DNA from: a virus
IMG/VR virus record: IMGVR_UViG_3300027782_000068
Coordinates: 1 to 64,000 of that record
DNA: 64,000 nucleotides
Reading direction: 5' to 3' (one strand)
The translations under genes and the position numbers were made by a program. Numbering within the stretch: position 1 is the first letter of the stretch; each line of letters begins with the position of its first letter. The notes beneath the pieces were generated by a model that worked only from the letters and a program-made list of their open reading frames with translations, did not search any database and was not told the DNA's origin. Below, in pieces: positions 1 to 64,000 of this stretch.

Positions 1-174
1 GGTGTTGGTGTTGGTGTTGGTGTTGGTGTTGGTGTTGGTGTTGGTGTTGGTGTTGGTGTTGGTGTTGGTGTTGGTGTTGGTGTTGGTGTTGGTGTTGGTG
101 TTGGTGTTGGTGTTGGTGTTGGAGTCGGTGTTGGTGTTGGTGTTGGTGTTGGAGTCGGTGTTGGAGTCGGCGTC
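1..174. repeat. GGTGTT hexanucleotide tandem repeat encoding a (Thr-Pro)n linker
   Basis: Twenty perfect copies of GGTGTT fill 1-120 and degenerate copies (GGAGTC, GGCGTC) continue to about 174. On the minus strand, in the frame of the giant protein, it reads Thr-Pro over and over. The array continues beyond the window. As the unit is six bases, gain or loss of units keeps the reading frame. Shorter versions lie at about 2088-2130, 4878-4925, 5258-5283, 6408-6470, 7370-7395 and 9430-9545, each at a domain boundary of the same protein. Confidence 0.95.
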
Positions 175-3100
175 GTTGCTGGACCAAAAGTTTTAGGATA
201 GATGCAGACTGACTGTGGATTAGTACTATTTGTTTTATTAGCTCCAGCATAAGTTAATAAGCCAGTAGAAGTATTTCTCCTGTACTCTCCTACATAGCCA
301 GTGTTAAAAACCACATATACGCTAGTCCCGTCTGCTGAAACGCACATGTCGTATGAGGCTAAACTTTGTGGTGTGTTAATCTTTCCATTTTGTACTAATG
401 CACCAGTTGAAACATTCCTGCTATATATCGAAACACCAGCGCCACTATTACTTGATACATAAACACTTATACCGTCTGCAGATATACATATCCCCCAAGG
501 CTGGCTTGCGGGGGTTGGAACGGTGCCCCTTAACACTAAAGCTCCAGTGGTAGCATCTCTATCATACCAAAGAACATAATCTTTATAAAAAGCCGTCACA
601 TACACATTTTTACCATCTTTAGAAATACAGATTCCATGAGGATTAAAATTATCACCCTGTTTATAATCTCCTATTTGACCATTCGCCGTTAATACGCCAG
701 TCGAAATATTTCTTGAATATATAGAAACTAATGCTGGCGAATTCAAATTAATAACATAAACGCTCTTATCATCTTCTGAAACGCAAAGTCCCTCCTGTAA
801 TCCCCAAGTTCTAATTTCACCCAATACAGCAAGCGCTCCAGATGTAGTATTTCTACTCAACATGTGAAGTTTACCTAATCGGCTAGCAGCATAAACGCTG
901 GTGCCATCCTTAGAAATGCAGATCGAATACATTTGGTCAGCTATATTCGATAAGATAGTGCCATTATCTGTTAGTGTGCCTGTCGTTTTATCTCTTGAGT
1001 ATATCTTTATTAATGAATTAGTACCGACATAAACACTAGTGCCATCTTCAGAGATGCAAATACCCTTTGAAGTATTTCCAGTAGCGGGACCGATAGCAAT
1101 GATGCCTTTAGAAAGTAAAGAACCATTAGTAGAATTTCTATCAAAACATTCGACGTTTTGTGGGATTACATCATTTACAACATAAACATTTGAATCGCTT
1201 GGTGTAAGTATTGGCGCTGTTATTGGGGAATACATAGTACTGCAAGCGAAAGCAAGCCAATAGTCTGTACTTCCAGATGTTTTTATACCTCTTATTTCTG
1301 CGCCGCCAGACGAGATCACCGTAATCCCAGCATATACAGGAACATTAAAACTACCACTTGCCCATCCGTTAAAGCATCCTAAAGAAACACATTCTAAAAT
1401 AATTTGGCGATTATTGACAGATAATATTTTATATGTGCCATTCACATTATCCCAGCAAATCGCCGGAGCAGGCGCAACACCTTGTATTATTATTGTTTCA
1501 CCGGCACTAAAACTCTTGCCATTAGAGCCAGTTAAAGTGACTGTCTTAGTATTGTTAGGACCCAACGCCGTGATTGCGAGATAACCAAGACCAGCATTGC
1601 AACCGTGAGTACAATTTAAAGGTGGCGGTGTTGGGGTTGGTGTCGCCACTGGCGGCGGTGTCGGCGTCGCAACGGGCGGTGGTGTCGGCGTCGCCACTGG
1701 CGGTGTATTCGGCGAACTTACTGGAGTAATCTGACAACTAGAAGACAAGGCCCTCCAAAATAAGACCCCCCTGTTTTCCCAAGCAATATACTCGCATAAG
1801 CCATCACAGCCTGGCGAGCAAGGCCCAGTCTTTCTGTCTCCTAGCTGTACGTTAGGTTCAGTGACTTGCGTATAATCTAGAGCGCAAAGACAACTTACTG
1901 GTGAACCAGGAACCGGTATCGGTGTGGTTAAATAACTAGTGCCATCAAAAGTTATCGGATTTGCTATCAACACCAAATCAGGATCACTAACGAACAATTC
2001 CTTTGAACCCGTCCCCAACTGATACTCTAGACCATTATATCCCCATGCAAGTAATTTACCGCAAATTGATGGAGTTATAAATGTGGTCGGAGTTGGAGTC
2101 GGCGTAGGAGTCGGAGTCGGTGTTGGTGTAATCAAAGGACACGCCAGAGTCACTTCTACACCTTCCCAGAGCGGATTGACAGGCGAGCCTTTTCTAGGTG
2201 TTATGGCTGTTACTACATAATCAGCGGAATTCGATACACCACCTACAATATTAACAGTTTCATTTAATATAAAGTTACGGCCATTGGATAGGCCACCATA
2301 GAATGAATGTTTATAAGTTAAGTAAACAGTATAGACAATTACATTCTTTGGTTTACAGGTCGCTTCATAATAGGTAAAGCCGCCTAAGTCTCTTAATCCA
2401 ACATACTTATATGTCCCATCCGAGATGCCGATTTTAGCACCTGGGTAAATAGAATTAGTACCATTAAAATTGTAAACGGTTAAGTCTTCGTTATTAAAAT
2501 AATCATTTAGTTTAGGATCAGGCAGACCAGTGCGAAACAAGAAAGTCGATTCATCTATATAAACATATGTCATCTGATTGCCAAGGGTATTAGCAGTCGT
2601 AAATTTAGAGCTAACACCTGTTATACTTCCATTATTAAAAAAGGCAAATCGACCATAATACCAAACGGGTTTTTGTTGGGTTTTATTAGGATCAAGGAAA
2701 TATAATCCTAAAACGCATGGCTCGCTAACAATCGTATTAATTTGCGTTGCGCCAGATGTCATGCCAGTTACCACTGTATTGACATAAGAGGCATCGCCGG
2801 AAGTAGCATTGCTTGGCCATTGTTTAAAACAGCTAATGTCAGGGTTACTGAAAGGGGGCGGTGTAGCATCGCAAATTGATATAGCAATGTTAGCAGGATT
2901 ACCACGTTCAGGTATCGATGAAAACGCCACAAAACGATTATTACCAAAGGCTACGATGGCATCACTAATTGGGGACAGAGTACCAGCACTGCGAATAAAC
3001 CAGCTAAACCCATCAGCAGATACTGCCTGTATAGTATCTGAAGAAGTTAAAAGAAAGATGCCAGCCCCATATGATATCCGCACCCATTTTACGGATGGCG

Positions 3101-6100
3101 TTATTCTTGGTGTTGGAAGCGATATCTTTGTCCATTTTTTGGCATCAGAAGAAACCGCGACGTAGTTCGCATCTAGTGCGCTAGGTATAGCCACAAAGAC
3201 ATCGCTTCCATAAACAATATCCACCCAAGGATCTGTCTTAACTGGCAGATTAAATATGCTCCAGTTAATACCATCAGTAGAGACCATCGCGTATCCAGCA
3301 TTTACCAAAGCACCACTAGATAATTCTTTTGATGCTATAGCCACAAATTGGCCATTAGCGTAAATCAATTCAGACCATGCAGCGAATACAGGCAACGTCA
3401 TCTGTGACCAAGTTGCACCATTGTCGACAGAATATGCACCTATGTTAGAATAACTTAACGCCACATATTTTCCAGCGCCGTAGCATGCTTGAAGCCAGTT
3501 TTTGCTTGCTGAACTAGGGAGTGTCGGTAAAGTCGAGTATATTTGCCAAATTCTTCCACCATCTACAGACTTAGCGACTGTTTTTTCCTCTGAAAGTATC
3601 AAGTATGTCGTATTCGGGCCAACAGCAATATCTTTCCAAACTGAGGTCCCAGGTGTCGAAGCACCATAGACATTAAAAGACGCCCAAGTTATACCATCAT
3701 CAGATATCTTAAGGTCAGAAGTGGTTGCATTAAGCAACATAAAATTAGAACCATATGTAAAGAGCAAGTCGGAGTAATTCGGCAAACCGCCAAGCGGGCT
3801 GGTAAAGTCTGGCGCTCTGCTCGCTGTCCAAGATGTTAAACAAGATATTTCGTTACAGTATGATACGGCAGCCTTAGCGCCATCGGCGCCGCCGTTATAA
3901 ATAACTAAAAAGGTGTTGTTTTCTTTAAAGAAATTTATAAAGCTAAGGCCTGGGGCTGCAGTATTAAAAGTTAATGTCGAGGTCGACCAATTTATACCAT
4001 CTGTAGAATGGGCTATATCAGAATTGTTTACACCACTCGGGACTTTTACCGCTGCTAGAAACGCAGCGCCAAGATAAAAAGACGAGGCGGTTGATGAACT
4101 TCTAATAAAGCTAAAGGAAGAAACATTATTTGGTAAAACAATATTCTGCCATGCCGATGGTGTACCAGTCTTAACCGCCGCGCCATTGGCCAGCGTAATA
4201 GCGACAATCGTATTGCTATGACCCTCAATGCCTGTCCATTTATCAGAACGTGGGAATTTCTCTACGACCCAAGTAACACCATCTATTGATGTTAAATAAG
4301 TATCATATGAAGAGCCGTCTGCGTTCTTGCCAATCAGATAAAATTTATCACTAAAACTAACTGTTAGCCAGACATTATTCGGGATCGTAGGTAGATTTAT
4401 TAGTGTAAATGTGAGCAGGGTTGGATCTGTAGAGTGAATCCCATGTTTATACACTTTGCCGTCTGAATGAATAGCAACTAGCACGCTGGCAGAAGTATTA
4501 TAACTAATAGAAACGATAATCAGATCAATACCTACCTGAGCCGCGTCAAACGGTTTGGCCCAAGTTTTACCATCGTCGGTCGATAGCCGGACGACGCCTG
4601 GTGTGCTGTAGATCACAAACACTGGTGTACTTGCGCCAGCTAAAAAAGCTATCTTATTCCAGTATCCTGTTGACAACGAGGGTAATGTAAACGTAGTCCA
4701 TGTCTTTCCGGAATTACTCTTATAACCTACATCTAGTGGTAAACTATTACCAAGGATATCATTGTGTGTGATGGCGTAATAATTAAGGCCGAAGGTCGCA
4801 GCATCGACAATTATCCTGTCAGATGGGATATCTGATCTTTCCCAGAGATATCCGCAAATGTTTGAAGCAGTAGTAACTGTGGTCGGAGTTGGTGTCGGAG
4901 TCGGTGTTGGAGTAGGTGTTGGTGTAAGAGAACAAACGATCGTGTGGATACCGTTAATAATCTTAGAGATAAAATAGTAACCATTAGTACCTTGTGATGC
5001 AGAATTTTCGTTAATTAATACTTTATCTCCGGCAGAAAATGGAGAAGCAATTATAATTGCGCCACTACTACTAGTGTATTGGTAAAATTCCCTGTAGTCG
5101 TTTTGTGGTGGTGTATAACTTAAATTACCTTTTACAACTATAGTATTTCCTAAGGTAGCTTGCATAACCGCACCAGTATTTATACTAGTAATAGTCATAG
5201 CAGCACTACTATTAGCAAAAAATGGCGGCCAAGTTAAAAAGGAACAAGCCGTAGCAGTCGGAGTTGGTGTAGGTGTTGGAGTAGTAACACATTGAGCGAC
5301 AAGAACATTACCATAATTTAATGGCGCGCCGAGCGTGCCTTGAGTAGTCGTTATAGCACTAATAATGAATTTAGAAGATGATTTATCTTGTGAGGTATAA
5401 CCAAACGCTATATTGTTGGCCCTTGGTTGAGCGTTAGGAGAAGTAGGATACGTAAAAAGACTACCGGTAACGATCCAATTAATACCATCTTGAGAAGTAA
5501 GCGCATATTGAAGTGTATCAGGAACGCTTTTTCTAAAAGGCATAATTACGAAAGTACCAGATCCAAAAGTAATGAAAGCGCTATCGCTATAACCAGTTGT
5601 AATAGTAGTTGGCAATGTAGCTTTAACCCAAGGACCAAGATTTGGTCCTTGGCTAGAGTAGACGCCTTTTTCAGAAGTCAAGACATATCTTCCGGCACCA
5701 TAAACTAGATTACGAATATTGCCTGCTCCGACAGGTAAATCAAAAGGGATAAAAGCATTGGGACCGCCATCGGACATATACCCCTTTGTCGAAACTTGGC
5801 TGCCGGTCATAGTTCCTGCTGGAAATGTAAAAAATAAGCCGTTAGTAAACGTTACATTCCAATCAGGGCCGGGCAAAGAAAATCTATAAGTGGCAGAGCC
5901 AAAAGTTAAGCCATCATCAGAAAAATAAAAGTTAACACTCCTTCCAATCGCGGTGTATATGTCTTGTGTTACTAGAAGGAATTTATTGTTTCCGTAAGCT
6001 ATACTCAGAGGAAACTCGAAACCATATTTTCCGTCGAATTTATATGAATTAAACGTGCTGCCAAAATCATCTGTATAAATAATATCGTAGTTAGGAGTAT

Positions 6101-9100
6101 AAACATCATTGTTTGCCCAAAAGATTATTCTTTTGTCGCTAACTGCTATTTTAGAATAAAAGTAAGGATAAGCATTAAAGCCATTAAAAACATAATTTTT
6201 TGGTAATTTAGTATCTGTCCAATTAGTACCATCGATTGATGTCTGCAAGTAGCTGGGGACAGAAACAGTTCCACCATCTGCTATCTCAATTGATTCGGTG
6301 GTGATTAGATTTATGAAACGACCTTGACCGTAAGTTATATAGTAAGAGCTGCCGCCCGTGACTTTCGTCGGCACAGCGGACCAGTTCGTTACTATGCATG
6401 GATTGATTGGTGTTGGTGTTGGTGTTGGTGTTGGTGTTGGTGTTGGTGTAGGTGTAGGTGTAGGTGTCAACGAATTACCACCAACACTAGCAGCGGCAAG
6501 CCCGTATCTTTCAGTGCCGATGCCAGTTGTATCAGTGGCGACAACGCCGGTGCTACTAACAAGATTCGTTATGCTTACTGCTGCAGTAGAACTAGTTCTT
6601 CCATATCCAAAAATCGCTTTATCACCACCATATCCGGCAGCTGCATTAAGCATTCTGGCGGTACCAATGCCGGAAGTATCTGATGCAACAACACCGATAC
6701 TACTGATAAGATTAGTCGAGGAGATATAAACATTCTGAAAGAAACCAAAGCCAAAAATCGCCTTATCTTTACCATATCCGGCTGCTGAAGAGCCTGATCG
6801 TCCGCTACCAACACCATTTGTGTCTGACGCGACTACTCCAGTGTTACTAACAAGGTTAGTCATCGAATATATTGAGGTATTGTTTTGCCCAAAGCCAAAA
6901 ATTGCTTTATCACCACCATAACCGGCAGCAGCTAAAAAATTCCTAACCGAGCCGACCCCGGCAGTGTCAGACGCTACGAGACCAGTGTTATTAACAAGGT
7001 TAGTAATAGCGACATAACCTGTAGTATAGCCATAGCCAAATATGGCTTTATCAGTGCCATAGCCGGCTGCTGCTAAGCCCATTCTAGCGGTTCCCAAGCC
7101 AGATGTATCAGACGCGATAACTCCAATATTACTAACAAGATTCGTTAAATTTGTATTTATGCTGCCGCCAAATGTAATCCCATAACCAAATATAGCTTTA
7201 TCTGTGCCGTAGCCAGCTGCAGCCAAATAATGTCTGGCCGTTCCAATACCGGCAGAATCGGTCGCGACAACACCAGTATTTGAAACTAGATTAGTAACGC
7301 TCGAAGTTGCAAGGCTGCCACTAACGCCAAATCCAAATACGGCTCGACCAGCGGTAACATATGAGGGTGTCGGAGTAGGAGTCGGTGTCGGCGATAGTGA
7401 GACGCACCTAAAAAATATAAAAACAGAAGGATCTAAGGCATTTCCCTGATAGATATATGAACCATCTGGCGAAATCGATAAACCTCGTGGCGTGACGCCA
7501 GTAGGTATTTCTCCTAAATATGTCAAGCTTCCGGTGGATATGTTTCTACGATATGTCGTAAGGGCGCCTAGGGAGCCTATAGCTACTATAATTGCGCTGC
7601 TAACATAGACGTTTGAACCATCCGGAGATATTATAATATCGGTAGGTACTGCGGCTGTAGCAATAGAACCGCTGAGTGTAAGACTACCTGTAGAAGTAGA
7701 TCTCGAAAAAATAGTAACAGCATCAGCTCCAAGGGTATTGGAAGGATTTTTGGTGCCTAAAGTGTAAACGGTTTTTCCGTCCGGCGAAACAATACCTTCG
7801 TTATAAAATACTTCATTGCCTATTATTCTATCGACATAGGTTAGCAGTCCAGTCGATTGGCTTATGCTAAAATTAGATATTGAAGTACCTATGACCTGCC
7901 GGCCAGCATTAAAAGTCTCATCTTGAGAAACATATAAGTTTAAGCCATCCGGCGAGATATACAATCCACGAATATAAAAAGTGTTAGATGTAGGTATGGT
8001 TACGACGACATAACCAAGCGGGGCAAGAACACCTGTTGAAGCGTTCCTAGTATAAATAGAAATTATAGTATTGTAGGTCGCAGTATAGACAAATAGCCCA
8101 TTTGGAGAAAATATTAATTTACCCATTTGACCGTTAGTAACCACTGGACCAACAGTTCCTATCGATGTTATACTGCCTGTGGCTGCATTTCTTGAATACA
8201 TTGTGATCACATAGACTGAAGTAGGATCTGTGAGCGGACCAGTTATAGAAGAAATATAAACATATTTTGAATCAGGTGAAACACATATTCCATAAGGCGA
8301 GTATCCAGCGGCTGTTTCTTCTACAAAGGTTATAAGTCCAGTGCTTTTGTCTATTGAAAATATAGCCACTTTGGTGGGGGTATTACCAAGGCCACCACCT
8401 AAAACATATAATGTCCGTCCGTCTGGTGAGACGACATTGTCTTGTGGGTATACGACGTTTGATGGTGATTGCCCGACTTTTTCTAATAGGTCTAAGCATG
8501 GTGTCGGTGTCGGTGCTGGGTTACCACCATAATTAGTCGCTGCTAAATTATTTCTAGCAGTACCAACAATAGCTGTATCCGCCGAAACAACGCCAAAGCT
8601 TGAAACATAATTTGCGAGATTTAGATAAGTCTTACTAGCATTTCCGGACCCATATCCAAATACGGCTTTATTGCCACCATAGATGGTAGCGGAAGATTCC
8701 GTCTTTACAGAACCAGCAATTACAGTATTAGTTGAAACTATACCAAGATTATTAACAATATTCGTCTCAGCATAAGTGGAGCTATTTGTGGATCCATATC
8801 CAAATATGGCCTTATCACCACCGAAGCCTGCTGCCGCCAAATATGCCCTAGCAGTACCAACGCCAGCGGTATTAGACGCCATAACACCGGTGTTAGAAAC
8901 AAGATTTGTAAAACTAATATATGCATAGGGATTTGTGTTCGAAAGCCCATATCCGAAAATAGCTTTATCACCACCATAACCAGCTGCCGCGCCAGAAGTT
9001 CTTGGAGTACTAGAAGCATTAGCCGTATCGGTCGCAACAACACCAGTATTAGATACAAGATTAGTTAAACTGGTAAAAGTAAAAGTAATTCCAGTATTCC

Positions 9101-11129
9101 CGAATGCAAATATGGCCTTATCTGTACCATAACCAGCAGCGGCCGGATCTATTCTTGGAGTACCAACGCCATTTGTGTCGGTCGCAACCACGCCAGTATT
9201 CGACACAAGATTTGTCGTACTGACCACAACATCAAGAGGGTCATTATAAATCCCAAATCCGAATAAAGCTTTATCACCACCATAACCCGCAGCAGCCAGA
9301 CCCATTCTAGCGGTACCGACACCAGTAGTATCAGATGCGACAACACCGGTATTCGAAACATGGTTGGTTAAACTGACATAAACATTTCCTGTAGTAATAC
9401 CAAAACCAAACAAGGCTCTACCTGACCCAGCTGGGGTAGGTGTTGGGGTAGGTGTTGGGGTAGGTGTTGGTGTTGGGGTAGGTGTTGGAGTGGGCGAAGC
9501 TGTAGGCGTCGGTGAAGCTGTTGGTGTTGGTGAAGCAGTGGGCGTAGATGGGGCCGGAGTCCCAGAACCGCCACCCACATCGCTGCAAGCACCCATCTGC
9601 ACATTAGGGCAATAGAAGAAAGGCTCCTGGCAGCAATTTTCAACCTCAGGAGAAGCAGGTATTAAAATCTGCCATGGATACTGAGCATTCTTAGGGCCAT
9701 CAGCACCATACCAAGTAACACCACCAATTTCACAAGGTTCCTTGCTAGTTAAAGGCACCCAATCAAAGACATTCTTCTCATAATTATGCTTACTAACACA
9801 GTTTGGTAGAGGCTGCCAGACAAAAAAATTAGTCTTAGGAGTCTCAGAACCAACGATACTGGTCTCATGAATTCTTAGAGATTTATATCTATTAGCAGTA
9901 GTTTCAACGCTCGCTAGAACACTATCAATTGGGCTTTCAAAAGCTAAATTTGTAGATCCTGGAACCAAAGAAATATTATCAACATTCGTCTCTATACTAA
10001 GATCACCAAATGACGATAATAAAGTAGATGAGCTTTTATCATATCTTAGACCAATAAGTGGCCTCTTAGCTAAGACCGTACTACCAGGCTCGATAACCAC
10101 TTCGCTTATACTTAATTTAGAAGAACCAATGTCACCCCTAGCCCCGTCTGGACCACATTGTCTAGATTTTACAGCATAATTAGTGTTCCAAGAACCTACC
10201 TTAAGGATTATTTTTCCATAGGCTATATGATAATCCTTATCATAACCGATAAGCGCTGCTGATGCTCCCTCATCGATTAGTGCAGAAAGCTCGCCTGTAA
10301 AACGAACTGGAACAGCGCCGGTCGGGTCAATCTTGATTTCTAACACACTTTGGGCATTTATCGAATCTAAGTCAAGATTTTTAATAACGTCATTTAAACA
10401 GAAATAGAACAATCCGTTACCAGCCGCACATTTATTTCTTATATCGGCTTGAAGCCTCATGTATTCTTTGTATTCATTGCTTATTGTAAACAGATAAATT
10501 GGTAATTCGACATAGGATGGGAGGAGAGAGGGAGTGAAGGAGGGGTCAAGCTCATCCAATCTAACACTTATATCTGGTACGTGGCCATTCGGAAGAAAAA
10601 TCTTTCCACCAGCCTCTAAAGGCTGAGGGGTGTAGACCGCAAAAGACATTATATTATTGTCAAATGTTGGATTAAATGAGAGTTCAGCGGGGGCTGCTAG
10701 ACCATCGACTCCAGCCGCACCAATTAGTCCACGTTGACCGGTCGGGCCTTTGCATCTCTCATTATATAATAAACGATAAAGCCGCTGCATATTGACTTCT
10801 ATACGCAGTTGGCTTTTAGATTCAGCCTTAAATTTAATCAGTCGATTATTAGATCTAAAGTAATAATAGTATGCTCCCCTACCTGGCAATATCTTTAAGG
10901 GCGCTTGATTAAGAGCTTCTTTAAAGTTTTTATAATATTGTATTCTTTTATAAATTTCGGGGGAGACAAAGCCATCATTCTTTTCATCGACAATAATTGG
11001 AGGCTGAAGATAACCGATTGATACCCAGGTGTCAGTGGAAGAATAATATCTCCAAACATTTCCATACTTATCTGCAACTTCTTGACCGTCAGTAGCGTTT
11101 CTAGGGAAACGAGGTGTAAATTTTGCCAT
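1..11129 (-). CDS. Giant multi-beta-propeller tail-fibre/adhesin-like protein (partial, C-terminus off the left edge)
   Basis: Minus-strand frame starting ATG at 11129 (AGGA ribosome site just upstream) and open to the window edge: at least 3,709 residues. Residues 1-520 look fibre-like (start MAKFTPRF, two short collagen-like GxxG stretches near 128-143 and 324-335, a Cys-rich patch near 496-519). Then come a Pro/Thr linker, six kelch-like repeats (567-866, motif AAAGYGGDKAIFGFG), a seven-repeat YVTN-like propeller (877-1244, SPDG...VY), six more kelch-like repeats (1255-1549), an Asp-box-like propeller (1575-1944), a small domain, a long Asp-box-like string (2086-2783, SxDGxxW), two further domains, a second seven-repeat YVTN-like propeller (3305-3648), and a (PT)n tail. 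Nearly every boundary is a Pro-Thr linker. Known: such propellers bind ligands, and phage fibres bind host surfaces. Inferred: receptor or glycan binding by a virion appendage. No enzyme function can be assigned. Confidence 0.9.
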   Translation of the reverse strand, partial: MAKFTPRFPRNATDGQEVADKYGNVWRYYSSTDTWVSIGYLQPPIIVDEKNDGFVSPEIYKRIQYYKNFKEALNQAPLKILPGRGAYYYYFRSNNRLIKFKAESKSQLRIEVNMQRLYRLLYNERCKGPTGQRGLIGAAGVDGLAAPAELSFNPTFDNNIMSFAVYTPQPLEAGGKIFLPNGHVPDISVRLDELDPSFTPSLLPSYVELPIYLFTISNEYKEYMRLQADIRNKCAAGNGLFYFCLNDVIKNLDLDSINAQSVLEIKIDPTGAVPVRFTGELSALIDEGASAALIGYDKDYHIAYGKIILKVGSWNTNYAVKSRQCGPDGARGDIGSSKLSISEVVIEPGSTVLAKRPLIGLRYDKSSSTLLSSFGDLSIETNVDNISLVPGSTNLAFESPIDSVLASVETTANRYKSLRIHETSIVGSETPKTNFFVWQPLPNCVSKHNYEKNVFDWVPLTSKEPCEIGGVTWYGADGPKNAQYPWQILIPASPEVENCCQEPFFYCPNVQMGACSDVGGGSGTPAPSTPTASPTPTASPTPTASPTPTPTPTPTPTPTPTPTPTPAGSGRALFGFGITTGNVYVSLTNHVSNTGVVASDTTGVGTARMGLAAAGYGGDKALFGFGIYNDPLDVVVSTTNLVSNTGVVATDTNGVGTPRIDPAAAGYGTDKAIFAFGNTGITFTFTSLTNLVSNTGVVATDTANASSTPRTSGAAAGYGGDKAIFGYGLSNTNPYAYISFTNLVSNTGVMASNTAGVGTARAYLAAAGFGGDKAIFGYGSTNSSTYAETNIVNNLGIVSTNTVIAGSVKTESSATIYGGNKAVFGYGSGNASKTYLNLANYVSSFGVVSADTAIVGTARNNLAATNYGGNPAPTPTPCLDLLEKVGQSPSNVVYPQDNVVSPDGRTLYVLGGGLGNTPTKVAIFSIDKSTGLITFVEETAAGYSPYGICVSPDSKYVYISSITGPLTDPTSVYVITMYSRNAATGSITSIGTVGPVVTNGQMGKLIFSPNGLFVYTATYNTIISIYTRNASTGVLAPLGYVVVTIPTSNTFYIRGLYISPDGLNLYVSQDETFNAGRQVIGTSISNFSISQSTGLLTYVDRIIGNEVFYNEGIVSPDGKTVYTLGTKNPSNTLGADAVTIFSRSTSTGSLTLSGSIATAAVPTDIIISPDGSNVYVSSAIIVAIGSLGALTTYRRNISTGSLTYLGEIPTGVTPRGLSISPDGSYIYQGNALDPSVFIFFRCVSLSPTPTPTPTPSYVTAGRAVFGFGVSGSLATSSVTNLVSNTGVVATDSAGIGTARHYLAAAGYGTDKAIFGYGITFGGSINTNLTNLVSNIGVIASDTSGLGTARMGLAAAGYGTDKAIFGYGYTTGYVAITNLVNNTGLVASDTAGVGSVRNFLAAAGYGGDKAIFGFGQNNTSIYSMTNLVSNTGVVASDTNGVGSGRSGSSAAGYGKDKAIFGFGFFQNVYISSTNLISSIGVVASDTSGIGTARMLNAAAGYGGDKAIFGYGRTSSTAAVSITNLVSSTGVVATDTTGIGTERYGLAAASVGGNSLTPTPTPTPTPTPTPTPTPTPINPCIVTNWSAVPTKVTGGSSYYITYGQGRFINLITTESIEIADGGTVSVPSYLQTSIDGTNWTDTKLPKNYVFNGFNAYPYFYSKIAVSDKRIIFWANNDVYTPNYDIIYTDDFGSTFNSYKFDGKYGFEFPLSIAYGNNKFLLVTQDIYTAIGRSVNFYFSDDGLTFGSATYRFSLPGPDWNVTFTNGLFFTFPAGTMTGSQVSTKGYMSDGGPNAFIPFDLPVGAGNIRNLVYGAGRYVLTSEKGVYSSQGPNLGPWVKATLPTTITTGYSDSAFITFGSGTFVIMPFRKSVPDTLQYALTSQDGINWIVTGSLFTYPTSPNAQPRANNIAFGYTSQDKSSSKFIISAITTTQGTLGAPLNYGNVLVAQCVTTPTPTPTPTATACSFLTWPPFFANSSAAMTITSINTGAVMQATLGNTIVVKGNLSYTPPQNDYREFYQYTSSSGAIIIASPFSAGDKVLINENSASQGTNGYYFISKIINGIHTIVCSLTPTPTPTPTPTPTPTTVTTASNICGYLWERSDIPSDRIIVDAATFGLNYYAITHNDILGNSLPLDVGYKSNSGKTWTTFTLPSLSTGYWNKIAFLAGASTPVFVIYSTPGVVRLSTDDGKTWAKPFDAAQVGIDLIIVSISYNTSASVLVAIHSDGKVYKHGIHSTDPTLLTFTLINLPTIPNNVWLTVSFSDKFYLIGKNADGSSYDTYLTSIDGVTWVVEKFPRSDKWTGIEGHSNTIVAITLANGAAVKTGTPSAWQNIVLPNNVSSFSFIRSSSTASSFYLGAAFLAAVKVPSGVNNSDIAHSTDGINWSTSTLTFNTAAPGLSFINFFKENNTFLVIYNGGADGAKAAVSYCNEISCLTSWTASRAPDFTSPLGGLPNYSDLLFTYGSNFMLLNATTSDLKISDDGITWASFNVYGASTPGTSVWKDIAVGPNTTYLILSEEKTVAKSVDGGRIWQIYSTLPTLPSSASKNWLQACYGAGKYVALSYSNIGAYSVDNGATWSQMTLPVFAAWSELIYANGQFVAIASKELSSGALVNAGYAMVSTDGINWSIFNLPVKTDPWVDIVYGSDVFVAIPSALDANYVAVSSDAKKWTKISLPTPRITPSVKWVRISYGAGIFLLTSSDTIQAVSADGFSWFIRSAGTLSPISDAIVAFGNNRFVAFSSIPERGNPANIAISICDATPPPFSNPDISCFKQWPSNATSGDASYVNTVVTGMTSGATQINTIVSEPCVLGLYFLDPNKTQQKPVWYYGRFAFFNNGSITGVSSKFTTANTLGNQMTYVYIDESTFLFRTGLPDPKLNDYFNNEDLTVYNFNGTNSIYPGAKIGISDGTYKYVGLRDLGGFTYYEATCKPKNVIVYTVYLTYKHSFYGGLSNGRNFILNETVNIVGGVSNSADYVVTAITPRKGSPVNPLWEGVEVTLACPLITPTPTPTPTPTPTPTTFITPSICGKLLAWGYNGLEYQLGTGSKELFVSDPDLVLIANPITFDGTSYLTTPIPVPGSPVSCLCALDYTQVTEPNVQLGDRKTGPCSPGCDGLCEYIAWENRGVLFWRALSSSCQITPVSSPNTPPVATPTPPPVATPTPPPVATPTPTPPPLNCTHGCNAGLGYLAITALGPNNTKTVTLTGSNGKSFSAGETIIIQGVAPAPAICWDNVNGTYKILSVNNRQIILECVSLGCFNGWASGSFNVPVYAGITVISSGGAEIRGIKTSGSTDYWLAFACSTMYSPITAPILTPSDSNVYVVNDVIPQNVECFDRNSTNGSLLSKGIIAIGPATGNTSKGICISEDGTSVYVGTNSLIKIYSRDKTTGTLTDNGTILSNIADQMYSICISKDGTSVYAASRLGKLHMLSRNTTSGALAVLGEIRTWGLQEGLCVSEDDKSVYVINLNSPALVSIYSRNISTGVLTANGQIGDYKQGDNFNPHGICISKDGKNVYVTAFYKDYVLWYDRDATTGALVLRGTVPTPASQPWGICISADGISVYVSSNSGAGVSIYSRNVSTGALVQNGKINTPQSLASYDMCVSADGTSVYVVFNTGYVGEYRRNTSTGLLTYAGANKTNSTNPQSVCIYPKTFGPATTPTPTPTPTPTPTPTPTPTPTPTPTPTPTPTPTPTPTPTPTPTPTPTPTPTPTPTPT
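6481..7353 (-). repeat. Kelch-like six-repeat module B of the giant protein
   Basis: A second set of six repeats of about 48 residues with the same consensus as module A (KAIFGYG, TNLVSNTGVVASDT, GIGTAR, LAAAGYGTD). All six are well conserved, so this copy looks less drifted than module A. It sits between the first YVTN-like propeller and an Asp-box-like domain, again between Pro-Thr linkers. The pairing kelch-like plus YVTN-like suggests that a two-propeller unit was shuffled or duplicated. Confidence 0.8.
8527..9421 (-). repeat. Kelch-like six-repeat module A of the giant protein
   Basis: Six tandem repeats of about 48 residues, each opening with KAIFGFG or KAVFGYG and carrying TNLVSNTGVVATDT, then GVGTAR, then AAAGYGGD. 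The first four are close copies; repeats 5 and 6 have drifted (for instance NIVNNLGIVSTNT). Six blades fit one closed six-bladed propeller. The module is bounded by Pro-Thr linkers at both ends and is a paralogous duplicate of module B at 6481-7353. Confidence 0.8.
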
Positions 11130-11184
11130 TTGTTTTCCTGTCGGTGGACCTTTATCTTTTAATTTTTATTTTAAATGGCACATT

Positions 11185-11193
11185 TATTATATA
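11185..11193 (-). promoter_or_regulatory. Candidate late promoter box TATATAATA for the giant fibre gene
   Basis: On the minus strand this reads TATATAATA, about 56 bases upstream of the fibre gene's ATG at 11129. The identical nonamer occurs at 14523-14531 and 58570-58578, and a one-base variant at 54055-54063, each upstream of a gene start. T4-type late promoters are a lone TATAAATA box recognised by gp55, and this window encodes a gp55-like protein. Assignment is by analogy only. Confidence 0.45.
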
Positions 11194-11219
11194 CCAAGCT
11201 CCTCCCCGCCCGCCCTAAA

Positions 11220-11250
11220 AGTCTTTAAAAAAAAAGACCAAAAGAATGGC
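11220..11250 (-). terminator. Candidate intrinsic terminator (minus strand)
   Basis: Read on the minus strand, GGCCA, a six-base loop and TGGTC form a five-pair stem with one G-U pair, followed directly by about ten T. It would end transcription coming leftwards from gp47 and the hairpin-rich region before the fibre gene's own promoter. The stem is short, so the call is tentative. Confidence 0.4.
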
Positions 11251-11352
11251 CAGAGGTGCAAAATGTTACTAATGCCTCGGTTTTACTATTTAACACTACC
11301 AGTCCAGCTCACCAAGTCGCTTATGGTTTGCGGGGTTTAGAGCTAGCCGATA

Positions 11353-11668
11353 GTCAACAATAATAATGGGATCTGCCGCCGTCGGTGAGGTTCAGTCACC
11401 CGTACACTCTATCAGGTTTGGTGTCTCAGATCTTTGAGTTAGGAACTATATATGGGGCAACTGATGGCTCGCAGACATGCCGTCCTCTGTTAAGCCACGC
11501 CTTCTCTAGTGATATAGCTCATCGCCGGGTTGGGGAGTTACAGGCATTTATTTATACAAACCAGATCAATGGAGATAACTTGCCTGAAAAGACCGAATCT
11601 GGTTTCCCAACTGCTTAAAAAACCTACGACAAACGTGGTCGCTATGTTGTCAACACTAGACTGTTGAC
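11353..11668 (+). ncRNA. Candidate structured RNA (family not recognised)
   Basis: Several helices can be drawn: AAACCAGAT at 11558-11566 with ATCTGGTTT at 11597-11605 (nine perfect pairs); GTCAACA at 11649-11655 with TGTTGAC at 11662-11668 (seven pairs, six-base loop); GGTGA/TCACC at 11384-11400; GGCT+CAGA with TCTG+AGCC at 11466-11496; and GGATCTG/CAGATCT at 11369-11375 and 11427-11433. A second GTCAACA at 11353-11359 could instead pair with 11662-11668 and close the whole region. G-U pairs in two helices favour the plus strand. It matches no RNA family I know; tmRNA and tRNA were considered and dropped. Helices this short can arise by chance. Confidence 0.3.
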
Positions 11669-11683
11669 TGTGTGATAATACAC

Positions 11684-12772
11684 TTATTCTATTTCTTGGG
11701 ATTCTGATAGGTATTGTTCATCGCCGAGTTGTATGATTTCCTGATTTAGTTTTAATATCAGTTTATCATCAAGCTCTTTAAAATTTTTATCTTTTTTAAT
11801 CCATCTGTCGAAGTAATCGCTGATGCCGTAAGTTTTTATTTCTTTTCTGCCAGCAGTTATCTTTTCGACCGGGGTGATGAACTTTATGCTTTTAGGATTG
11901 TAGTTTTCTAGTAGTAGTCTAATCGATTCTTTCTCATTCTCCGCGATGGTTTCACCCAACACGACACGAATGTGGTTATTCTTAATTACTTCTTCAGATG
12001 TCGAATTAACATCTGTGTGAATGATGGTATAAAAATTCGGTGGTGGAGCTTCAGTCGGGAAGAACTTCTGACCAGCTTTCTGGATGTTAACGAACTTCTG
12101 TTCTAAAGTGTCAGTATCTAATACCAAGAATCCATGGGGAATACCGCCTTCATCGTGTTTGAAAGGTATTGGGGACCCTGGATAATATACCCTATCCCCT
12201 ATCGATTGCCTATTGTGATAATGCCCAGTGAAGATCTTCCTATATGGTGTGTCGTTAAATGTTATAGAAGAATTCGAAGCTTGGGTAAAGCAGGTGTTAT
12301 AGGTGGCGCCATTTACACCAATGTGCGTTAGAAGTATAGTTTCGGCATCAGCTTTTTGTGAAAGTAATTCTAAGACTTTGCGATATGTGCTTTCTTTGGT
12401 CATATACGGCAAGATATGGAAATGTCTTCCTTCTATTACAAGATCTTTTATATCGTTAATAACCACTAATTTATCATTTATCGGATCTAAACTATTACAT
12501 TTCCAGCTGTGCCTGAGATACATGTCGTGGTTGCCAGGAAATACGATCCATGTCTGCTTTAGCTCTCTGCATTCGTTAAAGAATTCTGTCGCTTTGTTTA
12601 AAACATCTATCTCTAGATATTTTCTATCATGGAAGAGGTCGCCGAGGATCAGGACGATGTCGATGTTAGCTACTTGACAATATGAACGTATTGTTTTTAG
12701 TGCATAAATGGTATCATTTAATCTGCCCGTGAGTCCTAAATGAATGTCTGCCGTTATTGCGATGTTTGCCAT
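11684..12772 (-). CDS. gp47: gp47/SbcD-like recombination nuclease subunit
   Basis: A 362-residue calcineurin-type phosphoesterase. Metal-binding motifs are in order: DIH (9-11), GDLFHDR (44-50), GNHDMY (80-85), TH (149-150) and GHYH (183-186). With gp46 (encoded at 22115-23929) it should form the Mre11/Rad50-type complex that resects DNA ends for recombination-dependent replication. In many T4-like phages 47 and 46 are adjacent; here they are about 9 kb apart on opposite strands with the glycosylation island between. The start has a good AAGGAA site. It is divergent from the helicase gene, with only 23 bases between the two starts, so its promoter must overlap the other gene. Confidence 0.9.
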   Translation of the reverse strand: MANIAITADIHLGLTGRLNDTIYALKTIRSYCQVANIDIVLILGDLFHDRKYLEIDVLNKATEFFNECRELKQTWIVFPGNHDMYLRHSWKCNSLDPINDKLVVINDIKDLVIEGRHFHILPYMTKESTYRKVLELLSQKADAETILLTHIGVNGATYNTCFTQASNSSITFNDTPYRKIFTGHYHNRQSIGDRVYYPGSPIPFKHDEGGIPHGFLVLDTDTLEQKFVNIQKAGQKFFPTEAPPPNFYTIIHTDVNSTSEEVIKNNHIRVVLGETIAENEKESIRLLLENYNPKSIKFITPVEKITAGRKEIKTYGISDYFDRWIKKDKNFKELDDKLILKLNQEIIQLGDEQYLSESQEIE

Positions 12773-12795
12773 ATTTTGTTCCTTAATGGTGATAA

Positions 12796-14529
12796 ATGTA
12801 TAATACGGATGATATAGATAAATTCTTTGTTAAATCTGCTTACCGCGATGGACAGAGGGAAGCTATCAAGTTCGTGCTTGATTCTTTTAATTCTGGTAAA
12901 AAGATCGTTATAATCGAAGCTCCCACTGGCTCTGGTAAGACTGCCATCGGGATGACGGTTGCTAAATTTTTCGATAATATGTATTGGCTAACTGCTACTA
13001 AGCAACTGCAAGACCAGTTAGTATCTGAATACGGCTCTATCGTGACGGAGCTTAAAGGCAGGAATGCTTATGAATGCGACGTCTGGGAAAGAATGAAAGG
13101 CAAAAAGAAATGGAGTCTTACCCTTGCCGCTTCGGATATTAACAAGCTCGACAATGGTTTTAGGAATTGCTCCGTTGGTGTCTGTAAGACCAATTTGCTT
13201 GGCTCTGGCGTTAAGTGCCGCTTTTGCTTCGAGAACGCAGAGGAGAATATTTTCTTGCCCCCTGGACGCACTTTCAGCGCCTGTGCCTATTATGAGCAAC
13301 TTCATAAGGCGATCAATTCTAGATTTCTGTGTATGAATTTTAGCTCTTTCCTCTATCAGACCACTTTTACCAAAGATCGTTTCGTTGATCCCCGCAGTCT
13401 ACTTATTACCGATGAGGCACATAATCTTGGTCAAGAAATACTTTCTTTTGTTAACGTTACGATTAGCGATATCGATTTAAAAGAACGTGGCTATGCCCTT
13501 CCGGTTTTCGATAGTCCTAATCAGTATAAGCAATGGTTTTTAAATGAGAATATTATTGGTGTTTTTAAGGAGCTTGAGGATATCGCAATTGCAGATGAGG
13601 ACCATATAGCCGCTAGAGACTTTCTGGGTGTTGCCGGCAAGATCGAAATGTTTGTGGATAATGATTTCGATGATTGCGAATGGGTTATGGATCACGAAAT
13701 TAAGTTTTCTCCTTCTGTCGGTGAATACCGTGTGCTTAACTTGAGACCAGTTATCGTTGGTGATTTTGCCGAGCGTTTCATTTTTAGGCATGGTAACAAG
13801 GTGCTTCTGATGAGTGCTACTATTCTTGATGTCGACACTTTTTGTAACACCGTTGGTGTCGATAGGTCTGACGTTGCTGCTCTTAGGATGAAGAATCGCT
13901 TTCCTGTCGAGAATAGGCCGATTTACTATTGGCCGGCTGCTCAAATGACCGGTGGTAAGGATAAGATGGTCGATTGGGGTCCACCTTTGGTTAGGTCAGT
14001 CGAAGCTATCGTTAATAAATTTGGCCACCAAAGGGGAATTATTCATACTCATAATAACGCTATTATGGAGTATCTTAGCCTGAATTGTGAATCTAGTGTT
14101 TCGAAGCGTTTTAGATCTTCTAAGGATTATCCTAATAGGTCTGACCTTTTAGACTCTCATGCTTTATCCCATGATAGCATCATTATTTCTCCTTCTCTTT
14201 ATGAGGGCGTTGATCTTAAGGATGATTTGAGCCGTTTTCAGATCGTTTGCAAGATGCCTTTTGCTAATTTCTATGATGATAAGCAGTTGGCGGCGAGGAT
14301 GAAATTAGATGATAAATATTATGACTGGATTACTGTTTTAAGGCTTGTGCAATCCGTTGGTAGAAGTGTTAGGTCTCACGCAGATCATGCCGACACATTT
14401 ATTATAGATGGGTCTTTCGAGAGATTATTTAAAAAAGCCAAGGCGATGTTTCCGGCGTGGTTTAAAGAAGCGGTGGTCGATATTTCTAGTTTGAGGCAGG
14501 TTCATTTACACCAACCTTTAAATATATAA
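12796..14529 (+). CDS. DinG/XPD-like superfamily 2 DNA helicase
   Basis: 577 residues. Walker A is APTGSGKTA (42-50), the DEAH box is at 206-209, and near the C-terminus is a Rad3-type motif VI, QSVGRSVRSHADHADTFIID. Between motifs I and II lie clustered cysteines at 94, 125, 130, 141, 144, 163 and 179, the place where XPD, DinG and relatives hold a 4Fe-4S cluster. These families unwind DNA 5' to 3' at forks, flaps or R-loops. Inferred role: replication or recombination helicase working with gp46/47. Which four cysteines bind iron cannot be told from sequence alone. The start has a weak GGTGA site. DinG-type is the best label; a plain DEAD/DEAH helicase is the fallback. Confidence 0.85.
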   Translation: MYNTDDIDKFFVKSAYRDGQREAIKFVLDSFNSGKKIVIIEAPTGSGKTAIGMTVAKFFDNMYWLTATKQLQDQLVSEYGSIVTELKGRNAYECDVWERMKGKKKWSLTLAASDINKLDNGFRNCSVGVCKTNLLGSGVKCRFCFENAEENIFLPPGRTFSACAYYEQLHKAINSRFLCMNFSSFLYQTTFTKDRFVDPRSLLITDEAHNLGQEILSFVNVTISDIDLKERGYALPVFDSPNQYKQWFLNENIIGVFKELEDIAIADEDHIAARDFLGVAGKIEMFVDNDFDDCEWVMDHEIKFSPSVGEYRVLNLRPVIVGDFAERFIFRHGNKVLLMSATILDVDTFCNTVGVDRSDVAALRMKNRFPVENRPIYYWPAAQMTGGKDKMVDWGPPLVRSVEAIVNKFGHQRGIIHTHNNAIMEYLSLNCESSVSKRFRSSKDYPNRSDLLDSHALSHDSIIISPSLYEGVDLKDDLSRFQIVCKMPFANFYDDKQLAARMKLDDKYYDWITVLRLVQSVGRSVRSHADHADTFIIDGSFERLFKKAKAMFPAWFKEAVVDISSLRQVHLHQPLNI

Positions 14530-14531
14530 TA
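14523..14531 (+). promoter_or_regulatory. Candidate late promoter box TATATAATA
   Basis: An exact TATATAATA overlapping the stop codon of the helicase gene, 23 bases upstream of the preferred methyltransferase start at 14555. It shares the nonamer with the boxes at 11185 (minus) and 58570. Confidence 0.35.
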
Positions 14532-14554
14532 TACTTTATCTTATGAGGTTTACT

Positions 14555-15157
14555 ATGACTAATTATTTTAACGATCTTGTTGGTGTTGGCGCTGCGCAAA
14601 TGCCTGGTACTGATTTAGTATTCTCGGTGGTTATTAAAGATTTCGATCTTATTATAGAGATCGGAACTGATAACGGCGGATTTTCTGTATGGCTTTATAA
14701 AAATAAGCGGCCTGAGGCTTTATTTCTTACCTATGAACTAGAACCTTCGCATGTCAAAATCCCTAAAAACCATGAAGTAAATGATAATATCAGATATTGT
14801 GATTGCTTTTCTCCTGATATTATCGATTCTATTTCATCTTTAATTGCTTCGAGAGATAAAACTTTGATATTATGTGATGGTGGAGCAAAGACTAAAGAAT
14901 TCGATATATTTTCGAAATTTCTTAAGATAGGCGATGTTATTATGTTACACGACTTCGCTGATTCGCCTAATGAATCTGAAAATTATTCAGCAGTTAAATC
15001 AAGATTATTATCGACTGGACTTTGGGATGGTATTGGGTTCGAAGTGCACGAGTCTTCTTTAAACATGGTTCAATCTAGCATAGATTCAGTAGGTCTTGAA
15101 AAGTATAAATATCTAGATTTTTTAAGTGTTTTATGGGGCTCTTTCATAAAACTTTAA
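14555..15157 (+). CDS. SAM-dependent methyltransferase-like protein
   Basis: 200 residues from the preferred ATG at 14555, which has TGAGG six bases upstream; an earlier in-frame ATG at 14543 has no ribosome site. A Rossmann-type motif I, IIEIGTDNGGFSVWL, lies near the N-terminus, with LILCDGGAK and DVIMLHDFAD matching later strands of class I methyltransferases of the cephalosporin hydroxylase/CmcI-like type. The substrate is unknown; it opens the sugar-modification island, so a sugar or a glycan is the natural guess. Lysine-rich, AT-rich coding like its neighbours. Confidence 0.65.
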   Translation: MTNYFNDLVGVGAAQMPGTDLVFSVVIKDFDLIIEIGTDNGGFSVWLYKNKRPEALFLTYELEPSHVKIPKNHEVNDNIRYCDCFSPDIIDSISSLIASRDKTLILCDGGAKTKEFDIFSKFLKIGDVIMLHDFADSPNESENYSAVKSRLLSTGLWDGIGFEVHESSLNMVQSSIDSVGLEKYKYLDFLSVLWGSFIKL

Positions 15158-15177
15158 CACTGCATTTCTTGTGTTAA
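15154..15177 (+). promoter_or_regulatory. Perfect 7-bp hairpin at the end of the methyltransferase gene
   Basis: TTAACAC (15154-15160) and GTGTTAA (15171-15177) are perfect inverted repeats around a ten-base loop, overlapping the stop codon of the preceding gene. There is no T run directly after the stem (a run of six T comes about 20 bases later), so it is a weak terminator at best. It may protect the transcript's 3' end. Confidence 0.35.
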
Positions 15178-15241
15178 TTCGCGGTTATCTGATTATTTTT
15201 TATAGTTATGTAGATATCGTGTCTAACTATAAAGGATAATA

Positions 15242-15865
15242 ATGAAAGCCGTGATATGTGCCGCAGGCTTTGGGGCTAGATTAAAGCAAAATATTCCAAA
15301 AGCAATGGCCATGGTGAATGGCAAAAGAATTATAGATTACCAAATTAAAGCCCTAAAGAATTATGAAGAAATATATGTGGTAGTTGGATTCAGATCTAAT
15401 CTCATAATAGCTCATTTAAAAAAGCTAGATAATATTAAATTTATATTAAACAATGATCCTGACCTAGGCATAATGCACACTATGCGGCTGATTTCTAAGG
15501 AAATAAACGAATTGGCTCTAATTTTAGATGGCGATATTATAATTAATGACGAAATTCCTTTGTTTAATCATGAATTTATAGGTATAAGTGCCCCGATCTA
15601 CCATAATCAGGCCGACACTAAAGCCGATAAAAAGCATGTTTATGTTGGTACGAAAGAGTCCGAGCAAGACTCTGCAAATATTTTCTGTACTAACCCTAGT
15701 AAACACGATTGGAACACCTTATCCATTCATGAAACTTTATCAAGATCCTTACCTAAGCCGTTTTTGCGTTTTGATTCTTTTAAGATTAAAACGCCAGATG
15801 ATAAGAACGCTGCATATACTTGGTTAACTAAATTCAGCAATAGTAACCTCAAAAATAATCAGTAA
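15242..15865 (+). CDS. Sugar-phosphate nucleotidyltransferase-like protein
   Basis: 207 residues with the nucleotidyltransferase signature at the N-terminus, AAGFGARLKQNIPKAM (7-22), and a metal-binding-type LDGD (95-98). This fold joins NTP to a sugar phosphate (or phosphocholine, or similar) to give an activated NDP- or CDP-donor. It is somewhat short for the family (usually 230-290), so the C-terminal acceptor-specificity part is minimal. The start has AAAGGA seven bases upstream. It sits directly before three glycosyl/methyl-transfer genes, consistent with making their donor. Which nucleotide or sugar is used cannot be read from the sequence. Confidence 0.75.
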   Translation: MKAVICAAGFGARLKQNIPKAMAMVNGKRIIDYQIKALKNYEEIYVVVGFRSNLIIAHLKKLDNIKFILNNDPDLGIMHTMRLISKEINELALILDGDIIINDEIPLFNHEFIGISAPIYHNQADTKADKKHVYVGTKESEQDSANIFCTNPSKHDWNTLSIHETLSRSLPKPFLRFDSFKIKTPDDKNAAYTWLTKFSNSNLKNNQ

Positions 15866-15897
15866 TTATAATTTATTCCATTCATTTAGGTATCATT

Positions 15898-16548
15898 ATG
15901 CTCCGATTAAAAAATGTTACATTGTTTATGGCTGATGGGCGCACGGATAAAAAATCTTTTGAAAGCTCGCTTTTTGCTGTTAGGCAATGCATTGATAAAG
16001 TCGATTTTGGTGAAGTGATATTTCAATCGGCTTACGATTCAGATATCACAGGTGTCGGCTATAAAAAAATAAAGCCAATGGTTATCGGTGAGTATAGTAA
16101 ATTAATCAGTGGTAGTCTTACTGACCACATCAATACTAAATTTGTTCTTGTTGTTCAACATGATGGTTTTATTCTTAACACTGCTAATTGGAATCCTGAT
16201 TTTTTAAATTATGATTATATAGGCGCACCGTGGCTTTTGGAAGCTACCAAAAGACCCAACTGCCGAGTAGGTAATGGAGGGTTTAGCCTGCGTAGTAAAA
16301 AGCTTTTAGATGTTTGTAAAAAGCATTACGGCGGTACCTGGGATAATGAGGATTGGCAAATTTGCCTTGTCAATAAGCCATTATTTGAATCACACGGTAT
16401 AGTGTTTGCGCCTTTAGATGTAGCAACGTGGTTTTCGATAGAATCACACATACCTGAATATGATCATGATATTAAAAAGCGCTTTGGGTTTCATGGGCCG
16501 CGCCAATATGAGGCTGTGAATGCAGCTTATGGGTTTGATCTTAAATAA
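15898..16548 (+). CDS. DUF5672-like putative glycosyltransferase
   Basis: 216 residues. VQHDGFIL (86-93), YDYIGAPW (105-112), VGNGGFSLRS (124-133), an NEDW acidic motif and a C-terminal FGFHG match the DUF5672 family, found in capsule and O-antigen loci and thought to be glycosyltransferases. The conserved NGGFSLRS loop and the later acidic motif are the likely active-site elements. No signal peptide or membrane segment, so it should act in the cytoplasm. It lies between the nucleotidyltransferase and another glycosyltransferase on the same strand. Family membership is fairly sure; the chemistry is inferred. Confidence 0.75.
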   Translation: MLRLKNVTLFMADGRTDKKSFESSLFAVRQCIDKVDFGEVIFQSAYDSDITGVGYKKIKPMVIGEYSKLISGSLTDHINTKFVLVVQHDGFILNTANWNPDFLNYDYIGAPWLLEATKRPNCRVGNGGFSLRSKKLLDVCKKHYGGTWDNEDWQICLVNKPLFESHGIVFAPLDVATWFSIESHIPEYDHDIKKRFGFHGPRQYEAVNAAYGFDLK

Positions 16549-16557
16549 AAATACAGT

Positions 16558-17199
16558 ATGAGAAAATTATTAGTCGGTATACCTGTAATTTATGACGTGG
16601 CTTGTGTTAAGAGATGCTTAGCCCATGTTATTGGTGCCGACGGTATCCTTATAATCGACAATAATGCCACACCTGACATAAAAAAATTAATAGAGCCTTA
16701 CAATAAAATAATTAATGCTAAGAATGTTTATGTTAATCCAGCTTGGAATCAATTAATGGAGTATTTCTTAGCACATCCAGAGTTCGATACCTTAATTATC
16801 CTAAATAGCGATATTTATCTTAAAAATGACGTTTGTGCTAAGATAAAATTAATAGATCTTGATACTCAGAAGGTAATTCCGCTTGTGACTGGCGTTAGTG
16901 CCTTTTCCGATTCTCCCAACCCGACAACACAAGTAGTGCAGGATGGCGTCCCTGGCGTCTTCATCTGCTTGTCTCGCAAGATGGTTGAGTTAGTTTATCC
17001 GATACCTGGGGAGATAAAGTTATGGTTCGGCGATAATTGGATATTTGATAAACTTAAATTGTTAGATTATAAAATGACCGTTTATAGCGACCTTCAAGCC
17101 ATCATGGACTGGAGTCGTAGTATAGGTCTGCTACCTGAAGCAAACACAATAATAGAGGAGGATAAAAAAGCATGGAGCCTAATTTCAAAGAAGATATAA
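16558..17199 (+). CDS. Glycosyltransferase family 2-like protein
   Basis: 213 residues of GT-A type. The N-terminal strand KLLVGIPV leads to IIDNNAT (32-38), and LIILNSDIYL (79-88) carries the DxD-like metal site as NSD. AWNQLMEYF is a typical helix before that motif. It probably moves a sugar from a nucleotide donor to an unknown acceptor. The ribosome site is poor (no clear AGGA before the ATG), suggesting translation coupled to the preceding gene, whose stop lies ten bases upstream. Its end overlaps the next gene by 28 bases. Confidence 0.7.
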   Translation: MRKLLVGIPVIYDVACVKRCLAHVIGADGILIIDNNATPDIKKLIEPYNKIINAKNVYVNPAWNQLMEYFLAHPEFDTLIILNSDIYLKNDVCAKIKLIDLDTQKVIPLVTGVSAFSDSPNPTTQVVQDGVPGVFICLSRKMVELVYPIPGEIKLWFGDNWIFDKLKLLDYKMTVYSDLQAIMDWSRSIGLLPEANTIIEEDKKAWSLISKKI

Positions 17200-17780
17200 C
17201 TCACGTTGATATTATAAACCATCTGATCAGAGCATATAATTTTAAATCTTATTTAGAGATAGGTGTTCAAGGTAAAGTATGCTGGGATAAAATCGTATGC
17301 GCAGATAAAGTAGGTGTCGAGCCGGTCGGGGAAATGTTCGATGATAGGATCAAGTCGATGAATAGTGATCAATTCTTTGATCAGAATGGTCAGAATTTCG
17401 ATTTGATTTTTATAGATGGTGACCATGATGAAGCGCAAGTCACAAAAGATATCTTAAATTCCTTGAAATATATAAACCCAAATGGCGCAATAGTTCTCCA
17501 CGATGCCTATCCGCCTAGCGAGGATTTTGCTGTATCTTATAGGTGTGGAACAGTGTTTAGGTCGATATGGCACATTAGACATATAGCAAATATTGGGATT
17601 GTAACTTATACTGGCGATTTCGGGGTAGCTGTAATAAGAAAAAAACCTAGCATAAATAAGTACCACGCTAGCGTCGGATCTTATAAGGAATATATGGCTG
17701 CTTCTGACAATCTGATAAACAAGTGTGATTATTATTCTGAATTTAAAGAAAAGATAATCGCATTATTTAACAATGATTAA
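17172..17780 (+). CDS. Class I SAM-dependent methyltransferase
   Basis: 202 residues. Motif I is YLEIGVQGKVCW near residue 29, then LIFIDGDHDEAQV and GAIVLHDAYPP, the usual pattern of Methyltransf_24-type enzymes that act on small molecules or sugars. The start at 17172 is supported by GAGGAGG about ten bases upstream, inside the previous gene. It is the last plus-strand gene of the island; the next five genes run the other way and converge with it, leaving 17 bases and no visible terminator between. Confidence 0.75.
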   Translation: MEPNFKEDITHVDIINHLIRAYNFKSYLEIGVQGKVCWDKIVCADKVGVEPVGEMFDDRIKSMNSDQFFDQNGQNFDLIFIDGDHDEAQVTKDILNSLKYINPNGAIVLHDAYPPSEDFAVSYRCGTVFRSIWHIRHIANIGIVTYTGDFGVAVIRKKPSINKYHASVGSYKEYMAASDNLINKCDYYSEFKEKIIALFNND

Positions 17781-17797
17781 TTAACTCGCTTTAGGTT

Positions 17798-18358
17798 TTA
17801 GTTATCGAATACCACGAGTCCAGTCCCAGACCAATGGCCTATATGAGATATGTCATACTTCTCTTCTGGCAATTTATTGAATAAAATTCTTAGTTCAGGG
17901 AATTCAGTAATATCATCCATTATTAGTAAACCTGCCCACTTGATTGACCTTAGATGGTTTATGAATAATTCTTCGTAGACTCCATCATGAAACGTGTCTA
18001 ATAGAATAATTGAGGTATTCTTGAAATCTTCGAATTTTGTTGCTTCGCCGATTCTATATTCGGTGTTACTTGTATTTTCTTGTGTATGGTGCTTCTGGAT
18101 GTCGTAAGAAATAATTTTATTATTTAGGTTATTGCTTAGTGCTATCGCTGAATACCCTCGATATGTTCCTACATCTAATATTTGGCTGCCGCTGACTTGC
18201 CTACTAATATATGATAATAATCTATAATGTTCTACCCCTGCTGGTGCTTGATACACCGCAGTGAATGAACCGTCGATTTTATCTAGATCTCTAGAGATGT
18301 CGGTATCAGACATTGCACTCTTAGTCATCGCTAATAGATTCTTTACGATTTGCTTCAT
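17798..18358 (-). CDS. Class I SAM-dependent methyltransferase
   Basis: 186 residues. ILDVGTYRGYSAIALS is motif I, IILLDTFHDG the acidic second motif, and GLLIMDDITEFPELR the strand that follows, as in Methyltransf_24/catechol O-methyltransferase-like proteins. It is last in the minus-strand run of five genes (20348-21094 reads first). It is not a close copy of the methyltransferase at 17172, so the two likely have different acceptors. Substrate unknown. Confidence 0.75.
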   Translation of the reverse strand: MKQIVKNLLAMTKSAMSDTDISRDLDKIDGSFTAVYQAPAGVEHYRLLSYISRQVSGSQILDVGTYRGYSAIALSNNLNNKIISYDIQKHHTQENTSNTEYRIGEATKFEDFKNTSIILLDTFHDGVYEELFINHLRSIKWAGLLIMDDITEFPELRILFNKLPEEKYDISHIGHWSGTGLVVFDN

Positions 18359-18367
18359 TTCATTCCC

Positions 18368-18874
18368 TTATGAGTGTGCTGTTATAAAACTGTTAATATC
18401 TTCACTCATCAGCAGATGAGCATTGTCGATTATCTTTTGTTCATTCCAATTCCACCATTTAATATCTAATAGTCTATTTATCTGTTCGTCTGTAAATCTT
18501 TTCCTCGTTATATTGGCCGGCGATCCGACAACTATGCTATATGGCTGAATATCTTTTGTTACTATAGATCTAGCCCCGACCACGGCACCATCGCCTATTG
18601 TAACACCGCTCATTATCATGCATCCTTCGCCTATCCACACATCGTTTCCGATGTGTATATCTCCTCTACATACTGGGTGACCGGCTAGATGAGCACAATT
18701 CTTTAGCTTTTCATTTAATGGATAAGTCGTGATAAACTTAGTGTTATGGCCAAAACCACCATCGCAGATACAGCCATCGGCTATAGAGCTATAATTTCCT
18801 ATCGTTATGCTATTAAGGGTCCCACGTCTAATAATGCTTTCATATGATCCTTGCCCTATTTTTAAATCGCCCAC
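18368..18874 (-). CDS. Left-handed beta-helix (hexapeptide repeat) acetyltransferase
   Basis: 168 residues built of hexapeptide repeats, for example IHIGNDVWIGEGCMIMSGVT and IGDGAVVGARSIVTKDI, followed by the family's YSIVVGSPANI turn. This is the CatB/xenobiotic acetyltransferase and WbbJ/Maa type of trimeric enzyme, which moves acetyl from acetyl-CoA to sugars or antibiotics. In this setting O-acetylation of a sugar is the sensible guess. A TATA-like CATAAATA (minus strand, about 18890) sits just upstream of the start and could be a promoter. Confidence 0.85.
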   Translation of the reverse strand: MGDLKIGQGSYESIIRRGTLNSITIGNYSSIADGCICDGGFGHNTKFITTYPLNEKLKNCAHLAGHPVCRGDIHIGNDVWIGEGCMIMSGVTIGDGAVVGARSIVTKDIQPYSIVVGSPANITRKRFTDEQINRLLDIKWWNWNEQKIIDNAHLLMSEDINSFITAHS

Positions 18875-18904
18875 TTCTTTTCCCTATATTTATGATAAAG
18901 ATAA

Positions 18905-19711
18905 TTACTTGCAAAAATCTTCTTTCAATATATCGACTGTCGCTTTCCAGTCTTCGACTAAACCGAAATCTTCAATCACCGTATACCATTCGGCATCGAC
19001 TTCTTTATTTAATAACCCAAAGCAGCCGACTAATTTTTTTACGTATTTGCTATATTTAAGGATGAATTCAAGTTTATTACTATCGTCATATTTTATTGCG
19101 TCTGCCAGTGCGCTTGGCGACCCCCACGTTTTAGCATGCTGCTTTAATTTCTTTGCCCATATCTGTGGCGATAAATAGCCTATATCATGGCACGCGATAT
19201 TGTCATGGTGTTTATAATTCTCGTTGTTATGGGGGTCTGCAGACAAATAGGCACCATCCTGCACAAACCTTTCTTTACAATCCCTATTTAGCAAAACAGC
19301 ACCAAAGTGGGAAATGCCGCATTTAATATATAGTTTAACGTGTTGGATTTTAAAACAGAGGCTGCTCGCCGTTGGATTAGAAATATATTCATGGATCTGT
19401 CTAATACCTTCAATACTAAACAAGATGTCGGCCTGTAATGATAGTATGAAATCTGGTTTGAGCATATTAAAAGTATTTTCCAGACATTTATTCTGGGCTG
19501 CTGCTATGTCTTGAGGATTCTTAATCTTTTTATCGATGTTTATAATTTGCACTTTAGGCGTATTACTTAGAGTATCTTTTAGAATATTGTAACTGATATC
19601 GTCACCACCATATACCATGAATTGGTCTACAAAAGTTAGATTACGCATAATATATGATACAGGGTATTCTATAACTTGTTGGTTGTCGACATAGATATTA
19701 CATGCTAACAT
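18905..19711 (-). CDS. Putative glycosyltransferase (GT-A-like)
   Basis: 268 residues. FILSLQADILFSIEGI has the form of a GT-A strand with a degenerate DxD (QAD), preceded by a Rossmann-like N-terminal half (FVDQFMVYGGDD, KVQIINIDKK). A later stretch, DNIACHDIGYLSPQIWAKKL, is typical of family-2-like transferases acting on glycans. Its first seven bases overlap the preceding FkbM gene, so the two are translated together. Family assignment is moderate; donor and acceptor unknown. Confidence 0.6.
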   Translation of the reverse strand: MLACNIYVDNQQVIEYPVSYIMRNLTFVDQFMVYGGDDISYNILKDTLSNTPKVQIINIDKKIKNPQDIAAAQNKCLENTFNMLKPDFILSLQADILFSIEGIRQIHEYISNPTASSLCFKIQHVKLYIKCGISHFGAVLLNRDCKERFVQDGAYLSADPHNNENYKHHDNIACHDIGYLSPQIWAKKLKQHAKTWGSPSALADAIKYDDSNKLEFILKYSKYVKKLVGCFGLLNKEVDAEWYTVIEDFGLVEDWKATVDILKEDFCK

Positions 19712-20286
19712 GTGATTGCCTTTTTTGCTGTTAGATCGGTATCGGTTATTGCAAGCTCATAGCCTAAGTTTTTTAAATATGCACAGACACCATCAAATTT
19801 AGGCCCACGCTTAAAAACACCGTCTGAATGTGCAATTTCGAAGTGGATATAATCAACAGGTGTTATAGCAAGATCTAGACTCATAAGAATATCGATGTCT
19901 TGTCCCTCAGCATCGATGAATAGATAATTTATGAATTTGATATTATGTTTAGATAATAAGTCTGTTAAAGTCATATTTGATACTTCATTTGACACTATTC
20001 TATCTTCCGGACATCCGTGATCGATTAAATGCTTACTGTTTAGTGTGCTAGTTTCATAATCATAGCCGTGATGAAAGTATATGGTTTCGGTCTTTTTTAG
20101 CGAGTTACTTATTATGCAGTTTTCGATAAAAACATTATTTAAGTCTTTATAGCAGTTTGCTAGTCTTTCTAAAACATATATGATAGGTTCGACTAATATT
20201 ATTTTATCGAATGGCATTTCATGGTTTTTTATTAATACCGTAACATGGTCGTTACCGCGGTTTGCGCCAATTTGCACAAGATTCAT
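19705..20286 (-). CDS. FkbM-family methyltransferase
   Basis: 193 residues. VQIGANRGNDHV is motif I, IILVEPIIYVLERL the acidic second motif, and NYLFIDAEGQDIDIL the DxEG motif that marks FkbM proteins. These methylate hydroxyl groups of sugars and polyketides and are common in phage and bacterial glycan loci. Upstream on the minus strand, at about 20302-20309, a TATAAATA box sits some 16-23 bases before the ATG and resembles a T4 late promoter. It overlaps the next gene by seven bases. Confidence 0.85.
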   Translation of the reverse strand: MNLVQIGANRGNDHVTVLIKNHEMPFDKIILVEPIIYVLERLANCYKDLNNVFIENCIISNSLKKTETIYFHHGYDYETSTLNSKHLIDHGCPEDRIVSNEVSNMTLTDLLSKHNIKFINYLFIDAEGQDIDILMSLDLAITPVDYIHFEIAHSDGVFKRGPKFDGVCAYLKNLGYELAITDTDLTAKKAITC

Positions 20287-20301
20287 AGTGATCTCTCTGT
20301 T

Positions 20302-20309
20302 TATTTATA
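20302..20309 (-). promoter_or_regulatory. T4-type late promoter-like TATAAATA
   Basis: An eight-base TATAAATA on the minus strand between two minus-strand genes, just upstream of the FkbM gene. It equals the T4 late consensus, but lies in an almost palindromic A/T stretch where such a match is cheap, so it is only a candidate. Confidence 0.35.
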
Positions 20310-20347
20310 AATAATGTTCGCTTTGTATATTTAAAAAAAAATCATAG

Positions 20348-21094
20348 TCATTTTATATCATGCTTAAAATTATATGCTAAGAGGTCTTCAGTCTCGTTGT
20401 TATTATGATGGTTAAAATAACTCATCGGCCTTATATATTCTGGGTGGTCTGGTGTTAGGTTTGGCATCCCTCTTGCGACCTTCTTCTCGAATTCTCCTAT
20501 GGTCTTAACGAAATAGTGGTTTAATTGAGCGGCTTCAGCTGTACCACCTTCAGCACTACCTTTGTCTATTATTTCTATTCCATTTGTAAAGTATGTCGTA
20601 CCCACTCTGTTATGAGCAGTCATAATCATATCTTTGTCTAATTTAACTATTGATTTAAAATATAGATCAAGACTTTCATTCCTCTTAGTGAATCTATCAA
20701 TAACGCTGTAATTATCGTTTACTATGACTTCATGGCCGTTTGCGCCAAAAAAATACCAGCTTATGCCTATCGCTGGGTATTGTTTATACTCTTCCAGAAA
20801 TTCATTAATATTAGAATGTCTTTTTAAGACTAAAAACTCATCGACATCAAAGAAAGCGGCCCATTCGAATTCATCATGATGTTTTTGTATAAATGTATTA
20901 TAAACTTCAAATTGTTTACCGTAGCCGTCTAATTCATATTTTATAACATCCGGATGCTCATAACTACATCTCCAATCATTTTGGTATATGAATATTTTAT
21001 CGAATCCAAGTTTAATATAGTATTCAACCCATTCTTGTATATAATTATCTTCATTCTTGGCTGTGCATACTAAGGCCGTATTAAACTTTTTCAT
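20348..21094 (-). CDS. GT92/DUF23-like glycosyltransferase
   Basis: 248 residues from the ATG at 21094, chosen because the family's conserved TALVCTAKNED begins only four residues in; an upstream in-frame ATG at 21154 would add 20 residues and lacks a ribosome site. NYIQEWVEYYIKLGFDKIFI, then AAFFDVDEFLVL (the DxD motif) and AQLNHYFVKTIGEFEKKVA are the hallmarks of family 92-like transferases, usually galactosyltransferases in characterised members. It is the first gene of the minus-strand half of the island. Confidence 0.8.
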   Translation of the reverse strand: MKKFNTALVCTAKNEDNYIQEWVEYYIKLGFDKIFIYQNDWRCSYEHPDVIKYELDGYGKQFEVYNTFIQKHHDEFEWAAFFDVDEFLVLKRHSNINEFLEEYKQYPAIGISWYFFGANGHEVIVNDNYSVIDRFTKRNESLDLYFKSIVKLDKDMIMTAHNRVGTTYFTNGIEIIDKGSAEGGTAEAAQLNHYFVKTIGEFEKKVARGMPNLTPDHPEYIRPMSYFNHHNNNETEDLLAYNFKHDIK

Positions 21095-21262
21095 TATAAA
21101 TGCTTTCCTACTAAAAGATCTAATGGTGGCAGCTTTGCCTGTAATCAGCATCAAAAAACAAAGTAATATATTTACGAACCAAGAGATGTATTTACGGCTA
21201 TGATCTCTGAGATTTCCTAGAGCGGTTTCATTCTTGTAGACGATAACTTATTGAAAATCGAG

Positions 21263-21274
21263 TGGTAATTACCA
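21263..21274. promoter_or_regulatory. 12-bp perfect palindrome TGGTAATTACCA between divergent genes
   Basis: A perfect twelve-base palindrome in the 267-base gap between the divergent starts at 21094 (minus) and 21362 (plus). This gap must hold promoters for both halves of the glycan island; a TATAAT-like stretch is at about 21319-21325. The palindrome is therefore a reasonable operator candidate for a dimeric repressor. No second copy was noticed in the window. Confidence 0.35.
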
Positions 21275-21361
21275 TATGCCTGCGATAGTTAACGCTATTG
21301 TAGAATAAACACTGGTGTATTATAATTATAAGTTAGTTTTTTCCTCACGTCAAGGATCATC

Positions 21362-22114
21362 ATGAAAATACTCGGCTTTGTACCACTTCACTATGGCGCA
21401 GAATATTTAGACTTATGTTTAGATTCTTTAAAACCTTTCTGTGATAAGGTTTATGTATCATATTCAAAGAAGGCATCACACGGTCACATTCCACTTTTTA
21501 ATGGTAAATTGGTACAATGTCCAGACTCAAGAGACTCTATTTTTAATATAGCACACAAGAATCTTGGTGATAAACTGATATGGGAAGAAGCAGATTCTTA
21601 TCCTAGGGAAGCATCTCATAGACACTCTGTTTATAATCATGTGGCCGGTTACGATATGATCGTTACTGCTGATTCTGATGAAGTCATAGATAAAGAAACC
21701 TTTATGGAAGGTGTCAAAATGGCTTATGATGGTCCACATAGACTTTATGGGACATCCAATTATATCAATTTTTGGAGATCATTTAACCACGTTGTTAAAG
21801 ATGGTTTCAGCCCCATTAGGATGTTTAATCTTAGAAGATCAGGTGGCCAAGGACATGGCTTGCCGACTAAGATATATCATTTTGGCACTTGTCAGCGTAA
21901 AGAAGTGATGGAATACAAATATCTTTGTCATGGTCATAAGGACGAATTACGTACGAATTGGTTAAAAGATGTGTATTATGGTTGGACGCCAGAAAATCAG
22001 ATACAAAATCTTCATCCAGTAGCAAATGGTATTTGGAATGCTGAAGCTATAGACAAGAATACTCTACCTGATTATATTAAATCACATCCGAATTTTATGA
22101 AAGAACTTGTATAA
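21362..22114 (+). CDS. Putative glycosyltransferase (GT2-like)
   Basis: 250 residues. It opens with ILGFVPLHYGAEYLDLCLDSL, the first strand and helix of a family-2-like fold, and has VTADSDEVID with an acidic DSD at the expected place. The C-terminal half (HFGTCQRKEVMEYKYLCHGH) is rich in His and Cys. It begins the plus-strand transcript that continues into gp46, with stop and next start abutting (TAA then ATG), so a glycosyltransferase and a recombination protein appear co-transcribed. Acceptor unknown. Confidence 0.65.
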   Translation: MKILGFVPLHYGAEYLDLCLDSLKPFCDKVYVSYSKKASHGHIPLFNGKLVQCPDSRDSIFNIAHKNLGDKLIWEEADSYPREASHRHSVYNHVAGYDMIVTADSDEVIDKETFMEGVKMAYDGPHRLYGTSNYINFWRSFNHVVKDGFSPIRMFNLRRSGGQGHGLPTKIYHFGTCQRKEVMEYKYLCHGHKDELRTNWLKDVYYGWTPENQIQNLHPVANGIWNAEAIDKNTLPDYIKSHPNFMKELV

Positions 22115-23929
22115 ATGTTGGAAATCAAATCGGTAAAGTGGCGCAATTTTTTATCTTATGGTGATTATGAATCGGTGCTATCGCTTGAAGACCCTGGGAG
22201 TTGTCTGATTACAGGTGAAATAGATACTGGGAATTCGACTCAAGTCGGTTCAGAAGACATTCGCAAATCAAATGGTTCAGGTAAGAGCTCAATTCCAAAT
22301 GTCGTGCTGTGGGGACTGTTTGGTCGAACTATGCACGCTTCATCGGCTGGTGATTCTATAATTAATCACTTTACCGGCAAGACCTGTGAAGTGATTATCG
22401 ATTTTAAAAATGGTGATCAGATTATAAGGCGAAGACAAAAAGGTGGCACTACAGAAGTGTTATTTAGTAGAGATGGCGACGAGACAAGGATATCCGCCGA
22501 CACTGTTTCTACATCTAAAGCTATGCAATCGCAGTTGAATAAGACTTTTAACCTCGATTATGACATATTTTGTGGCAGTGTTTTCTTTAATCAATATGGT
22601 CGGTCTTGGATGGAAATGAGCGAGGTGGCTAGGAAAAAAGCTCTTGAAAAAATACTAAGAGTCGATAGGTTTAGTTTTTACGCCAAGATAGCAAAAGCTA
22701 AATCCGATAATGCCCAATTCCTATTCACAAATATTAAATCTAAAATCACAGACCTTGAAGCCAATAGAGATAGAACGATAAGTGATATCGAGTCTTATCG
22801 TGAAGAAAGTGGCGCTTATGAGATCAAAAGAGCTAAAAGGATTTCTGATATTGATTCCATGATCGAAACTATAAATGGAAAAATCGGTAGTATAACTATT
22901 CCTGACATCGACAAATTAACTGAAAAATGGAGATTGATAGAAAAGATTAAAGCCGAGATAGACAGATTGAAGTCTGAAGATGCTGGGCACTTTAGGACGA
23001 TTGCCACGATAGAATCTAATCTATCTGTTTTAAAAAAGCGGCGTGATGAGGTTAATAAGCTACAGGGTAAGAGTTGCGTTGCTTGCCAACAGTCTATACC
23101 TTCAAGTATGATAACTAACAATTTAGATAAGATAGAAAAAGAATTATCGATATTTAACACACAGCTGCTAGATGCTTCGGCTGCCAGAGAAGAAAGCAAC
23201 AAGGTTATCAAAAAATATGAGGCGATGCTGGCCACAAAAATTCCTAACATAACGATCATGGAAGCTAATAATCTTTCGACAATAGTTCTAAATTATAAAG
23301 CTGAGATTAAAAGGTTAACATTATTAAGGACAGAAGCAGAAACGGATTGCGACCCAAATCAAACCATCATTGAGCGGTTGGATGGTAGACTTAAAGACAT
23401 TCTAGCCAATATTGTAAAGCATAGTAGTGATTTAGAAGACATTACAGTTTTAGACAAGCATTATACCTATTTATACAAATCATATAATGATAGGAATAAG
23501 GTTAAAAGCTTTATGTGCGAAGAACACTTGCCATATATTAATTCAAGATTAGAACATTATTTGGGTATACTTGGTCTAGACATTAAGATAAAGATCGAAA
23601 ATGACCTTAGGATAACAAGTAATATGTGGGGTTATGAATATCAGTCAGGCGGCGAAAGGAAAAGAACTGATCTTGCTTTCATGCTTGCATCTTATGATTT
23701 TTATGAAGTAATGTATGGTAGACAGTGTAATCTGATGGTACTAGATGAGGTCGATGGCAGGATGGATGAAGATGGTATCGAAGGCCTTATTAGCATTATT
23801 AGAAATGATTTGTCATCTAGGATCGACAATATATTAATTATTTCACACCGTAACCAAATGTTTGATGTTTTTGATAGGGAATTGAAGGTAAAAAGAATTA
23901 ACAGATTTTCTATACTATCTGGGAATTAA
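22115..23929 (+). CDS. gp46: gp46/SbcC/Rad50-like recombination ATPase
   Basis: 604 residues. The N-terminus WRNFLSYG is followed by Walker A SNGSGKSS (about 53-60). A long coiled coil is split by a zinc hook, CVAC near residue 321. The ABC signature SGGERKRTDLAF is near 511 and Walker B MVLDEVDG near 538. It joins two gp47 subunits to form the end-resecting nuclease. Residues 30-50 hold an insertion before Walker A (GEIDTGNSTQVG) not typical of Rad50. Length is close to T4 gp46 (560). Confidence 0.95.
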   Translation: MLEIKSVKWRNFLSYGDYESVLSLEDPGSCLITGEIDTGNSTQVGSEDIRKSNGSGKSSIPNVVLWGLFGRTMHASSAGDSIINHFTGKTCEVIIDFKNGDQIIRRRQKGGTTEVLFSRDGDETRISADTVSTSKAMQSQLNKTFNLDYDIFCGSVFFNQYGRSWMEMSEVARKKALEKILRVDRFSFYAKIAKAKSDNAQFLFTNIKSKITDLEANRDRTISDIESYREESGAYEIKRAKRISDIDSMIETINGKIGSITIPDIDKLTEKWRLIEKIKAEIDRLKSEDAGHFRTIATIESNLSVLKKRRDEVNKLQGKSCVACQQSIPSSMITNNLDKIEKELSIFNTQLLDASAAREESNKVIKKYEAMLATKIPNITIMEANNLSTIVLNYKAEIKRLTLLRTEAETDCDPNQTIIERLDGRLKDILANIVKHSSDLEDITVLDKHYTYLYKSYNDRNKVKSFMCEEHLPYINSRLEHYLGILGLDIKIKIENDLRITSNMWGYEYQSGGERKRTDLAFMLASYDFYEVMYGRQCNLMVLDEVDGRMDEDGIEGLISIIRNDLSSRIDNILIISHRNQMFDVFDRELKVKRINRFSILSGN

Positions 23930-23939
23930 ATATAAATAT

Positions 23940-24491
23940 ATGGACACACAAGACATAGATCTGATCAAGCACTTTGCAAACACCGAAACGGTGAGGCGAA
24001 AACTGATTCGCTATTTTATCGGGAAAGGATTTGTCGATTCGTTTGATAGATTAGTATATCCTCCTCTTTTACAGGATTTACCCTTTGATCCTGACATTTG
24101 CCTAATAAATAAAGTCGAGGTGGTGCCATACGCCTCTGAGATTGATACATCATTAGGCAGAGCTATCATTGGCTGGAATTTATTTGTTCTTGGCAATAAG
24201 AGAATGTTTTTAGGTGAGACATTTCATAATAATTTAAATGATTTAGCTAGGCAAATTAAATCTGGTATTATCACGAAATCAGCAAATGGCATGTCTGGTG
24301 CTAGGCGTCAAACGACGGTATTTAAAATAATTAAATTCATAACGGATGTTCTCGCAGCGCATGAATCAGGCTACGTCGTGTTAGGAGCACCAAATAGGAT
24401 GCCAAAGCAACCTGGTGAGCCATATGCCGCACGACAGACCATGATGGGTATGCCAAATCAGTTCTTTGGCCGCACGGCAATGGGTATTTAA
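23940..24491 (+). CDS. Hypothetical protein
   Basis: 183 residues, function not recognised. It looks soluble and mixed alpha/beta, with a C-terminal tail rich in Met, Gly and Pro (GAPNRMPKQPGEPYAARQ). It follows gp46 by ten bases; the ATG has no ribosome site, and the bases before it happen to read TATAAATA. A replication or recombination role is suggested only by position. It converges head-on with the next gene with no gap. Confidence 0.7.
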   Translation: MDTQDIDLIKHFANTETVRRKLIRYFIGKGFVDSFDRLVYPPLLQDLPFDPDICLINKVEVVPYASEIDTSLGRAIIGWNLFVLGNKRMFLGETFHNNLNDLARQIKSGIITKSANGMSGARRQTTVFKIIKFITDVLAAHESGYVVLGAPNRMPKQPGEPYAARQTMMGMPNQFFGRTAMGI

Positions 24492-24857
24492 TTACTTTAA
24501 ATATTTTAGTTTATAAATCGTCTTATACATTAAAGAGCCTATCTCTTGCATAATGTTTCCAAGATGACCGCATCCTTCCGGCATTTTTTCTGAAATTCTC
24601 GCTACTTCTGAGGCAAATGATTCAAGATACTCGATAATGTCAACATATTCTAAGAATAATTTATCGATAGGTTCAATCAGGCCAAATTGCCCTTGGTACG
24701 TTTCTATTAACTCATCTGTTAACCCTAATAATTCATCATACAATTCGTTAAGTGCGATATGCGCCGAGAACATGTCCGTTTTTAGATGTTCGACGTGTGC
24801 TATTTGCCTAGTAGAGAAAAGTTTTATAAACATTTTTTGCATTAAAGCCTTGTCCAT
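24492..24857 (-). CDS. Hypothetical alpha-helical protein
   Basis: 121 residues, apparently all-helical (ALNELYDELLGLTDELIETYQ and similar heptads), acidic in the middle and basic at the end. No family recognised. It has a good CTAGGAGA site before the ATG at 24857. It is divergent from the NucS gene across a 49-base gap that holds an eight-pair hairpin, so the two may be controlled together. Confidence 0.65.
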   Translation of the reverse strand: MDKALMQKMFIKLFSTRQIAHVEHLKTDMFSAHIALNELYDELLGLTDELIETYQGQFGLIEPIDKLFLEYVDIIEYLESFASEVARISEKMPEGCGHLGNIMQEIGSLMYKTIYKLKYLK

Positions 24858-24875
24858 CGCGATCTCCTAGTTAGA

Positions 24876-24895
24876 GGTAAATACTCTTATTTACC
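24876..24895. promoter_or_regulatory. Perfect 8-bp inverted repeat in the nucS leader
   Basis: GGTAAATA and TATTTACC flank a four-base CTCT loop, a perfect twenty-base hairpin. It ends 11 bases before the TTG start of nucS and abuts its CGAGG ribosome site. It could be an operator for the divergent pair or an mRNA hairpin that tunes nucS translation. Confidence 0.45.
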
Positions 24896-24906
24896 GAGGT
24901 TTTTAT

Positions 24907-25521
24907 TTGATAAGCCATATTATTTTAGCGAATTGTTCAGTCGAGTATGATGGTAGGGGTTTGAGCAAATTATCGAACGGTGTTTATCTAATAATAATAA
25001 AGTCCGATGCATCGTTACAGATTCATACTTCTAGGCTTATTAAACCGATCAACTATATGTCTGCAGGATCTAGGATAGAGTTCGATAGTAATAACATAAT
25101 TGCAAGAAATCGATCTGAAACCATCAAGATAACGATATGTGAAATGATTCATTCTTTTAGCCCTGCTGAGTGGCATGATAATAAAATACTAATGCTTAGG
25201 ACTGAGGCCGAATTAGTTCAAAAGCTGATTTGTGAGTTAAAGGCTGATTTTCCAGACGATGAGTATATCGAAGAATATGACACAAAATCTTTGGGGTTAA
25301 TAGATCTTGTAAGGATCGACGCTTCTGCAATTTATCATTCTTATGAGGTTAAAAGAAAAAAAGCTTCTATAGCTAATGTATCACAAGCTATTAGATACGT
25401 TGAATATTTATCAGCTATAAATAAGAAATGTGTAGGATATATAGTGGCTCCAAGTATTACTGAGAATGCTTTGGAATACGCCGAAAGTAAACATATAATA
25501 GTCAAGATAATTGACTTCTGA
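24907..25521 (+). CDS. nucS: NucS/EndoMS-like mismatch endonuclease
   Basis: 204 residues from a TTG start; this start restores the family's N-terminus (ILANCSVEYDGR, then IIIKSDASLQIH and KPINYMSAG), which is the DNA-binding domain. The C-terminal RecB-like nuclease has IDLV with D133, then E147-V-K149 and Q160/Y164, the same spacing I recall for the catalytic residues of archaeal NucS. The ending GYIVAPSITENALEYAE also fits. Known members cut both strands at mismatches in archaea and actinobacteria, which lack MutS. In a phage it may act in mismatch-driven repair, recombination or host DNA breakdown. The archaeal PCNA-binding C-terminal tail is not evident. Confidence 0.85.
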   Translation: MISHIILANCSVEYDGRGLSKLSNGVYLIIIKSDASLQIHTSRLIKPINYMSAGSRIEFDSNNIIARNRSETIKITICEMIHSFSPAEWHDNKILMLRTEAELVQKLICELKADFPDDEYIEEYDTKSLGLIDLVRIDASAIYHSYEVKRKKASIANVSQAIRYVEYLSAINKKCVGYIVAPSITENALEYAESKHIIVKIIDF

Positions 25522-25537
25522 AGAACACGGTGAAGTC

Positions 25538-25732
25538 ATGAAAGGCAAAAAAGTAAAATGTTTAGGATGGTGTAACGGGACACTCGTCAGTAATGACCCT
25601 GGCGTTAGATATTGTAAACAGTGCAGGAAAAAAAGAGACCACACCGAGTTATCAGCCAGAGACGAACGCAGATTCATCGGTGATGATAATATAATCATCC
25701 CTGATGGCCATGATGATCATTGGTTTAAATAA
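25538..25732 (+). CDS. Small zinc-finger-like protein
   Basis: 64 residues from the ATG at 25538 (a TTG at 25511 would extend it). It has CLGWC and CKQC, a CxxxC/CxxC pair, in a basic N-terminal half, and an acidic, His-rich end. Similar small proteins occur in many phages, and the pattern suggests a DNA- or RNA-binding zinc ribbon, possibly a transcription modulator. It follows nucS by 16 bases. Function inferred from the cysteine pattern only. Confidence 0.65.
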   Translation: MKGKKVKCLGWCNGTLVSNDPGVRYCKQCRKKRDHTELSARDERRFIGDDNIIIPDGHDDHWFK

Positions 25733-25743
25733 GGTATAAAAAT

Positions 25744-26682
25744 ATGGCTAGTTCAGGCGTATGTGCTGCCGCTAATTGTTACGAAAGTCCAACTACCACT
25801 CCAAAAGACTTCGAAAGAAAATATGGGTTTAAATTAGCTCTTTGCCAAACTCATTTTGACGAATTCTTTACGAAATTTTCCAAAAAGGGAAATAATTTTT
25901 TACCGACCGGTGCGACTAATAATTCTTTTGGTGGAAACCTGAACATATTTGGAATACTAGCAAATGCTTTGTCACACTTTACGACAGAGGATAAGTCGGA
26001 AAAACTAGTCTGCATTTTGTCAATGAAGTTCAATAAGAATTTAGGACCACAAATTAAGGCCCTTATCTCTAACGCTAGCCAATCGCAAGAGGATTTGGCT
26101 CCTGGTACCACGACTGTGCATTCTTCAGCTTCTCTTAATAGCCAGTGGTGGCAGGCCTTCTTCAAGACAGTTGGTATTACTCAGCCAAACAACCAGAAAT
26201 GGATCATACAATATGCTGCAAACAATAGCAAGAGCATTAAAGAATCAATCAATGAAGCCACAGATGTGGATGAAGACGTAGATGAAGATGAAGCGGACCA
26301 AAAACCAAAGAGATCTTGGGCAGGCTGGGCAAAGGATAAAGCTAAAGGCGTAAAAGATTATATGGATGCAGGTCCTTCTGGCAAGTTCGGCCGAAGTAAG
26401 AATGATTTAGTTGCCAAATTAGCTATCGATGGTGCTGTGCAGATTTATGACAAGATAATTAATTCTATTTTAGGTGCTGTAGACCTCGAAGAAAAGGATA
26501 TTCCAGCACTGTATAAAATATATAGTGATTATATATTACCCACTCTTCAAAAGAATAAAAAGTTTGGGAAAGCTGACGCCAATGCTTTGGCTGGAGGCGA
26601 TAAAAAATTAGAGGCTGATATTATAAAATCTTATAAAGGCATTACCCAATTGGCTACTCATCTTAAATTAGAGCCTATCTAA
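25744..26682 (+). CDS. Hypothetical protein with an N-terminal Cys/His cluster
   Basis: 312 residues, not recognised. C7, C13, C34 and H37 at the N-terminus could form a zinc site. A long central region is followed by an acidic stretch (DVDEDVDEDEAD) next to a basic, Trp-containing one (KRSWAGWAKDKAKG), then a helical C-terminus. The acidic/basic junction resembles an exposed linker between domains. It sits between small regulatory-looking genes and membrane proteins. No good ribosome site before the ATG. Confidence 0.65.
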   Translation: MASSGVCAAANCYESPTTTPKDFERKYGFKLALCQTHFDEFFTKFSKKGNNFLPTGATNNSFGGNLNIFGILANALSHFTTEDKSEKLVCILSMKFNKNLGPQIKALISNASQSQEDLAPGTTTVHSSASLNSQWWQAFFKTVGITQPNNQKWIIQYAANNSKSIKESINEATDVDEDVDEDEADQKPKRSWAGWAKDKAKGVKDYMDAGPSGKFGRSKNDLVAKLAIDGAVQIYDKIINSILGAVDLEEKDIPALYKIYSDYILPTLQKNKKFGKADANALAGGDKKLEADIIKSYKGITQLATHLKLEPI

Positions 26683-26748
26683 TACTATTTTATTATCCTT
26701 TTTTAGTCTATTCAAATTTACTTAAATAGGCCCTAAGAGGATATATCA

Positions 26749-27162
26749 ATGGATATCACTTCGGTTTTCTCCATGGTCGATACAGATTGGGTTAGTATTA
26801 TAGAGAAATTTGGCATTCCAATGGGTATTCTAGCAGCTTTTGCGTATTTCGTCGCGCAAGGCATAAGGTGGTTTGGTTGTAATGTAGTGCTGCCAATGAA
26901 GGATAGGCACATGAGCTTCTTGGATAACATGGAACATTGCTTAGACAAGATAACAGACTTGCAAACGAAGATATTCGGCGATACGTCTTCCATTAGAGCA
27001 GACATTGACAGAGTCGAACGAAAAACTTCTGCTCTTGCAAAGGACAGCGGTATTTTAAGAGAGAAAGTAGAAGGTCTAATCATTCAGACTATGGCACAAA
27101 ATGGTAAATATGATAGTAAGATTGTTAATAGTTTACAATCTGACACAATCAAGGAGAAATAA
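26749..27162 (+). CDS. Membrane-anchored coiled-coil protein (holin-like candidate)
   Basis: 137 residues. Residues about 22-42 (IPMGILAAFAYFVAQGIRWF) form a probable membrane segment; the rest is a helical, heptad-like cytoplasmic or periplasmic stretch (DRVERKTSALAKDSGILREKVE). One membrane helix plus a coiled coil recalls class III holins and spanin-like anchors, but no lysin lies next to it, so the holin label is only a possibility. AGAGG lies about nine bases before the ATG. A CTTAAATA about 28 bases upstream resembles cyanophage T4-like late promoters. Confidence 0.65.
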   Translation: MDITSVFSMVDTDWVSIIEKFGIPMGILAAFAYFVAQGIRWFGCNVVLPMKDRHMSFLDNMEHCLDKITDLQTKIFGDTSSIRADIDRVERKTSALAKDSGILREKVEGLIIQTMAQNGKYDSKIVNSLQSDTIKEK

Positions 27163-27163
27163 A

Positions 27164-27493
27164 ATGGCAATGACCCCGTTCCCTGTAGGTTTACCAACTG
27201 AAGCAATTATGATTATCATCGATAAATTGCGTGGTAGCGAAGTGCAGAACAATGATCTTATTTTAGCTGCTTGGAATTTAGCTGGATATTCACTCCAGCA
27301 GGTAGTTCCAATTACACCTAAAGCGATGGCTTTGTCTGACGTAAAATTAGAAGAACTGGCTTTTTCTAATGAAGAAGCAATTGCTAGTTTAGAATCGCTT
27401 TTACCTAAAGGCGATGGAGAGGAAGTTGGTAAATTACCATGGGGAAAAATCTTAAGAGTAGCGATAAAGGTAATTTTAGGTTTAATTATTTAA
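27164..27493 (+). CDS. Small protein with C-terminal membrane segment
   Basis: 109 residues from the ATG at 27164, which has AAGGAG eight bases upstream; the longer frame from 27101 is not supported. The first 90 residues look soluble and acidic; the last 15 (ILRVAIKVILGLII) are hydrophobic and end at the stop, the layout of a tail-anchored membrane protein. It directly follows the other membrane protein and overlaps the HNH gene by 55 bases, suggesting a small envelope-acting operon. Confidence 0.6.
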   Translation: MAMTPFPVGLPTEAIMIIIDKLRGSEVQNNDLILAAWNLAGYSLQQVVPITPKAMALSDVKLEELAFSNEEAIASLESLLPKGDGEEVGKLPWGKILRVAIKVILGLII

Positions 27494-27828
27494 ATAAACC
27501 AAGGCTTTTATTTGCGAAACCAGATTTTGCCTCTAAGCCTAGATCTTCTAAGTGGAAAAAAGCTAGAGCGGTTCATCTTGAATTAAATGGAATGTGTTTG
27601 GCGTGTGGTGGTAGAGTTTCGCTTGAAGTTCACCACCTCATGCCTTACCATCTAGCCCCTGAGCTAGAATTAGATCCGAATAATCTTATTACACTATGCG
27701 AATCTGCTAGTCATTGCCATTGGACTTTCGGCCATTTGCTTAATTGGCGTAGTTATAATCCTAACGCAAAAGCAGACGCAATTGCGTTTTTTGATAAAGT
27801 CTTAAACCGCCCAAAGATCCTAACCTAA
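27439..27828 (+). CDS. HNH endonuclease
   Basis: 129 residues with the HNH core: CLACGG, then VHHLMPYHLAPELELDPNNL, ITLC and CHWTFGH. The zinc ligands are the Cys pairs and the catalytic His lies in VHH. A lysine-rich N-terminus would bind DNA. Free-standing HNH proteins in phages are homing endonucleases or packaging or recombination nucleases; the lack of an intron or terminase nearby leaves the role open. It starts inside the preceding gene and its end overlaps the end of the minus-strand gene by nine bases. Confidence 0.85.
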   Translation: MGKNLKSSDKGNFRFNYLNKPRLLFAKPDFASKPRSSKWKKARAVHLELNGMCLACGGRVSLEVHHLMPYHLAPELELDPNNLITLCESASHCHWTFGHLLNWRSYNPNAKADAIAFFDKVLNRPKILT

Positions 27829-29166
27829 ACCATGGAAGAAACATTGCGTTTCGATTTCTTCTTTGCATCTCTTAACTATTCTTGTGCTTACGCCAAGATA
27901 ATCGGCAAGATCGGTATTGTTAAGCTTTGCGCCTGGATATTTAGAAGTATATTCGTGAAAACGGTCGATTTCGCCGTCGATCATAAAGCCTGAACTCTGC
28001 ACCTGCAAAATCCATACTATCCTACTTAAATCATTTAAGTTATCCGCGACCTTGTGGATTATCTCTTTTATTTCCACTTGAGTCTCGTGATCATCACCAA
28101 ATCCAAGCATAGCCAATCCTCCCTGAACTAAGTTGTCCAATCCTTCAGAATCATCGCCGTTTGAGTTCACACCTGTTCTACCGGTAGTGAATTTGATTTT
28201 CTCTTTAAATGTCTTTTTCATACTGACACTTTGGTTTTCTCTACTGATTATGACTATCTTGTCATCATGCAATTCGTGTATTATACCACAATCCGCGTGG
28301 TTTTGCAATATTAGCATGATAGAGATAATATCGTCAGTCCCACAATAGAATGTATCAAACACTATATGATATTCATTATAATCTTGGCTGATATCTCTCA
28401 TTATCCTGTTTAAGATATCTTCCTTATTATCAACATCATGGAATAGGTTAGTCGATATCAGCTGGCCGTTTGGTGCTTTATACTTGACTTCGAAATTAGT
28501 GCCTGATTTCATCAAGACCGCAGCGAAAGCGCTAATTATACTAAGTGTAGCTGGAACTTGTACAGTCTTTTCGGTAAGATACTTCTGTTGTTGATTCTCT
28601 TTGATTACTTGCTGCTGATAGTTCGATATGTGCTTACTGACAAACTTTATAAGGCTTTGGCGGTCGGCTAGTATCTCGTCGCTATACTTCCTTTCGCCCT
28701 TGTTAGCGAATATTGGAGACCTAGATGATTCTATAGTCTTCAATTCGCAGTCGTCAGGATTTTTAAATTCTTGGCCTACCAAGATTCTATTGCAGCATGG
28801 CGAAATGTGGTAGCATTGATTAAATTGTATAGTCAGACCTATTTTATTTTGGTAGCTGGTTGCTTTACAGTTCTGGCATGTGAAGCCATTGATTTTGCGA
28901 CTTACCAGTAGATCTACTAATGCTCTCCATAATGCCACTAAGTAATCTTGCTCTGATGTAGTGACATCGTCTTTATAGTCAGCACGTATTGTTCTATTAA
29001 ACCTTTTTATAAATTTGGTTTTTGAGCGTTCTAATTCTGGTTCGTTGATGAGATTAGAAAATGTTAATTCGACTAATTGCTTTTCCTGTGGGTCGATTTC
29101 TTTCATCGATACGTTCACTAAAGAACCTCGTAGGTAAAGCTTTGACAGTTGGCGTTCATAACTCAT
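27820..29166 (-). CDS. Putative transcription regulator with zinc finger and C-terminal HTH
   Basis: 448 residues. An N-terminal helical part (SEQDYLVALWRALVDLL) is followed by CQNC ... CC, a probable zinc site near residues 100-127. The last 35 residues (NNTDLADYLGVSTRIVKRCK) have the form of a helix-turn-helix. The middle has no known family. It is divergent from the gp55-like sigma gene, with starts 46 bases apart, and carries its own weak ribosome site. A sigma-like or regulatory role in late transcription is inferred from the HTH and the neighbour; it could equally be an unrelated DNA-binding protein. Confidence 0.55.
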   Translation of the reverse strand: MSYERQLSKLYLRGSLVNVSMKEIDPQEKQLVELTFSNLINEPELERSKTKFIKRFNRTIRADYKDDVTTSEQDYLVALWRALVDLLVSRKINGFTCQNCKATSYQNKIGLTIQFNQCYHISPCCNRILVGQEFKNPDDCELKTIESSRSPIFANKGERKYSDEILADRQSLIKFVSKHISNYQQQVIKENQQQKYLTEKTVQVPATLSIISAFAAVLMKSGTNFEVKYKAPNGQLISTNLFHDVDNKEDILNRIMRDISQDYNEYHIVFDTFYCGTDDIISIMLILQNHADCGIIHELHDDKIVIISRENQSVSMKKTFKEKIKFTTGRTGVNSNGDDSEGLDNLVQGGLAMLGFGDDHETQVEIKEIIHKVADNLNDLSRIVWILQVQSSGFMIDGEIDRFHEYTSKYPGAKLNNTDLADYLGVSTRIVKRCKEEIETQCFFHGLG

Positions 29167-29212
29167 TTGTAAATTCCTTTCATTTTGACAAACTTTTTTA
29201 GGAGTCCTCTCT

Positions 29213-29983
29213 ATGGCAAACTATTGTGATAGCGCCGTTTTGGAGAAAACCTGGTACCTTTGGATACTGGGTTCGTCACACCCAGATCTTGAACAATACA
29301 GGGCCTACAATTTATTGTATACAAAACCCTGCTCGCCGGCAATGGTTGACGGGAGAATTCTTAAAAAACATGGGAAGGAATTGCTTGATCCTAGATCTGA
29401 GTATAAAATACATTGTTTAGCCCTTCCTATCCCCGTTTTTTTCAAATCCCGTAATAACATTGTAACAGGTCGATATCGTCTTTGCAATATCTCTTCTAAA
29501 ACTCCTTTCACACTAGATAGACGTTTGTTCACTATGGATAATATGTTTATGGGAAATGCGCTCAAAAACAACATGTTTAAGCAGAGGTTAGAAGTGATCC
29601 CTAAGCTTTTAGAAGAAGGGTATATCAAAGAACAACCTACTTCGGCATCATGGCATGACCTTCTTGCTGATATTGGTAAGATGTGCACAGGGATTAGTAT
29701 GCGTTTTAATCTCTTGAATGATGACGAATATAGTGATCTTTCTAATGATGCACTATTGCAAGTAATAAATAAATTGGTTAATAATAGGTTGGTATATACT
29801 CCCGGAAGAGCACCGGTATTTAATTTGCTTACCACTACCATACATCGTTGCATGTTTAGTTTACTTAATAAGAAAAATAGTCAGAAAGCTGGTTTAAACA
29901 AATTATTGTCAGATTCCCAATACAATCTCATACCAAAAATTAATAGGAGTCTTAAGACCCTGACACATAACCCGAGAAAATGA
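29213..29983 (+). CDS. gp55: gp55-like late sigma factor (probable)
   Basis: 256 residues. The C-terminal half (WHDLLADIGKMCTGISMRFN, then YSDLSNDALLQVINKL, then FNLLTTTIHRCMFSLLNKK) follows the pattern of T4 gp55 and its relatives, the divergent sigma that contains only a region-2-like core and reads a single TATA-like late box. Residues 1-130 are an extra N-terminal part with no recognised homolog; T4 gp55 is 185 residues. TTTAGGAG lies ten bases before the ATG. If correct it should work with a sliding clamp and a gp33-like coactivator encoded elsewhere. The alternative is a generic phage sigma-70 fragment. Confidence 0.6.
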   Translation: MANYCDSAVLEKTWYLWILGSSHPDLEQYRAYNLLYTKPCSPAMVDGRILKKHGKELLDPRSEYKIHCLALPIPVFFKSRNNIVTGRYRLCNISSKTPFTLDRRLFTMDNMFMGNALKNNMFKQRLEVIPKLLEEGYIKEQPTSASWHDLLADIGKMCTGISMRFNLLNDDEYSDLSNDALLQVINKLVNNRLVYTPGRAPVFNLLTTTIHRCMFSLLNKKNSQKAGLNKLLSDSQYNLIPKINRSLKTLTHNPRK

Positions 29984-29984
29984 C

Positions 29985-30974
29985 ATGAGATACAATAGGG
30001 CTATTTCGCCTAATGCTGTACACAGTTCCCATCTACTGACTAGACTAAAAGCTCAGGCAGTTAAAGTATCGATAGTAAATGGTCCTCAACCAGGCGTGCG
30101 TCACCAGCAGCGTTCTGCGCCTCTACCACCTAAGCCCGAAAAACCACCGACGAAAATTCAAGATAGTGCCAGAGTTGCGCCCAAGAAGGCAGGGGCGGTT
30201 GAAGTTCGCCAGCAGCAGGCGATGCAAAGACAGGATATAAAGAAAAAGCGGGAACCACGTGTTACTTATATTTCACGTACTGTAGACCCGATTTATTTAG
30301 AAAAGACTAGATCTTTGAAAGACACCGGCCGAGGGAAAACGCTTATCATCATAGGCAATGGCCCAACGCTGAATGAAGTCGATTTGAGAAGCCTCAAGCA
30401 CAGGCCAGGAATAGAATTTTTATCTGTAAACTATCCTGACCCTAGGCTATGGCCTACTGATTACTGGGCTTTTTTTGATTCTTCCCAGATACAAAGGCAC
30501 GCTGCTCTTTGGGATGAATTTAATGGGACAATTTTTAATTCATCGTCCATACAAAGACGAAAGACGGGCACTATTCAGTTTAGAAACATTGGCGTTAAAT
30601 CTTTTAGCAAGGATTTAGTTGATGGTTTATGCATAGGCAGAAGTAGCGTATTCGCCAGCATGCAGATTGCGCTTTGGATGAATTTCGATAAGATTTACAT
30701 CTTTGGCGTTGATATGAATCCATCGACGGATTTAAAGAAATTACATTTTTATGGAACAAATCCTGATGTATTGCCAGAAAACAGGGCGAAAAGATTCGAG
30801 AAGGAAGCAGAATATTATGTTACGGCTTTTGAATCGATGTCTGAGAAGGAAAGAGATAAATTCACCTTCTGTAGCTCTGTCAACCCATGGCCTTTTATGT
30901 CTATGTTCAACAAACTTGATCATAAGATGGCTGCGTCTGAAATTTTGCGTGATTATTTAAAACCCAAGGAGTAG
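29985..30974 (+). CDS. DUF115/sialyltransferase-like Rossmann protein
   Basis: 329 residues. The first 100 are basic, Pro/Gln-rich and probably disordered (PLPPKPEKPPTK). The folded part has KTLIIIGNGPTLNEVDL, FLSVNYPDPRLWPTDYWAFFD, IGRSSVFASMQIALWM and IYIFGVDM, the GNGPSL-type pattern of DUF115/MptE-like and GT29/42-like proteins. Those act on phosphorylated pterins or transfer sialic-type sugars. Function here is unknown; a glycan role would match the island 8 kb away. It starts one base after the sigma gene's stop codon. Confidence 0.6.
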   Translation: MRYNRAISPNAVHSSHLLTRLKAQAVKVSIVNGPQPGVRHQQRSAPLPPKPEKPPTKIQDSARVAPKKAGAVEVRQQQAMQRQDIKKKREPRVTYISRTVDPIYLEKTRSLKDTGRGKTLIIIGNGPTLNEVDLRSLKHRPGIEFLSVNYPDPRLWPTDYWAFFDSSQIQRHAALWDEFNGTIFNSSSIQRRKTGTIQFRNIGVKSFSKDLVDGLCIGRSSVFASMQIALWMNFDKIYIFGVDMNPSTDLKKLHFYGTNPDVLPENRAKRFEKEAEYYVTAFESMSEKERDKFTFCSSVNPWPFMSMFNKLDHKMAASEILRDYLKPKE

Positions 30975-30981
30975 AAGGTTA

Positions 30982-31371
30982 ATGACTAAGATTTACGTTG
31001 CTTCTAGTTTATATAATAAAACCAATGTTAAAGCTTTATTTAAGTATCTTGCATATTTGCAATGCACTATTACTTATGATTGGACCACCCATGGTGGTGT
31101 AAACGATGAGGTTTCGCTTAAGGAGATCGGACTTAAAGAATATCAAGGTGTCGTCGATTGCGATGTTTTGGTTATGTTAATGCCAGCGAGGCTTGGTTCG
31201 CATGTCGAGCTTGGTATAGCTTTAGCGCTTTGTAAACCGGTCGTGATTATTACTAACGGTGAAGATTTCGAGAAGAAATCATTTTATTTCTTAGACCATG
31301 TAAATATTATCAGAGATATTGATGCTCTAAAAGGCGCACTTGATAAAATCACGGAACAAGAAAATGACTAA
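30982..31371 (+). CDS. Nucleoside 2-deoxyribosyltransferase/dNMP N-hydrolase-like protein
   Basis: 129 residues. It opens with KIYVASSL and has CDVLVMLMPARLGSHVELGI (60-79), in which E76 of the SHVELG motif is the nucleophile in the deoxyribosyltransferase and DNPH1/Rcl families; KPVVII follows. Members either swap bases on deoxyribose or split dNMP into base and deoxyribose 5-phosphate. With a DeoC-like barrel next (overlapping by eight bases) and PurZ two genes on, it may feed purine salvage for the Z pathway. It is short but complete for the DNPH1 type (about 150). Confidence 0.75.
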   Translation: MTKIYVASSLYNKTNVKALFKYLAYLQCTITYDWTTHGGVNDEVSLKEIGLKEYQGVVDCDVLVMLMPARLGSHVELGIALALCKPVVIITNGEDFEKKSFYFLDHVNIIRDIDALKGALDKITEQEND

Positions 31372-32041
31372 TGGCGAACTGCTCACGAGAATCGAAATAG
31401 ATGTTTTCCAAGGCAATGAGATCTTAGAATCTTTCGAATTAGCTCACAAGTATCGTTTGCCTGCGATTATAGTACATCCTTCATTAAGCTCTGATGCTTT
31501 GGTTTGCAGAGGCAGATCGAAAGGGAAGTATAAGATCATTACGCCAGTAGATTGGCCTAAGGGTGAAGTCTTTTCTACAGACAAGTTCAAGGGCTTAAGC
31601 TTAGATTCTTTAGAAACAGATGGTTTTGAAATATACATATCGCCAAAAAAGCAAAAGGGTGATATTAGAAAAGAAATTATTTCGTGCACTGAGTTTTTAA
31701 AGAAGTTTATCGGTGAGCTTTGCGAGATAAGATTCGTTATAGGCACGAGGACTAAGGATGAAGCAGATCTAGCCAGTGCCTATGAAGCCTTTCGTGATCT
31801 AAAGACGCCGACTTTAATTCGAGATGATATCACCTTAAAGACTCAGAATTATAAAGCCAATCCAGCTATACACAGCGCTTTTATCACCAACATGTCGCAA
31901 TTCTTAAAGTGCCCGATAAAAGTGAGTGGTAATCTCGACTGTATTGAAGATTTACTGGCTTGCGAACCTGCAAAAAGGTTCGGTGCCAGTCTTCAGCAGA
32001 CCAAGGGCATAATTAGAAGCATTAATACGGTGAAAAAATGA
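31364..32041 (+). CDS. DeoC-like (deoxyribose-phosphate aldolase superfamily) TIM barrel
   Basis: 225 residues from the ATG at 31364 (CGGAA seven bases upstream; a TTG at 31340 is the longer alternative). Segments line up with DeoC: AIIVHPSL, then IITPVDWPKGE (DeoC has VTNFPHG), CEIRFVIGTRT (VLLKVIIETG), and the C-terminal CPIKVSGNLDCIEDL and KRFGAS (GGVRT and RFGAS). By eye the DeoC Schiff-base lysine falls on an arginine (TLIRDD) and the paired aspartate is also changed, so aldolase activity is doubtful. It may be a relative with altered chemistry. Overlaps both neighbours by a few bases. Confidence 0.55.
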   Translation: MTNGELLTRIEIDVFQGNEILESFELAHKYRLPAIIVHPSLSSDALVCRGRSKGKYKIITPVDWPKGEVFSTDKFKGLSLDSLETDGFEIYISPKKQKGDIRKEIISCTEFLKKFIGELCEIRFVIGTRTKDEADLASAYEAFRDLKTPTLIRDDITLKTQNYKANPAIHSAFITNMSQFLKCPIKVSGNLDCIEDLLACEPAKRFGASLQQTKGIIRSINTVKK

Positions 32042-32334
32042 ACATTATTGAAATATTAGACCAGCTTGATGATGATATCGGTCTTTTATTTAAGACCGAA
32101 CAATGGTTACATTCTGAAAAATCGCGTATGTCAGCTGAAGCTTCTGATATACTAAACAGATTAAAAGCAATTGACAATGCTATAAATTTAAAAAAGGTAT
32201 TAAATAATATAGACATCGGGGCTTTAAGGCATGCTTACGATGAAGGCTTTCATGGTAAAGAGAATCTTATGCTTGAACTGATAAAATCTTATCTGAATAA
32301 TTCTTCGGCGGAGGCTCAAGATGCAACGCGGTAA
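32038..32334 (+). CDS. Hypothetical small helical protein
   Basis: 98 residues, mostly helical and acidic (IIEILDQLDDDIGLLFKTEQ; YDEGFHGKENLMLELIKSYL). No family recognised. Its ATG overlaps the TGA of the DeoC-like gene (ATGA), and its last 14 bases overlap the start of purZ, so it is translated as part of this cassette. It may be an accessory subunit of a nucleotide enzyme; that is inference from position. Confidence 0.7.
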   Translation: MNIIEILDQLDDDIGLLFKTEQWLHSEKSRMSAEASDILNRLKAIDNAINLKKVLNNIDIGALRHAYDEGFHGKENLMLELIKSYLNNSSAEAQDATR

Positions 32335-33520
32335 GTTCAATGTGGTTACTGATGGTCAGTTCGGCAGCACTGGTAAAGGTCTGATAACTTCTTATCTCGC
32401 ACAAAAATACAGACCCGAATTTTTATCAAATACAAACATGGCTAATGCTGGTCATACAGCTGTTAACGTAGACGGTACTGCATATATTGCAAAAGCGATG
32501 CCATCGGCTGCGATCTTGAGGAAATGGCTACCAAATTACAATCCTTGGATAATCATGGGTTCTTCTTCTGCATTTACTTTACTACAGCTGATGAAAGAAG
32601 TAGAATTAACAGGAAGTATAGATAGGCTTATTATTCACCAAAGAGCTATGGTAATCACGGAAGAGCACAGAGCAAGGGAAAATGAAGGCAAAGACAGCAC
32701 TAAGCATCTAGCGAGCACAATGCAAGGTTGTGGTGCTGCCATAGCAGACAAGATACAAAGGCTGCCGGGGACGAAGCTAGCAGTGGATTATGAAGAGTTA
32801 AGCAGATTTGTATTTTGCAAAACGTGGACACGACCTTCTGCCATATTAGAGGACATGTCGCTTTTTGATCCATTTAATGTAATGTGTAAACACCATTGTG
32901 AAGCTCTTCACGAATATATTGACTGTGTGCTTAGAGCTACGTTCACATTTTTACATGAAGGCGCACAAGGATTCTCACTTGACATCAACCACGGTCATTC
33001 ATACCCCACTTGCACTAGCCGTGGCACTTCTGCAGTTCAAAACTTAGCCGATATGGGGATTTCTCCAAAGTACCTTGGTGATGTTTACCTTGTACTTCGG
33101 CCTTATCCAATCAGAGTCGGTAATGTGATTGAAGAAGGCGTTCAGAAGGGATATTCTGGCGGAGGGTATGACGATCAGGTCGAAATTGATTGGGAAGAAA
33201 TAGCTAGAAAATCAGAGATGCCATTAGAATATGCAACTATCTTAAGAGAAAAAGAGAAAACGACAGTTACAAAGAGGGTCAGAAGAGTATTTTCTTTTTC
33301 TAAAAGACAACTGCGTGAGGCTGTGATGGTTAATGGCGCTACCAAATTAGCTCTTAATTTTGCTAATTACATCGACTGGACTTGCTTTGCTTCATCATCA
33401 AGAGACAAACTTACCCCGAAGATCCTTGATTTCATAAAGATGCTTGAGGATGTTGCCGGAATACCTGTAACGCTTGTTGGAACTGGCCCACAATATGACC
33501 ACGTCATTGACCTATCGTAA
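32321..33520 (+). CDS. purZ: PurZ: (2-amino)adenylosuccinate synthetase for 2-aminoadenine (Z) synthesis
   Basis: 399 residues with the adenylosuccinate synthetase fold. In PurA the P-loop reads GDEGKGK with a catalytic Asp; here it is QFGSTGKGLI (13-22), with Ser16 in place of that Asp, the known mark of phage PurZ, which takes dGMP and aspartate to the Z precursor. Other PurZ-type motifs: NAGHT (42-46), EGAQGFSL (213-220), YPTCTSRGTSA (228-238), LADMGIS, RPYPIRVG and VRRVFSFS. All resemble vibriophage PurZ as I recall it. GGAGG precedes the ATG. Partners DatZ, MazZ and DpoZ are not in the window. It implies, but does not prove, Z-containing DNA. Confidence 0.85.
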   Translation: MQRGKFNVVTDGQFGSTGKGLITSYLAQKYRPEFLSNTNMANAGHTAVNVDGTAYIAKAMPSAAILRKWLPNYNPWIIMGSSSAFTLLQLMKEVELTGSIDRLIIHQRAMVITEEHRARENEGKDSTKHLASTMQGCGAAIADKIQRLPGTKLAVDYEELSRFVFCKTWTRPSAILEDMSLFDPFNVMCKHHCEALHEYIDCVLRATFTFLHEGAQGFSLDINHGHSYPTCTSRGTSAVQNLADMGISPKYLGDVYLVLRPYPIRVGNVIEEGVQKGYSGGGYDDQVEIDWEEIARKSEMPLEYATILREKEKTTVTKRVRRVFSFSKRQLREAVMVNGATKLALNFANYIDWTCFASSSRDKLTPKILDFIKMLEDVAGIPVTLVGTGPQYDHVIDLS

Positions 33521-34286
33521 TAATTTAGAAGTCTCGGCCTGCATCGACGAACATCATGATAACATCGATGAATCTATAGATCTTATCAGAGACAGCGGAT
33601 TCAAATCAGCATCTATACTTAATATAAATGGATTATCACTAACTTCTTTGCCGGACATTACCATAGAAAGAATTAAGAAAAAATTGGCAGATATGCCTAT
33701 CAATATCGTAAGGATAGAATTGGGACATGGAAAAACAATAGTACAAAAGGATATAGATAGAGAACTTTCGATCGCATCATATTTTAAAGCCAAAGCTATT
33801 CAGATCGGAATCGAAAAATCATCATTTATCGATATGACAAGTTTCAATGATTTCATTAGTAAACTATCGTCATTTGCTGTGTCGATGTCGCTTGTACCGG
33901 TGTTAGAAATGACTGATACGATGTTACTAGATAACACAGAAAGTCTTCAGAAGTTTTTATCGTCACACAAAAGGTTTAAATTATCATATGATCCTTGCCG
34001 TTTTATGGAGAAAAGCAATAAGAATCCTCACGATCGTTGGTTTGAGCCTCTTAAAACTTGTGTTTATAGCATAATTGCTAGGGATTTTAAAACTGGTTCC
34101 GGTTTTTATCCTGTCGGTCAAGGCGCTACAAATATTATTAAGGCTATAGATGAACATATTTTGAATGGTGGTAAATATGCTATATTTAGACCGTCGCTTG
34201 GAAGGCGTTTCGGCAGTACGATTGGAAAGAAAGAAACGTTTAAATTGGCTTTAGAAGTGTTTAATAATTTATTTAGGAGTATTTAG
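33495..34286 (+). CDS. Xylose isomerase-like TIM barrel protein
   Basis: 263 residues from the ATG at 33495, overlapping the end of purZ by 26 bases; an in-frame TTG at 33474 is an alternative. VSACIDEHHDN at the start, LSYDPCRFM, and ARDFKTGSGFYPVGQGATN match the AP-endonuclease-2/sugar isomerase superfamily (Glu, Asp and His metal ligands spread over the barrel; KDF.PG.G..P.G.G motif). Members are sugar isomerases, epimerases or endonuclease IV. Which of these applies cannot be told; its place after purZ points to nucleotide or sugar metabolism. Confidence 0.65.
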   Translation: MTTSLTYRNNLEVSACIDEHHDNIDESIDLIRDSGFKSASILNINGLSLTSLPDITIERIKKKLADMPINIVRIELGHGKTIVQKDIDRELSIASYFKAKAIQIGIEKSSFIDMTSFNDFISKLSSFAVSMSLVPVLEMTDTMLLDNTESLQKFLSSHKRFKLSYDPCRFMEKSNKNPHDRWFEPLKTCVYSIIARDFKTGSGFYPVGQGATNIIKAIDEHILNGGKYAIFRPSLGRRFGSTIGKKETFKLALEVFNNLFRSI

Positions 34287-34499
34287 ATGCTCAATGTCAA
34301 TGAAGCAATCCAGAAAATAAAGTCTATCGGCGCAAGCAACGTTAGAATAGTGCCTATGGCTGGACAACCGATTAATAATGGTGACCACCAGATCGAGATC
34401 AAAACCGGAGCCAGTTGGGAATCTATCGTTTCTGGCGTAAAAAAGAAAATGGCGGAAGACATAGTAAATCAAGCTATAAACAAGGTTATCCTTGGTTAA
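34287..34499 (+). CDS. Hypothetical small protein
   Basis: 70 residues, alpha/beta, with no recognised family (NEAIQKIKSIGASNVRIVPM; AEDIVNQAINKVIL). The start directly follows the stop of the barrel gene, with TTAGGAG about nine bases before. The stop shares a base with the start of the next gene (TAATG), so three genes are coupled. Confidence 0.7.
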   Translation: MLNVNEAIQKIKSIGASNVRIVPMAGQPINNGDHQIEIKTGASWESIVSGVKKKMAEDIVNQAINKVILG

Positions 34500-34942
34500 T
34501 GATCAAGAAAAAAATCAAATCTGTAATCGAATTATCTAAATATAAAATAGGAAATAAATTATATTTTATAGATTTATACACTAATTCCGATAAGGATCTA
34601 GTACCAAGCGAACTAAATTGGATGTTAGCTTGCCATCCAAAGATATTCTTCGTTAAAAAGATATATAAATACAATACAAAATCAAAATATATATGTCCTA
34701 GACTACCTAGCGCGGTTTTCAGCATATTATCATCACTTCTTGTCGGCCAATTCAATATAATATGTTTCGAAGTGTCGGCTATCAAACGCTGCGCTAATAC
34801 CGGCGAATTCTATTATTTCGATGGTAGCGGAGATTGGCACCCAGAATCAATACTATTCACAACAGAGCGTAAAGCACTCAACGAGAAAAAACGGATATTA
34901 TCGTTGGTTGATGATTGGGCATCGTACAATCGTGGCGATTAA
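34499..34942 (+). CDS. Hypothetical protein
   Basis: 147 residues from the ATG at 34499, which overlaps the preceding stop; the longer frame from 34415 would run through the upstream gene. Strongly basic N-terminus (MIKKKIKSVIELSKYKIGNK), many aromatic residues, and C-terminal WASYNRGD. No family recognised. Gene order suggests it belongs with the nucleotide cassette or with the peptidase that follows. Confidence 0.65.
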   Translation: MIKKKIKSVIELSKYKIGNKLYFIDLYTNSDKDLVPSELNWMLACHPKIFFVKKIYKYNTKSKYICPRLPSAVFSILSSLLVGQFNIICFEVSAIKRCANTGEFYYFDGSGDWHPESILFTTERKALNEKKRILSLVDDWASYNRGD

Positions 34943-34951
34943 ATATATTAT

Positions 34952-35479
34952 ATGAAGACTACGAAGGTTAATATATCATTGCCAAGGGTTGCTCAAAAGC
35001 ACGACTATGACTGCGGGGCGGCAGCTCTGAAGTCGATCTATGAATACGAACATCCCGAAGATAAAAACGACTTATCAAAATACACCAGGTTATTGGGTAG
35101 TACCAAAGGCAAAGGCACAAGCACACAAGAATTAGTTAGTGCTTGTAAATTACTAGGTCTTAATTTTCAAGAATACCACGGCATGTCTCTTTCTAGACTT
35201 CAAAAGGAAATTAAAATCGGAAATCCGATACTTTGCCTGATAAGATCAAATGATCATGGTCACTTTGTAGTGGCTATGGGGTGCGACGAAGATAATATCT
35301 TTTTTGAAGACCCATTCAAAAAGAAAAAAAATAATGGTTATTTGCCGAAAAAAGAATTTTTCAAAAGATGGACAGATGGCGATAATCATAGCGATTTAAA
35401 ACGATTTGGATTGATTTTTAAAGTAACGCGTCCGAAATCGGATAAGAAAATTACAGCCTATAAGATTCTAGGAAATTAA
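34952..35479 (+). CDS. Peptidase C39-like cysteine protease
   Basis: 175 residues. The catalytic triad is visible: C21 in HDYDCGAAAL (17-26), H104 in DHGHFVVAMG and D120 in EDP. This is the papain-like C39 fold that in bacteriocin exporters cuts after a double-glycine leader. No ABC transporter domain is attached and no double-glycine peptide was seen nearby. It lies one base before the 1,982-residue virion protein gene, so it may process a structural protein or attack a host target. The fold call is strong; the substrate is unknown. Confidence 0.8.
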   Translation: MKTTKVNISLPRVAQKHDYDCGAAALKSIYEYEHPEDKNDLSKYTRLLGSTKGKGTSTQELVSACKLLGLNFQEYHGMSLSRLQKEIKIGNPILCLIRSNDHGHFVVAMGCDEDNIFFEDPFKKKKNNGYLPKKEFFKRWTDGDNHSDLKRFGLIFKVTRPKSDKKITAYKILGN

Positions 35480-35480
35480 T

Positions 35481-38400
35481 ATGGCAGATCAATCAGATAT
35501 ATCGAGATCCAATTATGTCGAATTAATCTCTGTAGATGTCGATTCATTACTAATGGTTTGTAATGATAAGTATAAAACTGTTGAAAGCAGTTTACCTAGG
35601 ATTCTAAATGGTATCGATTATCAAGCCTGCGACACGCCCGCTGCTACAGCACCGCCCACCAACAAGTTTATAACTAATGTAGAGAAAATCCCAGGTTCTT
35701 TAAGGGAATTAATAAGACGACCGAATGTGATTTTGGCATCGTTTAATGCAGTGAGTTTCTTAGGGCAGGATATTAATTTAGACACAACAGCAAGTATACC
35801 AACTAACACATCGACTATCCCGAACCTACCTACAATAAATTTTCAAAAATTCGGTACGTCGGTTTCTTGTAGAAAGAATAGTGATAAGTGTTCTATCGAC
35901 TTACATTTCATAGATGCATCTAGTTTAAACACAGGAGTCGCTCCAGGAAGGGCTTTGCTACAAACCAACAAAGCTTTACTTAGTGGTGGGTACGATTATA
36001 GGTTAGCAATATCGAAAGTCAGGGGTACGCCCGAATATATTGGGTTCTTTGCTGGTAAACAATATTATAAGCTTTCACTGAATACTTTAAAGGGATTTTG
36101 GGATAATTCTTGCGAAAACGATAGGATAATGGTTGATAAATATGCGGCCATGATTTCAGAGCCTGTCAATTCTTCGACTGTTAACATTATCGGTGTTTCG
36201 ACTGCGAATGCGTTTACTTATGGGTTTAATAATCAATCATATGGCAGTCTTAGCAATATAGCAGTTTCATCTATAGTTAGATCTGTCGGGTTTAGGATGG
36301 AATTAGCTCTAACAAGCTCCGGCAAGGCTTTAGATGGAAGTTGGCGGTTTGATTTAGTACCAGCTAGTGGTCTAATGCTTAACCAGATGTTTCGAACTAG
36401 TGGTCATACTGGTCCTTTAAATTATCAGATATTAATCGATTCGACCAAGAATTTATCAGGTATGGCTGATAATGATTTTTCTTTAAACGGCGCTGACCTC
36501 AAGAAAGTAGAACCAGCTGATTATCTTAGATTTAGATCTTTAGCGACGAAGATTTTTTGCATTTATGTCGACCATCGTTCTACCGGATTGTCGTTAGACG
36601 ATGATTTTAATTATGTCGACTCTGCTGTGGGTGGCTCTGATCAATTCGAAGCATTTCGGCAAGCCATACAATGTGGGCATAAATTTTTGTTTATATTAAA
36701 TGATGAGACAATTAGCGCGTCTCAAGACTATTATAATTTCGTGGCATCGGTTGGTATCGCTAGTGCAGCGGTTGTGCTTATAGATAGCCAAACCGCAACC
36801 GGCGGTGAATATTTTGACCAAATATCTAGTTCTATTAATACTTTATGTGGTTATGTGGGCGCTAATACGACACCAGGCGTATCTGCCTTTGGTTCAGTTA
36901 AAGAATTATGGCAAGGTGGGTCTCTGTTTAAAGGTTCGAATTTAAAATCGCTGACCCATTTTAAGATAAACAGCAGTTACACATTACCAGACACATCCTC
37001 ACGTGCACCAGAGATTTTAGCAAACAATGAATCTCTGATAAGTTATGATTCAGTGTTTGATAGAGTTTTTTATATAGAGCGGTCTGATGACGCTTCTTAT
37101 AGGCTTTTTGCTATGAATATGAAAACGCGAGAGCGTTCTGCAATTGCTTTTTTACCTTTTTTATTTGATAATGTCATAGGATTCGACAATAATGCTCCTT
37201 CTGCTCAGGCGTATGATCCTGGGATGAGGTTATTGTTTATAGGCACGGGTTCTGGACATCTTTATTCTGTGGATGTGATTACAGGAAAATCATCAGAAAT
37301 AGAAGTTAATAGTATAGATATAGTACCTAGGACAGAACGGAGATATCCTTCTATTACTGGTATTGGTATAGGATATGTGCCGTCTTATGATTATAATGGC
37401 GTTACGGAATTTGCCGGCCATCGCGCTCTATTCGTAGGGTTTAATGCGTCAGGCTCCCAAGACATTAAACGCTATAGTATCCTAAGATCTTATGTTTATG
37501 ATGTGTCGATCTTCAATAAAACAGGCATTGTGACTAAAATTACTCCTATAGTCAGTCTTGATTTACCTATGGCTGGGATGGCAAATCTGCGTAGCTTTAG
37601 CTTTATGTGTGCGCCGATATTTAACTATCTTATAAAGAACTTGCCTGCTACCCCAATTTCAGAATTTGTCGCTAACCAAAAATTGCCAGGGCTTTTGTTG
37701 TGCTACGATATTTTAGACACTAATCAGAATTTAATTACGCCAGAGTCAGGCCGATGTATCTCTATAAACCCTTTGATTCTAAATAAAGTGTTTGCGAGTC
37801 AGGCAGGGATACAATATAATATGCTAGATACTTTTATTATACCAGCATATTATCCTGTCACCAATCGTGCAGACTGGGTAGCGATAGATGATTTTGGCGG
37901 TTCTGTTATTTGGGCATCGCTTGACACTTCGCCAACCAAAATAATGCTTGATTATTATTATGTGCCCGTACCATCCGCTGGTGTCGATAATAAAGGTATC
38001 GAGTTTTTTCCTTCTATAGCTGTTTTATTAAATAGTTATGAGGTAAGCGGTAATGTGAGCAGTATTTTCTTTAGGGACTCTTTAGAATGTTCAGTCGGTG
38101 TCAAGGGTGTTGAGAGGCATGATTTTGGGCCAAAAAATATGAATTGTTGGGATCTTAATAACAGTTCTGTTGCTACTGTTTCTGATTCTTTTGTTGGTAA
38201 TGAATTGGTTCTTAGATATGGCGAATCTGTCAGCAAGAACTATAATCTTGAAGCAGGAAAATATTTTTTAACCATAACCACATCTGATTATCGCACAGGT
38301 GCTGACGATGCTGGGCAAAATCTTACTGGTTTGGTCGACATTATTACTTCTGGTGGTAGTAGGTTTCATTATTTGCCGGCGCGACTCGACTCGACACCAT

Positions 38401-41400
38401 TAGAAAAACTAAAAGTGCAATCGGTCCCATTCCAAGGCGTTAATCCGACAGCAATTACCACTGCAGGGTCATTGACCTACTTGTTTGACATGCCAGCAGC
38501 ATTTAATATTACGCTTAAGAATAATTTAAAACCTGGGGCGATTACTTCTGAATTTGATGGCTCTAAATTTATACCTAAGGGTGTTGGCGTTTATGGCATT
38601 AAGTTATGTAAGCTGTTGGATCAGACCGTGATTCTAGACGGTATTAAAGATGTAAAATTAAACATTTCTGTCACCGGTATCCCGCGCCAAGAAGTGAATA
38701 TTTTTTCAGCTTTTGTTAAAGTAACTTATAGAGATTACGGCAGGCCTAATGTTAAGAAGATGGCTTATCGTCAAGTTATTACTGATGGGAGGTCATCGCC
38801 CTATGCTGGAAGTAATGTTCCAATTGACTGCGATTATAGTGATACATGCAATTATTGGAAGCAGAACGGTAATGGCGGCACTCCTTCTCAATATGTGCTA
38901 AACCAAATAAGGCAAAGTGATTCGCAGATGGAAGCTATCACCAATTTCAAAGTAACCGACGTTACATTATATAACAATTGTATTTGGTGTATACCTGCAG
39001 GTTCTAGCAGATATGACCAAGCTACAGGGAAATACGTTCCAACGGACATCGCAGATACCTATTCGATTTTCTTTGGTGATTTTAAAACAGACATGATTGT
39101 AGAATCGATAGAATATTTCTTTTTAATGAACAAGATAATTGATCGTAACAACACACCACCAAGTTGTGTTGATAATAAATCAAATTGCAAACCAGATCCT
39201 GCTACTGATATCGTTGTTCATCTTGACTATACCAATTGTAATAAAGATACAAAGAGATTAACTCGAACCATTAATATAGGTTCTATATTAGAAGTACCGC
39301 AAGATCTTAGTAGAATATTTCCTAGCAGTAGATGGGACTATATTAGGCCACCAAGCGCAAACGGCACTGCTTTGGGGCCGCCAATCGGTAATGCGATAAA
39401 CGGGCAAGTAGGCGTATGGCTATCCTTCAAGGAAATATTAGATAATACGTCGGGAACAGGTGCTGATCAATGCTCCGCGCCGATTTCTAGCCAATTAATA
39501 TATAATGGTACATCGTTAACTTCTGATCGTCCTTCTGGCTGCGATATCCCTAACCCAAAAATAGGAGCTATTAGTCTTTTTGCTAAGAAGGTAAAACCAA
39601 ATTTTGTTATAGCTGACATATCAGAGACTTCAATTACTAATGAAGTGCAGTATATAACTGTCCCGCTGGCGGATGGTGGTACTTATAAACTTACGTTTGC
39701 GAAAAGCGGCGTGACGCAGACTGTGACTGTTCCTTATAATGCAACTGCTGCAGCCTTAAAAACTATATTAGAATCTAATACGCTTATCGGACCAAACAAT
39801 GTTCTGGTAACAGCAGTCGAAACTAGAAGTTTTAGAATCGAGTTCGTCGGGTCATTGAAGGGTATGGCTATTCCTATCATGAAATCGGTTAGCAAAGGGC
39901 TTATTGGAACTTACTTTGCTTTTACAAATCGTTCTGTGGTCGGTACAAAGAATGAAAGACAAACTATAAGCAATGTTTCTGCTTCTAATAGAGCTTTTAC
40001 GATTTTTTTTGATGGCGAGCAAACAGTTACTATTCCTTATGATGCTAGTCTTAATACTGTTAGAGCTGCCTTATTTGCCTTACCGTCCATAGGTATTGGA
40101 AATGTAACTGTTTCGGGCCAGACTACGAATTATGATGGACCATATACTGGACCTTGGCACATAGATTTCGTTGGTTCTATGGCTGGAAAAAATGTATCAA
40201 GGCTATCGACTTCCAATAAGGATTATGTGGTTTATGTCGATTGGATCGGCGGAATCGGCGTTAACGAAGTACAAAAATTTAGTTATAAAGCGAACTCAGG
40301 CAGGTATACTCTTTCATTATACAGCCCAGCCGGTGCTTTTTGTACTACAGCACCTATCGAAGCAGCAGCTACGAATAGTGACATAGTGAAAAGTATTATT
40401 GATAATTGTGATTTTTATGCTGCTGAAGATATAGGATTAACATTAGTCCAAAACGGCAATGTTTATGATTGGACTTTGGAATATAAGGGTAAAATGACAG
40501 CTCAGCCTATAAAGCAGTTGGGCATACAGTCGGTCGATCTAGTTGGCGATGAAGTCACGGTAGTTAGAATTCAAATAGGTGGAGGTAAGCCGCAAAAGAT
40601 TAGATGGTCGTATAGTAATGCTACTGCAGGGTTTTATATATTAAAATTCGAATCTGTCGATAAAACCATTTACTTTTCAGATAGGATATATTATAACGCT
40701 TCAGCCGCAGATATACAGAGCGTCCTCGAAAGCATGACTTTATTTGCGCCCAATGATGTTGTAGTTGTTCAGAATGATATGGGTGTTGTGGGGTCGTATG
40801 AATACGTGCTTACTATTAAAAAGAGGATTAGTGCTCTTTTAGTAACAGCTATTTTTGAGACAACATTATTTGGTAGTCCAATTTCATATTATATCGTACC
40901 AGACGGGCCTTATCCATATCCATTACCATATTGTCCGACTCTGACACCCAAAATACATGGTGTAGATGGATTAGTCTGTGTACCATTTCCTCCAGAGGAA
41001 GGCGACCCGTTTGCTGGTGAGTTATGTTGCACCCCAGAGACTATCTCTATTGCTGCGAATAAATCGACATTTTTTAAGATCGAACGCGATTTATTTAGTC
41101 CAAGTTTTCAGATTAACGGCAAGTTGGCTACCGTCGGATCTTTGATGGCCGCCAGAAATTTCAAGAAAAGCATTTATAAACCATATTATTTGGTTTCAAA
41201 CACCTGCGTAGATCTCGTTGAGGCTAATTATACCGATGAAATCAAGAGTCGCACTATTATAGTAATTATTAATAAAAAGGTAGATCTCGAAGTTCCTAAA
41301 ATAAGGATAATAAACCGCATCAAGAGTAATTATCCTAAACTTGATTATTGTAGAGCTTTGTCCTTTGAAAAGAATAAAGGCGGACAGGATTTTCCAGATA

Positions 41401-41429
41401 TATTGCCAGATAAAAACTACAATATATAA
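35481..41429 (+). CDS. Very large virion/tail-associated protein with four tandem EVQ-type domains
   Basis: 1,982 residues, no signal peptide. Residues 1-60 resemble the start of a structural protein, and 500-700 contain strand-turn repeats like a beta-propeller (LLFIGTGSGHLYSVDVITGK). From about 1383 there are four tandem domains of roughly 100 residues starting near 1383, 1488, 1592 and 1690, each built as NEVQxITV, then YxLTF, then IPYxAT, then ALESxxxIGxxNVxV, then FVGSxxG. This domain is common in phage and bacterial surface proteins of unknown fold. The C-terminus is Cys-rich (ELCCTPET). Likely a fibre or baseplate appendage. Preceded by a C39-like peptidase, which might process it. Confidence 0.75.
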   Translation: MADQSDISRSNYVELISVDVDSLLMVCNDKYKTVESSLPRILNGIDYQACDTPAATAPPTNKFITNVEKIPGSLRELIRRPNVILASFNAVSFLGQDINLDTTASIPTNTSTIPNLPTINFQKFGTSVSCRKNSDKCSIDLHFIDASSLNTGVAPGRALLQTNKALLSGGYDYRLAISKVRGTPEYIGFFAGKQYYKLSLNTLKGFWDNSCENDRIMVDKYAAMISEPVNSSTVNIIGVSTANAFTYGFNNQSYGSLSNIAVSSIVRSVGFRMELALTSSGKALDGSWRFDLVPASGLMLNQMFRTSGHTGPLNYQILIDSTKNLSGMADNDFSLNGADLKKVEPADYLRFRSLATKIFCIYVDHRSTGLSLDDDFNYVDSAVGGSDQFEAFRQAIQCGHKFLFILNDETISASQDYYNFVASVGIASAAVVLIDSQTATGGEYFDQISSSINTLCGYVGANTTPGVSAFGSVKELWQGGSLFKGSNLKSLTHFKINSSYTLPDTSSRAPEILANNESLISYDSVFDRVFYIERSDDASYRLFAMNMKTRERSAIAFLPFLFDNVIGFDNNAPSAQAYDPGMRLLFIGTGSGHLYSVDVITGKSSEIEVNSIDIVPRTERRYPSITGIGIGYVPSYDYNGVTEFAGHRALFVGFNASGSQDIKRYSILRSYVYDVSIFNKTGIVTKITPIVSLDLPMAGMANLRSFSFMCAPIFNYLIKNLPATPISEFVANQKLPGLLLCYDILDTNQNLITPESGRCISINPLILNKVFASQAGIQYNMLDTFIIPAYYPVTNRADWVAIDDFGGSVIWASLDTSPTKIMLDYYYVPVPSAGVDNKGIEFFPSIAVLLNSYEVSGNVSSIFFRDSLECSVGVKGVERHDFGPKNMNCWDLNNSSVATVSDSFVGNELVLRYGESVSKNYNLEAGKYFLTITTSDYRTGADDAGQNLTGLVDIITSGGSRFHYLPARLDSTPLEKLKVQSVPFQGVNPTAITTAGSLTYLFDMPAAFNITLKNNLKPGAITSEFDGSKFIPKGVGVYGIKLCKLLDQTVILDGIKDVKLNISVTGIPRQEVNIFSAFVKVTYRDYGRPNVKKMAYRQVITDGRSSPYAGSNVPIDCDYSDTCNYWKQNGNGGTPSQYVLNQIRQSDSQMEAITNFKVTDVTLYNNCIWCIPAGSSRYDQATGKYVPTDIADTYSIFFGDFKTDMIVESIEYFFLMNKIIDRNNTPPSCVDNKSNCKPDPATDIVVHLDYTNCNKDTKRLTRTINIGSILEVPQDLSRIFPSSRWDYIRPPSANGTALGPPIGNAINGQVGVWLSFKEILDNTSGTGADQCSAPISSQLIYNGTSLTSDRPSGCDIPNPKIGAISLFAKKVKPNFVIADISETSITNEVQYITVPLADGGTYKLTFAKSGVTQTVTVPYNATAAALKTILESNTLIGPNNVLVTAVETRSFRIEFVGSLKGMAIPIMKSVSKGLIGTYFAFTNRSVVGTKNERQTISNVSASNRAFTIFFDGEQTVTIPYDASLNTVRAALFALPSIGIGNVTVSGQTTNYDGPYTGPWHIDFVGSMAGKNVSRLSTSNKDYVVYVDWIGGIGVNEVQKFSYKANSGRYTLSLYSPAGAFCTTAPIEAAATNSDIVKSIIDNCDFYAAEDIGLTLVQNGNVYDWTLEYKGKMTAQPIKQLGIQSVDLVGDEVTVVRIQIGGGKPQKIRWSYSNATAGFYILKFESVDKTIYFSDRIYYNASAADIQSVLESMTLFAPNDVVVVQNDMGVVGSYEYVLTIKKRISALLVTAIFETTLFGSPISYYIVPDGPYPYPLPYCPTLTPKIHGVDGLVCVPFPPEEGDPFAGELCCTPETISIAANKSTFFKIERDLFSPSFQINGKLATVGSLMAARNFKKSIYKPYYLVSNTCVDLVEANYTDEIKSRTIIVIINKKVDLEVPKIRIINRIKSNYPKLDYCRALSFEKNKGGQDFPDILPDKNYNI

Positions 41430-41445
41430 AATGGAGGACAGTGAT

Positions 41446-41670
41446 ATGTCTTTTGAAAGCATTAAGATTTACCGCGATTATCAGATCGTAAATGGTTTTG
41501 TCCAAGTACCACCTAACCTTGAAAAAGATCGTACCACTTTTACCACCAGCCAGGTGTTATCTGATATTTCAGGATCTGAAATATATGAATTAAATTCGGT
41601 CGGTTCTGGCGCCACAACCGGCTCTGGCTTTGGCCGCCCAAGTACTATTAGATTCGAAGTAACCTTTTAG
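41446..41670 (+). CDS. Hypothetical small protein
   Basis: 74 residues from the ATG at 41446, which has GGAGGA eight bases upstream; an ATG at 41431 overlaps that site. The C-terminal half is Gly/Ser/Thr-rich (SGSEIYELNSVGSGATTGSG). No family recognised. It closes the transcript of the large virion protein and may be a virion component. Its last four bases overlap the end of the minus-strand nuclease gene. Confidence 0.65.
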   Translation: MSFESIKIYRDYQIVNGFVQVPPNLEKDRTTFTTSQVLSDISGSEIYELNSVGSGATTGSGFGRPSTIRFEVTF

Positions 41671-42383
41671 GGAAATAATAATTTTTCTAATATCGGTCTA
41701 TAATCCCTCGATTTAATTATTTTAGCAGACCCTGAACCAGGCAGATTTATCAATATACCATGGCTCAATTTGATGTTTAAATTGCGCTCCAATATTAGTC
41801 TATATAAACTTAACTGTATACTATAATGGTTTAATGAACAGTCTTCAAGTCCGTTGAATGGGCTCTTCATCTTTTCATATTTATTATCTAATTTTACGGT
41901 GCCGGTCTTCCAGTCTAATAAAGAAGTTACTAATTTGCCATTATATTCTAATTGTATAAGAGCGTCTATTCTGCCAGCAACTTTTGCGGTAGTGTCTCCG
42001 ATAACCCATTCGGTTTTTAGAGTAGTAGCATTGTACTTCTGTTTTAAATCGTCCCAGAGTTTTTTGGCTACTTTAACTTCATGTGGTAAACCTGCGATGT
42101 CTATATCTTCGCCTTTTATTATCATTTCGGCGGCATTGTGGACTATAGTTCCTTTTTCTAAGCTTACTTTTCCTTTAGCATCCCAACGCTCTATGATCGT
42201 TTGTTGGCTTACGCCTTCTTTCTTTGCACTATGCTTGCTCCATCTGTCTGTATCGAAAGGTTGCTTGTATTTAGATAGATATTGAGTTACTGACACAAGT
42301 CTTTCGTCGCCGAACCAATAAGAATGATTCTCATCGATATATGTTATTTCGTCGAATTTAGTGGTTTCGAATATTTCTTTCAT
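41667..42383 (-). CDS. PD-(D/E)XK (RecB/Cas4-like) nuclease
   Basis: 238 residues with the motifs of the RecB/Cas4 nuclease superfamily: GTIVHNAAEM, then GRIDALIQL (catalytic Asp), then LLDWKTGT (D-x-K) and QLSLYRLILE (the QxxxY motif). No cysteine cluster of the Cas4 type was seen. These are common in T4-like marine phages and probably process DNA ends in replication or recombination. It lies alone on the minus strand between plus-strand genes and has no strong ribosome site. Confidence 0.85.
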   Translation of the reverse strand: MKEIFETTKFDEITYIDENHSYWFGDERLVSVTQYLSKYKQPFDTDRWSKHSAKKEGVSQQTIIERWDAKGKVSLEKGTIVHNAAEMIIKGEDIDIAGLPHEVKVAKKLWDDLKQKYNATTLKTEWVIGDTTAKVAGRIDALIQLEYNGKLVTSLLDWKTGTVKLDNKYEKMKSPFNGLEDCSLNHYSIQLSLYRLILERNLNIKLSHGILINLPGSGSAKIIKSRDYRPILEKLLFP

Positions 42384-42410
42384 TATTTTGATGCTCTATG
42401 TATATATTGT

Positions 42411-42548
42411 ATGGAAGAAGAGATAGATCTAACTATTACTGATAGCGAACCGGCCAAGCAGGCCAAAAAGGTCAAAGAGGTACCGCTTTATTATGAGGAT
42501 GCTGACGAAGATGCTGGCGGGTTTATACAGGATCTTGATTACAAGTAA
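42411..42548 (+). CDS. Small acidic protein
   Basis: 45 residues from the ATG at 42411, very acidic (MEEEIDLTITDSEPAKQ; YYEDADEDAGGFIQDLDY). Divergent from the nuclease gene, 27 bases away; overlaps the end of the next, minus-strand gene by 26 bases. Short, and only coding-like composition supports it; small acidic phage proteins are often DNA mimics or inhibitors, but nothing specific points to that. Confidence 0.5.
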   Translation: MEEEIDLTITDSEPAKQAKKVKEVPLYYEDADEDAGGFIQDLDYK

Positions 42549-42903
42549 CCTCATTTTCTAATTTTTCTATATAATCCGTTATTACGTGTTCATCGTCTAT
42601 CAGATTAATATTACCTTTTGTGTCGCCTGAAACGATGTTTGGATTTATTGTTACGTAAATTAGTTCTTGGTGCAGACTAGCTATTGTTTGAAGCATTTCT
42701 ATAAGGTGTTTTTTATTTGTGCAGAGATTTGCATGGATGCTTAAATCATCCTTGTAAGTAGCTTCAATCGCTGACTGAAAAGCATTTGCCATTTCGCTGT
42801 CTGTATAAATCGGAAGATAATATTTCGAATCTTTCTCATATGAAAAAATTTTATGATACTTTTCAAATAATCCACAGCTGAATATTATGTAATATTCTTT
42901 CAT
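42523..42903 (-). CDS. Hypothetical protein
   Basis: 126 residues, no recognised family. Aromatic N-terminus (MKEYYIIFSCGLFEKYHK), then mixed alpha/beta (ELIYVTINPNIVSGDTKGN). The minus-strand sequence before its ATG contains AGGAGATAGACC, a good ribosome site. The 48 bases to the next, divergent plus gene hold GGTATATAC, a possible shared promoter element. Confidence 0.65.
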   Translation of the reverse strand: MKEYYIIFSCGLFEKYHKIFSYEKDSKYYLPIYTDSEMANAFQSAIEATYKDDLSIHANLCTNKKHLIEMLQTIASLHQELIYVTINPNIVSGDTKGNINLIDDEHVITDYIEKLENEVTCNQDPV

Positions 42904-42951
42904 TGGTCTATCTCCTCTAGGTATATACTTTACGCTTAAAAGGAGTGCAAA

Positions 42952-43221
42952 ATGGATAAGAAAACACCATATCCCGGTTTTAACCCCAGTTTTAAAAATG
43001 TTAAGAAGAGAAATGGGAATTTTAGGACTGTGCTCGTGCTGGAAGTGCTAAGCAAGAAGCAATTAACACAGACCATTAAGGCATTGATCGGTGAGCAGGT
43101 TGAAGCCAAGCTAGAACAGCTGATGGGCCGGAATGGCCTAGTCGATTATGATGTGGTTTCTGATGATCGTTTTGATGTATTGTTGCAAGATGGATTGCGT
43201 ATGGTTTCAGAAGGGTATTGA
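42952..43221 (+). CDS. Hypothetical small protein
   Basis: 89 residues with a basic N-terminus (NPSFKNVKKRNGNFR) and a helical middle (KQLTQTIKALIGEQVEAKLE). Not recognised. Preceded by AAAAGGAG eight bases before the ATG, one of the best ribosome sites in this stretch, so probably well translated. Starts a run of plus-strand genes that leads into thyX and dut. Confidence 0.65.
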   Translation: MDKKTPYPGFNPSFKNVKKRNGNFRTVLVLEVLSKKQLTQTIKALIGEQVEAKLEQLMGRNGLVDYDVVSDDRFDVLLQDGLRMVSEGY

Positions 43222-43279
43222 CAGAGCCATTAGAGTTTGTTACAGGAGTATCAGACGCATTAAAATTACTGGAGGATAT

Positions 43280-43936
43280 ATGGAAGGTAGATACAGAATA
43301 TTAAACATTGATGGTTCGATAAGTTCAAAGCTATATGATCTAATCGAGGAAACTTCGACCCAAAGGGCGACTTTGCGGTCGGTTGGTGAAAGCAAAGAGA
43401 TCTTAGTCCATAAAAATAGAATGATTCCAGTAGATAAAGTCGATAGTGCGGTGTGTATCGTGTCAGGCGGTGTTGAGTTAGCAATTTGCCCCAAATGTCT
43501 AACGATTAGCAAGAAGGCTCTTGGCCGCGACAATTTTTCATGTGAACGTGGGTGTGGTAATTATCCTTATCATAACCTAGGTTCCAATGGTCTAGCTTTA
43601 AGGAGTAGAAAGATAATGGAATTGAAGAATAAAAATGTTTTCAACATAGAAGATGTTAAAAAGTATCCTGATTTTCGTGTTTGGAGCAAATTGAACAAAT
43701 TTAATCATCCAAACATCGATTCTAGATCTATTATAATCCTGCATTTTTCGGATAAGCCAAGAAAATTACAATTTAATACCTATAATGGCTCTCTAGGTAA
43801 AAAATCACCACCATTGCCTTTAGAAGCTTTTGATAAAAATGACGCTCCTCAGGGAAAATGCCCTTGGTCGATTATCGCCAGTGTCGAAGCTGAAGAAAAT
43901 CGATTAAAAGAGTCAGGTTATGAGCGCTCTATCTAG
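43280..43936 (+). CDS. Hypothetical zinc-ribbon protein
   Basis: 218 residues from the ATG at 43280 (GGAGGA four bases upstream). CPKCLTISKKALGRDNFSC with a following ERGCG gives four cysteines in a zinc-ribbon arrangement near residues 74-96. The rest is basic and rich in aromatics, and a KYPDFRVWSKLNKF segment looks like a nucleic-acid-binding patch. Function unknown; could be a transcription or translation modulator. Confidence 0.65.
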   Translation: MEGRYRILNIDGSISSKLYDLIEETSTQRATLRSVGESKEILVHKNRMIPVDKVDSAVCIVSGGVELAICPKCLTISKKALGRDNFSCERGCGNYPYHNLGSNGLALRSRKIMELKNKNVFNIEDVKKYPDFRVWSKLNKFNHPNIDSRSIIILHFSDKPRKLQFNTYNGSLGKKSPPLPLEAFDKNDAPQGKCPWSIIASVEAEENRLKESGYERSI

Positions 43937-43945
43937 GAGATCGCA

Positions 43946-44230
43946 ATTTCTGAAGATGAATTATCAGAAATCAATAAGAAGTACACTGCTATCCTTGAAG
44001 ACATAAAGATGTTAGAGGAAATGATTGCTTTATTGCCTTCTAAGACAGCACTCGAACTTAGAAGTGTTTTTAGCAAAATTATGCGCGATATTGCCGTTTG
44101 CCATAAAGGTTTAGCGATACTTGCTAAAGAAAAAGTGGATTCATTAGTATCTGATTTGAATTATATGTCGTTTGATCTTGAAGCCACAAGGAGAGAGCGT
44201 GATGAATATAAAAGAAAGCTTGGCGAATAA
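43946..44230 (+). CDS. Small coiled-coil protein, possible ATT start
   Basis: The clear coding part runs from the ATG at 44009 (73 residues), but that ATG has no ribosome site. Just upstream AGGAGA (43935-43940) sits six bases before an in-frame ATT at 43946, which would give 94 residues starting SEDELSEINKKY and continuing the same helical, acidic pattern. ATT starts are rare (infC is the known case), so this is an inference. The protein is all-helical (EKVDSLVSDLNYMSFDLEA; RRERDEYKRK). Overlaps the next gene by 29 bases. Confidence 0.5.
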   Translation: MSEDELSEINKKYTAILEDIKMLEEMIALLPSKTALELRSVFSKIMRDIAVCHKGLAILAKEKVDSLVSDLNYMSFDLEATRRERDEYKRKLGE

Positions 44231-45218
44231 TTTAAAGCGAGAATCGATTCTAATCACCGGTGGCGCCGGCTTTTTGGGCAATAAAGTTGCCCAATGCTTC
44301 ATGGAAAATGGCTTTGGCTCTGAGTTCGTTAGAGGACAAAAAGCTAAACCTAATAATGTCTACATTAATCGCTCAGTATTATTTGATCTTACGATTGAAT
44401 CTCATGTTTCTGAATTATTTAGCAGATTGTCTCCGACTGTCGTTATTCATCTTGCCGCAGCTGTCGGCGGGATTGGTGCAAATCAAAAAACGCCTGGGTC
44501 TTTTTTTTATAAAAATGCTATGATGGGCATACTGATGCAGGAGTATGCTAGAAGACATAATGTTAGAAAATTCGTTACTGTCGGCACTGTCTGCTCCTAT
44601 CCTAAATTTACAGCATCTCCATTTAAAGAATCAGATATTTGGAATGGCTATCCAGAAGAGACAAATGCGGCTTACGGTATTGCAAAAAAGGCTTTGCTTG
44701 TACAAAGCCAAGCCTATCGCCAAGAGTATGGTTTTAATGGAATACATTTGTTACCAGCTAATCTATATGGTCCACTTGATAATTTCGATGATAGCACGTC
44801 GCATGTTATTCCAGCAATTATCAAAAAGGTTTATGAGGCTAAAATAAACAAAGCAGACCATGTCGTAGTATGGGGCGATGGCTCACCGACCAGAGAATTT
44901 TTATATGTGGATGATGCTGCAAAAGGCATAGTCCAAGCCACAGCGGTTTACGATGATCCAGAGCCGATAAATCTTGGGTCAGGAAAAGAAATAAGTATAA
45001 AAGATTTAACGATCAAGATAGCACAATTAATGGAGTACGAAGGTCTAATAAAATATGATACTTCTAGGCCAAACGGACAGCCCCGAAGAAGCTTAGATAG
45101 TACCCAAGCGGCGCTAAAATTTAATTTCGAAGCGACCACTGACTTTGACTCAGGTCTCAAGATAACTATTGATTGGTATATCAACCACATTACATCTATT
45201 GGAGCAGACAGAAAATAA
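44202..45218 (+). CDS. NAD-dependent epimerase/GDP-fucose synthase-like protein
   Basis: 338 residues from the ATG at 44202 (AAGGAGAGAG upstream). ITGGAGFLGNKVA is the NAD(P)-binding loop; VGTVCSYP holds the catalytic Ser and YGIAKKAL is the YxxxK pair of short-chain dehydrogenases; HLAAAVGGIGAN and WGDGSPTREFLYVDD are typical of GDP-L-fucose synthase (Fcl) and close relatives, which epimerise and reduce a GDP-sugar. It may supply the glycosyltransferases of the island 23 kb away. Lies directly before thyX with no gap. Confidence 0.85.
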   Translation: MNIKESLANNLKRESILITGGAGFLGNKVAQCFMENGFGSEFVRGQKAKPNNVYINRSVLFDLTIESHVSELFSRLSPTVVIHLAAAVGGIGANQKTPGSFFYKNAMMGILMQEYARRHNVRKFVTVGTVCSYPKFTASPFKESDIWNGYPEETNAAYGIAKKALLVQSQAYRQEYGFNGIHLLPANLYGPLDNFDDSTSHVIPAIIKKVYEAKINKADHVVVWGDGSPTREFLYVDDAAKGIVQATAVYDDPEPINLGSGKEISIKDLTIKIAQLMEYEGLIKYDTSRPNGQPRRSLDSTQAALKFNFEATTDFDSGLKITIDWYINHITSIGADRK

Positions 45219-46016
45219 ATGAATAGTCGAATCGAACGCGTGTTTCCGACCGCTTATCTTATAGGCCAAACTACATTGGACTTAGATCAATTGACAAAGT
45301 ATTTAGAAGATACTGATGCCAAGCCATTTGTTAGAGAGATCGAAGAAGCTAGATTTTCTGGTGTGTCTGATATGGAGATTATTTGTTCTGTATATGCTAA
45401 GTTATGTTACAAGTCATTCGTTGTTGGGACAAATAAAAACATCACTAGAACAAGATCCATAAAGGATAATATTAAAGGCTGTTTTGATGTCAAGCATGGT
45501 AGTATCTTTGAACATGTATTCTTTAATTTTATTATTAGAGACTGTTCAAGGATTTTTACCCATGAACTTGTTAGGCACAGAGTCGGTACTGCGTTTAGTC
45601 AAAATTCTGGTCGTTACATCAGAGAGGATGTTATACGTGTTGTTCTTAGCCCAGATATAGAGCATTCAAAAAAGATCGACGCTATCTTAGAGAATATCTG
45701 CGCCGGTTACGATGAATTAGATTATGAATTAGATATCGATTCTACTATAAGGTTCGACGAAAAGAAAAAATTAACCAGTTCTATCAGGCGAATCCTGCCT
45801 AATATGTGTGCTAATGACATAGGTTTTACTGTCAATGTCCGAGAATTAAGACACATACTTTTGATGCGTACTTCCCGCCATGCAGAATGGGAAATGCGGT
45901 ATGTTTTTGACAAGATTTATAAATTATTACTGCCAAAATATGGCGCTTTTTTCCATGGTTTACATGTAGGGCCACATGAGGGATATGTAGAGATTACTGA
46001 GGAGCCTTATGTATAA
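45219..46016 (+). CDS. thyX: Flavin-dependent thymidylate synthase ThyX
   Basis: 265 residues. The ThyX motif is at 119-133, RHRVGTAFSQNSGRY, giving dUMP-binding Arg and Ser residues, and the C-terminal part has RELRHILLMRTSRHAEWEMR. It makes dTMP from dUMP using FAD and methylene-tetrahydrofolate. The classic form is RHR-x7-S; here eight residues separate RHR from the Ser, one more than usual. Stop and start overlap dut by eight bases, so thymidylate production and dUTP removal are coupled, fitting a phage that makes its own dTTP. Confidence 0.95.
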   Translation: MNSRIERVFPTAYLIGQTTLDLDQLTKYLEDTDAKPFVREIEEARFSGVSDMEIICSVYAKLCYKSFVVGTNKNITRTRSIKDNIKGCFDVKHGSIFEHVFFNFIIRDCSRIFTHELVRHRVGTAFSQNSGRYIREDVIRVVLSPDIEHSKKIDAILENICAGYDELDYELDIDSTIRFDEKKKLTSSIRRILPNMCANDIGFTVNVRELRHILLMRTSRHAEWEMRYVFDKIYKLLLPKYGAFFHGLHVGPHEGYVEITEEPYV

Positions 46017-46569
46017 AATAACTTTAGAAAGGCTAAATGGTAACGATTTGCCGCTGCCGAAATTCGAGACAAGCGGCTCAGCGTGTTTTGACATATCAGC
46101 ATGTTTAACACGCCGGATGTCTGAATGCTTACTAAATGGAAGAAAAAAGCATTTTTTATATAATGCATATGCTACAAATTTAAGGAAGTATATCGAAGCA
46201 CTAGACGATATTACTTCTGAAGAATCAGAAATGTCTCGGTTATATATTCATCCCACCGAAACCATTTTGATACCGACTGGATATAAAGCATCATTTGCTT
46301 CAGATTTAGTGTTAAAATTATATATCAGATCTTCTATCGGTTTAAATGGTCTCAATCTAGCTAACCAAGTAGGGATCGTTGATTCTGATTATCGTGGTGA
46401 GATCTTTATTTCTATAAAAAACAATTCCGATATCGCCCAAACTATAAACCACGGTGACCGTATCGCCCAAGCAATGCTCGAATGTATAGTTAAACCAGAG
46501 ATCATTGCTGGTGTCGTTGATCACACAGCGCGCAATGATGGTGGTTTTGGCTCTACCGGAAGAAAATGA
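46009..46569 (+). CDS. dut: dUTP diphosphatase (dUTPase)
   Basis: 186 residues. Motif I is GSACFDISA, motifs II-III are RSSIGLNGL and NQVGIVDSDYRGEI, motif IV HGDRIAQAML, and motif V RNDGGFGSTG at the C-terminus. It hydrolyses dUTP to dUMP, the substrate of ThyX encoded just before. It is longer than the usual 140-150 residues because of about 40 extra residues between motifs I and II (RKKHFLYNAYATNLRKYIEA). Trimer formation is expected for this family. Confidence 0.95.
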   Translation: MYKITLERLNGNDLPLPKFETSGSACFDISACLTRRMSECLLNGRKKHFLYNAYATNLRKYIEALDDITSEESEMSRLYIHPTETILIPTGYKASFASDLVLKLYIRSSIGLNGLNLANQVGIVDSDYRGEIFISIKNNSDIAQTINHGDRIAQAMLECIVKPEIIAGVVDHTARNDGGFGSTGRK

Positions 46570-46892
46570 TAATGAGGGGCGCATATAAAATAGCAAAGCC
46601 GGCCTACAATGCTCTACTTGAAGCAAACAATTTTACATTAAATCAATATTGTAATCTAAAACCCAAAAATATACAAGAGATCATAGAGAAAGTGCCTGGC
46701 ACCGGCGATCGTACCGTTAGGCATATGCTAAATGTCGGCCCACGTAATGCTACTGAAACCGATATATTAAATTATTATGTTTGGAATGTCGCTACACCAA
46801 GAATAAGAGCAGAGAATGATTTGGCGAAGTTACATAGCACTAAAAAGAATTCTGTTTTTAAGACAAGAGATGAAGAAATTGATTGCGATTAG
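46566..46892 (+). CDS. Hypothetical basic protein with HhH-like motif
   Basis: 108 residues. IIEKVPGTGDRTVRHML resembles a helix-hairpin-helix DNA-binding motif; the rest is basic at the start and mixed later. The start overlaps the dut stop (ATGA). No enzyme family recognised. A small DNA-binding accessory factor is the most likely role; this rests on the motif alone. Confidence 0.6.
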   Translation: MIMRGAYKIAKPAYNALLEANNFTLNQYCNLKPKNIQEIIEKVPGTGDRTVRHMLNVGPRNATETDILNYYVWNVATPRIRAENDLAKLHSTKKNSVFKTRDEEIDCD

Positions 46893-47056
46893 GATTTTTT
46901 AGGGCGTTTTGGCTTGGTTTTTTTATTACCTCCGTTTCGATGCCATTCATATGGGTCACCAATACTACTAATATCGTACTCGCTAGGATTTTGCCGATCC
47001 AAGAACGTAGTCGGGGATTTATATTGGATTTCATTGATTATTTCTTTAATCTTCAT
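46889..47056 (-). CDS. Small basic protein on the opposite strand (tentative)
   Basis: 55 residues from the ATG at 47056, N-terminus MKIKEIINEI, C-terminus very basic (NGGNKKTKPKRPKKS). It fills the only gap between plus-strand genes here (46892 to 47069), its stop overlaps the previous gene by four bases, and the composition looks like small structural proteins of T4-like phages. No good ribosome site was seen. The plus-strand frame from 46883 over the same bases looks non-coding before 47069. Confidence 0.4.
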   Translation of the reverse strand: MKIKEIINEIQYKSPTTFLDRQNPSEYDISSIGDPYEWHRNGGNKKTKPKRPKKS

Positions 47057-47068
47057 GGAGTATTTTTG

Positions 47069-47296
47069 ATGATTGAAAATTTCGAAGCTTCTTTCTCCGT
47101 TTGGACACTGGATGGGAAAGACTATTTTGAGTTTAACAGCGATGGTATAATAATTCATAGATTGGATACTGAGCAGGCGGCTATTGATGTGGCTAAGGAT
47201 AAAACAGCCCACCACTGGTTATTGCTAGATGATGATAAAGATAAATATACTGCAGGAGGCACCAATGACTCAAAAAAGATTTTCAAGCGTAGATGA
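47069..47296 (+). CDS. Hypothetical small protein
   Basis: 75 residues from the ATG at 47069 (GGAG eight bases upstream); the upstream extension to 46883 is hydrophobic and unlikely. MIENFEASFSVWTLDGKDYF suggests a small beta-rich protein, with a Lys/Asp-rich C-terminus (LLLDDDKDKYTAGGTNDSKK). Overlaps the neck-protein gene by 32 bases. Not recognised. Confidence 0.55.
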   Translation: MIENFEASFSVWTLDGKDYFEFNSDGIIIHRLDTEQAAIDVAKDKTAHHWLLLDDDKDKYTAGGTNDSKKIFKRR

Positions 47297-47891
47297 TATC
47301 CCTGACTTTATGACGGCGGCCAAGGATTTTAGGAGTGATATAGAACAAACCAATTCACCGCTTTCATTGTTTGACAATGAAGCGCCAGATTTAAAAATGG
47401 CAAGAAAATTAGTCGATGAGAGCATAAATATAGTCGGCGCAGAAGTTAACATTTTTTTAAGAACAAATAATGATGACGTTAGTGAAGTGTGGGAAGAAGA
47501 CGCCGACCCTACATATTGGAATCCATTTAAGATCAAAGCATTTTTTAAGCCTTCTCCGATAGAGTTAGAACTAAAAAAATCTGGTGTAGATGTAGAAAAT
47601 AAAATGGAAATATCTCTAAGCCACAGACAAATATATATGGTCTGCCGCGAAAGGATGTTGCGGGCTGGTGATGTGATTAGAATTCCTTACAATAGCGCTC
47701 AAGTAGACTTAGCACCTCGTTTCTTTAGAGTAACCAACGCTGCACCTTCCGGCAATTTCCGCTATAATTGGCTTTATCTTTCGTGTAAGTTAGAATCTAT
47801 TACTGCTGATATCACTGTAAGACCTATAAAAGATATAGTGGGCGATATAGAAATAATTAAGACCAATGGAGCTTACCGTGAGTCTCTCTGA
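47265..47891 (+). CDS. Probable neck/head-closure protein
   Basis: 208 residues from the ATG at 47265 (AGGAGG upstream). A disordered, acidic N-terminus is followed by a beta-rich domain: EISLSHRQIYMVCRERMLRA, then GDVIRIPYNS and PRFFRVTNAAPSGNFRYNWL. The pattern resembles head-closure/neck proteins of contractile-tailed phages, and it opens the neck-tail cluster just before a small protein, the tail terminator and the sheath. Assignment leans on position and general pattern. Confidence 0.45.
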   Translation: MTQKRFSSVDDIPDFMTAAKDFRSDIEQTNSPLSLFDNEAPDLKMARKLVDESINIVGAEVNIFLRTNNDDVSEVWEEDADPTYWNPFKIKAFFKPSPIELELKKSGVDVENKMEISLSHRQIYMVCRERMLRAGDVIRIPYNSAQVDLAPRFFRVTNAAPSGNFRYNWLYLSCKLESITADITVRPIKDIVGDIEIIKTNGAYRESL

Positions 47892-48174
47892 TGATATAAG
47901 GAAAATGAAATTATTGGCTATGGCTAAAATAAAAGAGATTATACCAGCTGTATCTGAAGGTATAAAGGACGAATTTAAATCCAAAATGGATATTCAAGTA
48001 GAAATTTCGGATTCTACAGATAATGCTGGTATAGTAGAAAAGGTGTTGGTTGGTAAAAAAGAATATCCGACGGTCGATGAGCTTAAAGCCCAAAAAACCG
48101 ACACTGAACATTATATAAGAGATTTAGATGCCACCAAAATCACAGAAATGGTAAAAACCTATGGCGCTCTATGA
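47878..48174 (+). CDS. Hypothetical neck/tail-associated protein
   Basis: 98 residues from a GTG at 47878, which has GGAG six bases upstream; an ATG at 47866 would overlap that site. Helical and lysine-rich (KIKEIIPAVSEGIKDEFKSK), ending KTYGAL. It overlaps both neighbours by 14 bases, so the three are translated together. Its place between a neck-like protein and a gp15-like terminator suggests a connector or assembly role. Confidence 0.65.
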   Translation: MSLSDDIRKMKLLAMAKIKEIIPAVSEGIKDEFKSKMDIQVEISDSTDNAGIVEKVLVGKKEYPTVDELKAQKTDTEHYIRDLDATKITEMVKTYGAL

Positions 48175-48937
48175 TTTTAATCATGATACCACTATAAATC
48201 CGCAAACGCTGCAAAATGTTCCCTTCGGGCTTCCAAGGGATGCAGCAGTGAGCCAGCTTAGCGACAGTCAGGGCGGCAGACTGACATTAACGGGCGATGA
48301 ATATAAAACTTATCCTCAATACGTTGAGGATTTTATTACGCCTGGGTTCAGGGCGCTTGACGAAGCAGTTAAGCAATATTGGACCGGTATAAGGGTTCCT
48401 ACTAAAGATGCCTACAGATTCATGAAGGTTAGGATAGCTGGCGGTAGCAAATCGATTTTAGTCTGGCGAGGAGATTTAAAAGACGGTAGAACCAAATTAC
48501 CTGTCGCTGCTATTAGCCGGACGTCGCACGAATTTAATAAAGATAAATTTAGTCCTACTTATTTATCAATGGGTAATAGGTATTTAAACACCTCTGGTTC
48601 TATGGTGGCAAAGCTTTATCGTCCAGTTCCCTACAATGTTACCTATGAAATGGGTGTCTGGGCTGAACACAAGAGAGATGCAGAGTACATATTATATCAA
48701 GTTTTGACGCGTTTTAATCCATTGGCAGAGCTGCGAATGTTCGACGGGAAGCTTGTCGGAAATGTGCAGATGAAGTTAAACAGTGCCGCTGATAATAGTG
48801 ATAAAGAAATAGGCAATGATTCTATGGCCAAGGTTAAATATGATTTCAGTTTTACAGCGGAAGCTTGGTTGCCATTGCCTCAAGTGGTGGTACCAACCGT
48901 TGTCGGCCAAGTAACAGCATATTATACACCTACTTAA
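48161..48937 (+). CDS. gp15: gp15-like tail terminator / sheath stabiliser
   Basis: 258 residues. FMKVRIAGGSK and YRPVPYNVTYEMGVWAEHKRD, then YILYQVLTRFNPLAELRMFD and KVKYDFSFTAEAWLPLP follow T4 gp15 (whose equivalents read SPIKMIYELSIFTRYEDD and IVEQILPYFQP). gp15 caps the tail tube and sheath and joins the tail to the neck. Position directly before the sheath gene supports the call. Similar in length to T4 gp15 (272). Confidence 0.75.
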   Translation: MALYDFNHDTTINPQTLQNVPFGLPRDAAVSQLSDSQGGRLTLTGDEYKTYPQYVEDFITPGFRALDEAVKQYWTGIRVPTKDAYRFMKVRIAGGSKSILVWRGDLKDGRTKLPVAAISRTSHEFNKDKFSPTYLSMGNRYLNTSGSMVAKLYRPVPYNVTYEMGVWAEHKRDAEYILYQVLTRFNPLAELRMFDGKLVGNVQMKLNSAADNSDKEIGNDSMAKVKYDFSFTAEAWLPLPQVVVPTVVGQVTAYYTPT

Positions 48938-48948
48938 GAGAATAAATA

Positions 48949-49263
48949 ATGGAAGACAGAAAGAAAAAACAAAAATCTAATAAAATAGTTAGACGTCCTT
49001 CTGTACAGGACGCTGTTATTGAGGACGTTAAATCTACAAGAATGGTTAGAGTTTTTAACAGTTGCAAACAGATGATTCCACTTCAAATGCGCCCCCCCGG
49101 CACGAGCTTTTATCGTTATGAACAACAAATTCGTCTAAATCCTGGACAGCATGCTTTATTGCCCCTCGACCATTTAAGAGAAGACCAGATGGAAAATCTT
49201 CAAAAAAAGGGATTTATTAAGATAATCTATGATTCTGGTTCGAAAAATTCTAAGCAAAATTAA
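48949..49263 (+). CDS. Hypothetical virion-associated protein
   Basis: 104 residues with a very basic N-terminus (MEDRKKKQKSNKIVRRPS) and a compact beta-type end (LNPGQHALLPLDHLREDQME, then LQKKGFIKII). Sits between the terminator and the sheath, so a small tail or neck component is likely. No family recognised. Confidence 0.65.
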   Translation: MEDRKKKQKSNKIVRRPSVQDAVIEDVKSTRMVRVFNSCKQMIPLQMRPPGTSFYRYEQQIRLNPGQHALLPLDHLREDQMENLQKKGFIKIIYDSGSKNSKQN

Positions 49264-49301
49264 TGTAAGTTGGAACAGCATTAAAAAAAGAGGAGTTAAA
49301 T

Positions 49302-52193
49302 ATGGCAGTATATCTATCACCTGGTGTATATCCTCGTGAAATAGACCTTTCGCTTGTAGCTTCTAACGCTGGGCCGCTTCGCCCCGCTTTCATCGGTACT
49401 GCTCAACGAGGACCAATAAATACCCCCACGTTTATTTCTGGCGCTGAATCTGCAATCAATACTTTCGGCACACCGTTTGTAGAAAGTTATCTCATGTATG
49501 CGGTTCTTGCATACATGGAAGATGGCGATTCTTGTTATATAATGAGAGTTGGTGTAGAATATTCTACCGCTTTACCAACAAGATTGATAGACATTAGCAT
49601 CGATAACACTCCTAACCGAACGTACGGCTGGGGTCGAATTCCAGTCTTCACTGGAATCGACTACGGTAGAATTAACTTACGTAGGCCAACAGTTGCTGAT
49701 CCCGTTGTATTTCATAATGCCAGCATATCGACACCAATATTCCAAAATGCTACCTCAGAGTCTACTTCTCCCACAACAGAAGCTAGTCTTTCAGTCTCTG
49801 GGACTTATGCCGGTGTCTTGTCAGCTACTTATGTTTTAGAAGTTACTAGTAACACAGATATAAACCCTGCGACCAATTCACATTATAAGATAAACGGTGC
49901 CGACTATCGTGTTGTTGACACTTCTTATGACAGCTCAGATCCGAGCTATCTAGTCGCCGAAGGTACTCTGGTTGATGGTTCGAACACCGGCACTTCTAGC
50001 TCTTTTGTGGTGCAGGGTGCTATACTTTCAGGTATCATCACAGTTAGCGCTGGTCGAATTAGTGCTGGTGATATGTTCCAATTCGAACTAACTCCTAATA
50101 ATAGAAAATTTAGGATCGCTGTCGAAGGCATAGCACATTCATATGATGATGTCATTGGTGCTGGGACTTATGATAATACTGCTGATCTAGTCGATGCTTT
50201 AAATAATGTGCTAGGTACCACTGGCGGCCACGACTTTGTGTTTGTTGCAGCGGTTGATGAATCGGGGGCAGTGGTGCCACAGATAAGATCGACAGCAAAC
50301 GGCGATAGGATTCAAATAGTCAATGGCGAAGCTTGGTCTTTAACGCTTGGAGTCTCGTTGTATCAATATGATATACCACGAGCGCGAGTGATTTCAACCA
50401 AGACTGATCCTTATGACATAACCACCGACAATAACCAATTGGTTTTAAAGATAGTATCTCCTTCTTCGAGCTTTACTATTACCGCAAATCTGGTAGCTGG
50501 TTTAGCCCAGACAGCCGATAATATTGCTGGCCAATTAAATGTCTTTGGTACGGTGGCTGGATTGGATTATTATGAATCCTTTGCTATTAATGTACCGAAC
50601 TCTTCCGGTATGGTAATTGTAATCGCTACTACGCCGAACAACGAATTAGATTCTTTGTTTTTACTAGCTAATTATACTAATATTAAATCTTTACGCTTTA
50701 CTGAAGAAGTCGGTTTGCTTTACCCTTATGGTGGAGCATACCGCGGATTTTCAGACGAACGTGTTCTAATGCCTGTGGAAAGCGATGATCCTACAGTACC
50801 TCTATCATGTGTAACAGATCCTACTTCTGACGAATGTGCCCAAGATGCTGCGTATTATCAGAGCATTGTGGGTTGGTTTGTCGGTACTTCTGCTGGAACG
50901 TGGGTCGGAAAATATGACGCAGTTAGAGACACGTATTCTGGCTTTACGGTCGGTGTACAGCTTGTTAATACTAACAATGCTTCAACAAGCCAGAAATATA
51001 TTATTACTGTTAAAGATTCGTCTGGTTATGCTGTCGATTCCATATCTGATGTTTCATTCGATCCTGCTGATGCTCGTTATATCGCCAATATCATTAACCC
51101 TGGTTCATCGATAGGTGGTAATAATGGCAATGGGACCATAAATTGGATCGAACGTCCTTCCTATGTTGGTGACGGCGAGATCAGGCAACCAGCCTCTTTT
51201 AGCAATAGACAGTTTAGAGGCATGGCTAATGGTATTCCAACCGACCCAGCAGATTCAGCGACATACCTTGATGCTGCAGTCATTGGAAATCCCGCCACAA
51301 GTTCTGGACTTTATGCTTTCCAAAACCCAGAAGCTTTTGATATTATGTTACTTGCTATTCCTGGGTTTAGCTCTGGTGCTGTGATCGGATCTGCGCTGCA
51401 GCTTTGCGAAAATCGAGGCGATGTTTTATTCTTAGTAGATCCTCCAATTGGACTAAGACCACAGCAGGCTATTGATTGGCATAATGGTCTTCTCTATGAT
51501 GACCTTGATCATGCAATTAATAGTTCGTATGGTGCTTTGTATTGGAGTTGGCTAAGAATCTTTGACCAATTCAGCGCTGAAGAACGCTGGGTACCTCCTT
51601 CTGGCCATGTCGCAGGTATTTTCTCAAGGACTGCCCAGAATACTGAAGTTTGGTTTGCACCAGCCGGTCTACGACGTGGTAGGATTCAAACAGCCCTTGC
51701 TGTTGAATACAACCCCACCCAGTCCGAAAGGGATTTGTTATATGGATCTGGTAATAGTGTTAACCCAATTGTTAGCTTCGCTCAGGATGGCATAGTTGTC
51801 TGGGGCCAGCGAACACTTCAACGTTCACCAACTGCTCTCGATAGAGTTAATGTTAGAATGTTAATGATTTATATCAAGAAGAATTTGACCTCCATTTTAC
51901 GACAGTTCATTTTCGAACCTAATGACCGCACTCTTTGGGCGCAGGTTTTTAGTGTAGTAAACCCTTTCCTTTCGGAGATTGCTTCAAGAAGGGGTCTAAC
52001 TGGCTATAAAGTGGTCGTTGATGCATCAAACAATACTCCTGAAAGGATTGACAGGAATGAACTGTGGGTTTCGGTGTTCTTACAACCTACCAAGTCCGTC
52101 GAATTTATTGTTCTAAACATGGCTGTATTGAAGACTGGTGCTTCTTTTGCAGCAGAAGAGTCTTTGGCTGCTGCTGGCCTTGTAACTATCTAA
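49302..52193 (+). CDS. gp18: Tail sheath protein, gp18-like
   Basis: 963 residues. The N-terminus (YLSPGVYPREIDLS, GPLRPAFIGTAQRGPINTPT) and the C-terminal domain (WVPPSGHVAGIFSRT, WFAPAGLRRGRI, NPIVSFAQDGIVVWGQRTL, VNVRMLMIYIKK, FIFEPNDRTLW) are typical of contractile sheaths. Together they form the interlocking core. The middle, about residues 130-620, is a large insertion (T4 gp18 is 659 in all) with Ser/Thr/Gly-rich, beta-type sequence, expected on the outer face of the sheath. It contracts to drive the tube into the cell. AGAGGAG precedes the ATG. Confidence 0.95.
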   Translation: MAVYLSPGVYPREIDLSLVASNAGPLRPAFIGTAQRGPINTPTFISGAESAINTFGTPFVESYLMYAVLAYMEDGDSCYIMRVGVEYSTALPTRLIDISIDNTPNRTYGWGRIPVFTGIDYGRINLRRPTVADPVVFHNASISTPIFQNATSESTSPTTEASLSVSGTYAGVLSATYVLEVTSNTDINPATNSHYKINGADYRVVDTSYDSSDPSYLVAEGTLVDGSNTGTSSSFVVQGAILSGIITVSAGRISAGDMFQFELTPNNRKFRIAVEGIAHSYDDVIGAGTYDNTADLVDALNNVLGTTGGHDFVFVAAVDESGAVVPQIRSTANGDRIQIVNGEAWSLTLGVSLYQYDIPRARVISTKTDPYDITTDNNQLVLKIVSPSSSFTITANLVAGLAQTADNIAGQLNVFGTVAGLDYYESFAINVPNSSGMVIVIATTPNNELDSLFLLANYTNIKSLRFTEEVGLLYPYGGAYRGFSDERVLMPVESDDPTVPLSCVTDPTSDECAQDAAYYQSIVGWFVGTSAGTWVGKYDAVRDTYSGFTVGVQLVNTNNASTSQKYIITVKDSSGYAVDSISDVSFDPADARYIANIINPGSSIGGNNGNGTINWIERPSYVGDGEIRQPASFSNRQFRGMANGIPTDPADSATYLDAAVIGNPATSSGLYAFQNPEAFDIMLLAIPGFSSGAVIGSALQLCENRGDVLFLVDPPIGLRPQQAIDWHNGLLYDDLDHAINSSYGALYWSWLRIFDQFSAEERWVPPSGHVAGIFSRTAQNTEVWFAPAGLRRGRIQTALAVEYNPTQSERDLLYGSGNSVNPIVSFAQDGIVVWGQRTLQRSPTALDRVNVRMLMIYIKKNLTSILRQFIFEPNDRTLWAQVFSVVNPFLSEIASRRGLTGYKVVVDASNNTPERIDRNELWVSVFLQPTKSVEFIVLNMAVLKTGASFAAEESLAAAGLVTI

Positions 52194-52216
52194 AAACATT
52201 CTAAAGGAGATTCATA

Positions 52217-52807
52217 ATGCCAGGATTTAATATTGGACAGATCGGTGGTGGGATGTTTGGAGCAAATTCGCCTTCAAACGTCATGGAAACTAGAAGGACA
52301 TACCGATGGTACTTCGAAACCATCGGCCGAGGCGGGTCAGCTTGGACTCCCAAGGAGCTGTTGGTATTACAAAAAGCCAAGAGACCAACATTTAAATTCT
52401 CTGAACTAGACATGCAGCACCAACAGGAAAAGGCTTATTACGCTGGTAAGCAAGAATGGGAAGCATGTACTTTGACTTGGTATGATGTAGAACAAGATCC
52501 TAATATATCTCAGGGCTTGTATGTTTGGCTAGAGTCAGTTTGTCGCTTGGACACTATTGGCGTAAACCACCCTAAGAATTATAAAAAGACAGCAACCCTT
52601 AAATTGGTTGATGGGGCGGGTAATACCAATGAGCAATGGGATATGTATGGTACTTGGCCAACCAATTTTAATTGGCAAGAACTAGACTATACCGGCGATG
52701 CTATCTTGACTTGCGATGCGACCATGCGATACGATAGAGCTATCCGCAAGTGCGCTAATCCTCAAATTCCTGGTCCTTTGGGCTCGAATTGCTCACAGCC
52801 TAGCTAA
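52217..52807 (+). CDS. gp19: Tail tube protein, gp19-like (paralog 1)
   Basis: 196 residues, start MPGFNIGQIGGGMFG after AAAGGAG. The tube fold is seen in RRTYRWYFETIGRGG, ELLVLQKAKRPTFKFSELDM, ACTLTWYDVEQ and DAILTCDATMRYDRA. It should assemble in hexameric rings inside the sheath. Directly after the sheath gene, as in T4 (18-19). The C-terminal 20 residues are Cys/Pro/Ser-rich and look flexible. Confidence 0.85.
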   Translation: MPGFNIGQIGGGMFGANSPSNVMETRRTYRWYFETIGRGGSAWTPKELLVLQKAKRPTFKFSELDMQHQQEKAYYAGKQEWEACTLTWYDVEQDPNISQGLYVWLESVCRLDTIGVNHPKNYKKTATLKLVDGAGNTNEQWDMYGTWPTNFNWQELDYTGDAILTCDATMRYDRAIRKCANPQIPGPLGSNCSQPS

Positions 52808-52822
52808 AAGGCGTAATATTTT

Positions 52823-53461
52823 ATGCCAGGATTTTATATTCCGATTGAAAAATCGAAGTGTAATGCTGATAAAAGTAATAAAAGTATTGATTATGCAGTT
52901 ACCAACACGCCTAATCACTTATTAGAAACAGCCAGAACTTATCGCTGGCTGTTTGAGTTATTACCTGCTCTTGATGCTCGGGCTTTCAATGGTGCTTTGT
53001 CTTCTGATGCACCAGGAAATCTCTTAATTTATTTAAAAAAGTGTGATAGGCCCACGATGGATTTTGAAGAAATTTCAATCCATAATGGGCCTCGTACTAT
53101 GTATAGGCCTGGTAAATTTAAACACAACCCTATTAAACTAGAATTTAACGAAATATTGGGACCAATATCTTGGACTGACGGTCCTGCTGTTAGAATATAT
53201 GAATGGATGAGAAAATTAGTCTTTAAGTCAGAGCAAAGCATTTATTCTAAATTTAAAGACTATTCATTTGATGCTAAACTAGCGCTATTAGACGGTAAAG
53301 GGCGATACATACATATTTATGAGCTATTCCACTGCTTTCCTTTAAATGTGACACCATCAAATCTTGATTATGAAGCTGATTCTATAGGTAGCGTATCCGT
53401 TACTTTACGCTATTTAGATGTTAAAGAGACCAAAAGTCCAAATATGACAGGTTTTGATTAG
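52823..53461 (+). CDS. Tail tube-like protein (paralog 2)
   Basis: 212 residues, also starting MPGF. TARTYRWLFELLPALDA, YLKKCDRPTMDFEEISIH, IKLEFNEILGP and SVSVTLRYLDV match paralog 1 position by position, so it has the same fold but has diverged a lot. In T4 the baseplate proteins gp48 and gp54 have the tube fold and start the tube; this could be such an initiator ring. It follows paralog 1 by 15 bases. Confidence 0.75.
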   Translation: MPGFYIPIEKSKCNADKSNKSIDYAVTNTPNHLLETARTYRWLFELLPALDARAFNGALSSDAPGNLLIYLKKCDRPTMDFEEISIHNGPRTMYRPGKFKHNPIKLEFNEILGPISWTDGPAVRIYEWMRKLVFKSEQSIYSKFKDYSFDAKLALLDGKGRYIHIYELFHCFPLNVTPSNLDYEADSIGSVSVTLRYLDVKETKSPNMTGFD

Positions 53462-53491
53462 CTAAAGCATGTTATCATAGGAGTAGTAAAA

Positions 53492-54034
53492 TTGCCAGGA
53501 TTTATTATCGGCGACACAAAGCAAAATAAAGCTCCTGTTAACTTTAATTTAAACACTGTTACTGATGAGTATTATACAAATTTCTTTTGGGATGTGTCGA
53601 AAATATTGGATCAGACATTAGAAAACAAGCCAGGCCCTAAATCTTTATTGGCACTTAAAGATTGCAAGCTACCTACGTTTACCGTAGAAGAAGAAAAGGT
53701 TTTAGGCTCTAGTGTCGAATATAAATTCGCCAAGAAAGTAAATTGGGACGATATTTCGATGACTTGGTATGATAACTTCGGCCTATTAAAGATAATGAAA
53801 ATCTGGATGAATTCAGTCTTTACATTTAAATATGGTATGGCTTTGGCATCTTCTTACAAGAAGGAAAGTAAAATATTGGTTTATACGCCGTCTGTTTCTT
53901 CACGCCAGACTTACACTTTAAACCAAAGTTGGCCAAAATCTATAAAATTCGGTGATCTATCATATACTAGCAGTGATATAAAAGTAGTAGAAGCTACCAT
54001 ATCTTACGATTTTGCTCTTTATGCTGAAGATTAA
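53492..54034 (+). CDS. Tail tube-like protein (paralog 3), TTG start
   Basis: 180 residues from a TTG at 53492 (ATAGGAG upstream), chosen because it restores the MPGF start shared by all three paralogs. DEYYTNFFWDVSKILDQ, LKDCKLPTFTVEEEKVL, DISMTWYDNFGLLK and VVEATISYDFALYAE match the tube fold. Likely another ring at the baseplate end of the tube or a minor tube component. TTG starts usually lower expression, which fits a protein needed in few copies. Confidence 0.75.
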   Translation: MPGFIIGDTKQNKAPVNFNLNTVTDEYYTNFFWDVSKILDQTLENKPGPKSLLALKDCKLPTFTVEEEKVLGSSVEYKFAKKVNWDDISMTWYDNFGLLKIMKIWMNSVFTFKYGMALASSYKKESKILVYTPSVSSRQTYTLNQSWPKSIKFGDLSYTSSDIKVVEATISYDFALYAED

Positions 54035-54054
54035 CGAGACAATTCTAGACTGTA

Positions 54055-54063
54055 CATATAATA
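54055..54063 (+). promoter_or_regulatory. Candidate late promoter box CATATAATA
   Basis: Differs by one base from the TATATAATA nonamer. It lies 36 bases before the ATG of the gp26-like gene, in the 65-base gap after the tube genes, inside a five-pair inverted repeat (TGTAC/GTACA). Confidence 0.3.
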
Positions 54064-54099
54064 GTACAAATAGTTCTATCTTATTTTAGGGAAACCGAC

Positions 54100-55107
54100 A
54101 TGGCACAAGAAGAGGATATTCCACTTAGCGGCAGCGCCAAAAGTAAACCAAAACCTGAAAGAGAAGAAGGCGATCAAGATGTAAGGATGGAAGCCCATAA
54201 TCCAGATCTTCAAAACCTACTAGGTGGCGGCAGCAATGAAGAATTTTTACGACAATTAATCGCATTGCCAGAAGATAAGTTAATACCTTGGGAAGAATGT
54301 ACACTGCCCAGCAAAGGGATTTATTATAATTGGCCAGATGGCGTCGTGATGGTTAAAGCCATGGGCCAGACGGCCGAAAAAGTGTTGGCTACGCAACGTT
54401 TAGCGCAGAGCGGCCAGTCTATCGATTACCTCTTTAGAGAATGCTGTAAATTTCCGAACGGTTTCGATCCGGCTGATTTATTGCTTGGTGATAGAGTATT
54501 TCTTCTCTATTTCCTTAGAGGTATCACTCATGGTAATATGTATGAATTTATGATCGGTTGCCCTAGTTGCGATGCTTCATCAACGCATAAATATGACTTG
54601 AATGATTTAGCCAACACGATCGCTTGGGCTGATGCTTCTGTTGGCAGAGAGCCATTTAAGGTAATATTACCATACATGTCTAAAGTAACCAACCGAGAAG
54701 TATTCGTCGGCGTTAGGTTTTTAAGGGCATCCGATGCGAATGAAATTCTTTCGCAAAGAAAATTCAGAAAGCAGGCATATACTAAACCTGGTAATTCAGT
54801 TAGATCCGGAGGTACTCTACCTTCTCAGCGAAATAAACAGAAGATAGACAATAATAATCTTGACGATTCTATAACCGAAAATCTTGAAAAAATGATCACT
54901 AGTGTGATGGGCATCACAGATCAGATCGCAATTCGTTCTTTTGTACAAAAACTTCACTCTACAGACACGTCGACCATACGAGAATGGGTAAGAGAGCATT
55001 CACCCGGTATAGACACTACCGTTATCATCACTTGTCCACATTGTGATCACGAGTTTAAAGCGGAACTACCGATATCTGAAAGCTTTTTTCGCCCAGTTAA
55101 AGCCTGA
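54100..55107 (+). CDS. gp26: gp26-like baseplate hub / assembly protein
   Basis: 335 residues. A charged, disordered N-terminus (about 1-60) precedes a domain with ECTLPSKGIYYNWPDG, SIDYLFRECCKFPNGFDPAD, LLLGDRVFLLYFLRGITHG and IGCPSCDAS, the pattern of the T4 gp26 family. Zinc-type Cys pairs are at 154/157 and 312/315 (CPHCDHEF). The last residues, SESFFRPVKA, lie over a six-T run where a second frame, 83 codons long, continues. T4 gp26 is 208 residues; this one is larger by its N-terminal tail and linker. Confidence 0.75.
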   Translation: MAQEEDIPLSGSAKSKPKPEREEGDQDVRMEAHNPDLQNLLGGGSNEEFLRQLIALPEDKLIPWEECTLPSKGIYYNWPDGVVMVKAMGQTAEKVLATQRLAQSGQSIDYLFRECCKFPNGFDPADLLLGDRVFLLYFLRGITHGNMYEFMIGCPSCDASSTHKYDLNDLANTIAWADASVGREPFKVILPYMSKVTNREVFVGVRFLRASDANEILSQRKFRKQAYTKPGNSVRSGGTLPSQRNKQKIDNNNLDDSITENLEKMITSVMGITDQIAIRSFVQKLHSTDTSTIREWVREHSPGIDTTVIITCPHCDHEFKAELPISESFFRPVKA

Positions 55108-55342
55108 GGAATACGATAAACAATATAGCAACTTGATGGAGCAGCAGTTTATTCTTAAGAGATATGGGAAGCTAACGCTGTTCGAGCAGGCTGCTATGTC
55201 TTCTGAAGATAGACATTGGTGGCTTAAAAGAATACAAGAAGAAAACGAAAAGCAAGCTGAAGCAGAGAAGAAGTCTTCTTCTGGCGCTTCTCGGCCTAGT
55301 ATGCCATCTATGCCTTCAATGCCAAGTATGCCAAGGCGTTAA
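55043..55342 (+). CDS. Overlapping C-terminal extension frame (possible +1 frameshift product)
   Basis: An open frame of up to 99 codons, +1 relative to the gp26-like gene. Its protein-like part begins at FFAQLKPEEYDKQYS and runs through KRYGKLTLFEQAAMS to a coiled, charged segment and an RPSMPSMPSMPSMPRR tail. The GTG at 55043 and the ATG at 55136 both lack a ribosome site. At 55084-55090 the run TTTTTTC lets a Phe tRNA slip from TTT to TTC and enter this frame, joining ...SESFF to AQLKPEEY. Many tail-assembly chaperones upstream of the tape measure use such shifts. Independent internal initiation is the alternative. Confidence 0.6.
   Translation: MITSLKRNYRYLKAFFAQLKPEEYDKQYSNLMEQQFILKRYGKLTLFEQAAMSSEDRHWWLKRIQEENEKQAEAEKKSSSGASRPSMPSMPSMPSMPRR
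55084..55090 (+). promoter_or_regulatory. Candidate +1 programmed frameshift site TTTTTTC
   Basis: In the gp26-like frame the codons are AGC TTT TTT CGC. A +1 slip of the Phe tRNA from TTT (55087-55089) to TTC (55088-55090) improves pairing with a GAA anticodon and opens the downstream frame. The in-frame stop TGA at 55105-55107 is 15 bases beyond. No strong downstream hairpin was seen. Confidence 0.4.
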
Positions 55343-55359
55343 TCTATCAAATATATGAT

Positions 55360-56148
55360 ATGAGCTGCTCATCACTATCAACTGCGTTTCCTAGAATAGC
55401 CGGAAGGCTTGGCCAATACTTAGACCTGAATGTTCAGTTCTATAACTCCGGTCAGCCTACTGAGCCATATCAGATTTCTAAAATAGAAATCTATAAATCA
55501 GAGGTATTAACTTCTAATCTAGCAGCAACAATAGATATTAGCCCAAGAGATTCGACCGAATATCCAGCTCCATTATGTGTTTCTACCGATGTTGTTGGAG
55601 AATACCATTATCCATTTTTGGTACCGGCAGATTTTATCGCACCAGATGTTTATTTCGATGTATGGTATTATACTCCAATAGGAGAATCTGTCACAGCTGG
55701 CACAGATCCGATGCCATTATCGAACCTGAGCTGCTGCCATAGATTCTGGGTATTCCCTGACGCATGGTACTGCAATGATAAGTTACAGACGATAAGATTT
55801 GGATTTGAACCCATAGACCAACAGTTCTATCAGCCAGAACTGCGTACTTTAGAAGTCGGATTGATGCCTCTGCCGTTATATGATTATAACTTTAATCTTG
55901 TAAATCCCTTAATGCCGTTTTTGAGTCCGACAATAACAATTCAGACTCAATTTTGTGAAACTCTGGTAGACAAAGCGGCTTGCCGGATAGGTTTAAGACA
56001 GGGAAGCTATCGCTCTAACCCTTATGTCGTCCAGTATGACGTGAACACTGCTGACTTTCTAAAAGGCACATATCAGTACCAAATCACTTTAAATCTTCCC
56101 GATGGCTCCTCTAGAGTGAGCAGAAAATTCATCCTAGTGATAAATTAG
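55360..56148 (+). CDS. Putative virion structural protein
   Basis: 262 residues, beta-rich, with many Cys, Tyr and Pro (LSCCHRFWVFPDAWYCND; TIQTQFCETLVDKAACRIGL). It looks like two Ig-like strand sets; the C-terminal GTYQYQITLNLPDGSSRVS is Ig-like. No family recognised. Placed between the gp26-like gene and the primase, probably a tail or baseplate decoration protein. The disulphide potential suggests exposure outside the cell. Confidence 0.65.
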   Translation: MSCSSLSTAFPRIAGRLGQYLDLNVQFYNSGQPTEPYQISKIEIYKSEVLTSNLAATIDISPRDSTEYPAPLCVSTDVVGEYHYPFLVPADFIAPDVYFDVWYYTPIGESVTAGTDPMPLSNLSCCHRFWVFPDAWYCNDKLQTIRFGFEPIDQQFYQPELRTLEVGLMPLPLYDYNFNLVNPLMPFLSPTITIQTQFCETLVDKAACRIGLRQGSYRSNPYVVQYDVNTADFLKGTYQYQITLNLPDGSSRVSRKFILVIN

Positions 56149-56168
56149 TATTATTTATCGGGGTGAAT

Positions 56169-57212
56169 ATGAAAAAATGGGACCTTCCAGCTGAAAAGAT
56201 TATAGAATATATTAAAAAAAATCACGTCTATAAGGTAAGACGTGAAGGCGAAGAATATATAATATGCAATCCTCTGAACGATGATATCGGATTTCATTTT
56301 AACATAAATCCGAAAAAAGGTATATGTCATGACTGGCGTGGAGATGAAACTTGGGCAGGCCAAGCTAATCCTAAAAGCGGTAAACGAAACGTTTCTTTTT
56401 TGAATTTTATAAGACTTGTAAGACATTGCAGTTTTGAAGAAGCATATCGGCTGATTGCTGGGATTAGGCCCGGCTTATCAGTTGTAGAACCTTCTGGTCC
56501 TGAAATAATAGAAGACCAGATTCAATTACCAACCGGTTCATCGATTATAAATGAGCACGGCTCTACATTAATGACATCTATCTTGATGTGGCTGATTAGA
56601 AGAGGGTATAACCAAGAAGATGTCGAGCATCAAGCATTGCACCACTGCGGCAACGACGTGCTTTGGCCTTACTTCGAATTTGGCGAAATGGTATATTGGC
56701 AATCACGTTCCTTTATAAATAAAACATTTCGCTTCCCAGACCGCAATATTTATAAAGAAGGAAAATTGGTCGGCGTTAATAATGTTTCAAAGGGTGATTT
56801 TCTTTTTGGTTTTGATGATGTGGCTCATAATGGTCGATGCTTTATCACTGAATCGATTTTTGATAAAAATAGTATCGGCCTTGGCGCTATTGCTAGCGGC
56901 GGGGCAGCATTGACTGATAATCAATGCAAAAAGCTAAGGTTAACAGGGTCCAAGGAAGTAGTCTTGACGCCTGATAATGACAAGGCTGGCTTGCAAAGCA
57001 TAATTCAGAATTATAATAAAATAAGACCATATGTGAATGATATATATTATGTGGTGCCGCCCAAGAATAGTAATGGAAAAAATATTAAGGACTGGAACGA
57101 GTTAATTACAGAGGCCGGTCTAGGGCGGGAAGACATTATAAAATATATTGACAATAATTTAGTGAAAATCGATGAAAACGCATTGATTAGACTAAAGATA
57201 AAGGCTCGATAA
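56169..57212 (+). CDS. Toprim-containing DNA primase-like protein
   Basis: 347 residues from the ATG at 56169 (GGGG upstream; a GTG at 56163 is possible). The N-terminal part (IGFHFNINPKKGICHDWRGD) resembles the start of primases with a degenerate zinc domain. The Toprim core is RCFITESIFDKNSIG (acidic Glu), ASGGAALTDNQ and VVLTPDNDKAG (DxD), with KNIKDWNELI at the end. It should make primers or be a primase-like nuclease. It is the only replication gene inside the tail cluster; start and stop abut tail genes. Its last base is the first base of the next start codon. Confidence 0.8.
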   Translation: MKKWDLPAEKIIEYIKKNHVYKVRREGEEYIICNPLNDDIGFHFNINPKKGICHDWRGDETWAGQANPKSGKRNVSFLNFIRLVRHCSFEEAYRLIAGIRPGLSVVEPSGPEIIEDQIQLPTGSSIINEHGSTLMTSILMWLIRRGYNQEDVEHQALHHCGNDVLWPYFEFGEMVYWQSRSFINKTFRFPDRNIYKEGKLVGVNNVSKGDFLFGFDDVAHNGRCFITESIFDKNSIGLGAIASGGAALTDNQCKKLRLTGSKEVVLTPDNDKAGLQSIIQNYNKIRPYVNDIYYVVPPKNSNGKNIKDWNELITEAGLGREDIIKYIDNNLVKIDENALIRLKIKAR

Positions 57213-58555
57213 TGGCATTTACACCGAAGATGACCGGTATTATAGTCCTCGATTTGACTATACCACCTTATGTAAATGAAAATATAGGTCCTGGAGTTAC
57301 AGAAATATTTTTTTCCGGCGCATATAATGGTGGTCTGCAATTACGATTTTCTATGTATGATACCAATCTAGAGCGTTGGGACGCTTTTTATAAAAATGTT
57401 TGGTATCCAAAAAAGCTAAAAGAAGAGATTAAAGTCCATTTTAAAATAGCATATGCAAAGGGTGTTTATCCCGAAACTTCGACTAGGAAGATTCAATTAT
57501 TATTGACTAAAGCTAATGTTAGAGCGCGAGGTGGTTTTGGCGGCATTATCATTGATTTTGAAGCGATAACCACTGCTGATTATCAACTAGCTTATGCTGG
57601 CGCAAGTGGGAAAGCTTATAAGGGAAAGATATCAAAAGCAATAGAAAAAGTAATTGCAGAAAATACTTCAATACCATACAAAGTAACACCGACGCTTGAT
57701 AACGATGAAAATTATTGGTATATGATGCGACAGCGCCCGACCCGATTCATCAGGCAGTTGATGGAGATGGGCACGATGTTTACAAAGTCCAAGACTCAGA
57801 TGGTATATGGGGTTAAAGAATACGCGCCTGTTGAAGGCATACCACCTCTAATCAATATCTGTCCTCAAGGCGAATTTAAGCCAAAGCCTTTAGGAATTTA
57901 TAAGAACGCTGATATCTTTGAGATATATGCTATTGGTAACGAAGATTTTATAGCGATGATTAATAAGTTAGCAAGTAGTGGCATAAGTACTACTACTGGA
58001 GAATACATAGACATAAAGAGTGATCCTAAGGAATTATATTGTATTGTCAAAGACATTAATACTTCATCCAAAATAACTGCCGGCTATCCCACCCCGCATG
58101 GGCCAATCAAGCAAAATGATGCGGTTGGATTTCTGAAGGGTACTTCAGCCAGCAGAACACCACCAGAACTTTATAACGATGGTTCGACTGGTTTTATGTA
58201 TAGGGATTATATAAGAAATAGAGCTACAAATCTTTACTTGAACGGTGCATATAATTTAATACACGCCAGATTTGATTTTCCCGGAGCAGGATTGATAGAT
58301 AATACTATCGGCCTTGGCACTGATACCGTTTACATAGAATACGTGAGGCCAGCAAATTCTGCTGGCGTAGTACCAGCAGACCTTGTCTTAGATCAATCAG
58401 ACGGTCCAGATCAATTCCACAATTGGACTGGTAATTGGACACTAATGGGTTTTGAGCACCGTTGGAATATCGACACCAAAGAGTGGAGAACTATCTTTGA
58501 TGTCTGTCGATTCACCACAGACACGGCTTCAGTTAGATTCTCAGCTAAAGAATAA
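57212..58555 (+). CDS. Probable baseplate hub protein
   Basis: 447 residues. A beta-rich N-terminus (GVTEIFFSGAYNGGLQLRFS) is followed by KISKAIEKVIAENTSIPYKV and YMMRQRPTRFIRQLMEMGT, the pattern seen in gpD/gp27-like hub proteins where a short helical pair sits between two barrel domains. The C-terminus ends WTGNWTLMGFEHRWNIDTKE. It lies directly before the tape-measure gene, the usual place for a hub or tail-tip gene. Assignment by pattern and position, not by a strong family match. Confidence 0.5.
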   Translation: MAFTPKMTGIIVLDLTIPPYVNENIGPGVTEIFFSGAYNGGLQLRFSMYDTNLERWDAFYKNVWYPKKLKEEIKVHFKIAYAKGVYPETSTRKIQLLLTKANVRARGGFGGIIIDFEAITTADYQLAYAGASGKAYKGKISKAIEKVIAENTSIPYKVTPTLDNDENYWYMMRQRPTRFIRQLMEMGTMFTKSKTQMVYGVKEYAPVEGIPPLINICPQGEFKPKPLGIYKNADIFEIYAIGNEDFIAMINKLASSGISTTTGEYIDIKSDPKELYCIVKDINTSSKITAGYPTPHGPIKQNDAVGFLKGTSASRTPPELYNDGSTGFMYRDYIRNRATNLYLNGAYNLIHARFDFPGAGLIDNTIGLGTDTVYIEYVRPANSAGVVPADLVLDQSDGPDQFHNWTGNWTLMGFEHRWNIDTKEWRTIFDVCRFTTDTASVRFSAKE

Positions 58556-58569
58556 TATTCCCCATCGAA

Positions 58570-58578
58570 TATATAATA
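58570..58578 (+). promoter_or_regulatory. Candidate late promoter box TATATAATA
   Basis: An exact copy of the nonamer, 22 bases before the ATG of the tape-measure gene and in the only non-coding gap (45 bases) in this part of the tail cluster. GGAGG follows at 58588-58592 as the ribosome site. Confidence 0.45.
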
Positions 58579-58600
58579 CATCCGACCGGAGGCGTTATTA

Positions 58601-61600
58601 ATGGCTGTAGATCCAAATGTGCTAGGTTTAAGCATAGAATTACAGATGAATACTGTATTGGCAGAAAAGGCCTTAGGATCATTATCTAATGATGTTCTCC
58701 AGCTTTCTGGTGATATCGACAAAAAGCTGAATGCGGCCTTAAATAGCACCAAATCAGTATTTGATGCGATCAGTAGCAGTAGTGCCGTTATAAAATCTGA
58801 TTTTAAAGACATATTCACTAGTGCTCAGTCTTTCGCTGATGCTGTGGCGACCACTGCCGATAGTAATAAGGGGCTATCAGATACTTTTGATACCATCAAT
58901 ACTGCATATAATGATATATCATCTAACATTGGCGAGATCAATTCATTAACTGAAACGATGAAGTCGTCATTAGGAAGTGCGCTTTTATCTTCTACAAAAT
59001 TGTCAGAGGATTTCGGTAATATCGAATCAAAATCCCAAAACCTAGGTAAAAATGTAGCTCTATTGTCTGATGCGTTGAATACGTCTATCGTCGGAAGTAA
59101 AGTTTTAGCTGACATAAATATAGCTTTCGATACTTTTATAAAAAATATTGATTCTATAAAAGAAAAATCAGATAAGATGTATACAGGGTTCGATGAATAT
59201 TATATTAAATTCGATAAGTATAACAAAGAATTTAAACTGTATGAAGAAGCTGTAACAAAGATCGAACTTGCTACTAAGACTTCTGCGGATTCTTTTAAGC
59301 TCATATCCATAGCAATGGCGGCTATACAGAGACAATCTTTAAATATAAGAAATTCTACAAGCGCAACCGGACAGTATACTGAGGCTGAGTTGGGTCTCTT
59401 AGAAGACCACTTAAAGATCGTAAATCAAATTACTACTGCTATAGATACAAAGAATGAATCACATGCTGCAGAAGCTGCTGCGGTTGAATCTGAGGGCGAG
59501 CTTGTAAAACAGTTAAGAAGACAAGTAAAAGAACTTAACAAAGAGATCGAAGAGAACAAAACATCGACACAGATGTTAGCATACATCTGGGGGAAAGTAG
59601 TAAGCGAAGCCAAAAAGATAGATGGTATAGCAGACAATTTTAGAGAATCGACTTATCGTTCAGTGGGTTCGATGTATGAATTAGCAAATATATCAGCGCA
59701 AGTATCTTTATCGAGCGGTATAGCTGCAGAAGAGTCTGCAAAGATGGTCAAAGAGCTTATAAATGTAAAGACTGGAAAGAAGGATTTAGTAGAGTTGGCT
59801 ACCACCATGGTTCAGCTGGAAAAGATGACGGGTTTATCGGGTAAGTCTTTGGCTGGTGCTTCAAGAACATTAAAAAACATGGGTTATAATGTAAAAGAGA
59901 CCAAGGAAACAATGCTCGGACTTGCAGATTCGATGGCTAAGTTTGGCCTTGAAGGGCAAGACGTCCAAGTCATCGTCGATCTGATGCAGCAGAGATTTCT
60001 TCTGCTAGGCGATAAATTGAGTAAAGATGTTACAAACGCTGTTAATAAAACCACAGCTGCACAATTAGCTATGGCCAAATCTTTAGGCGTTAGCACTGAC
60101 GCTGTAAAAAAGATGAATAGTACGACTTTTGAAGACCTTATAACGCTAGAAGCTTTATCTGGAATCGCTATCAGGACGCCTGAAGATATAGGCAAAGCGC
60201 ATATATCGATGGCAACGAAAGTGGCGAGTGCATTTAACAGTATTGGCAATGATTTGCAGGCTAATTCTATTCTTATGGCACAGTATAAGAGCCAAGGTTT
60301 TTCAGAAGAACAAATAGCTATCTATAAGAAAATGGCCGACGAAATGAAGAAAGGAGGTATTGACCCGAATTCAATCGAAGCTGTAAAATTATTAAATAAA
60401 AGGATGGAAGATTCCAAATCGGTTGGCGACAAATTCAGTGCCTCTATGGGAACCTTGTCTAGTCAATTAAGCATACTAGCTAGTCGAGGCGGTGCATTGG
60501 TTATAATGTTTATAAAACCATTTTTCGAGTTCGTAACTTGGTTAGTAGAGTGGCTTAATTATGCTATAGATAAAATTATAGAATTTGGAGGATGGATTGC
60601 TAAATGGTCTGATTATTTCGGAAGTGTTATACCTGGCTGGAATCTGCTTGTCTCGGGATTGCAGTGGGGCGCTTATATAATAAGCGTATTAGTAGTAGGC
60701 CTTATAATTTTAGGTGCTACTTTACTGGCTTTAATAGGCCCTATCGTTTCTATAGTCATCTGGCTATGGCAGGCCTTTACTGTAACTAACTTCTTTACCA
60801 ATGCTGTGTCTGCGGCTGTCACTAGATTGACGACTGCTATTCAGAGCATGGTTGGTTCGATGGGTTCTATCTTGTCATCTTTGGCCACTAGCGTCGGCCA
60901 AGCCTTCAATACTTTTATGGGGTATGTTTCAAGCGGCATTGATAAATTGGCTAGTGTCGCTAGAACAACAGCCGTTCCGATTCTTATCTTATCCGTCGCT
61001 TTGCTCATAACAGCTGGAGCTATGTGGGTAATGGCTCAAGCTTTAGTCGTTGTTGCAAGTGTAGATTATGGCAAGATCGTGGCTGGTGGTTTATTCTTTG
61101 CTTTAATGTTAGGTGTTTTGGGGGCTGTCCTTTATTTTGTGATTCCGGCATTAACTGTGGGCGCCCCTGTGCTGCTTGCTTTCGCTGCGGTAGTTCTTGC
61201 TTTTGGTGTCGCTGCTTTATTGGCAGCTGTTGGGATTTACATTATGGCACAAGCGTTTTTGCTGGTGGCTTCTGTGTTGACACCGACTTTAGCTCTTAGT
61301 GTTGCTCTTTTAGCAGTTTCCTTGTATCTTTTGGCTACGGCGATGGTAGTATTTATACCAGCCGCCATCCCGTTTGGGGTGGCGATCGTCGCTCTATCAG
61401 CAGCGTTTTTCGTGTTTGCCGTGGCTTGCGTAGTATTAGCTGCGGCCACGATTTTATTGGCCTACGGGCTTTCAATGATAGCTTCGGCGATGCAACCAGG
61501 CCTCGCCGCTCAGATGCAGGAATTTGGCGTTGGACTAGCTGCTTTTGCTTGGGAGATCGGGTTTACAGGTGCTTTAAGATTAGCAGCAATAGGCGTTGCT

Positions 61601-63280
61601 TTGCTGCCGCTGGCGTTGGGAGTAATGATAATCGGCGCTGCTTTTGCTCTAGGCGGCGCCAACATGGGTGATAACTTCAAAGCGCTAGCAGCAGGCATAA
61701 GTTCATTGTCTACAATCGACCCTAAAGCGATTAGTATTTTAAGTCTCTTGGCCGGCCCTCTAGTCATGTTCTCTATGGGTGTTGCAGCTATTTCGCAGGC
61801 TCTTAGTGGTGCGGGGGCTGATTTTGCGACTAATTTTACAAGCGTTGCTACTGGAATATCAGCTTTACTTAAAGCTATGGGTGCGATCGATCCAGCTTCG
61901 ATCGACTTGTTATCAACGATTTCCATTCCGCTTCAAGAATTTGGCGCTGGGGTAGCAGGTTTGGTGGCATCTATGGCTGGAATAGATCCGGCAGCTTTGG
62001 CTGTTTTTGCAGCGACAGCTACCACTATAGCTGCTGGCGTTAATGCACTGGCAAGTATCGATACAGCTAAGGTAGTTGAGCTTGGCGAAATAGCTGATCC
62101 ATTAGATGCGTTCTCGCAGGCAATACAATCGCTTAGTGATACTTTTTTGAGTTTAGATTTAACCTTCTTGGATACAGCAAAAGCTGCTGTTATAGGTTTA
62201 AAAGAAGTTGCCGAGATTTTAGCTACGGCTTCGCAGCCGCTTGTAACTGGCGCTTTCGGTTTGCTTATTGGTGCTATGATTCTAAACTATGCTGTGATGG
62301 TGGTCACTGCTGGAATAGATGCATTATCGGCTGCTACTACTGCTTTAGCCAGTATCTCTCCCATTTTGCTTCAAGCTTCTGGCGAGATTCTTTCATCTGG
62401 TATGAATTTATGGTATGGTGCTAATGCTTTACTACGTGGTGCTTATCTTCTTCTTGGCACAGCGCCTATCTTAATCTTCGCTTCTGCTCTGATCGCTGCA
62501 TCCACAGGCGTTCTTCTTGCCGCATCATTTGTATTGGTCATATTCTCGACCGCTCTAATGTTTGCTGGGACAGCTGCTTTGATTGGGGCTACAGCCCTTT
62601 TGGCTGCATCTAGCATGTTGTTAAATTCCGCTGTTCTATTGCTTATAACTGGTCCTTTATTGCTGGCTGCGATTTTGCAGCTATGGGTTACGGTGCCAAT
62701 CATAACTTGGATAGCATATGGGATGCTGGCTGCCGGCGCGATATTATTTTCAGGCGCTATGAGCATTTATTTCGCTTCTATGTTTTTAGGTGTTGCTGTT
62801 AACAAGATAGCAGAATACGCTAATACTTTAAATGATTTTGCAGATCCGTTAGATAGACTTTCAGCATCGTTTAGTAGTTTGGCAGCTTCGATGATGCTAA
62901 TAAAAGATGCAGTGACTGGTCTTTCGGCTTTACCACTTGCCGCCATTATCGAATCGTTTCAGAAGTTTTCGCCGACTGATGAAGCATTAGAAAAGGTTAA
63001 AAGCCTATCTCTTGCTTTAGAAAAGATCGGCATGGAATATTCTAAGGCTATTAGCGATGAGACCAAGATAGCTTCCGAATTGACTTCTGGAAAACCAACG
63101 ACTTTAACTAATCCTGCTGTAAACAACGAGGAAGACCCAGTTATAAAGACTAATGAACTTTTGGGCGAATCAAAAGATACTTTAGATAAAATACTCGAAG
63201 CATTAAAACCAGCTGACCAAAGAAACGCTACCAATTTCGGTCTTAGTCTCTTCGGTTCACCTAGAGGATTTGAAATATAA
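58601..63280 (+). CDS. Tail tape-measure protein
   Basis: 1,559 residues. Residues 1-330 are Ser/Asp-rich helical coiled-coil sequence (NSTKSVFDAISSSSAVIKSD), 330-620 helical with Ala/Lys-rich heptads, 630-727 strongly hydrophobic (two or more membrane-type helices, LIILGATLLALIGPIVSIVI), and 770-1420 a long series of further Ala/Gly-rich hydrophobic helices. The end (1430-1559) is again soluble. This helix-plus-membrane-segment layout and the position after the hub are those of tape measures, which set tail length and help DNA cross the inner membrane. At 0.15 nm per residue the tail would be roughly 230 nm, an estimate from the usual scaling. Confidence 0.85.
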   Translation: MAVDPNVLGLSIELQMNTVLAEKALGSLSNDVLQLSGDIDKKLNAALNSTKSVFDAISSSSAVIKSDFKDIFTSAQSFADAVATTADSNKGLSDTFDTINTAYNDISSNIGEINSLTETMKSSLGSALLSSTKLSEDFGNIESKSQNLGKNVALLSDALNTSIVGSKVLADINIAFDTFIKNIDSIKEKSDKMYTGFDEYYIKFDKYNKEFKLYEEAVTKIELATKTSADSFKLISIAMAAIQRQSLNIRNSTSATGQYTEAELGLLEDHLKIVNQITTAIDTKNESHAAEAAAVESEGELVKQLRRQVKELNKEIEENKTSTQMLAYIWGKVVSEAKKIDGIADNFRESTYRSVGSMYELANISAQVSLSSGIAAEESAKMVKELINVKTGKKDLVELATTMVQLEKMTGLSGKSLAGASRTLKNMGYNVKETKETMLGLADSMAKFGLEGQDVQVIVDLMQQRFLLLGDKLSKDVTNAVNKTTAAQLAMAKSLGVSTDAVKKMNSTTFEDLITLEALSGIAIRTPEDIGKAHISMATKVASAFNSIGNDLQANSILMAQYKSQGFSEEQIAIYKKMADEMKKGGIDPNSIEAVKLLNKRMEDSKSVGDKFSASMGTLSSQLSILASRGGALVIMFIKPFFEFVTWLVEWLNYAIDKIIEFGGWIAKWSDYFGSVIPGWNLLVSGLQWGAYIISVLVVGLIILGATLLALIGPIVSIVIWLWQAFTVTNFFTNAVSAAVTRLTTAIQSMVGSMGSILSSLATSVGQAFNTFMGYVSSGIDKLASVARTTAVPILILSVALLITAGAMWVMAQALVVVASVDYGKIVAGGLFFALMLGVLGAVLYFVIPALTVGAPVLLAFAAVVLAFGVAALLAAVGIYIMAQAFLLVASVLTPTLALSVALLAVSLYLLATAMVVFIPAAIPFGVAIVALSAAFFVFAVACVVLAAATILLAYGLSMIASAMQPGLAAQMQEFGVGLAAFAWEIGFTGALRLAAIGVALLPLALGVMIIGAAFALGGANMGDNFKALAAGISSLSTIDPKAISILSLLAGPLVMFSMGVAAISQALSGAGADFATNFTSVATGISALLKAMGAIDPASIDLLSTISIPLQEFGAGVAGLVASMAGIDPAALAVFAATATTIAAGVNALASIDTAKVVELGEIADPLDAFSQAIQSLSDTFLSLDLTFLDTAKAAVIGLKEVAEILATASQPLVTGAFGLLIGAMILNYAVMVVTAGIDALSAATTALASISPILLQASGEILSSGMNLWYGANALLRGAYLLLGTAPILIFASALIAASTGVLLAASFVLVIFSTALMFAGTAALIGATALLAASSMLLNSAVLLLITGPLLLAAILQLWVTVPIITWIAYGMLAAGAILFSGAMSIYFASMFLGVAVNKIAEYANTLNDFADPLDRLSASFSSLAASMMLIKDAVTGLSALPLAAIIESFQKFSPTDEALEKVKSLSLALEKIGMEYSKAISDETKIASELTSGKPTTLTNPAVNNEEDPVIKTNELLGESKDTLDKILEALKPADQRNATNFGLSLFGSPRGFEI

Positions 63281-63978
63281 TGGCATTTCAATTAACGGAA
63301 TCAGATCAAATAATAGCTGAATCGTGCTCTTTGGTATTTTACGGCAAGAGAACACTTGTGGGTGATGCGAAAGCGCAGAGGGCTGCCAATATGCAGCGCG
63401 TCGGCAAATGCAGCGGGACGGCCGTAAATTTTCAATTTCCACCGCAGGTTACTTCTGACAATAAGTCTATGAACTGGGAATCTAAGGCTGTTGCGACATT
63501 ACCGCCGATCGCTTATGTTAAGAGCATAGATGCAAGAAAGATATCGTTAACTTGGACATATATAGTGACTGACGCGTTGGGTAAAGGTTTGTGGAATGTT
63601 GATAAAGTAGCGAGTGAAGTCAAGAAGATAAGAGGTTATATTAACTCTGGTGTTGGTATCGGCGCAGCTGGCGCTTCGACCACCGATCTCAAGAGTGAAG
63701 ACTTCATAATTTATTTTAAATATGGGTTATTTGGTGACACGGACGCAGCTTACGTCGGCAACCCAAATGGTGATTGTTACACCTTTTATTGTGCCGCTAT
63801 TGATGTTAAGCATTCTGGGCCGATGATCTATGAAGGCAATGCCAGTAAAGTATTCCCGCTACGGTCAGACATTAGCTTGACACTTATCGAGTGGACAAAT
63901 AATTTGACTGGAGATGCTACAGATGTTGCTGCGAATATTCCATTATTGGTAAAATATCCTACTAAAGGTTGGTTTTAG
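63280..63978 (+). CDS. Baseplate-associated structural protein (unassigned)
   Basis: 232 residues, beta-rich. NFQFPPQVTSDNKSMNWESKA, AYVKSIDARKISLTWTYIVT, VASEVKKIRGYI and SDISLTLIEWTNN resemble tail-tip and baseplate proteins of large phages that follow the tape measure. T4 gp53 and similar LysM-like wedge proteins are the usual next genes, but I see no clear LysM motif. Its ATG shares one base with the tape-measure stop codon. Confidence 0.55.
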   Translation: MAFQLTESDQIIAESCSLVFYGKRTLVGDAKAQRAANMQRVGKCSGTAVNFQFPPQVTSDNKSMNWESKAVATLPPIAYVKSIDARKISLTWTYIVTDALGKGLWNVDKVASEVKKIRGYINSGVGIGAAGASTTDLKSEDFIIYFKYGLFGDTDAAYVGNPNGDCYTFYCAAIDVKHSGPMIYEGNASKVFPLRSDISLTLIEWTNNLTGDATDVAANIPLLVKYPTKGWF

Positions 63979-63990
63979 AAAGGGGTTAAG

Positions 63991-64000
63991 ATGGCATTTC
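63991..64000 (+). CDS. Start of next tail gene (partial)
   Basis: ATG GCA TTT begins 12 bases after the previous stop with AAAGGGG upstream. Only three codons and one base lie in the window. The MAF start is the same as that of the previous gene and the hub gene. Confidence 0.6.

Follow-up and report, generated by a model that had tools for sequence, protein, structure and literature searches.

A PurZ-type synthetase encoded beside NDT-superfamily and DERA-fold genes in a large contractile-tailed phage points to a probable DatZ-free version of the 2-aminoadenine system

The window analyzed here covers the first 64 kb of an IMG/VR record with 75,320 bp (IMGVR_UViG_3300027782_000068; G000), and it encodes a PurZ-type succino-2-amino-deoxyadenylate synthetase of 399 amino acids at positions 32321..33520 of the plus strand, as judged from profiles, residues and trees. 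The most likely explanation for this gene and its surroundings, and one that we consider reasonably probable, is that giant myoviruses possess a 2-aminoadenine (Z) system of a separate kind, which does without DatZ and in which NDT-like and DERA-fold proteins are the partners of the synthetase. The proteins PurZ, PurZ0, DatZ, MazZ, DutZ, DmtZ and DpoZ are themselves already known, and Z genomes have been described from siphoviruses and podoviruses in the parts of the literature considered here (PMC8342488; PMC8599892). A preliminary description of this DNA had suggested PurZ in a T4-like phage with a possible Z genome. Its first part, a PurZ-type enzyme in a large contractile-tailed phage, stands on the residues, the tree and the tail genes. 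The genome checks proposed there speak against a standard Z system: DatZ, MazZ and DpoZ were not found in the window-like records searched. A search of the open-access literature by title and start of abstract returned no paper on PurZ in jumbo or contractile-tailed phages, and none that describes jumbo phages with contractile tails as a PurZ clade of their own with such partners.

The synthetase gene starts with ATG and runs as a single uninterrupted frame. Its product matches Pfam Adenylsucc_synt (2.3e-33) and, far above chance, PHROG 1211 (2-aminooxy adenylosuccinate synthetase; E-value of 1.9e-63). The best NCBIfam model is that of PurZ, NF038379, with 228.8 bits, followed by adenylosuccinate synthetase NF003295 (211 bits; cut-off 368) and TIGR00184 purA (140 bits; cut-off 396). 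As the curated cut-off of NF038379 is 300 bits and is missed, the protein does not count as a member of NCBI's curated PurZ set. The top PDB sequences are adenylosuccinate-synthetase chains, with 6fm1 first (153 bits) and then 7odx (132 bits), which carries the title PurZ and which we take to be the enzyme of S-2L. According to a passage in PMC8342488, 6fm1 is the PurZ of phiVC8.

The active-site list of S-2L PurZ, as given in one part of PMC8342488, was mapped onto a 31-row alignment. Position 23 (S-2L numbering) is Ser in 30 of the rows, and the sole Asp is that of E. coli PurA. The window protein has the residue of S-2L or phiVC8 at Ser23, N49, A50, G51, H52, T53, S131, T132, R146, Q190, C204, T205, R240, V241, T273-T276, R280, N305, F306, N308, G335 and P336, the Asn at 308 being as in phiVC8. 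The aspartate loop (273-276) reads TTVT in all three proteins, whereas it is GATT in PurA, and the ATP-site residues N305 and F306 are likewise common to the three, whereas PurA has T305, K306 and D308. Positions at which E. coli PurA and the window protein are unlike include 23 (Asp in PurA), 131, 273-275, 305, 306 and 308. In two pocket positions, the window protein departs from both S-2L and phiVC8, with Ala in place of Gly at 130 and Thr in place of Tyr at 203, and its Val at 244 is unlike S-2L. The three aligned PurZ0 rows carry Met306 and Asp308. All the segments that had originally drawn attention to the gene, namely the P-loop GSTGKG, EGAQGFSL, CTSR, LADMGI and VRRVFSFS, are present in the translation, and the assignment to PurZ rather than PurA is borne out by the catalytic residue, the pocket residues and the tree. 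On sequence grounds, the window enzyme is thus very probably of the PurZ type and not a PurA.

A phylogeny with PurZ, PurZ0 and PurA, which had been proposed earlier as a check, was computed with IQ-TREE from 79 rows. Near-identical or duplicate loci were mostly omitted, although a 408-kb record has two rows (L073, L093) and the window group has three; PurA is represented by the E. coli enzyme only, and the intein-bearing PurZ records (L065/L121 and L292) were left out. In this tree, the window protein belongs to a PurZ clade of its own with 31 rows and a support of 98/99, and PurA lies outside it. The clade comprises contigs of 35 to 427 kb, with 21 of the 31 rows coming from contigs of at least 95 kb. 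S-2L, phiVC8, SH-Ab 15497 and Bm1 fall in another group, and PurZ0 forms a third that adjoins the single PurA by long branches, a join about which the program issues a warning. The removal of six rows (the five longest branches, including S-2L, and one row of odd composition) gave a clade support of 100/99. The deeper branch order is not the same in the 79-row and the reduced trees.

The 75,320-bp record is classed as linear and is therefore probably a fragment. A near-identical record of 274,625 bp (L004/G001), which is one of the 14 loci found in a PurZ scan, encodes PurZ and neighboring proteins identical to those of the window, and records L008-L015, with lengths of 95-356 kb, encode PurZ proteins that are 50-56% identical to it. 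A PurZ profile scan confirmed at least 572 stretches; 78 loci were kept, and the largest contig among the matches listed has 426,960 bp. The T4-type contractile tail of a large phage was correctly recognized in the preliminary description: on the plus strand, the window encodes a T4 gp15-like tail sheath stabilizer (48161..48937; Pfam PF16724, 1e-12), a tail sheath protein (49302..52193; PF04984, 3.7e-13, and PF17482, 1.8e-12) and a T4 gp19-like tail tube protein (52217..52807; PF06841, 4.3e-7). The recombination genes mentioned there are present as well, as an SMC/RAD50-type protein and a calcineurin-like phosphoesterase that is SbcD/gp47-like by eye.

The purZ gene is part of a run of genes between 29985 and 34942, all on the plus strand, in which neighbors overlap or are separated by tiny gaps. 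At its upstream end, a 329-aa conserved protein with a weak MptE-like/WaaZ-like match (29985..30974) is followed by a 129-aa NDT-superfamily protein (30982..31371), which by profiles and fold is a candidate deoxynucleoside-monophosphate N-hydrolase/transferase, DmtZ-like in kind. The next gene encodes a protein with a predicted DERA (deoxyribose-phosphate aldolase-like) fold (31340..32041); the reading frame opens with TTG 31340, but the likely start is ATG 31364. A 98-aa protein with homologues found in some relatives only (32038..32334) is encoded between this gene and purZ and overlaps both. Downstream of purZ, there is a gene for a TIM-barrel sugar-isomerase-like protein (33474..34286), which likely starts at ATG 33495 and overlaps the end of purZ. 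It is conserved in relatives, and its profile matches are weak (AsbF 3dx5, 0.0023; Art22 8z1i, 0.0029). Two further proteins noted for their conservation complete the cluster, one of 70 aa (34287..34499) and one with a reading frame of 175 aa (34415..34942; likely start ATG 34499). The order of the NDT-like, DERA-fold, PurZ, TIM-barrel, 70-aa and 175-aa genes is mostly preserved among relatives. The NDT-superfamily and DERA-fold genes thus take the place beside purZ that datZ and mazZ have in other Z phages.

A comparison of the fetched flanks shows how different these neighborhoods are. Among 16 window-like loci, which include two near-identical pairs, the NDT-like gene was found in 14, the DERA-fold gene in 15 and the TIM-barrel gene in 13, with no DatZ, MazZ or DpoZ match in any of them. 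Two loci were classed as window-like by neighborhood, L121 and L067, the latter with a PurZ that is only about 31% identical and lies elsewhere in the tree; L104 was classed by its tree position, and neither an NDT-like nor a DERA-fold gene is present in its fetched flank. In the window-like record L015/G012, the NDT-like gene is at another place (L261). The 33 classical PurZ loci, of which four were used to build the DatZ profile, three to build the MazZ profile and one is the DpoZ query, gave DatZ in 30, MazZ in 20 and DpoZ in 29 cases, and an NDT-like or DERA-fold gene in none.

The match of the NDT-like protein to Pfam Nuc_deoxyrib_tr is 25.4 bits, below the cut-off of 28.8. The profile of its family finds the NMP-cleaving enzymes BlsM (4.8e-6) and CMP N-glycosidases/MilB (1e-5 to 3.5e-4) as first matches, and the nearest folds of its predicted model (pLDDT 95) are CMP N-glycosidase, NDT and DNPH1. 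Tyr5 and the nucleophile Glu76 are invariant in all 13 rows of the family and align with the corresponding residues in three proteins of the DmtZ type, the Ghobes DmtZ not being among them. Relative to the reference catalytic set of Ghobes DmtZ (Tyr6, Asn77, Glu103 and Asp12), the invariant Glu53 is near the Asn77 site, and Asp12 is without a clear counterpart. The alignment of the family to DmtZ by hhalign has a probability of 59 and an E-value of 9e-5 over 73 columns, and the NDT profiles gave no match at 1e-3 in four PurZ0 loci. Sequence comparison suggests kinship to DmtZ at the superfamily level at most. The NDT-like gene was rejected as a PurZ-specific marker: for 15 of the 32 loci found with it, the record gave no match to PurZ, a control in which most records are short and no positive genome was included, while the same alignment gave matches elsewhere.

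The rest of the genome had been suggested as the place to look for datZ, mazZ and DpoZ or another polymerase. The DatZ profile matches S-2L, phiVC8 and Bm1, which contributed to its construction, and, as independent cases, most other classical loci. It found nothing in the 75-kb record of the window or in its near-identical counterpart of 274 kb. Over 15 IMG/VR records, it gave one weak match that runs across stop codons (G008) and was not repeated in a search of reading frames, and it gave none in six further window-like records searched whole (G012, G015 and G023-G026). Likewise, the 5007 reading frames of seven window-like records searched whole contain no match to DatZ, MazZ, the SH-Ab fusion or DpoZ, the last searched with the phiVC8 and DrRobert polymerases at an E-value of 0.1. 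The sensitivity for MazZ is limited, as its profile finds 20 of the 33 classical loci and Pfam MazG misses S-2L and phiVC8. Moreover, the records are classed as linear and may be fragments, so these absences of DatZ, MazZ and DpoZ are not proof. Elsewhere in the PurZ clade, the DatZ profile does give matches, in records G019, G021, G027 and G028. Taken by locus, standard parts within the clade are DatZ matches in L107, L108, L118 and G019, a MazZ match in L118, and a DpoZ-related PolA with a MazG match in L016. As DatZ was found in some clade-mates but, apart from the weak match in G008, not in the window-like records, the DatZ-free state would be a property of the window-like group and not of the whole clade.

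Instead of DpoZ, the search for a polymerase found genes of the bacterial Pol III alpha type. In the 274-kb record, Pol III alpha is split into two genes, one at 212351-213751 with the PHP and part of the catalytic domain, and the other at 215018-217741 with the rest. The same record encodes RecA, a DnaB-type helicase, a gp32-like protein and a protein of 399 aa that matches PolA in part (39.1 bits), similar weak matches being present in relatives. Of 20 records searched, 16 have Pol III alpha; among the 13 window-like ones, the fragment G000 is the only one without it. In 15 of the 16 it occupies more than one frame. T4-style PolB was found in none of 18 records. Pol III alpha would probably be the enzyme that copies the genome.

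This combination of parts bears directly on the extent to which A is replaced. Described Z phages exclude A by means of DatZ and, mostly, a Z-selective polymerase. An active PurZ could produce dZTP that competes with dATP where DatZ and DpoZ are missing, and the replacement would then be partial, with an A/Z mixture that blunts restriction. The window-like records, in which neither DatZ nor DpoZ was found and the polymerase found is of the Pol III alpha type, are in agreement with this. DatZ is called essential for the indirect specificity of the S-2L PrimPol in one section of PMC8342488, which speaks for an entry of A if the pool were not controlled. However, the same source states that S-2L PurZ itself can take dATP as energy donor, and dATP could also be removed by the product of the conserved NDT-like gene or by an enzyme with a dUTPase fold. 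We consider partial replacement a possibility of some weight, although an unlikely one.

The sequence of the DERA-fold protein gave no match to PDB chains even at an E-value of 10 and none to any record of the phage collection at 0.1. Its predicted model (pLDDT 81.6), however, has 49 best PDB matches that are deoxyribose-phosphate aldolases or entries with aldolase in the title, the best Foldseek match having an E-value of 2.4e-9 and TM-scores of 0.72 (query) and 0.77 (target). When the protein was used as a query, it found 21 records, and PurZ is encoded in every one of them; four of the 21 closely match the window and are near-identical to it. In 20 of them PurZ is in the fetched flank (in one case cut by the contig end), and in G016 it is elsewhere in the record. 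An earlier scan had found 16 loci, of which all 12 checked have an adjoining PurZ; the other four are window-group contigs with a PurZ known from the PurZ scan.

The fold of this protein is predicted to be like that of DERA/DeoC, but its active site appears to differ. The Schiff-base Lys of DERA is on strand 6, and we take it to be Lys167 of the E. coli enzyme. As hhalign aligned the protein with E. coli DeoC only in part and no better than chance, the equivalent position was assigned by strand order. It is occupied by Arg161 (window numbering) in all 10 aligned rows and, by eye, in four more, and the expected Lys thus appears to be replaced by Arg. Hence, we do not call the protein an aldolase; a role as an ordinary aldolase was considered and found doubtful. 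One literature search found no role for such a protein in Z phages. The apparent loss of the Lys suggests a changed reaction, and one could imagine that the DERA-fold and TIM-barrel proteins, both with folds of sugar chemistry, divert the PurZ product to a hypermodified nucleotide that is different from plain 2-aminoadenine. The very strict tie of the DERA-fold gene to PurZ, the link of the TIM-barrel gene and the outcome of that literature search would fit such a scheme, but it has no known chemistry, and the TIM-barrel and other neighboring genes may represent mere synteny that is unlinked to PurZ. We regard a different modified base as improbable.

The DatZ-free 2-aminoadenine system that we favor would work as follows. 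PurZ would condense dGMP and aspartate into N6-succino-2-amino-dAMP with ATP (or dATP) as donor, and an adenylosuccinate lyase, which would be that of the host here and phage-encoded in some relatives, would together with nucleotide kinases convert the product to dZTP. The phage polymerase, probably the split Pol III alpha type, would then insert dZTP opposite T in a contractile-tailed genome of jumbo size. As no DatZ was found, dATP would have to be held down by another route, for which the two neighbors, NDT-like and DERA-fold, are the obvious candidates. Like DmtZ in the PurZ0 phages, the NDT-superfamily neighbor would most likely split dAMP into adenine and deoxyribose 5-phosphate, and the DERA-fold protein may act on or bind the deoxyribose-5-phosphate end of this chemistry. 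A dNTP diphosphatase would feed the NDT-like step, and a candidate for it is a dUTPase-fold protein with an insertion that is encoded in the window at 46009..46569 of the plus strand (Pfam dUTPase, 2.4e-17; PHROG 135). That this protein is a DutZ-like dNTP diphosphatase is possible but speculative; a check of the dUTPase-fold genes as DutZ by alignment and profile gave nothing decisive.

What the sequences show is a PurZ-type enzyme with its residues, a separate PurZ clade, a conserved cluster, the predicted folds of the two partners and a lack of detectable DatZ, MazZ and DpoZ. We infer all of the enzymatic activities, the incorporation of Z, the choice of the copying polymerase and the degree, complete or partial, to which A would be replaced. 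Chemistry is not visible in a sequence; that Z enters the DNA of the window phage is likely. The same proposal can be put in a fuller form, in which a jumbo contractile-tailed lineage has its own PurZ clade, a split Pol III alpha of bacterial type in place of DpoZ/PrimPol, and an NDT-superfamily dAMP hydrolase with a PurZ-obligate DERA-fold enzyme of changed catalysis in place of DatZ/MazZ. We put this fuller form forward only tentatively.

The lyase step was found in part of the large-phage group. Among 18 PurZ records from large phages, six encode Lyase_1-family proteins. Three of the six were examined, and each has purB as its best model, one of them scoring above the cut-off. In the 274-kb record, no such protein, and neither PurB nor guanylate kinase, was found. 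The weakest reading is that the synthetase is a host take-over enzyme that drains dGMP, aspartate or ATP or boosts adenylate as a PurA substitute, with no Z in the DNA; the score below the NCBI PurZ cut-off and the fair match to NF003295 would suit it, but the catalytic Ser, the PurZ-specific loop, the ATP-site residues and a place in the tree among PurZ proteins rather than beside E. coli PurA, as well as the PurB-type lyase, the next step of the pathway, in several of these relatives, make it very improbable.

The DatZ-free system proposed here can be compared with two known types. The Z-cluster phages (cyanophage S-2L, Vibrio phage phiVC8, Acinetobacter phage SH-Ab 15497 and Burkholderia phage Bm1) share with the window the catalytic Ser, most pocket residues and the ATP-type donor site (N305/F306). 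Their records have 39-68 kb, and purZ is located beside DatZ, MazZ (or a fusion) and, except in S-2L, DpoZ, whereas the window lineage has large contigs, a contractile tail and a polymerase of the Pol III alpha type, with no DatZ, MazZ or DpoZ found. For S-2L, the triad of enzymes has been produced together in laboratory E. coli and Z measured in the DNA (PMC8342488). In the PurZ0 phages, the NDT-family protein DmtZ, a dAMP hydrolase/dR5P transferase, works with PurZ0 (PMC12884076). These phages (Gordonia phages Ghobes and Archimedes, Arthrobacter phages Wayne and DrRobert), which have DmtZ and DutZ, resemble the window lineage in that an NDT-superfamily gene is near the synthetase (PMC12884076) and in that both have dUTPase-fold genes in the genome. 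However, the window synthetase is in another clade and is without the Met306 and Asp308 of the PurZ0 rows, and the NDT-like gene of the window stands by itself and not as part of a fusion, has at most a superfamily relation to DmtZ, and is accompanied by a DERA-fold gene, which the four PurZ0 loci do not have.

A third comparison is offered by a cultured myovirus, Flavobacterium phage MaF61 (PQ858689; Flavobacterium sp. B330; 168 kb), which encodes a PurZ-type reading frame with GSSGKG. Its contractile tail is documented by TEM in the main text of PMC13269007, from which the words adenosuccinate and aminoadenine are absent. The best NCBIfam model for its gene is PurZ, with 145 bits and under the cut-off, and its branch in the tree is long and does not belong to the clade of the window. 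MaF61 encodes its own PurB-type and guanylate-kinase-like genes, and no NDT-like or DERA-fold match was found in it. This phage makes the wider idea of Z-DNA in myoviruses directly testable.

If the proposed DatZ-free system is true, a bacterial-type polymerase and a different route of pool cleaning can carry the switch from A to Z, Z-DNA extends to genomes of several hundred kb (clade contigs reach 427 kb among the matches listed), and the DERA-fold protein is a new candidate enzyme of Z metabolism.

The first 11 kb of the window look empty, and recoding was considered as the cause and rejected. The minus strand holds a frame of 3709 aa that is open in the standard code without any codon being reassigned, and that extends past the left end of the record. 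Inspection by eye also showed intein-like inserts in the PurZ genes of two other records, in one of them at conserved motifs.

At locus L067, a PurZ with the motif GSSGKG (9475-10659) is only about 31% identical to the PurZ of the window and falls elsewhere in the PurZ tree, and its gene neighbourhood is the same conserved cluster as that of the window. This looks like an in-place swap of purZ for a distant purZ. A Peptidase C39-like protein is encoded next to the cluster in the window (34952-35479), and among the 12 loci compared this gene is present only in two near-identical ones.

Some PurZ frames are enlarged by inserts. The frame at 9738-13376 of locus L065, whose record is shared with locus L121, is 1212 aa long and contains two intein-like inserts, which by eye are placed at conserved PurZ motifs, one after NAGH and the other after SHYPQ. 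At locus L292, a 755-aa PurZ frame (10063-12318), matched in two pieces, also has an insert, which is probably an intein. An intein-like insert was also seen in a 1126-aa frame just to the right of the window (L003:14181-17561), named by eye as ribonucleotide-reductase-like.

The cultured Flavobacterium myovirus MaF61 (PQ858689; loci L076 and L316-L319) carries PurZ-type, PurB-type and guanylate-kinase-like genes, and its ORF97 frame gives a marginal match to the DatZ profile (E = 8e-4).

In the 274-kb relative, Pol III alpha is made up of two genes (L054:12351-17741) split inside the catalytic domain. It lies in more than one frame in 15 of the 16 matching records, with the break near profile position 98-99. 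The same locus encodes a Volactin-family, actin-like protein (10107-11657; Pfam PF25216, 7.4e-38). This relative (record G001) also has two different dUTPase-fold genes, at 82053-82487 and 151968-152528, the second of which corresponds to the window gene 46009-46569 and has an insertion between motifs. In record G009, a dUTPase domain appears by eye to be fused behind a nucleotide-kinase-like domain.

The window further encodes a phage-borne NucS-like endonuclease (24907-25521), in which both Pfam NucS domains were matched. On its minus strand, the frame at 3-11129 is open-ended: it spans at least 3709 aa and runs off the record. Long Pro-Thr repeats occur in this frame, as do propeller-like segments in several copies.
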